A stretch of 36,687 nucleotides of DNA from Deltaproteobacteria bacterium (lineage in GTDB: Bacteria; Desulfobacterota; Dissulfuribacteria; Dissulfuribacterales; QOAL01). The stretch lies in contig WFZW01000239.1 in assembly GCA_015489365.1 (NCBI GenBank), positions 1 through 36,687 of the forward strand, written 5' to 3'. The position numbers and the translations under genes are program-made. Of the stretch, positions 1 to 36,687 are shown one piece after another. Numbering within the stretch: position 1 is the stretch's first letter; each line of letters opens with the position of its first letter. The notes beneath the pieces were generated by a model. The model was not told where the DNA came from, did no database searches, and worked only from the letters and a program-made list of their open reading frames with translations.

Positions 1-240
1 CAATAAATGCATTTGGATTTTTGAGCTTGAGTCAAATATTCAAGCGGATTTCCGCACACCAAACAGTTCTGTAACTCCATTTGTTCATTATAACGTTTAA
101 CTTTCTTTTTCACCTCACCAGGTGAATTGTTTTTTGTATCTCAACATCCGCCAGATGCACTCTTCAATTTTTTTATTTCCATTGTTAATCCCTTTTTCTT
201 CATCTAACCATATCGCTACATGGATGACGGGAATTCATAT

Positions 241-299
241 CAAACTTTCATGCAGCCCGTATCCTCCGCATTACACCTTCGGCAAACTTCAGGCTGCAT
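241..299 (-). repeat. Dispersed hairpin repeat, copy 1 (partial, reverse)
   Basis: Read on the minus strand this carries the 3' half of the repeat: GGATACGGGCTGCATGAAAG followed by TTTG. Bases 241-261 are a perfect 21-bp inverted match to 363-383 in copy 2, so the pair could form a long stem around the intervening 101 bases. Confidence 0.7.
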
Positions 300-383
300 G
301 ATTTACCGTGCAAATACAGATTTCAGGGCGGTATAGTCATGTACTAGGGTGCAGCAGCAAGGTACGGGCTGCATGAAAGTTTG
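293..383 (+). repeat. Dispersed hairpin repeat, copy 2
   Basis: The copy begins with GCTGCATGATTTACCGTG and ends with GGTACGGGCTGCATGAAAGT plus TT. It is collinear with the copies at 4904-4997 and 4981-5077, sharing the ATTTACCGT block, the AATACA block, a GTAT..TCAT block and the terminal GGGCTGCATGAA block. It lies in a non-coding space just before a small ORF. Confidence 0.75.
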
Positions 384-388
384 GGTTC

Positions 389-703
389 ATGCCTATTTCT
401 ATCGAAACAAGGCCAAATATGATCCCCTTCTTGCCAGGACTTGGCATACTATGGTGTGGCACGCTAAACCAAAAAAAACATGCCGTCAATGTAATCAAAG
501 TAGACGTGTTACCTCAGGGGATGGAAGAAGGTGTTTGTCTTGAAGACAGGCAATCTTACCCAGGTTTATATGAGGATTTGATTATAGCAAGCCTAGAACA
601 ACAATGGCTACTAATACGTGTTAAAAGGGGGGAAGCGGCAGAAATCCTCCCTGTATATATGCAGCATGGGAGGACATTAAAACCCAGGGCCATAAGTGGA
701 TAA
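389..703 (+). CDS. Possible small hypothetical protein
   Basis: This is a 104-codon ATG ORF starting 6 nt after a repeat copy and converging on the next gene. The C-terminal half (SYPGLYEDLIIASLEQQWLL, then a charged stretch) looks protein-like, but there is no clear ribosome binding site and no family is recognised. There is no signal peptide or membrane segment. It may be a chance ORF. Confidence 0.25.
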   Translation: MPISIETRPNMIPFLPGLGILWCGTLNQKKHAVNVIKVDVLPQGMEEGVCLEDRQSYPGLYEDLIIASLEQQWLLIRVKRGEAAEILPVYMQHGRTLKPRAISG

Positions 704-717
704 ATGGTGGGTTCCGG

Positions 718-1791
718 TTATACAGCGGCCAGGCATGTATCCTTGTCCAAGGGTTCGCCATTATCTTCGGCTGGCACCATTTCTGTGAACACACCCCCTA
801 TACGATCCAGGTGACTACGCAAGATCCTGGCAATTGATCCGCATGAACGAGTCCCTTTTGTACTATCCAACCCGTCATGATGACGCACCCTACCCGTCCC
901 ACGGAAATGGACGTCATTCTTGAAGACATCTACACTGCCTATTATACCACCTTCAGGAGCATCTACGACCAAACGACTGCCATCAAGCAATGCCAGGGTT
1001 AATCTTGTGCCGGAAAGCTCAAATGGATCGGCTTCATCCACCCCTGGCATATCCGGCCTGCCCAAAAGCGTGGTAGAAACAGAAGATAGTCTGTCAAAGA
1101 TGGAAATAGTGGTGGCATCCTGGAATACGATCAGGTAACGCCCCGTGTCCAGACTGTGATCATCCAAAAGGAGGATTCCGGAATGGTTATCATATCCACC
1201 TTTATCCAATCCTAGGTGCTCCAGGTTAAGATCGAGATAATGTCCATTGCGGCAAACCCATCCCTTCCACATTGGAACGCTATCGACATCTATATGAATC
1301 TCAAAGGAAGTTGGATCCCTTTCTATGAATCTACAGATACTTTGGCATGAACGTTGAATAGGTATAGTCCCTGGTGGTAAGCCCTCCTGCAAGAGGCGTT
1401 CTGTGATCCGGTTCTTGGAAACTATCGTCGTGCTATCATTTTCTCTCCCAACAATCCCTTCCATCCTCTGCCTCGTCAGGATAGAGGCAACCTCCATTAC
1501 CATCTTTCTCAGACAGCTTATGGATAAATTGATTGCCTTTTTGGGCCTATTCCACATGTGCTTCAACATTAGGCCTGCCCCACTGGCATACGAGGCTGAA
1601 GAATGGATGAAGTTCACAAGTGGAGAATAGCTTTCCCAAATCAGGTTTTGAAACAAATTAAACCTATTATAAGTTCCATTATCACCATCATGGAAATCAC
1701 TCGCCCCTAATTTCACCCTATCTTCGTCCCTGGAATCCCTTGATAATGAACCAACCGTTAGGACCTGCTGGCCCGCAAGACCGTGCTTCAT
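718..1791 (-). CDS. Hypothetical protein, family not recognised
   Basis: This is a 357-residue ORF on the minus strand. I chose the ATG at 1791 because AGGGAG lies 7 nt upstream on the minus strand. A longer version would need a TTG at 1851 without a good ribosome binding site. The protein is soluble, with no signal peptide or membrane helix. The C-terminal half is rich in Asp, Gly, Leu and beta-type alternation (GGYDNHSGILLLDDHSLDTG, then SIFDRLSSVSTTLLGRPDMP), suggesting a beta-rich domain. There are a few scattered Cys (WVCRNGHYLDL, RSCQSICRF) but no zinc motif. It stands alone, converging with the small ORF to its left and surrounded by repeat copies. No function is proposed. Its reality rests on length, start signal and protein-like composition. 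Confidence 0.5.
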   Translation of the reverse strand: MKHGLAGQQVLTVGSLSRDSRDEDRVKLGASDFHDGDNGTYNRFNLFQNLIWESYSPLVNFIHSSASYASGAGLMLKHMWNRPKKAINLSISCLRKMVMEVASILTRQRMEGIVGRENDSTTIVSKNRITERLLQEGLPPGTIPIQRSCQSICRFIERDPTSFEIHIDVDSVPMWKGWVCRNGHYLDLNLEHLGLDKGGYDNHSGILLLDDHSLDTGRYLIVFQDATTISIFDRLSSVSTTLLGRPDMPGVDEADPFELSGTRLTLALLDGSRLVVDAPEGGIIGSVDVFKNDVHFRGTGRVRHHDGLDSTKGTRSCGSIARILRSHLDRIGGVFTEMVPAEDNGEPLDKDTCLAAV

Positions 1792-2369
1792 TCTCCTGCT
1801 CCCTGCTAAGGTATTTTCTCCATCAATTACAGAGCGCTTTCTACCCTGCAAGCACCCATGATTTGTAGGATTGCTTAGTCTTATTTATCCCCCGCAACGA
1901 TCCATTGCCTTTTATCGGCTGCGGATCTTTAGAAACCAGGGGCAACACAATGTACACAGCGATAGATCTTGGATCGGCGTTTCCCTTAAATGGCACTTGT
2001 AATCCTTATCGGTAACTGGCAACATCCCTTTAATATTTGCAAAACAAGGGCCAAAAGATTCCTGGCTTACTTTTTACTGAAGTTCCTTAAACTTTCTGCA
2101 GCCTGTATCCTTCGCGTTTCGCCCTCAGGACATGAAGATACAGCCTATGCAAGGTAAAAAAGCCCCATGCCGCCGTTCATAGCAGCGTGGTTGCAACGGA
2201 ATTTGTCACCAGTTTGCCAGCTGAATCCCTATGGACCTACCATTGTATGCAGGTTATATCAGGAGGATTTACATTTGCGGTTTGAAGTTAGGTACACCGC
2301 GGAATTTGACACTTAGTATGCGGACCATTCCAATGTCCGGCATAAAAAGAAGATAAAGGAGAGGTGCAA
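1792..2369. other. Non-coding spacer with one repeat copy
   Basis: The two flanking genes diverge from this stretch, so it probably contains both their promoters. No clear -35/-10 pair could be fixed by eye. It contains one reverse copy of the dispersed repeat at about 2088-2152. No RNA gene or ORF of note was seen. Confidence 0.5.
2088..2152 (-). repeat. Dispersed hairpin repeat, copy 3 (reverse)
   Basis: Read on the minus strand this is the best-preserved single unit: GGCTGTATCTTCATGTCCTG, then AGGGCG, then GAAGGATACAGGCTGCAGAA. CTGTATCTTC and GAAGGATACAG are near-perfect inverted arms, so the unit can fold as a hairpin. It is non-coding and lies between divergent genes. Confidence 0.7.
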
Positions 2370-2978
2370 GTGGTAAGGTTATTGATATTTATGGGATCTC
2401 CAAGGATAGACGGGAATTCGGACATCCTGTCCCATGCGCTGATAACAGGGGCCAAGAATGCGGGTGCACAGACGGAACGACTGCCAATTGCCCACATGCG
2501 CATTAGTCCCTGCATGGAATGCGGGGGATGTGACAAGACTGGGAAATGCATCATCAATGATGACATGAGGCCAATCTATAGGAAGATAGAGGCATCCGAT
2601 GTGATTGTAGTGGCCACTCCCGTGTTTTTCTATAACATTACGGCCAGCACCCAAGCAGTAGTAGAAAGATCCCAGGCGTGTTGGATAGGTAAGTATGTCT
2701 TGAAAAGGGGGAAATTGGGAGGCAAAACGAGAAAGGGAATCTTGCTCTGCCAAGGAGCCACTAAAGGAAGACTACTTTTTGACGGAATCTTAAGGACAAT
2801 ACGTTATTTTTTTGACGCCATAGATACCGATTTCAAAGGAGCCCTACTATATAGAGGAATTGAGGCAAAAGGTGCCATCAAGCAGCACCCAAATGCCCTC
2901 AGGGAGGCGGAAACACTTGGTAAGCTGTTAGCTACCGGGGCGGATCTCGAATCCTATACCCCTCTGAGAAACAAATAA
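2370..2978 (+). CDS. Iron-sulfur flavoprotein (Isf-like, flavodoxin fold)
   Basis: This is a 202-residue NAD(P)H-dependent FMN reductase-type flavodoxin-fold protein. The N-terminus has a beta strand followed by GSPRIDGNSD, the FMN-phosphate loop typical of the family. Around residues 46-58 lies CMECGGCDKTGKC, i.e. C-x2-C-x2-C-x5-C, the compact Cys motif that binds [4Fe-4S] in archaeal and bacterial Isf proteins. The stretch VIVVATPVFFYNITAS matches the second FMN-contacting region. Family members move electrons between ferredoxin and small acceptors (O2 or H2O2 detoxification is one proposed role). I chose GTG 2370 because AGGAGAGG ends about 5 nt upstream; GTG 2364 would sit on the ribosome binding site. 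It appears monocistronic. The exact electron partners cannot be told from sequence. Confidence 0.85.
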   Translation: MVRLLIFMGSPRIDGNSDILSHALITGAKNAGAQTERLPIAHMRISPCMECGGCDKTGKCIINDDMRPIYRKIEASDVIVVATPVFFYNITASTQAVVERSQACWIGKYVLKRGKLGGKTRKGILLCQGATKGRLLFDGILRTIRYFFDAIDTDFKGALLYRGIEAKGAIKQHPNALREAETLGKLLATGADLESYTPLRNK

Positions 2979-3178
2979 GTTCCCTGGAGAAATGGCTTCT
3001 TGGCCCAAGAAAAGGGCTCAGGAGCAAAAAACACGGTCTTGCCAAGACGGGAAGGACACTTTTCATTAGGATAGATCCCTCCCACCCACACAAAGGCGGG
3101 TATTTCCCAACTACCAAAAATAGATTATGTTCAAAGGGCATTGCGGACCCTAAAAACACACCCCACCCATGCTCGGGT

Positions 3179-3204
3179 CGTATCCCTGTGTTAACAGGGA
3201 TACG
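3179..3204 (+). other. Perfect 11-bp inverted repeat upstream of gmhA
   Basis: CGTATCCCTGT (3179-3189) and ACAGGGATACG (3194-3204) form a perfect stem around a 4-nt GTTA loop. There is no T-run after it, so it is not a classical intrinsic terminator. It lies 51 nt before the chosen gmhA start. It could be a weak terminator of the preceding gene, an mRNA-stabilising hairpin or an operator. Confidence 0.5.
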
Positions 3205-3255
3205 GCGTAGGGGGTGACGGGCTGCTTCAATTTAATCCTATCGATACTATATCGT

Positions 3256-3837
3256 ATGAAAAAGAATACCACCCATCTCGTAGAAACATCACTTGAAGAT
3301 GCCCTCAGGGCCTATAGAAGCACCATTGCCACTCAGATGAAGGTGATACTGACTGTATCCGATCTAATAGCTCGGTGCCTAAGAGAAGGTGGCAAGGTGC
3401 TTATTTGCGGAAATGGTGGCAGTGCTGCGGATGCACAGCACATTGCCGCTGAATTCGTCAACCGATTCAGATTGGACAGACGTCCCCTTCCCGCCATCGC
3501 CTTGACCACTGACACATCGGTACTCACTGCCATAGGTAATGACTACACATTCGATCTCATCTTTTCTAAGCAGGTGGAAGCCCTGGCAGAAACAGGGGAT
3601 GTACTTTGGGGCATAAGTACCAGCGGCAGATCCCCCAATATACTGAAGGCCTTTGATACTGCCAGAGAAAAGGGGGCAATGACCATAGGCTTTTCAGGAA
3701 AGGACTCGCATATCATGGCAACACATTGTGACGTGGTGCTAGAGGTAGATTCAAAAGATACCCCAAGGATACAGGAAGTGCAGATATTCCTTGCCCACCT
3801 CATCTGCGATCTGGTCGAAAAGGGGCTTTTCTCATGA
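3256..3837 (+). CDS. gmhA: Sedoheptulose 7-phosphate isomerase (phosphoheptose isomerase)
   Basis: GmhA converts sedoheptulose 7-phosphate to D-glycero-D-manno-heptose 7-phosphate, the first step of ADP-heptose synthesis for the lipopolysaccharide inner core. The 193-residue product has a single SIS domain. Visible family hallmarks are ICGNGGSAADAQHIAAEF (sugar-phosphate and metal site, with the conserved His), the NDYTFDLIFSKQVEAL helix, and GISTSGRSPNILKAFDTA (the SIS phosphate-binding serine loop). I chose ATG 3256 because it gives the usual family length of about 190-197 residues; a GTG at 3214 would add 14 atypical residues. The stop overlaps the next start by 4 nt (ATGA), implying translational coupling. 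The other heptose genes (hldE, gmhB) are not in this window. Confidence 0.94.
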   Translation: MKKNTTHLVETSLEDALRAYRSTIATQMKVILTVSDLIARCLREGGKVLICGNGGSAADAQHIAAEFVNRFRLDRRPLPAIALTTDTSVLTAIGNDYTFDLIFSKQVEALAETGDVLWGISTSGRSPNILKAFDTAREKGAMTIGFSGKDSHIMATHCDVVLEVDSKDTPRIQEVQIFLAHLICDLVEKGLFS

Positions 3838-4805
3838 GTTATCCAAAACCACTGGATTTTTCTGCTCTTAAGACCTATTCACTCCTTGAAAGACCCAGCA
3901 AGGTCAGCGTAGACGACTTTGCCCACCCCTTGAACGCAGGTCTGTCGCTATCAGATTTTTTGGCCTGTCTACCCAACCAATTGGCCGCAAGGGATCTGAT
4001 CTCTGTAGCCAAGGCCGTGGCAGATGCAGTTGCAGGCGGTCGTAAGGTGATACTTGCAATGGGTGCCCACGTAATAAAGGTGGGGTTAAACCCTATCATT
4101 ATCGACTTAATGAAACGTGGGATCATCTCGGCACTGGCACTCAATGGTGCCGGCATCATTCACGATACAGAAACTGCCATGGCAGGGAAAACCTCTGAAG
4201 ACGTGGCTGCAGTGTTAGGGGATGGTATGTTCGGTGCTGCCAGGGAGACCGGCCAATTCCTGAATGATGCAATAAAAAAGGCCGCTGCACAAAACATGGG
4301 ACTGGGCCGGATGGTAGGAAGGTGCCTGGTTGAGGAACAATTTCCATTCAACAAGGTCAGTCTACTCGCCAATGCCGCTGAGCTTGATATCCCGGTAACC
4401 GTTCATGTAGCCATTGGCACCGATATAATCCACATACATCCTGGGGCAAGTGGCCAGGCCATTGGCAAGGCCTCTTATATGGACTTTAAGATATTTTGCA
4501 GCATCATTTCTCAGATGGAAAAAGGTGTACTGCTACATATGGGCTCTGCTGTTATCCTTCCAGAGGTCTTCCTTAAGGCATTGACCCTGGTAAGGAATCT
4601 GGGATACCCGGTAAAGGAATTTACCACGGCGAATTTTGATTTTATCAGACATTACCGGCCCTTGACCAATGTAGTTCACCGTCCTACTTTAGAGGGTGGC
4701 CATGGATACAATATAACCGGCCACCATGAGATAATGTTTCCGCTGCTTGCTGCCACCATACTGGAAGAACTTGCTAGACAAGATGACACAATAGCTAACC
4801 TATGA
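3834..4805 (+). CDS. Conserved protein, possibly deoxyhypusine-synthase-like fold
   Basis: This is a 323-residue soluble protein whose start overlaps the gmhA stop by 4 nt. It has clear enzyme-like conserved segments: VILAMGAHVIKVGLNPIIID, LALNGAGIIHDTETAMAG, VHVAIGTDIIHIHPGASG, and near the C-terminus a GGHGYNITGHHEIMFPLLAA block. The Gly/Ala-rich strand-loop patterns suggest a Rossmann-like NAD-binding fold resembling the deoxyhypusine synthase superfamily. That is from memory of family appearance, not a search. The several His and Asp residues could form a metal or catalytic site. Coupling to gmhA suggests a role in heptose or cell-envelope sugar metabolism, but no reaction is proposed. 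Existence as a gene is secure; function is unknown. Confidence 0.8.
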   Translation: MSYPKPLDFSALKTYSLLERPSKVSVDDFAHPLNAGLSLSDFLACLPNQLAARDLISVAKAVADAVAGGRKVILAMGAHVIKVGLNPIIIDLMKRGIISALALNGAGIIHDTETAMAGKTSEDVAAVLGDGMFGAARETGQFLNDAIKKAAAQNMGLGRMVGRCLVEEQFPFNKVSLLANAAELDIPVTVHVAIGTDIIHIHPGASGQAIGKASYMDFKIFCSIISQMEKGVLLHMGSAVILPEVFLKALTLVRNLGYPVKEFTTANFDFIRHYRPLTNVVHRPTLEGGHGYNITGHHEIMFPLLAATILEELARQDDTIANL

Positions 4806-4903
4806 ATCCAAATTATGCGCTTCAAATGGCAAATGAATAGAATTATCTCTAAAATACAGGGGGGTTACAGACAAATCAGCGCCCTCTTTGATTTACCTAA
4901 AAG

Positions 4904-4997
4904 GTGCATAATTTACCGTAAAAATACATCCTTGGTAAGGACTGTATCTTCATGCCCTGGGATGCGGTTCAGAGGCTATGGGCTGCATGAAGGTTTA
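4904..4997 (+). repeat. Dispersed hairpin repeat, copy 4
   Basis: The unit runs from GGTGCATAATTTACCGTA through ACTGTATCTTCATGCCCTGG to GGGCTGCATGAAGGTTT. It matches copies 2 and 5 block by block. Its last 17 or so bases also form the start of the following unit, so the two are tandem with a shared junction. Confidence 0.75.
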
Positions 4998-5077
4998 CCG
5001 TGAAAATACAGAGTCAATGGGCTGTATCTTCATATATTGAGGGTGCGGCACCAAGGTACGGGCTGCATGAAGGTTTG
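4981..5077 (+). repeat. Dispersed hairpin repeat, copy 5
   Basis: The unit runs from GGCTGCATGAAGGTTTACCG through GGGCTGTATCTTCATA to GGTACGGGCTGCATGAAGGT. Compared with copy 2, the final block (5041-5080 against 346-385) is nearly identical over about 38 bases. This is the clearest pairwise evidence that the family is real. Confidence 0.8.
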
Positions 5078-5222
5078 GGATGAACTTGGAGAAACAGTTG
5101 ATTTATAAATCACTGCCAGGGATGGGATGAAAACTTCAAAAATAAACCGGGGCCTGTATGGATAAACACAAGAGCGCAGCCAATGAAATCTTCCTAAGCG
5201 CCCCAAAGCTGGAGGAGACAAA

Positions 5223-5450
5223 ATGCCAATTTATGAATACACATGTTCATCTTGCGGAGAGGAATTCGAGGAACTGGTGCTTGGAGGCCAGAAGGAGATA
5301 AGATGTCCCAAGTGCAATTCCTCCCAGACACAAAAGAAGATGTCAGCCTTTGCCATGAAATCGGGTGCAAGGTTCGTTGGAACCGGCAAAAAGGCCTCCG
5401 GAGGATGTAGCGGCTGTACCAGTACAAGTTGCAGTACCTGCGGAGGCTAA
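5223..5450 (+). CDS. FmdB-type zinc ribbon protein
   Basis: This 75-residue protein opens with MPIYEYTCSSCGEEFEEL and continues with IRCPKCNSSQTQKK, giving two CxxC pairs that form the FmdB/CxxC_CXXC_SSSS zinc ribbon. The C-terminus is a Gly/Ser/Cys-rich tail (SGGCSGCTSTSCSTCGG) typical of these small proteins in anaerobes. The family was first named as a putative regulator of formamidase, but its general role is unsettled. A strong GGAGGAG ribosome binding site lies 5 nt before the ATG. It is probably monocistronic. Confidence 0.88.
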   Translation: MPIYEYTCSSCGEEFEELVLGGQKEIRCPKCNSSQTQKKMSAFAMKSGARFVGTGKKASGGCSGCTSTSCSTCGG

Positions 5451-5674
5451 TGTTGACAGACCTAGATCTCCTGCCTTGACCGCCTGCCCCACAGCCAGGG
5501 CGGACTCATATCTTTCACCAAGATGAGCCTTACAGTTCGCTGTAGAACCCCCTGTAAGACCCTAATGCCTGTGATGCCCCAGTAGAGTGAAAGGGCGGAT
5601 TAGACTCTGCCCTTGGACGGTATTTCATGGATGAGGCATGGGGACAAACACAACGAAAGGAATAGACAATTAAC

Positions 5675-6604
5675 ATGGGCAAAAGCCTTAGATTAGGTAC
5701 GAGAAAGAGCCTACTTGCATTGACCCAAAGCAAGTGGGTTAAGGAACAAATAGAAGGCCGCTGGCCGAACGTTACTGTGACGCTGGTAGAAATCACCACT
5801 AAGGGGGACAAGATCCTCGACGTGCCACTGGCGAAGGTAGGCGGTAAGGGACTCTTTGTAAAGGAGATAGAGGATGCGATCATAAAGGGAAACGTCGATC
5901 TTGCTGTACATAGCCTCAAAGATGTACCCACAGAGTTACCAGAGGGACTGGAGGTATCCATCTTCCCCAGGCGTGAGGATTACCGTGATGCATTTATCTC
6001 CAACGTGGCTGACTCTATCGATGAATTGCCAAAGGATGCAGTTATAGGCACCAGCAGCCTGCGCCGCATGGCACAGCTCAAGGCCCTGCGGTCGGACATA
6101 AGGATCGAATCACTCAGGGGCAATCTTGACACGCGTCTGAGAAAACTGGAAGAAGGCATGTTCGATGCCATCATACTAGCTGCTGCTGGATTGAACAGGC
6201 TGGGTTTAGGCAATCGAATCTCATCCCTTTTGGACCCATCGGTCATGCTTCCAGCCATAGGCCAGGGTGCGCTGGGAATTGAATTCAGGTCAAATGACGG
6301 TGAAATACGAAGGATACTTGATGCCATTCATCATGAGGAAACCGCCACATGTGTGAGGGCAGAAAGGGCCTTTCTGGCCAAGCTAGAGGGGGGATGCCAA
6401 GTACCAATAGGTGCCCTGGCCAGATTAGAGGAAGGCCGTCTATGCCTGGAGGGGATGGTAGCCAATGAGACCGGCACCATTGTGATCAAAAAGACCCTTG
6501 AAGGATCGAGGCGCGATCCGGAAGCCCTTGGTAGTGAGCTTGGACAAACCATTCTCGATGCCGGTGGAAAGGAAATCCTAGAGGAAGTTTACAGTGACAA
6601 CTGA
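5675..6604 (+). CDS. hemC: Hydroxymethylbilane synthase (porphobilinogen deaminase)
   Basis: HemC condenses four porphobilinogen molecules into hydroxymethylbilane in the cytoplasm. The 309-residue product is of normal length. It has the N-terminal LRLGTRKSLLALTQ motif, the catalytic Asp in HSLKDVPTELP (D83), GTSSLRRMAQLKALR and SLRGNLDTRLRKL for substrate carboxylate binding, and LEGGCQVPIGALA carrying Cys241, the attachment site of the dipyrromethane cofactor. All key residues are present. GAAAGGAATAG upstream of ATG 5675 is the likely ribosome binding region. The last 11 nt overlap the next gene, so the two are translationally coupled and make the tetrapyrrole path up to precorrin-2. Confidence 0.97.
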   Translation: MGKSLRLGTRKSLLALTQSKWVKEQIEGRWPNVTVTLVEITTKGDKILDVPLAKVGGKGLFVKEIEDAIIKGNVDLAVHSLKDVPTELPEGLEVSIFPRREDYRDAFISNVADSIDELPKDAVIGTSSLRRMAQLKALRSDIRIESLRGNLDTRLRKLEEGMFDAIILAAAGLNRLGLGNRISSLLDPSVMLPAIGQGALGIEFRSNDGEIRRILDAIHHEETATCVRAERAFLAKLEGGCQVPIGALARLEEGRLCLEGMVANETGTIVIKKTLEGSRRDPEALGSELGQTILDAGGKEILEEVYSDN

Positions 6605-8129
6605 AAGAAATAGATTGGGCAAGGTATATCTGGTTGGGGCAGGTCCAGGGGATCCTGGCCTTCTTACAATCAAAGGGAAAGAACTTCTTTCCAGGGCCGA
6701 ATGCCTGATATATGATCGCCTGGCGAGTCCAAGGCTGCTTGCCTTTGCCCCCCATGATGCCGAAAGGATTTACGTGGGCAAAAGAATCGGCAAGCATGCA
6801 TTCAAGCAGGAAGAAATCAACGCCTTGATCGTTAAAAAGGCCAGAGAGGGGAAGACCGTAATACGGCTAAAGGGTGGTGATCCCTTCATCTTTGGCCGGG
6901 GTGGCGAGGAGGCCGAGGTACTGGCCGAGGCTGGTATCCCATTCGAGATAGTCCCTGGTGTCACATCGGCCATTGCGGTGCCAGCCTATGCAGGGATACC
7001 CCTAACCCACAGGGCCTATACGGCCTCTGTGGCATTTATTACCGGGCACAGGAGGCTCGACACCAAGGAGGCCCCTGTTGACTGGGAAGGCCTGGCCAAG
7101 GGGGTTGGTACCCTGGTCTTCCTCATGGGCATGACGAATCTTCCAAACATTGCCCAAAGACTAATGAAGTTTGGACGCAGTCCTGATACACCTGTTGCAG
7201 TGATCCGATGGGGAACCACGCCTAAACATAAGTCATTAATGGGTAAACTTTCCAATATTGCGGCAAGGGTCAAGGAAGCAGGGTTCAAACCTCCTGCCAT
7301 AATCGTGGTTGGTGAAGTGAGCGCACTCAAGGACCGGATAGGCTGGTATGAAAAGTTGCCCTTACTGAACAAACGCATATTGGTGACCAGGACAAGGGCA
7401 CAGGCTAGTGAACTGGTAAAATGTCTAGAAGAGCGAGGTGCTGATTGCCTGGAATGCCCCACGATAGAGATAAGGGCCGCCCGAGACCAAGGCCTTCTAA
7501 AGGATGCCTTAAGTAGGCTGGAGGCCTATGATTGGATCATATTCAGCAGCGTAAACGGGGTAAACTTCTTTTTTGAAGGGTTACTGAACTCAGGTAAGGA
7601 CATACGTACCTTAGGTGGAATCAAGATCGCATCGGTAGGGAAGGCTACCTCAAAGGCGCTATGCCACTTCCACATCGTCCCTGACATCGTCCCTAAAGAC
7701 TTCCGGGCAGAGGGTTTATTAGATGTCCTATCCAGGCAAGGTGTTAAGGGAAAGAAGATATTGATACCACGGGCACGCAAGGCCAGGGAACTTCTGCCCC
7801 AGGGGCTAGAAAAATTGGGCGCTGAGGTGACGATAGCCCCTGTATATGAGACAATAGCCCCGGTGCCTTCACCAGAAGCATGTGAAAGATTGAAAAAAGA
7901 ACATATTGATCTAATAACCTTTACCAGTTCTTCTACCGTAAGAAATTTCTTTAAAATTATACCATCGAAACTACGGGACAACCTGCTGGCAAGGGCAAAG
8001 ATCGCATGCATTGGCCCGGTAACTGCAAAGACCGCCGATGAAATGGGAATCAAGGTTCATATTCTTCCACAAAGGTCTACTATACCGGATATGGTAGATG
8101 CAATAGAGGCCCATTTTGCAAGCAGGTAA
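6594..8129 (+). CDS. cobA/hemD: Fused uroporphyrinogen-III C-methyltransferase / uroporphyrinogen-III synthase
   Basis: This is a two-domain protein of 511 residues. Residues 1 to about 255 are the SAM-dependent uroporphyrinogen-III methyltransferase (CobA/SUMT): VYLVGAGPGDPGLLTIKG, the LKGGDPFIFGRGGEEAE signature, and PGVTSAIAVPAYAGIPLTHR. Residues of about 263-511 are uroporphyrinogen-III synthase (HemD), beginning KRILVTRTRAQASELVKCLE and containing the family's FTSSSTVRNFF loop. HemD cyclises hydroxymethylbilane and CobA then makes precorrin-2, the branch point to siroheme, cobalamin and the siroheme-dependent heme route. This fusion is common in Desulfobacterota and some Firmicutes. The start is GTG 6594, overlapping hemC. 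Confidence 0.95.
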   Translation: MTTERNRLGKVYLVGAGPGDPGLLTIKGKELLSRAECLIYDRLASPRLLAFAPHDAERIYVGKRIGKHAFKQEEINALIVKKAREGKTVIRLKGGDPFIFGRGGEEAEVLAEAGIPFEIVPGVTSAIAVPAYAGIPLTHRAYTASVAFITGHRRLDTKEAPVDWEGLAKGVGTLVFLMGMTNLPNIAQRLMKFGRSPDTPVAVIRWGTTPKHKSLMGKLSNIAARVKEAGFKPPAIIVVGEVSALKDRIGWYEKLPLLNKRILVTRTRAQASELVKCLEERGADCLECPTIEIRAARDQGLLKDALSRLEAYDWIIFSSVNGVNFFFEGLLNSGKDIRTLGGIKIASVGKATSKALCHFHIVPDIVPKDFRAEGLLDVLSRQGVKGKKILIPRARKARELLPQGLEKLGAEVTIAPVYETIAPVPSPEACERLKKEHIDLITFTSSSTVRNFFKIIPSKLRDNLLARAKIACIGPVTAKTADEMGIKVHILPQRSTIPDMVDAIEAHFASR

Positions 8130-8262
8130 CGGGCAACCTGCCGGGGCTTAGATTCTAGGACAATAAGGAAACCGTGAAGGTGTTCCGCAAAACTAGCTTG
8201 AATATTTTTACATAATCGGCTCTATTTTAAGGGATCTTCGGGGAACAACTATAGGGAGACCT

Positions 8263-8502
8263 TTGCCACAGGCCCCTTTTTTAATGATACCTGATATTGA
8301 CGAAGAGTTTTTTCCATTTATCCCTGTCTGGTCTCTAGATCCTGATAGATACAACTTTTTAGGGCCCAGGGAATATCGTTTGATGCAAACAGGGCGCTGT
8401 GAACTGTTGCGCTGGACCTATTCAGGGCCTGTCGTGGCCGGGAAGGGCGTCAAGGTATGTATTTCGCAAAAGCAGGGCCAAACAGGAGATGCCCCCTATT
8501 AA
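8263..8502 (+). CDS. Small hypothetical protein
   Basis: This is a 79-codon ORF from TTG 8263, with AGGGAG 4 nt upstream, or about 72 codons from ATG 8284. It is acidic and aromatic near the start (DIDEEFFPFIPVWSLDPDRY) and more basic later. It ends 26 nt before the histidine kinase gene, so the two may be co-transcribed. No family, signal peptide or metal motif is recognised. It could be a small partner of the kinase, but this is only positional. Confidence 0.4.
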   Translation: MPQAPFLMIPDIDEEFFPFIPVWSLDPDRYNFLGPREYRLMQTGRCELLRWTYSGPVVAGKGVKVCISQKQGQTGDAPY

Positions 8503-8528
8503 AGGCCTCTTATGCGCTGTGATAAACC

Positions 8529-9941
8529 ATGAGCATCTATTGCCCTCAAACCCCACCTGAGCTTGTCTCTGTACTTACAAGAATTCGTAAGAAGCGGAAG
8601 GATTACGAAAAATATGGATTCTCCCACATTCAAGGTAGGACCTTAAGGGCCTTCTTCGACCTGGCCCAAGAATATGAAACACTTGAGAATTTCTATCGAG
8701 TAGCCGTCTTTGTGCCCAAAGAATTCATGGGCTTCGATTCCTGTCTCTATCTTATAGATGGCTCTGCCAATGGCCTCTTCATGGCCTGTGATTCCCTGAA
8801 CGGCCTGTCTGTCTGCGGCATGAAACCGCCACGTGGTATAAGGATCAGTGATGAGGCCTATGAGCTGAACGATTCGTTTATAACCCCTATAAAGGGGAAC
8901 CGCAGGCTTTTTTCTGCGAACCCCCTCTCCAGGGCAAAGGACGTTATTGGTCTCTTTGAGGTCTTTCCACTCTCGAGGTTTGAGGACAAGGACAAGCTGT
9001 TTTTTGAAAAATACGCCAACAGGATCGGCTACAACCTGCATTACAAGCTGATTTCACTTCAGAACGAAGAGCATATCAAGTTCATAAATACCCTGGTGGC
9101 CGACATAGATCATAATGTGATCGTACCCAACATGAAATACAAGGTCTTCCTCAATGACCTCAAGAAAAAAATCAGGGGCCTAAGGGGACTAATCAGGGCA
9201 TTAGATGAATACGTAACCGGACGGCTCCCAGAAAGGGATATGGAATCAAACAGGCTGTTAAATATACAAAAAAGCCTCGATGGCCTCGTTGGAGAAATTG
9301 CATCCTCATACGAGGATATAGACAAACATTTCCGCAATACGAGCCTTTTTCTCGAAAGCCTCCTGCGCAGGGATCATTTTGAAAAGGGCCATCTGGTACT
9401 GCGAAAGAAGAATTGCCGGTTCAAAAGAGAGGTGATCGAGCCCCAACTTGAACGATACAGGCAAAGATTAGAGCGACAGGGCATCAGAATAGACAATCTC
9501 ATGGGCGGCATACCGGATGAAGACATACCGCTTGCGGTCGATGTCGGGCTAATCTCCCAGGTATATGCAAACCTATTTTCAAATGCAGAAAAATATTGCC
9601 AAGAGGTGCCAAATGAATTTGGTCAACCGGTCAAATTCATGGCCTATGGACGCGAGATACTGCCTGATTTTTTCGGTGAAGGCAAGCCAGGGATAAAGTT
9701 CAATGTCTTCACCACAGGCCCACATATTCCCCAGGAAGAGGTGGCCCATATCTTTGATGAAGGGTACCGGTGTACCAGTGCACAGAAGAGTCCAGGATCA
9801 GGGCATGGATTGCATTTTGTAAAAAAGGTCGTAGAGGTACATGGGGGAGTGGCTGGCTATGAGACAACGCACCTCGGTAACAACTTCTTTTTTATCCTCC
9901 CGTTGCAAGAGCCTGGGGATGGACAGACACATGCCTGGTGA
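8529..9941 (+). CDS. Orphan cytoplasmic sensor histidine kinase
   Basis: This is a 470-residue soluble protein. Residues of about 35-180 look like a GAF-type sensor domain. A helical dimerisation region follows, with an atypical H-box, LVADIDHNVIVPNMKYK, placing the likely phospho-acceptor at His195. The C-terminal HATPase domain shows the N-box (ANLFSNAEKYC, about 347-357), IFDEGYRCTS (about 409) and the glycine box GSGHGLHFVKKVVEVHGG (about 423-440). There are no transmembrane segments. No response regulator gene is adjacent. The helicase gene downstream overlaps its end. The signal sensed is unknown; Cys residues in the sensor part (C72, C87, C96) could be redox-active, but that is speculation. 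Confidence 0.85.
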   Translation: MSIYCPQTPPELVSVLTRIRKKRKDYEKYGFSHIQGRTLRAFFDLAQEYETLENFYRVAVFVPKEFMGFDSCLYLIDGSANGLFMACDSLNGLSVCGMKPPRGIRISDEAYELNDSFITPIKGNRRLFSANPLSRAKDVIGLFEVFPLSRFEDKDKLFFEKYANRIGYNLHYKLISLQNEEHIKFINTLVADIDHNVIVPNMKYKVFLNDLKKKIRGLRGLIRALDEYVTGRLPERDMESNRLLNIQKSLDGLVGEIASSYEDIDKHFRNTSLFLESLLRRDHFEKGHLVLRKKNCRFKREVIEPQLERYRQRLERQGIRIDNLMGGIPDEDIPLAVDVGLISQVYANLFSNAEKYCQEVPNEFGQPVKFMAYGREILPDFFGEGKPGIKFNVFTTGPHIPQEEVAHIFDEGYRCTSAQKSPGSGHGLHFVKKVVEVHGGVAGYETTHLGNNFFFILPLQEPGDGQTHAW

Positions 9942-12129
9942 TGAACACCTGCCCATGGCAAATTTATCCGGACAACCAGTAGATTTTGCGAGGGATCTCA
10001 ATCCTGAACAACTTGAAGCGGTCGAGACCCTAGATGGTCCGGTCCTGGTGATTGCCGGTGCAGGCAGCGGAAAGACCAGGACCCTTGTCTACAGGGTGGC
10101 GATGCTTATTCACAAGGGTGTCGACCCAGGGCAGATACTTCTCCTTACCTTTACCCGAAAGGCCGCAGCCACAATGCTCGAAAGGGCCTCGAGATTGGTT
10201 GGAGAAAAATGCCAAGAGGTTCAGGGTGGAACGTTTCATGCCTTTTGCAACCACATGCTCAGGAGGTATGCGCCCCGTATTGGATATCCGAACAATTTCA
10301 CTATAATGGACAGGGGGGACGTACAGGACCTGTTACGTCTTCTAGCAAGACAACTCGGCCTTGCCGGTTCATCCCGCACCTTTCCCAAAAAGGGGGCCTT
10401 GGCAACCATATTCAGCAAGGCGGCAAATTCTCACATGGACCTCGTCTCTATCCTTGAAAACCACTATCCGCACCTGCTTGAGTATGCCGCTGCCCTTGAA
10501 CGACTATCCAACGTCTATAACCAATACAAAAAATCCCATGCCTTGATGGACTATGATGACCTTTTGATAAATTGGAGGGATATCCTACTTGAGTGTGAAG
10601 ATGTACGAAGATGGATTGGCAAAAGGATACGTTACATAATGGTCGATGAATACCAGGATACCAACAAGTTACAGGCAGAAATCGTAAAGCTAATGGCCTT
10701 CGGCCACAATAATGTAATGGTCGTAGGTGATGATTCCCAATCCATCTATTCATTCAGGGGGGCGCATTTCAAGAATATACTGGATTTTCCCAGGTTATTT
10801 CAGGGAACAAAAATAATCAAACTCGAAAAAAATTACCGGAGCACCCAACCCAATCTTGACTGTACCAATGCAATCATTGCCAATGCCCGCCAAAAGTTCA
10901 CAAAACGTCTAGTAGCATGCAGAAGTGGGGGAGGACTGCCTGGTCTATATGTGGCCAGGGATGAAATGGACCAGGCACGCTTCGTGCGTCAAAAAGTAGA
11001 GGACCTTCTGACCCAAGGCATCGAACCCACTGAAGTAGCAGTACTTTTCAGGGCCGGTTTTCATTCCTATGCCCTTGAAACCGAACTCAATACCGCTGGT
11101 ATCCCCTTTATCAAACGAGGGGGCAAACGCCTAGTGGACGCAGCACATATAAAGGATATGCTGTGCATCTTACGGATCCTGATAAATCCACTGGACCGTC
11201 TGAGCTGTGACAGGATTTTCTTACTTATTGAAAAGATCGGCCCCAAGACCGCTGAAAGGATCTTCAGCAACCTGCTTTCTAGCCAGGATCCGCTAGATCT
11301 TCTGGCGCACTATCCATCCAAGGCCAAGTGGGCAGCCCATATTAAGGAACTTGGGGCAATGCTTAAGGCGCTTGCCGAATCCGCAACAGGCCTAGATCAC
11401 GCCATGAAAAGGATCGAAAGCTGGTACACGCCATACCTTAAGGGCCTGTATCCAGATGATTGGCCTAGGCGTCAGCAGGAACTGACACAATTGAGAATCC
11501 TTTCTAGTCGTTATCCTGATGCAGTGAGCCTACTTTCAGACCTGGCCATAGATCCACCCGAAAGAAATGAAACCTACCAAAGGGACAGTATCTGTTTGTC
11601 AACCATGCATTCGGCCAAGGGACTCGAATGGAAGGTGGTCTTTATCATCTCCCTGGCAGAAGGACGATTCCCCGCTCCAGCCTCTACCCAACAGGTCGAT
11701 GCAATAGAAGAGGAAAGGAGGCTTTTTTATGTGGCGGCTACCAGGGCCAAGGACCAGCTCTTCTTCTGCTACCCTGCCTTTATCAACCAATCTGGGGCAG
11801 GCCTTCTTCCAGCACGACCTTGCAGATTCCTGGAAGAGATACCGGGTAATCTACTGAAACCCTGCAAACCTCACGAAACAGCCAGGGAAGGACATCCTGC
11901 ACATATGCCAGACCGTTATGATACCAGGGCCTGCATCCCAGGAAATACGGAACATAATGAGATGCCAGCTGGCTCCAGTGGATTCAAGGTAGGTATGAGG
12001 GTGCGGCATCCAATCTTTGGCCCCGGACGGATTGCTAACATCATGGATGCCAAAAGGATAAAGGTGATGTTTGATGTATCGGGAGAGAAAACCCTGCGCC
12101 TTGATTTTACAGAACTAAGCATAATCTAA
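9919..12129 (+). CDS. pcrA: UvrD/PcrA-type superfamily 1A DNA helicase
   Basis: This is a 3'-5' ATP-dependent helicase for nucleotide excision and mismatch repair and for clearing RNA polymerase or recombinase from DNA. The Q-motif region NPEQLEAVE precedes Walker A (GAGSGKTRT, about residues 47-55). Further motifs are LLLTFTRKAA (Ia), VDEYQDTN (II), VVGDDSQSIYSFRGA (III), EKNYRST (IV), STMHSAKGLEWKVVF (V) and YVAATRAKDQLFF (VI). The C-terminal tail (VRHPIFGPGRIANI, IKVMFD) is the Tudor-like module of PcrA/UvrD that contacts RNA polymerase, which favours a PcrA/UvrD rather than Rep assignment. Start: ATG 9919 overlaps the kinase gene by 23 nt. ATG 9931 or 9955 is also possible, and an upstream ATG at 9841 would add 26 residues read out of the kinase gene. 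Confidence 0.93.
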   Translation: MDRHMPGDEHLPMANLSGQPVDFARDLNPEQLEAVETLDGPVLVIAGAGSGKTRTLVYRVAMLIHKGVDPGQILLLTFTRKAAATMLERASRLVGEKCQEVQGGTFHAFCNHMLRRYAPRIGYPNNFTIMDRGDVQDLLRLLARQLGLAGSSRTFPKKGALATIFSKAANSHMDLVSILENHYPHLLEYAAALERLSNVYNQYKKSHALMDYDDLLINWRDILLECEDVRRWIGKRIRYIMVDEYQDTNKLQAEIVKLMAFGHNNVMVVGDDSQSIYSFRGAHFKNILDFPRLFQGTKIIKLEKNYRSTQPNLDCTNAIIANARQKFTKRLVACRSGGGLPGLYVARDEMDQARFVRQKVEDLLTQGIEPTEVAVLFRAGFHSYALETELNTAGIPFIKRGGKRLVDAAHIKDMLCILRILINPLDRLSCDRIFLLIEKIGPKTAERIFSNLLSSQDPLDLLAHYPSKAKWAAHIKELGAMLKALAESATGLDHAMKRIESWYTPYLKGLYPDDWPRRQQELTQLRILSSRYPDAVSLLSDLAIDPPERNETYQRDSICLSTMHSAKGLEWKVVFIISLAEGRFPAPASTQQVDAIEEERRLFYVAATRAKDQLFFCYPAFINQSGAGLLPARPCRFLEEIPGNLLKPCKPHETAREGHPAHMPDRYDTRACIPGNTEHNEMPAGSSGFKVGMRVRHPIFGPGRIANIMDAKRIKVMFDVSGEKTLRLDFTELSII

Positions 12130-12176
12130 GGGGGCGGGGCAAAGAAAGACATTTGGGAGATCCCTGTTTATAAATC

Positions 12177-13559
12177 TTAGCGCTGCCCTTCGAACACCGT
12201 GCTTCCCTCACAACTCAATTCCCCTGAGACCACTGTCCATCTGGCAGTACCATATACCTCATTACCCTCCTTATTGAAGGTAGCAGAGGAACGGATTCCA
12301 AATGAGTTTTCTCCATCGATCCAGGAACCTGATAGCAACACCTCGTTACCATTTATGGATCCCTGCAAGGTCCTGTCGCCGTTTGTAAGGACTATTTTGT
12401 CCCCGCTCACGGCGATATCCACCATTCCGTCAAAGAATCCAGGGGATACTGGGCAAGTAGCACTGGTTTCCGTAGACACAAAAGACCAAGGACCATTTAT
12501 ACCTGAAGAAAAAGGGAAAAAGGAACCTATCTTTCGCCCTTCAAAGGCATATTGGGTCCCCGGGCTTCCAGAATAGGACCACAGCCCCTTCATCTTCTCA
12601 GACGATATCGATCTCACCTCGTACCTATACTCATAACGCCCATCGGAGAACTCCACTACATACCATCCCTGAGGGGAATAAGATACGGAGATAGGGTGCC
12701 CGTTCCATTCCCCAGAGAAAAGTCCATAACCTTCATGTATAATGGCATGGTATTCGGGATAGGTATCTCCCTTATAGGTATCGGAGACCATCCAATCACC
12801 GGAAAGGCTAAGTATATTGAAATAGGTCTCCTGTCTTGGTACAAGCCCGGTGGATGTAGACTGGTCTACCTCGATCTTGAGGGTCCCCTCAAGCCCTACC
12901 AATGGAATCTGCCCGAGGTCCAGCCATAGGGTTGAGACATCATCTGCCAGATAAAGGTCGTCGGCATTGGCAACTGGAAAACCATAATTGGAAAAAAGCA
13001 CGAGTTTGCCTTGGGGCACATAGGCAAACTTGAGACCTGGCGCCAATTGAGGATGTTCCATAAGGAGAAAATACTTCCCGGTCCTGCCGGTACGAATGTC
13101 CATATTGAGATCCAGGTCCTGGGCAGTATTGGTGAAAAAGATCGCCTGTGCAACATCCTGATTTTCCGTGGTATCCTCTATCAGGGCAGTAATATCCGCC
13201 TCCCAGTCCTGGTCGGTTTCCAGGTCCTTGAGAACCAGCCTGCCTAAATAATGGCCAGGATCAACAGAGGAGGCAAGGGCAATTAAAAGTTCCGAGACCG
13301 GCGGAATGGAATTGTCCTCTCCATCCACAGTTGAAGGTGAAGGATTTAGTGCCAGCCAGCTTGGCGAATACATAACCTTCCATCCCCTATTGCTGGCTGG
13401 AAGGGGCAGCCATTGTGAAGATATCATATTGGTCAATGTAATCCTGGCACTGGAACCAATAATGGATGCGGCCATGGCCTGATTGAATGCCCATGAAAAA
13501 CCCAACAAAAGCAATACGGCCAGAGAGAAAACCAATCTCTTCATCACAAAATCAACCAT
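12177..13559 (-). CDS. Secreted protein of unknown function
   Basis: The protein has about 460 residues and a clear signal peptide (KRLVFSLAVLLLLGFSWAFN, likely cut after AMA). The mature part is Ser/Gly/aromatic-rich and beta-like. The middle contains a segment GRTGKYFLLMEHPQLAPG. The C-terminal half has a calycin or beta-sandwich appearance with WNGHPISVSYSPQGWYVVEF and LLSGSWIDGENSFGIRSSAT. No catalytic motif or anchor is seen. On the minus strand AAGGAG lies 6 nt before ATG 13559 (3 nt before ATG 13562) and overlaps the end of the upstream gene, so the two are coupled. It likely acts outside the cytoplasm together with the two upstream proteins. Family not recognised. Confidence 0.75.
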   Translation of the reverse strand: MVDFVMKRLVFSLAVLLLLGFSWAFNQAMAASIIGSSARITLTNMISSQWLPLPASNRGWKVMYSPSWLALNPSPSTVDGEDNSIPPVSELLIALASSVDPGHYLGRLVLKDLETDQDWEADITALIEDTTENQDVAQAIFFTNTAQDLDLNMDIRTGRTGKYFLLMEHPQLAPGLKFAYVPQGKLVLFSNYGFPVANADDLYLADDVSTLWLDLGQIPLVGLEGTLKIEVDQSTSTGLVPRQETYFNILSLSGDWMVSDTYKGDTYPEYHAIIHEGYGLFSGEWNGHPISVSYSPQGWYVVEFSDGRYEYRYEVRSISSEKMKGLWSYSGSPGTQYAFEGRKIGSFFPFSSGINGPWSFVSTETSATCPVSPGFFDGMVDIAVSGDKIVLTNGDRTLQGSINGNEVLLSGSWIDGENSFGIRSSATFNKEGNEVYGTARWTVVSGELSCEGSTVFEGQR

Positions 13560-13569
13560 CATATTCTCC

Positions 13570-16500
13570 TTACCTGGTCCAGGAAATCCAATCGTAGTAG
13601 GCATGGATATTATCTGGCATTATTATTCCAAAAAGAAGATAGTACTTCCCCGCTCCCTTGTAGCCATCCGGGATCACATCGTCCAGGGAACCTACCGAGT
13701 CTGACCAGGTGGTTATAGACCAGTTTGCCACCTCGGGATACAATCCTCTCACAAAGGTCCCATCGGCCCGCCTGGAGAAGAAAAGCCATCCACCGGTCCA
13801 AGGATCGATAAAGGGTGTAACCACGATCAGATATCTGTTGGCAGTGTAGGAGGTGAAATCATTGGACGTGATCTTCCACCTTGCCCCTCCGGCAGGATCC
13901 TGCCATACCAATACTTCAGGTGGCTGAAGTGACGGATTCAGCCATGGCGGCGTCTGTCCATTGTCCATCGTTTCGTCGCCAGAGGAAGCATAGTCCTCCT
14001 CACTTACACCTGTACCCTCAAGATATACGACCATTGAATCCATCAGGTGGTTGAATAACAACCTCAACTCACCATTGACACTTCCTTCACTGGTAGGTTT
14101 AAAGCCTATGACTGCATGAATAGTCTGGCCAGGTGCTATGGTCATACCCTGGTCCAGGCCGTCAACACTAAAGGCGTCTCCCCACAGGTCCACTTGAAGC
14201 AAAGTAGCAGTCCCCTTGCCATCATTGGTGATCGTAAAGTGCTTAGACCTTGTGTTTCCGACAGCGGTATCTGCAAAGCTGATACTGTTGTCAGACAGGA
14301 CTATATCTGGAGAGCCCGACGCAATAGAGGGATCTTGGCCTGTACCACTTACAACTATGTGCACGGGATTGGTCATATGTGAAAACAGTATGTCTATGGT
14401 GCCACTGTATTCACTGGCCGTCTGCGGAGTGAAGGTTATGACCATCCGTGCCGAGTTGCCAGGCTCTATCTCCGTACCGCTACTGACATTCGAGTATGTA
14501 AAACCATCCGACGGCGCATCGATATGAAGAATCTTTGCGGTCTGGCCTCCGTTATTGGATATCTTGACGTTTACGGATTTGGAACTGCCAATACTGACAT
14601 CACCGAATCCTACTGAACTGGTGCTCAAGCTAATAGAGGGAGGATCAGTAGATTCCGATCCAGTACCAGAAAGCTGGATAATAACCGGATTTGTCTCTTT
14701 GAAGATGAAGGCAAGGCGGCTATTATTGCTACCCCCTTGTGTAGGGGCGAACTTGACAACGAAATTTATCGAGGTGCCGGCATCTATCTTCTGGCCCGAA
14801 GATGGCCCACCAAGTACCGTAAATGGTTCCGAGGGTTCTTCCACCTCCACCAGATTGACGGCAGTATTGCCATCATTTTGCAACACCACGTTCTGGTATA
14901 CCACATCCCCTACCGCTACCGACCCAAAGGATACTGCCGAGGGATTAACCGATACCGAAGAAGTGCTGGGGTTCTGTTGCAGTCCAAGCCCCTGGAGATT
15001 GATCGTGACTTCACCGGCGTTCGATGTAATCAATATGTCATCATGGAAGGAGCCCGCTGTAGTCGGCGTGAAGGACACGGTAACAGTAAACTCACCACCT
15101 GGCATCAAATCGATGCCTGTTGTATCGCCATCCTGCATCTCGTCAGGAAGCCCCACATAGGCAAAGGGACTCGACAGGGAGGAAAGGTTCTGTATAGACA
15201 ACATGATGTCGCCTGTATTCTTTATCTTAAAGGATGAAGATGTAGTTTCGCCTGACAGGCGGCTACCAAAATCTATGAGCTTTGGAGACAATAGACTGTT
15301 ATCCATATGAAGGACGGTCAGTTGTGGCTGGCCTATGGTGAAACGCTGTCCATATATGTCCGATCTCGTGGTTGCGAAGTTGCGTGCATCCTTCCACACA
15401 CCCAGAAACATATGGTTCGACTGATTGAAGGCAATGGCAGGTGAATATTGATTCCCAGCGGCTGGGACGCCGTTTGAAGAAACGCTGATGAGATAATTGC
15501 TGCCCCTTAGAGATCCCTCACCGTCTACGTATTGGCCAAAGATATCCAGGTTCTCTACCGAGATCGAACCATTGCGGCCATCCTGCCAGGCTACGAAAAA
15601 GCGCTGATTCGTGTAATCATAACCTACATATGGATTAGTCTGTCTGGAATCTTTTACGATTTCATCGATTTCACCGTCGCTGTTGGTATCCTGGTAACCT
15701 ATTATAAAATTGGTGTTGTACTTGTTGCCGGTCGTGTAAACGAGTTGTCCATAGATCTTGGTATAATTGACCCCGCCACGCAGATCCTCCCAGGCAACGA
15801 GATATTTACCAGAGACAGGATCCGCCGTTACCGACGGGTTGTAGGCAAGGCTATCTGCATCGCTAAGGCGCATGGACATGATTTCGGACAGAGGGACCTC
15901 ATTCATGTGGATACCGTATATATTGGTCACGCTGGGATCCCCATCAAAAAACGAGATTTCCGCCTCGCTGCTAACCCCATCTGCGCCGCAATCGAAACAA
16001 TCCGTAGGGCTATTTTCGATTTCATCGCTATTGTTGGTTACGACGAGCTTACGCCTCACCCCTTCCCATGCCAAAAGGATGTCACCTGATGACTGATCCA
16101 CTGCTATGTCCACATTATTAATCGAGTCGAAAAATTCATAGGTGATGACCTCGCTCGTACAGGCAATGCTATGGCTTATTTCCCTTATATTGATAGTATC
16201 CCCCGTCCGGATAACGTCAGGGGAAACCACCTCGCCTATGCTACCAGAGGTGGGACTGCTGAGCGCTGCAAAGGAAACCATGCTGGTATCCCCAACGGTC
16301 CATGAAAAGGCGTTGGCACTACAGCCAAACGGGTTCCCGGTTACGCGTTTCCTGGCCGATCTGTTCTCTGTCCAGGCTATCCAGAACTGATCCCTGACAG
16401 GGTCATATACTATCTTTGGCTTGGCCCTGCCTAGAAGAAGTGAATCCCCAAAGACTGGGTTGTAACTCAACTCTAATTCGGAAGAAAATTGCAAGGTGGA

Positions 16501-16962
16501 ACAATCGGATACGTCTATGGCCCTGAAAAAGATCCCTCGCCCGCGGGTATCCTGCCATACAACTCCCAGTCGGCTGTCACCCTGGTCATAGGCCACACGG
16601 GGAAAGGTCTGGTTGCCAGGGTCACCTTTTCCGTCGTTATCCTCATCGGATATAAGGACCGGCTCACCGCAGAAATTCCCGTCTCCGTCAACAAACTGGC
16701 CCCAAATATCTGCCCCGGTATTGGTATCAACGGGATTGGCAACGGTTCTCCAATCCTCCCACACTACGAACCATAAATTTTTGTCTGGAAGGGCCACTAC
16801 ATGGGGATTCTGTTGATCGTATTCGGCCACACTGATCTCAATTGGAGGACCCTCATTAGAGGCATAGGCGAATACTGCGATCAACGAAACGGATAAACTG
16901 GCAAAAATCTGTATTAATAAGAGCCGGCGGGAAAGCCGTGCCAACCATTCTAAGCGGATCAT
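13570..16962 (-). CDS. Large exported protein with Hydin/SPD-2-type (choice-of-anchor D) repeats
   Basis: This is an exported protein of about 1130 residues. The start ATG 16962 has AAGGAG 9 nt upstream and yields a signal peptide (LLLIQIFASLSVSLIAVFAY, cut near AYA). Residues of about 30-540 hold repeats resembling a beta-propeller, each with a V-W-x-D-x-R core (FVVWEDWRT, GVVWQDTRG, LVAWEDLRGG, FVAWQDGRNG, LGVWKDARN). Residues of about 550-980 hold four Ig-like Hydin/SPD-2 repeats, with starts such as KLIDFGSRLSGE, VSFGSVAVGD, VGFGDVSIGSS and ISFADTAVGN, each followed by an NTG/NDG/NNG turn. The last 150 residues form a separate Trp-rich domain with GKYYLLFGIIMPDN. There is no LPXTG, autotransporter or type IX signal. 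It may be a surface adhesin or scaffold. Neighbours are the lipoprotein upstream and the secreted protein downstream. Confidence 0.85.
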   Translation of the reverse strand: MIRLEWLARLSRRLLLIQIFASLSVSLIAVFAYASNEGPPIEISVAEYDQQNPHVVALPDKNLWFVVWEDWRTVANPVDTNTGADIWGQFVDGDGNFCGEPVLISDEDNDGKGDPGNQTFPRVAYDQGDSRLGVVWQDTRGRGIFFRAIDVSDCSTLQFSSELELSYNPVFGDSLLLGRAKPKIVYDPVRDQFWIAWTENRSARKRVTGNPFGCSANAFSWTVGDTSMVSFAALSSPTSGSIGEVVSPDVIRTGDTINIREISHSIACTSEVITYEFFDSINNVDIAVDQSSGDILLAWEGVRRKLVVTNNSDEIENSPTDCFDCGADGVSSEAEISFFDGDPSVTNIYGIHMNEVPLSEIMSMRLSDADSLAYNPSVTADPVSGKYLVAWEDLRGGVNYTKIYGQLVYTTGNKYNTNFIIGYQDTNSDGEIDEIVKDSRQTNPYVGYDYTNQRFFVAWQDGRNGSISVENLDIFGQYVDGEGSLRGSNYLISVSSNGVPAAGNQYSPAIAFNQSNHMFLGVWKDARNFATTRSDIYGQRFTIGQPQLTVLHMDNSLLSPKLIDFGSRLSGETTSSSFKIKNTGDIMLSIQNLSSLSSPFAYVGLPDEMQDGDTTGIDLMPGGEFTVTVSFTPTTAGSFHDDILITSNAGEVTINLQGLGLQQNPSTSSVSVNPSAVSFGSVAVGDVVYQNVVLQNDGNTAVNLVEVEEPSEPFTVLGGPSSGQKIDAGTSINFVVKFAPTQGGSNNSRLAFIFKETNPVIIQLSGTGSESTDPPSISLSTSSVGFGDVSIGSSKSVNVKISNNGGQTAKILHIDAPSDGFTYSNVSSGTEIEPGNSARMVITFTPQTASEYSGTIDILFSHMTNPVHIVVSGTGQDPSIASGSPDIVLSDNSISFADTAVGNTRSKHFTITNDGKGTATLLQVDLWGDAFSVDGLDQGMTIAPGQTIHAVIGFKPTSEGSVNGELRLLFNHLMDSMVVYLEGTGVSEEDYASSGDETMDNGQTPPWLNPSLQPPEVLVWQDPAGGARWKITSNDFTSYTANRYLIVVTPFIDPWTGGWLFFSRRADGTFVRGLYPEVANWSITTWSDSVGSLDDVIPDGYKGAGKYYLLFGIIMPDNIHAYYDWISWTR

Positions 16963-17019
16963 ATCGTTCTTCTCCTTGGCAAGTCCAGGTTCATGATGAT
17001 CACAAAGACACACCCTGGA

Positions 17020-18249
17020 TCAGGAGCCCCATGTCTCAGGGGGTTCTGGCGTAGACGCAGGTGGGTTAGCAGGAGGGGTCATCGGTTTTACATGGGGCTG
17101 GCGATCTGTCGGTACGGGCCCTACGCTACCGGGCGATATGGCCGGTGATTCCACACGGCAGGCCTTGAACCGAAAGGAAGCCATCAAGTTATCTGCCAAC
17201 ATCCTGGCAGCCTCCTCCACTGCCGTATCCATGTGAAGTCTCTCGGATGGATCCGCCCATGCGGACTCGGGCTCCACCCGTTTTTCAACACGGTTCTCCC
17301 ACACCACCCTTCCTGTATGGACATCCTGCAGGGCAAGACTCAACTGGATAACCGCCTGGGGCACATTTCCACCCTTTGATGCCAGATAGGCAGCAGCAGC
17401 GCCTGCCCCTCCCCATACTGCAGCATTAAGTCCATTACTGTTGCTGTAGCCTCCCCTTTCGACCGTATGTGACACACCGAACATGGGATGGCCGGATACC
17501 ACCCGTCTTTTACTGGGTGCGTTGAAGGGAGTATTGGCAGAGGAACCGAAAAGTGCCCCCAGTCCTCCACCTACAGCCATGTCTTGCCAAAGGTCATATC
17601 TGCCTGAATCGGCGAATCCAAATAGGAAACCGGAGGCGCTATCGAAAAAGAAAGGAAGGATACCTTGCTGAATTGGGCTTAGAGCCTGGTTGTTGCGTAT
17701 CTCATATTCGACGATACGCCCTCTGAGCACATAGTTTGCCCCGAAATAGCGCCCTATCTGCCTTATGATCCCCTTGTCCAATCCAACCTTGGTAATTTCC
17801 ATCCTGGTCTCTGACTCGTTTAATCCCCTGTTTTGAATCAGGATCGTTCGTATCTCTGACTCCATCTCCTGGGACCATCCCGCACCTATCTCCCTTTTCA
17901 AGTTTACGTAGGCCCGATTCGATTCTGAGGATGTCTTTAAGATACGTATCACCCCGATTTCCGATAGATATTGAACAACGTCTTCTTCGACCGGAACCAG
18001 TACGCCTCTTTGGGCCAATCTATAGGCCAAGGCCTCCTGTATCTTTACCTGGCGACGAAGGGCATCATCCGTATGCCTTCCCACCGAATAGTCGGCAAAG
18101 GGCAGGATAACGATCTGTTCGTTTGTCCCATTCTGGGTAAAAGGGGCATTTACCGGTACGATGGAATCCTTGATCTTCTGTCCGCAACCGGACAGGCACA
18201 TTATCAAAACTACACAAATGACCGGTATGATCTGTCTATGAAGGGACAT
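17020..18249 (-). CDS. Lipoprotein with CsgG/TolB-N-like fold
   Basis: This is a 409-residue lipoprotein. Its signal peptide ends in the lipobox LSGC (Cys22). The region EQIVILPFADYSVGRHTDDA, then EALAYRLAQRGVLVPV, and later ANYVLRGRIVEYEIRN and ALQDVHTGRVVWENRVEKRV follows the pattern of the CsgG/LpoB/FlgO group (strand-helix with an ILPF start and a VVWE end). Two Gly/Ala-rich hydrophobic inserts occur (around GGGLGALFGS and AAVWGGAGAAAAYLA), and the C-terminus is Pro-rich. CsgG forms the outer-membrane pore for curli, whereas relatives are periplasmic; which applies here is unknown. The start has GGAGGAAAATT before the ATG. It is the first gene of the three-gene exported-protein operon, 57 nt ahead of the large repeat protein. 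Confidence 0.75.
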   Translation of the reverse strand: MSLHRQIIPVICVVLIMCLSGCGQKIKDSIVPVNAPFTQNGTNEQIVILPFADYSVGRHTDDALRRQVKIQEALAYRLAQRGVLVPVEEDVVQYLSEIGVIRILKTSSESNRAYVNLKREIGAGWSQEMESEIRTILIQNRGLNESETRMEITKVGLDKGIIRQIGRYFGANYVLRGRIVEYEIRNNQALSPIQQGILPFFFDSASGFLFGFADSGRYDLWQDMAVGGGLGALFGSSANTPFNAPSKRRVVSGHPMFGVSHTVERGGYSNSNGLNAAVWGGAGAAAAYLASKGGNVPQAVIQLSLALQDVHTGRVVWENRVEKRVEPESAWADPSERLHMDTAVEEAARMLADNLMASFRFKACRVESPAISPGSVGPVPTDRQPHVKPMTPPANPPASTPEPPETWGS

Positions 18250-18821
18250 AATTTTCCTCCAAAAAATAGGATGATGATCTTTTACTTCATTACCGAAGGG
18301 TTACGTCCTTGCGCCCTTTCACCGCGCATGTGGACCTGTTTTTATTGGCATTAACAGTTTCCTATATATTGCCAGCGGATTCAGAATTCCCACGGTAAGG
18401 CTCCTAAAAAATTCCGAGCAACCTCCGTTTCTTACTTTCATTAATCGGAAGATCAAAAATATTTCTTTATAGTTTTTTATTATAGCCAGGCCTGCCCAGG
18501 TGTATTCTCAAAGGCAACTCCCTCAAGTTACAAGATCTTTCTTAAAAGGCGTCTCGCCACGAAATATCTGATACAAGATACGTGCCCATTTACTGATACC
18601 AGGGGAGACGTATGGGAACTAAGACCGCATCTAGTCTGAAATGTTGCAGGACTGCACAACGTTTTTTGTCGTAACCATATCTCCTCATAAGCGTTATATT
18701 TTCATGCCTGGAAGATGCGCTAAGGTGCGGTGCGCATGAAAATTTTGTGTCTGCAAGATATGCTCTTAGGTGCTAAGGGGGCAAGTAAACGACGGCTCAA
18801 ACCTGGCGTGGGATCATCTAT
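18250..18821. other. Non-coding spacer with one repeat copy
   Basis: This is the space between the diguanylate cyclase gene (minus, ending at 18822) and the exported-protein operon (minus, starting at 18249). It holds one diverged copy of the dispersed repeat at about 18692-18745, whose hairpin could end transcription from the cyclase gene. The minus-strand promoter of the operon should lie between about 18250 and 18500, but no convincing -35/-10 pair was seen. Confidence 0.5.
18692..18745 (+). repeat. Dispersed hairpin repeat, copy 6 (diverged)
   Basis: ATTTTCATG (18698-18706) and CATGAAAAT (18735-18743) form a perfect 9-bp outer stem. The interior (CCTGGAAGATGCG, then AAGGTGCGGTGCG) follows the order of blocks in copy 4 (CCCTGGGATGCG). 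It lies about 80 nt past the stop of the diguanylate cyclase gene, in the direction of its transcription. Confidence 0.55.
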
Positions 18822-20747
18822 CTAATAGTCCATTCCCTGCCACATATCCCTGGTAAATCTAAGGACCTGGTTACGGCCTTTTTCCTTTGCCCTATAAAGG
18901 GCCACATCTGCAAACTTGATAGCCTGCCATATGGCATCACTATCCCCTGGAAATTCACTTATACCGATACTTATGGTCTTTTTGAGCTGCGTCGTACCGA
19001 TTCGAAAGACCGTCTCTTCCACCGATCGCCTTATCCTCTCGGCCGTTGTTATTGCCTCATCTAGTTCACAATCGATCAACAATACAAGAAACTCCTCCCC
19101 TCCAAACCGGATCACAAGATCCGAATCCCTGACATGGGATCCCAAGATCTTGGCAAGGTTTGCCAGTATGAGATCCCCCGTATCGTGGCCAAACTCGTCG
19201 TTTACCTGTTTGAAGTAATCTATATCACACATGAGGATGCCCATGGAGCTGCCGCGGCGCCTGACACCAGCAACCAGGGTATCCAGGTAGTTCTCCAGAT
19301 ACCTGCGGTTATGGAGGCATGTAAGGGGATCCTTCATGGCCATTTCCTGTAATGTTTGGGCAAGCCGTTTTGCCTTCAAAACGGGCAGCGCCTCTACAAG
19401 GTACTGGTTGGCCTCACTCAATGTATTTACGAGACCGGCCTCACGTCTTGGATTGTCAACGAATGGATAGATAAACTGTATCACCCCCAGGATTTCCCCA
19501 CCTACCTGCATGGGTATGCAGGTATGGGTCAATGCATCTGGCCATGGAAAGACCTGGCATATCCCTGGTTGTCCCTGAGATGAGACGATAGAGCCGGTCC
19601 GCACGGCCCTGCATCTTTCCGCTGGACAGATATCAGGGATTTCGCTTCCTAGCTCCTTTGGATATGAATATAATAGGTCAAGTCGTTCCCCTTCGGGCCC
19701 GACCTCAAAGATGACAAAGCTATGGAGCCCGAGTTCTTCCCGGAAAACCTTGGCAAGCCGCATGTATATATCATCAGCGGTTTCATCCCCCTCTATAACC
19801 CTTCTAAATGCACAAAGTTTTCTGATCCTCTGAATCAGATTATTAGTGGCAATCGCAACCTTACCTATCTCATCCTCCCCGAAAACCGGCACGAGTTTGA
19901 TCGATGAACACGATGAATCCTCTCCTGATGCCTTCATGATCTCCTGAAGTATGGTAGCAAGCCTTCGCAGAGGCGATACTAGAAGCCAGCCCCAAGCATA
20001 GCTAGTCAATGTCAGAAAAAGCATAATGATACCGACCAGTACCGTTACCTTTATCTTGTAGTTCTTGATATTCCCCAAGATATCCGCGACAACCCCTCGC
20101 TTTTCCTGACTGATACCTAGCGACACAGCCGACATAATTCTTTCCATCGCCAGAAGATGACCATTGATTCTAAGCCGTAACGTGTCGATTCTTTGTGGAT
20201 TCGGATCACTGTCCGATGACATCAGGACCTTGAATTCCTTTAGGTCCTGTTTGAGCTCCGCCATCTCATTCCATATAGAAAGATCAAAAGCAACTCCAGT
20301 GCCCCGCTCCTTAAATGGGGTGATGGCAAGGGAATCGGCATCCATAGGGGAATCAGCAATGCCACCATTTTCCAGGGGTTCTAACAAACCTCTTATGGCA
20401 TCAAGCTCCTTTTCAGAGCGTTTTATTAACGCAACATTCAATTCTCGCGACCTTGAGGAATCTATACTTCTAATGATTGTTTCAAGGGATTGGAGTTCTT
20501 TCGAGATATCGTGCACCACCTTGATCAATGGGGCCTCCGCATCTTCCAGCCGCTCCAACCGGTGGCTTATACGTCCAAGTGCAGAAAAACTCAACAGCCC
20601 TGAGCTGACATAACCTGTGAGGCAAATGGCAAGCATCAAGGTTATCTTCCAAAAAATGGATACGGCGAGTGCCTTGTGCCACATCCTAGCAAGAAGACCA
20701 CCTTGCGGCCCCTTGGATGAATTTTCCATATGCATCCTGCCCGCCAT
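18822..20747 (-). CDS. Membrane diguanylate cyclase (periplasmic sensor, HAMP, GAF, GGDEF)
   Basis: The product makes cyclic di-GMP. Layout of the 641 residues: TM1 about 30-54; a helical periplasmic four-helix-bundle-type sensor about 55-232; TM2 about 233-257; HAMP about 258-310; GAF about 325-455; GGDEF about 470-635. The GGDEF domain has DPLTCLHNRRYLE, MGILMCDIDYFKQVND and an intact active site RFGGEEF (549-553), so it should be active. RDSD (540-543), five residues before the active-site motif, is a canonical inhibitory I-site. The GAF part carries several Cys (CPAERC, GICQVF, HTCIPM), which could be redox or metal ligands. The start is uncertain among the ATGs at 20747, 20735 and 20729. 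It is monocistronic and may control the exported-protein genes encoded next to it. Confidence 0.92.
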   Translation of the reverse strand: MAGRMHMENSSKGPQGGLLARMWHKALAVSIFWKITLMLAICLTGYVSSGLLSFSALGRISHRLERLEDAEAPLIKVVHDISKELQSLETIIRSIDSSRSRELNVALIKRSEKELDAIRGLLEPLENGGIADSPMDADSLAITPFKERGTGVAFDLSIWNEMAELKQDLKEFKVLMSSDSDPNPQRIDTLRLRINGHLLAMERIMSAVSLGISQEKRGVVADILGNIKNYKIKVTVLVGIIMLFLTLTSYAWGWLLVSPLRRLATILQEIMKASGEDSSCSSIKLVPVFGEDEIGKVAIATNNLIQRIRKLCAFRRVIEGDETADDIYMRLAKVFREELGLHSFVIFEVGPEGERLDLLYSYPKELGSEIPDICPAERCRAVRTGSIVSSQGQPGICQVFPWPDALTHTCIPMQVGGEILGVIQFIYPFVDNPRREAGLVNTLSEANQYLVEALPVLKAKRLAQTLQEMAMKDPLTCLHNRRYLENYLDTLVAGVRRRGSSMGILMCDIDYFKQVNDEFGHDTGDLILANLAKILGSHVRDSDLVIRFGGEEFLVLLIDCELDEAITTAERIRRSVEETVFRIGTTQLKKTISIGISEFPGDSDAIWQAIKFADVALYRAKEKGRNQVLRFTRDMWQGMDY

Positions 20748-21151
20748 AAAGCTTAGCTAGTCTACGGTTAACCTGTCTTCGTAAAGAGTGTGCCTATTTG
20801 TTTGTAACTTCCTGTATTTTAAATATAATTCTATTTATTCGGCACTTGAAATGCGCAAATTTGGGCTTATAGACAGGCACTACCGAATGAAAAAACCTGC
20901 CTCAACCTACACGATATGGCCCCACGAAATACACAGGCCCATAGGGTAGAGATCGATTGATTGCATCTATTTTCATGTACTCTCTTCGGAAGCTAAGCAG
21001 AATGCCTTAAAGAACAGAGGGGGTAAGAGCAGGAAAAATCACACAGTTAGATCGAGATACTCCAAAATGGGTACCCATGAGGAGAATGCAGTTATTGGGC
21101 AAAAATCCCTTTCCCAAGGGCTATACAATAGCTGCAGGCAAGACGTAGGGC
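20748..21151. other. Non-coding spacer
   Basis: The stretch lies between epmA (minus, ending at 21152) and the diguanylate cyclase gene (minus). It should contain the cyclase promoter; a weak candidate is listed separately. A plus-strand open frame starting near 21067 is antisense to epmA and is not supported. No RNA gene was seen. Confidence 0.5.
20822..20850 (-). promoter_or_regulatory. Weak candidate sigma-70 promoter for the diguanylate cyclase gene
   Basis: On the minus strand TTCAAG (20850-20845) and TATATT (20827-20822) are 17 nt apart, about 75 nt before the first possible start. The -35 match is poor (3 of 6), so this is tentative. The surrounding DNA is AT-rich, as expected of a promoter. 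Confidence 0.25.
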
Positions 21152-22084
21152 TTAATTGCACTCGGGAGGCAATGGGATCACCTCATCGATATTTTTTGAA
21201 CCGGCAAGAAGCATCACCAACCTATCCACTCCCATGGCCATACCTGCACAGGGGGGCAATCTTTTCAGATCTGACAAAAAGGCCCCTGGCCAAGGATAAT
21301 CCTCAAGTCCTCTTTTCCTTCGTAGATCCCGATCCCTTTGAAACCGCACCTCTTGCTCATCTACATCCGTCAACTCGGAAAAACCATTTGCCAACTCAAG
21401 GCCGCCGGCATAAAACTCCACCCTTTCAGCCACCCCGGGCACACCAGGCTTTAACCTGGCCAGTGATGCAAAGGTCGCAGGATAATCGAGCAGAAAACAC
21501 GGGCGTGAAATTGGCAAGGCAGGCTCCACCTTAAATGCCATATCTTCGTCGAATCTATCGGGATCAGTCACGTCAAGCGGTGACCAGCCGGCCCACCTTT
21601 TAAAGGCCTCATCCACTGTAATCCTGGGAAACGGCCTCGATATATCGATGGAATTTCCATCATAGGAAATCGATTGCCCTTTTATTCCCACAGCCCTTGC
21701 ACTATGGGCAATAAGGCACTCACAGTCCTCCATCAGGCAGTTATAGTCTGCCCCAACCCGATACCACTCCAACATGGTAAATTCAGGTAGATGATGCGCA
21801 CCTCTTTCACCTTTTCTGAAGGCAGGACCAAGCTGAAACACCTTATCGAGCCCCCTGGCCAATAGACGTTTAAGATGGAGTTCTGGGGAGGGTATTAGAT
21901 AGAGGGGGGGATTGTTTGGGCCTGTACAAACCTGAAATGTATCTATGGATGGCTCTGGAAGGGGTGCCTGAACGATCAAAGGGGTAGCGACCTCCACGAA
22001 CCCCTCACTGTGGAAAAAGTCCCTGATAGAGCGTATAACCCTATCCCTGATTTTAAGGTTCCTTATCCAGGCAGAATTGTCCAC
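21152..22084 (-). CDS. epmA: EF-P beta-lysine/lysine ligase (GenX/PoxA type)
   Basis: EpmA is a truncated class II lysyl-tRNA synthetase paralog that attaches (R)-beta-lysine or lysine to the conserved lysine of elongation factor P. The 310-residue length is typical. Motif 2 is seen as VFQLGPAFRKGERGAHHLPEF followed by TMLEWYR, and motif 3 as GMAMGVDRLVMLL; LIPSPELHLKRLLARG and ELANGFSELTDVDEQ are also characteristic. No anticodon-binding domain is present, separating it from LysS. The start is GTG 22084, without a good ribosome binding site. It sits 21 nt after, and in the same frame as, the efp stop, so translation probably depends on coupling with efp. EpmB (the lysine 2,3-aminomutase) is not in this window. 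Confidence 0.93.
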   Translation of the reverse strand: MDNSAWIRNLKIRDRVIRSIRDFFHSEGFVEVATPLIVQAPLPEPSIDTFQVCTGPNNPPLYLIPSPELHLKRLLARGLDKVFQLGPAFRKGERGAHHLPEFTMLEWYRVGADYNCLMEDCECLIAHSARAVGIKGQSISYDGNSIDISRPFPRITVDEAFKRWAGWSPLDVTDPDRFDEDMAFKVEPALPISRPCFLLDYPATFASLARLKPGVPGVAERVEFYAGGLELANGFSELTDVDEQEVRFQRDRDLRRKRGLEDYPWPGAFLSDLKRLPPCAGMAMGVDRLVMLLAGSKNIDEVIPLPPECN

Positions 22085-22105
22085 AGGGTACCAGCATGCG
22101 TCTTT

Positions 22106-22672
22106 CTATCTATTTTTGACCCTTTCCACATATTCCCCTGTCCTCGTATCAATCTTCAGGGTTTCGCCCTCTTCTATGAAAAGGGGGACTTGTATCTTGT
22201 AACCGGTCTCGAGCACTACTGGCTTAGTGGCACCAGTAGCCGTATCCCCCTTTACACCAGGATCGGCCTTTACCACCTTTAGTTCTACGAAAATAGGAAG
22301 TGAGATGTCTATTGGGGTACCTTGAAAAAATAATACGTCTACCTCCATATTGTCCTTCAGGAAATTTTTCGCCTCGCCTACCTGTTCATCGGTAAGAGTG
22401 ACCTGTTCATAGGTCCTAGTATCCATAAAATGGTATCCCTCGGCATCATTATAGAGATATTGCATGTGGGCCTGATCCAGATTGGCTGGCTCGAATTTTT
22501 CACCGGATCTATAGGTCCTGTCCATGGTATAGCCGGTTATCATGTTCTTGAGCTTGCACCTGTAAAGAGCCTGTCCCTTTCCAGGCTTTGAAAATTGGAA
22601 ATCCGTTATGATATAGGGAGAACCATCTATTATGATCTTTAGGCCCTTCCGCAGATCTGACGAATCATACAC
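22106..22672 (-). CDS. efp: Elongation factor P
   Basis: EF-P relieves ribosome stalling at polyproline. From GTG 22672 the product is 188 residues, the family norm, beginning MYDSSDLRKGLKIIIDG. AAGGAG lies 10 nt upstream. The KOW-like domain I holds SKPGKGQALYRCKL with Lys32 at the tip of the loop, the residue modified in EpmA-type systems. Domains II and III follow (YMDRTYRSGEKFEP-type region, FFQGTPIDISLPIFVELKV, ETGYKIQVPLFIEEGETLKI, DTRTGEYVERV). The frame stays open upstream to 22936, but that extension is not family-like. It ends in TAG. The pairing with epmA directly downstream supports lysyl-type modification. Confidence 0.96.
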   Translation of the reverse strand: MYDSSDLRKGLKIIIDGSPYIITDFQFSKPGKGQALYRCKLKNMITGYTMDRTYRSGEKFEPANLDQAHMQYLYNDAEGYHFMDTRTYEQVTLTDEQVGEAKNFLKDNMEVDVLFFQGTPIDISLPIFVELKVVKADPGVKGDTATGATKPVVLETGYKIQVPLFIEEGETLKIDTRTGEYVERVKNR

Positions 22673-22759
22673 GTTAGTACATCTCCTTTGCGCTACGCCG
22701 TTATTTTTCTTGCCTGCCCATCCACTTTCGCGCAAGCACATGGACACAAAAAAATATAT

Positions 22760-22788
22760 TTTATAGACTATAACGATTGAAAATTCAA
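22760..22788 (-). promoter_or_regulatory. Likely sigma-70 promoter of efp-epmA
   Basis: On the minus strand TTGAAT (22788-22783) and TATAAA (22765-22760) are separated by 17 nt, matching the consensus at 4 and 5 of 6 positions. Transcription would start near 22752, giving a leader of about 80 nt before the efp GTG. This suggests efp-epmA is transcribed on its own as well as, perhaps, from the upstream rnr-ligA-acyP group. Confidence 0.5.
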
Positions 22789-22892
22789 CCCGAGGCCATT
22801 GATATCCCCACTCCTTCTTGAAGATCTGGCATAAATTTAACAACCTCCTATGAAAGGCATGACCCATTGTGAATAGATAAGGGGCTGCACCG

Positions 22893-23342
22893 TTAGTTCC
22901 CTCCCAAGGGCCGCGCATTATTACATGGGCCACCAATTCTGACTATGTCGCCTTCCACCTCGTACGTCCTTGAAAACCATAGTGGTGAAAGGGGCAGGCC
23001 AAATAACACATCAATGGGACTAAAGCCACCCTTGATCTTCAAATTTATTATCCCTTCCCCATGATATCTCTCAAGCTCATTCTCAAGATACCCCCTGATG
23101 TCCGGTTCTTTCCATGTAACCAGGCCAAAGAGGCCATAATGGGCCTTCATGCTATGATTGAAATGTCTAATTTCAAGGACCTCCAATGGAACAGGATCGT
23201 TCAGGCATACTGGAGGCCCCAATCCTTGAAGATCGATGTTAAACGAGGCGCAACCATGGAAAAAGATCGCTGCCATAGACAATACCAAGATCGATGGAAA
23301 AAGATGTCCAGATCGGGACAGATATGACTGCATCCTAGTCAT
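22893..23342 (-). CDS. Small putative lipoprotein, function unknown
   Basis: The product has about 149 residues. The hydrophobic N-terminus LFPSILVLSMAAIFFHGCAS has a Cys preceded by HG, a non-ideal lipobox, so it is either a lipoprotein or a signal-anchored periplasmic protein. The mature part includes HFNHSMKAHYGLFGLVTWKE and GIINLKIKGGFSPIDVLFGL, a pattern like small Bor/TRL-type lipoproteins, though this is only a resemblance. ATG 23342 overlaps the end of acyP by 8 nt; ATG 23333 is an alternative. It is last in the rnr-ligA-acyP group. The two Cys near the C-terminal and mid regions (VCLND, GGPCNN) might form a disulfide. Confidence 0.7.
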   Translation of the reverse strand: MTRMQSYLSRSGHLFPSILVLSMAAIFFHGCASFNIDLQGLGPPVCLNDPVPLEVLEIRHFNHSMKAHYGLFGLVTWKEPDIRGYLENELERYHGEGIINLKIKGGFSPIDVLFGLPLSPLWFSRTYEVEGDIVRIGGPCNNARPLGGN

Positions 23343-23610
23343 ACTTGACTGAAAAATCGCTGAACTCACCAACAGGCTCCTCTTCCCTAACTTCAAGCCC
23401 TGAGACCCTGGCATATGCGGGACCCTCTTCGCTCCATCTCAATAGCTCCTGCACGGCCTCATCCGGGCCCTCTGCAACATATTCCACCCTCCCATCCGGC
23501 AAATTCCTTACCCAACCCTTAAGCCCCAGGGCCTTTGCCTTGTCCTGGGTGGATGCCCTGTAGAAGACACCTTGTACCTTCCCATCAACGAAGACGTGCA
23601 CACGCCTCAT
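23335..23610 (-). CDS. acyP: Acylphosphatase
   Basis: This 91-residue enzyme hydrolyses carboxyl-phosphate bonds of acylphosphates. The acylphosphatase signature is intact: HVFVDGKVQGVFYRASTQ with the phosphate-binding loop and catalytic Arg, then GLKGWVRNLPDGRVEYVAEG with the catalytic Asn. The single-domain size is typical. It starts 2 nt after the ligA stop and overlaps the following lipoprotein gene, so it belongs to the same transcript. Confidence 0.96.
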   Translation of the reverse strand: MRRVHVFVDGKVQGVFYRASTQDKAKALGLKGWVRNLPDGRVEYVAEGPDEAVQELLRWSEEGPAYARVSGLEVREEEPVGEFSDFSVKYD

Positions 23611-23612
23611 CT

Positions 23613-27856
<4,244 letters not shown>

Positions 27857-27988
27857 ATGCGAGACTATACGGAGCACTTGGTGGCAGGTCAAGGATGTAC
27901 CTTCCATACTTGACACGCCATATCAAAAGCGGTAGAGAAGTTATGGTAATTTGATCTTAATCCTCTGCAGCTCTCGTTGAGGTACGCC

Positions 27989-29221
27989 ATGGCACCCTAT
28001 GAGCCAATAGATCTATCGTCCCTTAAAACCAGGGTAAAAGAACAGATTCAAGCCGCCTTCCCCGATGCCCACATTGATTACTGCCTCACCTGTGGACTTT
28101 GTGCCAGCGGATGCCCTGCCACTGGCTTGGAGGGCCTTGATCCTAGAAAATTCCTGAGGCTCCTTGTCCTTGGACAGGACAAGGAAGTACTAAGTACCAA
28201 TTGGATCTATTCCTGCACCATGTGTCAAAGGTGTAAGCACGCCTGCCCAATGGGCATAGACGTTGGAAGGATAGTCTATGAGATAAGGGGCATGCGCCCC
28301 AGGGAGAAAAGGCCCCCAAACCTCCAACGATCCTGCGATCTCCAGAAGAAATCAAACAGTACGGGTATCCCAAACGAAGACTTCGTGTGGGTGGTTGGCG
28401 ATGTTCTGGCCGAGGTCAAGAAAAATGAACCGGAATGGTCAAATCTCGAGGCACCAATAGATAAAAAAGGGGCAACCTTTTACTTGAACCAAAACGCCAA
28501 GGAGCCAACGGTGGAACCCGAAGAGATGGTCCCCTTGTGGAAGATCCTGCATATGGCAGGCATAGATTGGACCTATTCTTCCAAATGGTGGGACGGGGCC
28601 AATTACTGCCTGTTTACCGGGGACCCCGATGACTGGGAATACACGGTACGAGTACAGGCGGAAACCGTAGATGCCCTGGGCTGTAAATATTATATAAATA
28701 CCGAGTGAGGCCACATGTTCTACGCGACCCTGGAGGGGTTGCGAAGATTCAAGATATCCCATAACTTCGAATTCATAAGTATCATCACCCTCTATGCCCA
28801 GTGGATAAGGGAAGGGAGATTGGTAGTCGATCCATCATGGAATACCGAGGGACTGAAATTTACCGTGCAAGATCCCTGCAAACTGGTACGCCAAGGAATA
28901 GGAGACCAGGTGGCCGAGGATCTGAGGTTCGTGATAAAAAAGGTTGTGGGCGCGGAAAACTTTATTGATGTCTGGCCTAACAAGTCGAACAACTATTGCT
29001 GCGGTGGAGGAGGCGGGGCGCTCCAGGCCGGTTTTGTAGAGAATAGAAGGAAATTTGGCAAGATAAAATTCGACCAGTTGGCCTCCACTGGTGCTGACGT
29101 AGTTATAACCCCCTGCCACAACTGCCATACCCAGGTACTCGACATATGTGACCACTATGGTGGAAAATGGAAGACTACCCACCTGTGGAACTGGATAGAA
29201 AAGGCAATGGTGAAGCCATGA
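27989..29221 (+). CDS. Probable selenoprotein: HdrBC-like Fe-S oxidoreductase (ferredoxin plus CCG domains), Sec at in-frame TGA
   Basis: Read through the TGA at 28706-28708, this is one 410-residue protein. Residues of about 31-90 form a two-cluster HdrC-type ferredoxin: YCLTCGLCASGCP and YSCTMCQRCKHACPMGID. The C-terminal half is an HdrB/HdrD/DsrK-type CCG region with YCCGGGGGALQAGF and VVITPCHNCHTQ, which in HdrB bind noncubane [4Fe-4S] clusters that cleave disulfides. Without readthrough the protein would end just before GHMFYATLEGLRRF. The context Asn-Thr-Glu-X-Gly-His matches the ECGH segment of DsrK/HdrD relatives, where X is Cys, so X is probably selenocysteine. A hairpin follows the TGA (listed separately). 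ATG 27989 has TGAGG 6 nt upstream. It overlaps hdrA by 4 nt. Alternative: two separate polypeptides or a sequencing error. Confidence 0.8.
28723..28743 (+). promoter_or_regulatory. Candidate bacterial SECIS hairpin
   Basis: CGCGACCC (28723-28730) pairs with GGGTTGCG (28736-28743), 8 bp including one G-U, around the loop TGGAG. The stem starts 15 nt after the TGA, and a G occupies the second loop position, 24 nt after the TGA. This fits the published bacterial SECIS description (a small apical loop with a G in its first two positions, about 16-37 nt downstream). It would recruit SelB with Sec-tRNA. Confidence 0.6.
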
Positions 29222-32200
29222 GCAACGCTTCCGATAGCCCCAAGGGCTCTGTATTGGTGGTAGGAGGCGGCATTGCAGGTGTTCAAGCCGCCCTTGACCT
29301 GGCAGACAGTGGATTCTATGTCCACTTGATCGAAAAGAGTTCCGCCATAGGCGGCCGGATGTCTCAGTTGGACAAGACATTCCCGACAAACGATTGCTCA
29401 GCCTGCATACTCTCTCCAAAGCTGGTGGAGTGCGGTAGGCATCTAAACATCAACCTCATGACCCTCTCGGAGGTTATGGCCCTTGAAGGCGAAGAAGGTG
29501 CCTTTACCGCCACTATACGCCAGAATCCCAGGTACGTCGATCCTGCAAAATGTATCGCGTGTGGCACCTGCGCGGAAAAATGCCCCAAGAAGGTCCCAAA
29601 CGAATTCGATTTGGGGCTTGGGAAAAGAAAGGCTATTTACCTCAAGTATCCCCAGGCCGTGCCCCTGAAATACGCCATAGATCCTGATCAGTGCATCTGG
29701 CTAAGAAGGCCTGGACGGTGCGGCATGTGCCAAAAGGTGTGCCCATCCGGGGCCATAAATTTCGATGATCAGCCTAGGCAGATACATATCGAGGTGGGTT
29801 CCGTAATACTGGCATTAGGCTTTTCGCCATTTGATCCTTCCATCCTGGATTTTACCGGCTACGGCAGGCTTCCCAATGTCGTAACCGCCATGGAATTTGA
29901 ACGTCTACTTAGCCCTTCAGGGCCATGCCTTGGTCATATGGAACGTCCCTCTGATCACAAGGAACCCAGGCGCATAGCCTGGCTACAATGTGTTGGCTCA
30001 AGGGACATCAATCGTGCCTGTCATGGATACTGCTCCTCGGTATGCTGCATGTATGCAATAAAACAGGCTGTGATCGCCAGGGAACATACCCAGGGGCCTG
30101 ATCTATCCACCAGTATCTTCTTTATGGATATGAGGACCCATGGCAAGGAATTTGAGACCTATTACGACAGGGCCAGGGCCGAGGGTGTAAGTTTCCATCG
30201 CTGCCGGGTGCACAGTATTCTTCCGGCTGGCCACGATGACAATCTGTTACTCAGGTACGTGGGTGATGACGGGCGTATCAAGCAGGAGGAATTCGACCTT
30301 GTCGTATTATCGGTAGGTCTTGAGATGGACAAGCAGGCCGCTGAACTCGCAAGGCGCCTTGGTGTGGAGCTTGACCCCAACAACTTCGTGGCAACCGGTG
30401 CCTTCAGGCCGGTGTCCACCAACAGACCAGGGGTATGCGTGTGCGGGGCAGCCGCTGAACCCAAGGATATACCCCAGTCCGTCATGGAGGCCAGCGCATC
30501 AGCACTGGAGGCCAGCCGACTCCTGGCACCGGCAAGATGGAGTGAAACCCAAAAAAAGGAATATCCTGAGGAAAGAAACGTATGGGCCGAACCGCCCAGG
30601 ATCGGGGTATTCGTATGCTCCTGTGGGATAAACATTGCAAGTGTAATAGATGTGGCCGCGGTCACGGATTATGCACGAACGCTTCCAGGCGTGGTGTTCG
30701 CCCAGAACAACCTGTTTACCTGTTCCCAGGATACCATTAACCAGATGGCAGAGACCATAAAGAGAGAGGGGCTTAACCGGGTGGTAGTGGCCTCGTGTAC
30801 CCCACGGACGCATGAGCCCCTGTTCCAGGAGACCTTAAGAGACGCCGGTATAAACAAATTCCTGTTCGAGATGGCAAACATAAGGGATCAGGATTCCTGG
30901 GTACATCAGGGGTTCCCAGACGAGGCAACACAAAAGGCCAAGGACCTTGTCAGGATGGCAGTGGCAAAGGTACAGCAGGACGAAGCCCTGGCCTATAACA
31001 CCGTACCTGTGGTAAAGAGGGCACTGGTGCTTGGGGCAGGGGTAGCTGGCATGACCGCGGCACTTTCTATTGCAGATCAAGGAATCCCGGTGGTCCTGGT
31101 GGAGAGAAAGGACCGGCTTGGCGGACACGCACGGAAATTTTACCGTACCTGGCAAGGCGATCTGGTACAGGGATACCTTGCTGGCCTGTGCCAGCGGGTA
31201 GAGGAACATCCACAGATCGACCTGCATCTGGAGACCACTGTAGAAAAGGTAGAAGGCTCAGTGGGACAATTCGAGACCCATCTTTCGGATGGTAGCAAGG
31301 TACTACACGGTACAGCGATCATCGCCATAGGCGCCGGTTCCCACAAACCACGAGAAGGCAGATGGAACTACCTCTATGGAAGGCATCCAGAGGTACATGT
31401 ACTCCTGGAGTTGGACAAAAGATTCATCAAAGAAGACCCGGCCCTCAAGGAGAAGAACCAGACCGTATTCATACTCTGCGCAGGTTCCAGGGTACCTGAA
31501 AAACCCTATTGCTCAAGGGTTTGTTGCACACATGCCATTGACCAGGCCCTCCACCTCAAGGAGCTAAACCCTAACATGGAAATATTCATGCTTTACAGGG
31601 ACATCAGGACCTATGGAGAAAAGGAAAGACTGTATCAGAAGGCGCGGGAAAATGGCATTGTCTTCATAAGATATGATCTTGACAACGTCCCCAAGGTCTG
31701 GGAGGAGCAAGGCAATATCCATGTAGAGGTTAAGGATCCTATCCTGGACCGGCCGGTCAGACTACATCCTGACATGCTCGTCCTTGCAACGGCGGTAAGG
31801 CCAAAGATCGATGCAGATGTGGTTTCGAGGGCATTTAAATGTTCCATGAACTCTGACCGTTTCTTCCTTGAGGCCCACATGAAGCTTAGACCTGTAGATT
31901 TTGCCACAGATGGGATATTTATGGCAGGCCTCTGTCACTACCCAAAACCCATGGACGAAACCATTGCCCAGGCCAAGGCCGCTGCCGCCAGGGCATCTAT
32001 TATACTGGCACAGGATGCCATCCCTGCTGAAAGCATCACCGCTGTGGTAGAGCAGAGAAAATGTGTGGGCTGTGGGGTATGTACCATGGTCTGTGCCTAC
32101 AATGCTATACAGCTTGACGAAAACTCCTCACTAGCCAGGGTAGACACCGCCATGTGCAAGGGATGTGGCGCATGTGTGGCTGGATGCCGCTCCGATGCGG

Positions 32201-32268
32201 TAACATTGAAAAATATTGGAAACGAACAGATCATGGCGGCCATCGAGGCTACCATGGAAACCTACTAG
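29218..32268 (+). CDS. hdrA: HdrA-type flavoprotein, double-FAD form
   Basis: This is a 1016-residue electron-bifurcating-type flavoprotein, much longer than the roughly 650-residue methanogen HdrA. Order: FAD domain 1 (VLVVGGGIAGVQAALDLADS, then FPTNDCSACILSPKLVECG); a ferredoxin insert from about residue 112 (CIACGTCAEKCPKK, CGMCQKVCPSGAI); a Cys-rich HdrA motif (ACHGYCSSVCCMYAIKQA); a second HdrA unit from about 461 (IGVFVCSCGINI, VVVASCTPRTHEPLFQ); FAD domain 2 from about 600 (ALVLGAGVAGMTAALSIADQ); another PYCSRVCCTHAIDQAL motif; and a C-terminal two-cluster ferredoxin from about 947 (CVGCGVCTMVCAYNAI, CKGCGACVAGCRSDAV). ATG 29218 overlaps the preceding stop (ATGA). It is the likely bifurcation core linking the CCG protein, the FlxD-like protein and ferredoxin. 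Confidence 0.93.
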   Translation: MSNASDSPKGSVLVVGGGIAGVQAALDLADSGFYVHLIEKSSAIGGRMSQLDKTFPTNDCSACILSPKLVECGRHLNINLMTLSEVMALEGEEGAFTATIRQNPRYVDPAKCIACGTCAEKCPKKVPNEFDLGLGKRKAIYLKYPQAVPLKYAIDPDQCIWLRRPGRCGMCQKVCPSGAINFDDQPRQIHIEVGSVILALGFSPFDPSILDFTGYGRLPNVVTAMEFERLLSPSGPCLGHMERPSDHKEPRRIAWLQCVGSRDINRACHGYCSSVCCMYAIKQAVIAREHTQGPDLSTSIFFMDMRTHGKEFETYYDRARAEGVSFHRCRVHSILPAGHDDNLLLRYVGDDGRIKQEEFDLVVLSVGLEMDKQAAELARRLGVELDPNNFVATGAFRPVSTNRPGVCVCGAAAEPKDIPQSVMEASASALEASRLLAPARWSETQKKEYPEERNVWAEPPRIGVFVCSCGINIASVIDVAAVTDYARTLPGVVFAQNNLFTCSQDTINQMAETIKREGLNRVVVASCTPRTHEPLFQETLRDAGINKFLFEMANIRDQDSWVHQGFPDEATQKAKDLVRMAVAKVQQDEALAYNTVPVVKRALVLGAGVAGMTAALSIADQGIPVVLVERKDRLGGHARKFYRTWQGDLVQGYLAGLCQRVEEHPQIDLHLETTVEKVEGSVGQFETHLSDGSKVLHGTAIIAIGAGSHKPREGRWNYLYGRHPEVHVLLELDKRFIKEDPALKEKNQTVFILCAGSRVPEKPYCSRVCCTHAIDQALHLKELNPNMEIFMLYRDIRTYGEKERLYQKARENGIVFIRYDLDNVPKVWEEQGNIHVEVKDPILDRPVRLHPDMLVLATAVRPKIDADVVSRAFKCSMNSDRFFLEAHMKLRPVDFATDGIFMAGLCHYPKPMDETIAQAKAAAARASIILAQDAIPAESITAVVEQRKCVGCGVCTMVCAYNAIQLDENSSLARVDTAMCKGCGACVAGCRSDAVTLKNIGNEQIMAAIEATMETY

Positions 32269-32283
32269 CAAAGGGGGCCAAAC

Positions 32284-32727
32284 ATGGATCCGGCACCTGA
32301 GAAAGATCAAAAATGGGAGCCCAAGATAATTGCCTTCCTGTGTAATTGGTGCAGCTACGCCGGGGCTGATCTGGCCGGAGTAAGCCGTTTTCAATACCCA
32401 CCGAATATTCGCATCATAAGGGTCCCATGTTCAGGAAGGGTGAGTGCCAACATGATCCTTGATGCCCTAAAGGCAGGGGCAGACGGGATCCTGGTATCTG
32501 GCTGCCATCCCGGGGACTGTCACTATATAAGCGGCAACTTATATGCTAGACGCCGGTTCGCCTTGCTCAAGAACCTGCTGGAATTCATAGGAATCGAACC
32601 GGAAAGAATAAACTTTTCCTGGATATCCGCCTCGGAAGGCGAACAATTTGCTGAGTTGGTCACAAAGATAACCACCCGGATCAAAACGGTAGGCCCAACA
32701 AAACGCCTGGTCAAGAAAATTGGATAA
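32284..32727 (+). CDS. flxD: MvhD/FlxD-like [2Fe-2S] electron-transfer protein
   Basis: This 147-residue protein belongs to the MvhD (FlpD/FlxD) family, which carries electrons from a hydrogenase, formate dehydrogenase or NADH module to HdrA. Seen: FLCNWCSYAGADLAGVSR, IIRVPCSGRVSANMILDALK and GCHPGDCHYISGN, giving the conserved Cys set (CxxC, C, CxxxxC) that binds [2Fe-2S]. It is immediately downstream of hdrA (15-nt gap, GGGGG before the ATG) and overlaps the next start by 1 nt. Since no hydrogenase follows, and an FAD/NAD-binding subunit does, FlxD is the better name. Confidence 0.9.
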   Translation: MDPAPEKDQKWEPKIIAFLCNWCSYAGADLAGVSRFQYPPNIRIIRVPCSGRVSANMILDALKAGADGILVSGCHPGDCHYISGNLYARRRFALLKNLLEFIGIEPERINFSWISASEGEQFAELVTKITTRIKTVGPTKRLVKKIG

Positions 32728-33785
32728 TGCCCATGGAAACCCTCTTTTCACAAGCCACTGAAGCAATCAAAAGGGAGGCAAGGGCCCTTCTGGAGTCTGG
32801 TGAAGTCGCTGCCTTCCTTGGCTTTGCCAAGGGAAGCATTCCCACTGTTACCCGGCCCTTCGTTGCAAGGAGCCCAGAGGAAACAGATAAACTGATATGG
32901 AACGGCCTGTGTGTTATGAACCTTGCCAACTACCTGCCAGGCCTATTGAAATCCCTTGAACCTGCCAGGCGCCCTGGGGAACCGCCTCCTGAGGGCCCCC
33001 TGCCAAAGGTCGGGGTGATCGCCACCGGATGCTGGTCCAGGAACATGGTAATCCAGATCCAGGAAAACCAGCTAATCAGGGAAAGGCTCGTTATCTTGGG
33101 GATAGACAGCCCTGGCATGATCGATAGAAGAAAGCTGGAATCCTTGGCAGGTGGAAAGGAAATCCAGGCCATCGAAGAGGCGGAAAAGAAGGTGGTTATC
33201 TCCGGAAAGGGCTTCAGGCTGGAAACGGCGAGGCAGGAGGTGCTTCGCGACAACTGCCTTACCTGTACTCACCCATCGCCTGTAATCCTTGACAAAAAAA
33301 TCGGCCCTACCATGCCGGAAAGGCATGTGCATGAACCGTTTGCCCGGATAGAGGAGATCGAACGGATGGATGCAGATTCCAGATGGGCATGGTTCCAGAA
33401 AGAGATAGAGTGCTGCATCCGTTGCTACGCATGTAGGAATGCATGTCCGCTTTGCTATTGTCCTACATGTTTTGTTGACGATTCTCACCCCCAGTGGGTA
33501 GGCAAAAGCGTAGACCCGGTAGATACGGCAATCTTCCACATACTAAGGGCATATCATTGTGCTGGTCGTTGTACCGATTGCGGCGCGTGTGAAAGTGCTT
33601 GTCCCATGGGTATAAAGATGAGGCTCTTTACCCGTAAACTCCAGAAGGACTGTTTGGAACTTTTTGCATCAGAGCCAGGGCTTGATATCAACTCTCCCCT
33701 CCCCCTCACCACCTATGGGCCAGAAGACCCTGAGAGATTCATCATAAACGGTTCTAAACAACAGGGTACACAAGGGGGAAAGTGA
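32727..33785 (+). CDS. Fe-S protein of the Flx/Hdr complex (4Fe-4S dicluster, FlxB/FlxC-like)
   Basis: This is a 352-residue soluble iron-sulfur protein. The first half has no obvious motif except DNCLTCTHPSPVILDKK (CxxC). The second half has two ferredoxin clusters with many Cys: ECCIRCYACRNACPLCYCPT followed by CF, and CAGRCTDCGACESACPMGIK. The Cys-rich first motif contains extra Cys beyond the CxxCxxCxxxC core. In Flx-type operons two such proteins carry electrons between the FAD/NAD subunit and FlxD/HdrA; this gene fills one of those places by position and composition. Start ATG 32727 (TAATG overlap); the next gene overlaps by 4 nt. Whether it equals FlxB or FlxC was not decided. Confidence 0.8.
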   Translation: MPMETLFSQATEAIKREARALLESGEVAAFLGFAKGSIPTVTRPFVARSPEETDKLIWNGLCVMNLANYLPGLLKSLEPARRPGEPPPEGPLPKVGVIATGCWSRNMVIQIQENQLIRERLVILGIDSPGMIDRRKLESLAGGKEIQAIEEAEKKVVISGKGFRLETARQEVLRDNCLTCTHPSPVILDKKIGPTMPERHVHEPFARIEEIERMDADSRWAWFQKEIECCIRCYACRNACPLCYCPTCFVDDSHPQWVGKSVDPVDTAIFHILRAYHCAGRCTDCGACESACPMGIKMRLFTRKLQKDCLELFASEPGLDINSPLPLTTYGPEDPERFIINGSKQQGTQGGK

Positions 33786-34816
33786 AAGTGAAGATATTGA
33801 AACTTGACGATTCCGACCTCAAAACCCTATTGGCCAGGTGGTATGAAACCAGGGATTTGTTTTCCCCGGTAGAAAAAAATGGCATGGCTGGCTGGAAACG
33901 TATTGAGCCCTTAGAATTCGTGGAACCTGCCAAGGGTGTACCTAAAACATCCTTAAAAACATTTTTCTTCCCGCAGCCAGAGACCCTGTTGGAATATTCG
34001 GCCAGGCCAGGGGATGAAGGAGCCTATGTGCCCAGACCTGTCAAAGAAAAGGCCCGCGAAAGGATTATTTTGGGGGTCAGGCCCTGTGATGCCAGGAGTG
34101 TTCTATTAAATTCGCTCCCCTTTGCCGATGATCCCTACTTCAAGGCCAAAAAGGATACCACCCTGATAGTAGGATTTACATGCAAACAACCTTGCAGTAC
34201 ATGTTTTTGTTCATGGGCTGGTGGTTCTCCCATGGATACTGAGGGGATGGATATTGCCATGACCAGGGTCGAAGGAGGTTACCTGGCCGACATCCTGACC
34301 AAGAAAGGGGAGGGTTTGGTAGACCATCTGCTTGATAACAGGGAGGCATCGCCGGAGGAAAAGGAGCAACTTAAAACATTACGAGAACAGGCGCAAGGAG
34401 GGACAGGTTCCGAAGGGGGACCGGCTGAAATACTCAAGAAAAAGAATCTGATGGACCTCTACAATGCCCCCTTCTGGCAAGGACTTGCTGATTCCTGTAT
34501 CAATTGTGGGGCCTGCACATTTCTTTGCCCAACCTGTTACTGTTTTGACATCCAGGATGAAACCATAAAGGGTAAGGGCAGGAGGATCAGATACTGGGAT
34601 TCCTGCATGTTTCCCCTATTTACGCAGCATGCATCCGGCCACAACCCACGCAGTCAAAAGGTTCAGCGGGTGAGAAACCGCTTCATGCACAAGTTGAAAT
34701 ACTTTCCCGAACGTTTTGGACCGCTCTCATGTGTAGGCTGTGGACGCTGCATCAGGGAATGCCCTGTAAATATCGACATCAGGGAGGTAATGAGGGACCT
34801 CCTTTCGATTCCGTGA
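33782..34816 (+). CDS. Fe-S protein of the Flx/Hdr complex (AsrA/FlxB-C-like)
   Basis: This 344-residue protein resembles subunit A of anaerobic sulfite reductase and the related Flx and hydrogenase Fe-S subunits. The N-terminal half includes FFFPQPETLLEYS, ILGVRPCDARSVLLN and FTCKQPCSTCFCSWAGGSPM, typical of this family. The C-terminal half carries two [4Fe-4S] motifs, SCINCGACTFLCPTCYCFD and SCVGCGRCIRECPVNIDI. The start is GTG 33782 (overlapping the previous stop) or GTG 33788, which is 9 nt after GGGGG. A hydrophilic Glu/Gly-rich linker lies near the middle (QAQGGTGSEGGPAEI). In AsrABC the partner is an FAD/NAD subunit, as here with the next gene. Confidence 0.85.
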   Translation: MKVKILKLDDSDLKTLLARWYETRDLFSPVEKNGMAGWKRIEPLEFVEPAKGVPKTSLKTFFFPQPETLLEYSARPGDEGAYVPRPVKEKARERIILGVRPCDARSVLLNSLPFADDPYFKAKKDTTLIVGFTCKQPCSTCFCSWAGGSPMDTEGMDIAMTRVEGGYLADILTKKGEGLVDHLLDNREASPEEKEQLKTLREQAQGGTGSEGGPAEILKKKNLMDLYNAPFWQGLADSCINCGACTFLCPTCYCFDIQDETIKGKGRRIRYWDSCMFPLFTQHASGHNPRSQKVQRVRNRFMHKLKYFPERFGPLSCVGCGRCIRECPVNIDIREVMRDLLSIP

Positions 34817-35676
34817 AATATGCCATGAAAAATATAGATCAAAAAAATCCCTACCTCCCATATCCTGGAAGGATAGAGGCAATTACCATAGAAACAGAGG
34901 ATCAAAGCCTCAAGAGCTACAGGATCATTCTTGAGAAGCCAGAAGACATGGCCAATTGGACCCACGTACCAGGTCAATTCGCCATGCTTTCGCTGGCGGG
35001 CAAGGGCGAGATACCTATAGGTATCGCGTCTTCTCCAACGGAAAAGGACCACCTCCTTTTTACAGTCAATAGGGCAGGTGTAGTCACCACGGCCCTGCAC
35101 AAAATGGATGTGGGGGCAAGGATTGGCGTAAGAGGGCCCCTAGGCAATGGTTTCCCCGTAGACAAGGAACTTAGAGGAAAGAACATCGTCATAATTGCAG
35201 GAGGGTTTGCCTTCACCACCCTTAGGGCCACCCTGATATACATGCTGGCGCATCGCCAGGATTACGGCAATATTACCGTGATATATGGTGCCAGGACACC
35301 TGGGATGCTCTTATATAAAGAAGAACTCAAGTCATGGTCCCAACGCGATGACATAGAGATGCATGTCACGGTTGACAGGGAAGAGCCCGGTTGGACCGGC
35401 CTTGTCGGATTCGTACCTACCATTGCCGGGCGAGTTGCCCCATCACCCGAGAACGCTGCTGCCCTCATATGCGGCCCACCCATCATGATAAAATTTACCA
35501 TGCCTCCCCTGGAGGAGATCGGCTGGACAGATGACCAGGTATACCTTTCCCTTGAAAACCGGATGAAATGTGGTCTTGGCGTATGTGGCCATTGCAACGT
35601 GGGACCAGTATACGTCTGCAAGGACGGTCCAGTATTTACCAGGGACGAGGTACAAAAGCTGCCAATAGAATTTTGA
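34813..35676 (+). CDS. flxA: FAD/NAD(P)-binding oxidoreductase (FlxA/AsrB-like)
   Basis: This 287-residue protein of the ferredoxin-NADP+ reductase superfamily feeds electrons from NAD(P)H. The FAD domain shows TWTHVPGQFAMLSL-type and IGIASSPTEKD segments, followed by GVRGPLGNGFPV. The NAD-binding domain has IVIIAGGFAFTTLRATLIYM, IYGARTPGMLLYKEEL and ALICGPPIMIKFT. The C-terminal MKCGLGVCGHCNVGPVYVCK holds four Cys for a [2Fe-2S] cluster, as in dihydroorotate dehydrogenase B and AsrB. I chose GTG 34813, which overlaps the previous stop by 4 nt like its neighbours; ATG 34825 is equally possible. It probably forms the NADH entry or exit point of the bifurcating complex. Last gene of the tight operon. 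Confidence 0.9.
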   Translation: MKYAMKNIDQKNPYLPYPGRIEAITIETEDQSLKSYRIILEKPEDMANWTHVPGQFAMLSLAGKGEIPIGIASSPTEKDHLLFTVNRAGVVTTALHKMDVGARIGVRGPLGNGFPVDKELRGKNIVIIAGGFAFTTLRATLIYMLAHRQDYGNITVIYGARTPGMLLYKEELKSWSQRDDIEMHVTVDREEPGWTGLVGFVPTIAGRVAPSPENAAALICGPPIMIKFTMPPLEEIGWTDDQVYLSLENRMKCGLGVCGHCNVGPVYVCKDGPVFTRDEVQKLPIEF

Positions 35677-35732
35677 AAAAATTTCCTTCTGCATCCCTTG
35701 ACGTGGATTCCCAAGAAGACTAAAAGGCGTCC

Positions 35733-36687
35733 ATGATTCAAAAAAATATTTATGATCCTCCATCTCTAACTATTGGTAACATCGAGTCCAGGCTTCCAAT
35801 CATCCAAGGTGGAATGGGGGTTGGCATCTCCATGTCAGGCCTTGCATCGGCGGTAGCAAGGGCCGGTGGGATCGGTATACTCGCATCCGTATTGATAGGT
35901 ATAAACGAAAAAGATTTTTACAAGGATCCCCAGGGGGCCACCTACAGGGCACTAGCAAAACAAATAAAGGAGGCAAAGGAGGCAGCGCCCGGCGGTATAA
36001 TCGGGGTCAACATAATGGTTGCCCTGCAAGACTACGAAGTGCTGGTCAAAATTGCTGCTGAAGCGGGCACCGATCTCATCATAAGCGGTGCTGGTCTTCC
36101 ACTGAAATTGCCCGGCATGTTACCAAAAGGTAGCGATACGAAATTGGTACCTATTGTATCATCCGGAAGGGCGGCACAAATATTATGTAAGAGATGGAAA
36201 GAGCATTTTGATCGCCTTCCAGACGCCATCGTGGTAGAAGGTCCAAAGGCCGGAGGGCACCTGGGCTTTAAGGCCGAAGAACTAAACCTTCCGGAAAAGC
36301 AGATCCCCAATCTCATAGTCGAGGTCTTAAAATCAGTACGACCCTTCGAGACAAAATACCAACAAAAGATACCTGTAATAGCTGCAGGTGGTATATATAC
36401 AGGGGAAGACATTTACAACATTATGAAATTGGGGGCCTCTGGGGTCCAGATGGGTACCAGGTTCGTCGCCACCTATGAATGCGATGCCTCTGACAGGTTC
36501 AAACAGGCATATCTGAATGCCAAAAAGGAGGATGTAGCCATAATCCAGAGTCCTGTCGGAATGCCTGGGCGCGCGCTCAAGGGAAAATTTACAGAAAAGG
36601 CCAAGTCTGGACAGAAAATACCCAAGAAGTGCAGTTATAAGTGCCTCAAACCTTGCCATTACCCAGATACCCCATATTGTATAAGCA
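35733..36687 (+). CDS. Nitronate monooxygenase-like FMN protein (3' end outside window)
   Basis: The reading frame is open from ATG 35733 to the window edge (at least 318 codons). It belongs to the nitronate monooxygenase/2-nitropropane dioxygenase and FabK-like TIM-barrel family. Seen: PIIQGGMGVGISMSGLASAV (FMN phosphate region), GVNIMVALQDYEV, DLIISGAGLPLKLP, VVEGPKAGGHLGF (GGHxG loop with catalytic-type His), PVIAAGGIYTGEDIYNIMKL and GASGVQMGTRFVAT. In strict anaerobes nitronate oxidation is unlikely to be the native role, so a flavin-dependent reductase is more plausible. The last visible part is Cys-rich (KKCSYKCLKPCHYP). It begins 56 nt after flxA with AAGG about 8 nt upstream, perhaps in the same transcript. 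Confidence 0.88.
   Translation, partial: MIQKNIYDPPSLTIGNIESRLPIIQGGMGVGISMSGLASAVARAGGIGILASVLIGINEKDFYKDPQGATYRALAKQIKEAKEAAPGGIIGVNIMVALQDYEVLVKIAAEAGTDLIISGAGLPLKLPGMLPKGSDTKLVPIVSSGRAAQILCKRWKEHFDRLPDAIVVEGPKAGGHLGFKAEELNLPEKQIPNLIVEVLKSVRPFETKYQQKIPVIAAGGIYTGEDIYNIMKLGASGVQMGTRFVATYECDASDRFKQAYLNAKKEDVAIIQSPVGMPGRALKGKFTEKAKSGQKIPKKCSYKCLKPCHYPDTPYCIS

Follow-up and report, generated by a model that had tools for sequence, protein, structure and literature searches.

A CsgG-superfamily lipoprotein encoded beside two exported beta-rich proteins in a member of the Dissulfuribacterales: a candidate surface unit

Introduction

A 36,687-nt stretch of DNA (hereafter the window; contig WFZW01000239.1 of assembly GCA_015489365.1), from a Deltaproteobacteria bacterium of the order Dissulfuribacterales, encodes a lipoprotein (LIP), a large propeller protein (PROP) and a further exported protein (THIRD). 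Do these genes form a functional unit, and what would the lipoprotein do for its neighbours? A sequence-only reading had suggested a secretion and surface-assembly unit in which LIP makes a pore as CsgG does. We followed up this suggestion with structure prediction, profile searches and gene neighbourhood comparisons.

Results

Gene order and features of the locus

The open reading frame list confirmed the tight order that had been proposed: LIP, PROP and THIRD follow one another closely packed on the minus strand (Table 1), and the trio is conserved in relatives. The PROP and THIRD frames overlap by 35 nt; by eye, a THIRD start at Met15 (nt 13562) would remove this overlap, and PROP may start at Met18 (nt 16962). 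Across the window, no RNA families or tRNAs were found, and scans gave 8 promoter sites (9.6 in shuffled sequences) and 5 terminator sites (6.1 in shuffles).

Table 1. Positions of the three genes, their parts and the neighbouring diguanylate cyclase gene in the window.
Feature	Position	Strand	Description	Basis
LIP	17020..18249	-	409 aa; lipoprotein, CsgG/PelC/TraT/LpoB superfamily	ORF list
LIP signal peptide and lipobox LSG-C22	18184..18249	-		read directly from sequence
LIP Gly-rich predicted helix, residues 220-236	17542..17592	-		structure model
LIP Gly/Ala-rich predicted helix, residues 271-292	17374..17439	-		structure model
PROP	13570..17013	-	1147 aa; exported propeller and HYDIN-repeat protein	ORF list, Pfam, NCBIfam
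PROP propeller region, residues 40-570	15304..16896	-	seven W-D-R-like repeats	
PROP HYDIN/ASH/choice-of-anchor D Ig-like domains (four), about residues 576-1003	14005..15288	-		Pfam, NCBIfam
PROP C-terminal Trp-rich region with GKYYLLFG	13570..13983	-	similar in G001 and G034	
THIRD	12177..13604	-	475 aa; exported, all-beta (predicted)	ORF list, model
THIRD core, modules m1 and m2, residues 150-352	12549..13157	-	common to partner proteins of relatives	
THIRD C-terminal beta region, residues 353-475	12177..12548	-	position of the retropepsin-like domain in 26 order genomes	
Diguanylate cyclase, LIP neighbour	18822..20747	-	outside the recurring unit	Pfam

An active-looking diguanylate cyclase upstream of LIP had been taken to fit biofilm or adhesion control. 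Its full GGDEF domain was recognised by Pfam; however, the gene lies 572 nt from LIP and was recognised beside LIP only in the window and in G001, among 52 neighbourhoods. We therefore rejected it as a member of the unit, since it was seen at LIP in one genus only. Curli were rejected as well, because curlin repeats were absent from all 46 order genomes, the window's included, while the Escherichia coli control was positive.

Predicted fold of LIP

LIP carries the lipobox LSGC, and its Cys22 is invariant across the 30 rows of alignment A3. We modelled LIP (mean pLDDT 62.9, pTM 0.45; medium confidence) and compared the model with known structures. The best Foldseek match was TraT (E 5.9e-6), followed by PelC (1.9e-5) and CsgG (1.1e-3). 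Among the matches listed, VIA-align paired LIP with PelC at Z 14.7 (rmsd 2.9, 153 aligned), with FlgT at 13.9, CsgG at 12.8, TraT at 11.7, TolB at 10.5 and LpoB at 9.3. The Pfam LpoB model (PF13036) passed its curated cut-off on the window LIP (23.1 against 22.3 bits) and matched 24 of 27 family members (E<=10, best 1.5e-7); the CsgG model (PF03783) stayed under its curated cut-off (15.7 against 20.8 bits) and matched 21 of the 27 (E<=10, best 1.7e-6). The NCBIfam LpoB equivalog TIGR02722 reached 17.7 bits, far from its cut-off of 110.55, and Pfam TraT (PF05818) gave no match to the window LIP and one among the 27 members (E 1.2). When LIP, THIRD and two profiles (A1 and A5) were searched against PDB sequences, nothing convincing came back. 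Foldseek, VIA-align and the family Pfam matches support a CsgG/PelC/TraT/LpoB superfamily core fold for the modelled LIP, so that the earlier description of a CsgG-fold-like lipoprotein held at the level of the superfamily.

LIP shares its lipobox and core fold with the CsgG/PelC/LpoB/FlgT/TolB-N superfamily but differs in a long insert. In the model, about 100 residues separate the strand ending at residue 187 from the strand starting at 296, and Gly/Ala-rich helices are predicted there, at pLDDT 66-80 by block, after residues 188-218 at below 50. Across the 27 members, the mean Kyte-Doolittle value was 0.48 for residues 219-237 and 0.50 for residues 272-292 (G+A fraction 0.52); as references within LIP, two core helices gave -0.67 and -0.11 and the signal peptide 1.64. 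The hydrophobicity peak of the mature window LIP falls at residues 196-214, inside the low-confidence region. Because both helices are weakly hydrophobic and the peak lies elsewhere, membrane insertion of LIP is uncertain. TraT, the surface exclusion lipoprotein, is a decameric outer-membrane ring whose core fold carries membrane helices, and the weakly hydrophobic helices of LIP may be comparable elements. LIP is longer, and in most members its two helices are separated by some 30 residues that include a predicted hairpin. Two reports describe helices as the membrane elements of TraT and mention homologues encoded on chromosomes, in genetic contexts whose function is mostly unknown (PMC11733297, PMC12658005).

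PROP and THIRD as partner proteins

We found seven W-D-R-like repeats in PROP (residues 84-539; the pattern was devised after reading the PROP sequence) and four HYDIN-type domains, which agrees with the proposed propeller-plus-Hydin-repeat protein. The NCBIfam choice_anch_D model matched at 2.9e-48, and both NF012200 (162.9 bits, cut-off 45) and PF22544 (128.2 bits, cut-off 25.5) passed. No Pfam family covered the propeller region, which was matched in 12 of 247 phylum genomes, its own included (E<=1e-10). PROP is thus like the choice-of-anchor D/HYDIN-type Ig repeat proteins in having four repeats, but joins them to a W-D-R propeller and is encoded next to LIP.

The prediction for THIRD was all-beta (mean pLDDT 59.0), in agreement with the proposed secreted beta-rich protein, and the fold search returned generic Ig-like matches (best Z 7.5 among the matches listed). 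The m1-m2 core belongs to no Pfam family, the best Pfam E-value among 15 members being 0.0021. In 26 of the 46 order genomes, the C-terminus of a THIRD-like protein is a retropepsin-like aspartic protease domain (27 proteins by domain HMM) with a VDTGA-like motif. Of 10 proteins scanned, 8 bear the core, and PF13975/PF13650 were present in 7 of these; TIGR02281 matches stayed under its cut-off. These relatives share the C-terminal VDTGA-like domain with the bacterial retropepsin-like proteases (TIGR02281), on which there are papers for P. aeruginosa (PMC12239564) and Rickettsia (PMC10414592); in contrast, the domain was not found in THIRD or in the window genome. Relocation of the protease within that genome was rejected, as it holds no PF13975 match anywhere.

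A short GKY(F/Y)LL segment in PROP and THIRD had been taken as a sign of a shared module. Both strings are present, one at the PROP C-terminus and one in THIRD. Profile alignment with hhalign of the PROP C-terminus against the THIRD module matched on the segment itself at a probability of 3.1%, and 2 of 30 column-shuffled controls exceeded this value (3.5% and 8.1%), in a test low in power because the PROP side consisted of three sequences. Run at full sensitivity, the m1 HMM did not match the window PROP (E<=0.01). Apart from G001 and G034, the THIRD relatives inspected lack GKYFLL and mostly have a segment of the kind G-x-LY-x-L. A relationship between the Trp-rich PROP C-terminus and the THIRD module is therefore not supported by these sequence comparisons, and we did not retain the shared module, which may nonetheless exist.

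Recurrence of the trio genes in other genomes

LIP was found in 44 of the 99 genomes searched, the window's own included. For neighbourhood analysis we used 65 LIP rows from 62 genomes, some of them fragments, with 23 rows lying outside the window's order. The results showed that genes of the trio recur together, contiguous, fused or with a protease partner. LIP, PROP and THIRD are contiguous in G000, G001 and G034; a propeller gene at +1 of LIP followed by an m1-m2 gene at +2 occurs in 3 of 65 rows, and an m1-m2-protease gene stands at +1 in 22. A fused propeller-m1-m2 gene occupies +1 in three rows (G090, G254, G275), a propeller gene stands alone at +1 or +2 on a cut contig in two, and m1-m2 lies at -1 in two. 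None of the sought neighbours was present in 20 of 65 rows, many of them at contig ends. The fusion of PROP with the core occurs in family f52; since the two are fused there into one protein beside LIP, PROP and THIRD are linked. An apparent fusion of LIP with its partner in G036 (a 994-aa ORF) was rejected, because its joining stretch reads XXXX, that is, unread bases.

We also assessed co-occurrence in 247 phylum genomes, an even draw from a larger group with the window's own genome among them. The THIRD core was detected in 17 (E<=1e-5), LIP in 32 (E<=1e-10, a different threshold) and both in 16 (Fisher p 1.7e-15, relatedness ignored). Co-occurrence with LIP is favoured by the core profile A5, since 14 of its 15 rows come from genes beside LIP. 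Half of the LIP genomes in this sample (16 of 32) had no detected core, 12 of them secretin-linked, so LIP does not depend on it. Family f47 (4 genomes) has LIP and the core on separate contigs, and the two neighbourhoods do not meet.

Within the order, LIP adjoins EF-P/EpmA, GlnD (tested in G019) or other genes. By eye, a murein-ligase-like gene was noted upstream of LIP in G022 and G032, and upstream of the LIP-partner pair in G026. Among the annotated LIP neighbours, which are a minority of all neighbours, there were no Pel, curli or flagellar genes.

LIP relatives beside secretin and pilus genes

In 14 of 65 rows, LIP and a secretin gene are no more than two genes apart; all 14 belong to the 23 rows from outside the order, and secretin-linked LIPs fall on long branches. 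LIP directly follows the secretin gene in the five f25 genomes and the six f44/f81 genomes examined, and it sits between pilP and the secretin gene in G173. Pfam confirmed pil genes around LIP in G114, G173, G059 and G090; in G232 the fused protein faces a secretin operon, and an f77 gene set near LIP resembles type II secretion or pilus genes. In two f44 genomes, LIP is followed by a protein with a propeller and carboxypeptidase-regulatory repeats. Inside the order, the pilus or secretin link was seen only in G022, where a type IV pilin motif is present in a gene after the LIP-partner pair, and in G036, where a secretin gene stands four genes from a divergent second LIP. LIP relatives thus occur in or beside the type IV pilus secretin operon pilMNOPQ in f25, f44/f81, f58 and f52, whereas the window genome has its secretin operon on another contig, without LIP. 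The operon of the window genome has the split layout that f25 and G173 also show (by eye except for the secretin). The pilus neighbourhoods hint that LIP may serve a surface-building machine. Among the open-licence papers listed, titles and abstract openings did not describe a link between CsgG-fold lipoproteins and pilus secretins.

Discussion

Our leading reading, tentative and held at somewhat below an even chance, is that LIP is an outer-membrane ring or anchor lipoprotein, tied to secretins in other lineages and here packaged with its own beta-rich partners. As a lipoprotein of the CsgG/PelC/TraT superfamily, LIP would sit at the outer membrane and probably assemble into a ring there; other family members are encoded beside secretins of type IV pili or related systems. 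In the window's order, LIP would belong to a separate unit and may hold the exported m1-m2 partner or help its placement at the surface. In relatives, the retropepsin-like protease could trim its own partner protein or nearby surface proteins. For the window, a surface scaffold or adhesin appears more likely than a processing enzyme, because in the window's genus the partner has no protease and is separated from LIP by PROP. Gene order, conservation, co-occurrence, the PROP-core fusion, and the protease domains and secretin and pil neighbours of relatives are observations, and the fold is as firm as a medium-confidence model allows; we infer ring formation, outer-membrane placement, contact between LIP and its partners, and a surface role. 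The protease was presumably lost rather than gained late, and a tie to pili may exist in the window organism.

A somewhat unlikely alternative casts LIP as a component dedicated to the type IV pilus, acting on the PilQ secretin as ring or pilotin and merely encoded elsewhere in the order, with PROP and THIRD as pilus-associated accessory adhesins in a PilY1-like role. The positions of LIP at the secretin genes of f25, f44/f81 and G173, the split-type operon of the window genome, the pilin motif in G022 and the propeller protein after LIP in f44 all point this way. However, LIP in the order adjoins EF-P/EpmA, GlnD or other genes, with one member having a pilin motif nearby, and PROP has no PilY1-type Pfam match at E<=1.

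CsgG builds its beta-barrel from two membrane beta-hairpins per subunit. That LIP is such a secretion pore, exporting PROP and THIRD to the surface, now seems improbable to us. The superfamily fold, the CsgG matches across the family and the large exported partners encoded next to LIP suit it, and neither finding that would have told against the original proposal, a lipoprotein of another fold or genes that fail to recur together, was made. The pore itself fared less well: the fold is common to PelC, TraT, FlgT, LpoB and TolB and so does not imply a CsgG pore, the insert was modelled with helices, the window LIP scored under the CsgG cut-off, and curlin repeats were missing from the 46 order genomes. 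Moreover, in the model the last helix begins only 8 residues after the last strand, which would leave no room for a second membrane hairpin, to judge from the overall topology.

That the genes encode a set of exported proteins specific to the lineage but without a common function is a little less probable again. Partners vary by family, 20 LIP rows have none of the sought neighbours, f47 keeps LIP and core apart and half of the sampled LIP genomes are coreless; yet adjacency is repeated over several families, PROP and core are fused in f52, and 16 of the 17 core-bearing genomes also have LIP. Least probable of all is an LpoB-like periplasmic lipoprotein regulating a cell-wall synthase, with PROP and THIRD as incidental neighbours: PF13036 and the murein-ligase-like genes would fit it, but the LpoB equivalog TIGR02722 scored far too low, and the THIRD core both co-occurs with LIP and lies next to it in many rows.

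A bolder reading, which we regard as unlikely, would make LIP a so far undescribed outer-membrane ring component of the phylum's type IV pilus machines, folded like TraT and using helices as membrane elements. In some lineages it would have moved out of the pil operon to serve as an independent platform for beta-rich surface proteins, some of them with a built-in aspartic protease and some not. If this were true, plasmid TraT and a lipoprotein of pilus machines might be distantly related, which would bear on the origin of surface exclusion.

What emerges from this analysis is an envelope unit that recurs in the order and can be tested, together with a protein core outside Pfam and a neighbourhood link between CsgG-fold lipoproteins and secretin operons. 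To judge from a published report (PMC10553843), the window's order probably includes Seep-SRB2, partners of methane-oxidising archaea. The LIP unit may bear on how bacteria of this type make contact with their partners.

Gene order at the window locus

The ORF listing showed that LIP (a 409-aa lipoprotein), PROP (a 1147-aa propeller and HYDIN-repeat protein), and THIRD (a 475-aa exported beta-rich protein) follow one another in that order on the minus strand, as the sequence-only reading had it. The window genome (G000) comprises 239 contigs and 2.49 Mb, and PMC10553843 assigns Seep-SRB2 to Dissulfuribacterales, which is probably also the order of the window. The sequence-only reading had also associated the trio with an adjacent, active-looking diguanylate cyclase. 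The cyclase upstream of LIP does carry a full GGDEF domain (Pfam), but 572 nt separate the two, and among 52 neighbourhoods it was recognised at LIP only in the window and in the sister species G001. The G001 LIP match (L002/L061) was reported with one in-frame TAG, and its ORF is 401 aa versus 409 in the window. The window's histidine-kinase-like/UvrD-type helicase pair, with a 101-nt overlap as listed, is kept beside LIP in several relatives. The FAD/4Fe-4S genes of the window resemble heterodisulfide-reductase-type electron transfer.

Coordinates of features in the window and in compared loci
Feature	Locus	Position	Strand	Basis
LIP	window	18249..17020	minus	ORF listing
PROP	window	17013..13570	minus	ORF listing
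THIRD	window	13604..12177	minus	ORF listing
Histidine-kinase-like gene	window	8529-9941	plus	
UvrD-type helicase gene	window	9841-12129	plus	
4Fe-4S protein; large protein with FAD and 4Fe-4S	window	27977-32268	plus	
Flagellin-like gene (G081)	L095	14104-14970	plus	by eye
FtsZ- and FtsA-like genes (G148)	L188	2-2630	minus	by eye
RTX-type repeat and VWA-domain proteins (G028)	L090	1219-6038	minus	
Subtilase gene (G249)	L164	10054-11994	plus	
Gene with type IV pilin methylation motif (G022)	L086	11831 onward	plus	pattern, not Pfam
f44 beta-propeller protein, first genome	L171	9668-12805	plus	
f44 beta-propeller protein, second genome	L169	5175-8315	minus	

Predicted fold of LIP

Cys22 of the LIP lipobox is invariant across 30 aligned homologues. 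LIP was modelled with AlphaFold2 from 30 sequences (mean pLDDT 62.9, pTM 0.45). The top Foldseek match of the model was TraT (E 5.9e-6), with PelC second and CsgG at E 1.1e-3, while VIA-align gave Z scores of 14.7 for PelC, 13.9 for FlgT, 12.8 for CsgG, 11.7 for TraT, 10.5 for TolB, and 9.3 for LpoB. The model points to a CsgG superfamily fold, consistent with the CsgG-like fold proposed earlier. Since these six proteins belong to one superfamily, the fold cannot discriminate among functions. Window LIP passed the Pfam LpoB model and had no match to the Pfam TraT model.

Between the strand ending at 187 and that starting at 296, the model places an insert whose Gly/Ala-rich helices at 220-236 and 271-292 (pLDDT 66-80 by block) are separated by a hairpin; residues 188-218, preceding the helices, have pLDDT below 50. 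The helices are only weakly hydrophobic (means 0.48 and 0.50 across 27 members), and the peak hydrophobicity of mature window LIP (196-214) falls within the low-confidence part of the model. CsgG topology includes a second membrane hairpin, which would not fit in LIP because the model leaves only 8 residues between its last strand and last helix. TraT is described in PMC11733297 and PMC12658005 as a lipid-anchored decamer with membrane helices, thought not to be an open pore.

PROP and THIRD are linked by a fusion in family f52

PROP contains four HYDIN/choice-of-anchor D domains and, by a pattern written after the sequence was read, seven W-D-R-like repeats in one region. The LIP fold and the PROP repeat domains are of known kinds. 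THIRD is predicted to be all-beta (model mean pLDDT 59.0), and the lowest Pfam E-value for its core (modules m1-m2, residues 150-352) was 0.0021 among 15 members. The proposed GKY(F/Y)LL module shared by PROP and THIRD was not supported: hhalign placed the resemblance on that very segment, but 2 of 30 shuffles outscored it. In family f52 (G090, G254, G275), a single protein encoded immediately downstream of LIP combines propeller, HYDIN repeats, and the m1-m2 core. The PROP-THIRD association rests on this fusion rather than on the GKY(F/Y)LL resemblance.

LIP co-occurs with m1-m2 partners

Of the 247 phylum genomes in a single even sample, 32 contained LIP (E<=1e-10), 17 the THIRD core (E<=1e-5), and 16 both (Fisher p 1.7e-15, uncorrected for relatedness), with a core profile biased toward co-occurrence because it came mostly from genes beside LIP (14/15 rows). 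The only core-bearing genome without LIP, G208, is an assembly of ~720 contigs. The core was undetected in 16 of the 32 LIP genomes, 12 of them secretin-linked. In family f47 (4 genomes), LIP and core lie on separate contigs whose neighbourhoods do not meet. The flagellin-like gene of G081 and the FtsZ- and FtsA-like genes of G148 lie some kilobases from the THIRD-core gene.

LIP was present in 44 of 99 genomes searched, window genome counted (39/46 of the order and 5 others), and a profile of the THIRD family with longer relatives matched 30/46 order genomes. Neighbours were surveyed in 65 LIP rows (one LIP match with its neighbourhood each) from 62 genomes, some rows being fragments at contig ends. 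The trio, previously described from the window alone, recurs in the same order in G001 and G034.

Neighbours of LIP by gene position relative to LIP
Arrangement	LIP rows
m1-m2-protease gene at +1	22/65
PROP at +1, THIRD at +2 (G000, G001, G034)	3/65
Fused propeller-m1-m2 gene at +1	3/65
Propeller alone, contig cut	2/65
m1-m2 at -1	2/65
None of the sought neighbours	20/65

A PF13975/PF13650 protease domain was found in 7 of 8 scanned core-bearing proteins; it is related to TIGR02281, scoring below that model's cut-off, and a domain HMM found it in 27 proteins in 26 order genomes. PF13975 had no match in G000, G001, G034, G254, G026, or G249, and one apiece in G003 and G023, at the partner gene. 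In G008, LIP is followed by a THIRD-like gene with protease and then by PROP, broken off at the contig end. G028 encodes two possible further surface proteins after the genes for LIP and the protease partner: an RTX-type repeat protein, whose NCBIfam matches stay below cut-off, and a VWA-domain protein that exceeds the TIGR03436 cut-off. EF-P/EpmA adjoin LIP in several order genomes, GlnD in G019, and a murein-ligase-like gene, by eye, lies near it in G022, G032, and G026; these varied neighbours speak against one single story for LIP.

LIP lies beside secretin genes in several lineages

In 14/65 rows LIP has a secretin gene no more than two genes away, and all of these are among the 23 rows from outside the order (f25, 5 genomes; f44/f81, 6; f58, f77, and f52, 1 each), although rows of one family are not independent. 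Each of the 20 genomes checked has between 1 and 6 secretins, so adjacency should seldom arise by chance. Pfam identified PilN, PilO, and Secretin preceding LIP in G114, PilM, PilP, and Secretin surrounding it in G173, PilO and Secretin preceding it in G059, and, in G090, PilO and Secretin past the LIP-PROP pair and on the other strand; in the remaining rows, pil genes were recognised by eye. The fused protein of G232 ends facing a secretin operon. The G249 order is PilN-like, T2SSM-like, secretin, THIRD-like, LIP, and subtilase, with pseudopilin-like motifs close by. Two f44 genomes have a different beta-propeller protein after LIP, whose carboxypeptidase-regulatory-like repeats give an architecture comparable to PROP.

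Within the order, evidence for a pilus link is thin: the G022 gene with a type IV pilin methylation motif comes after LIP and its protease partner, and in G036 a secretin lies four genes off a divergent second LIP. The window genome's own secretin operon is on another contig (C233) without LIP, with PilN, PilO, and PilP there by eye. Neighbourhood types required 10 changes on the LIP tree versus a mean of 29.3 for shuffled labels, a grouping aided by near-copies; secretin-linked LIPs sit on long branches, which may be joined wrongly.

The literature listings, which cover open-licence papers, showed no description of the LIP-partner unit, the THIRD core, or the secretin neighbourhood of the LIP family. 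Most economically, LIP would be an outer-membrane lipoprotein that forms a ring or an anchor and may insert into the membrane, probably tied to secretin machines in several lineages, with dedicated exported beta-rich partners that it may contact and that may be displayed at the surface. In the window's version of this unit the protease is absent and PROP is present.
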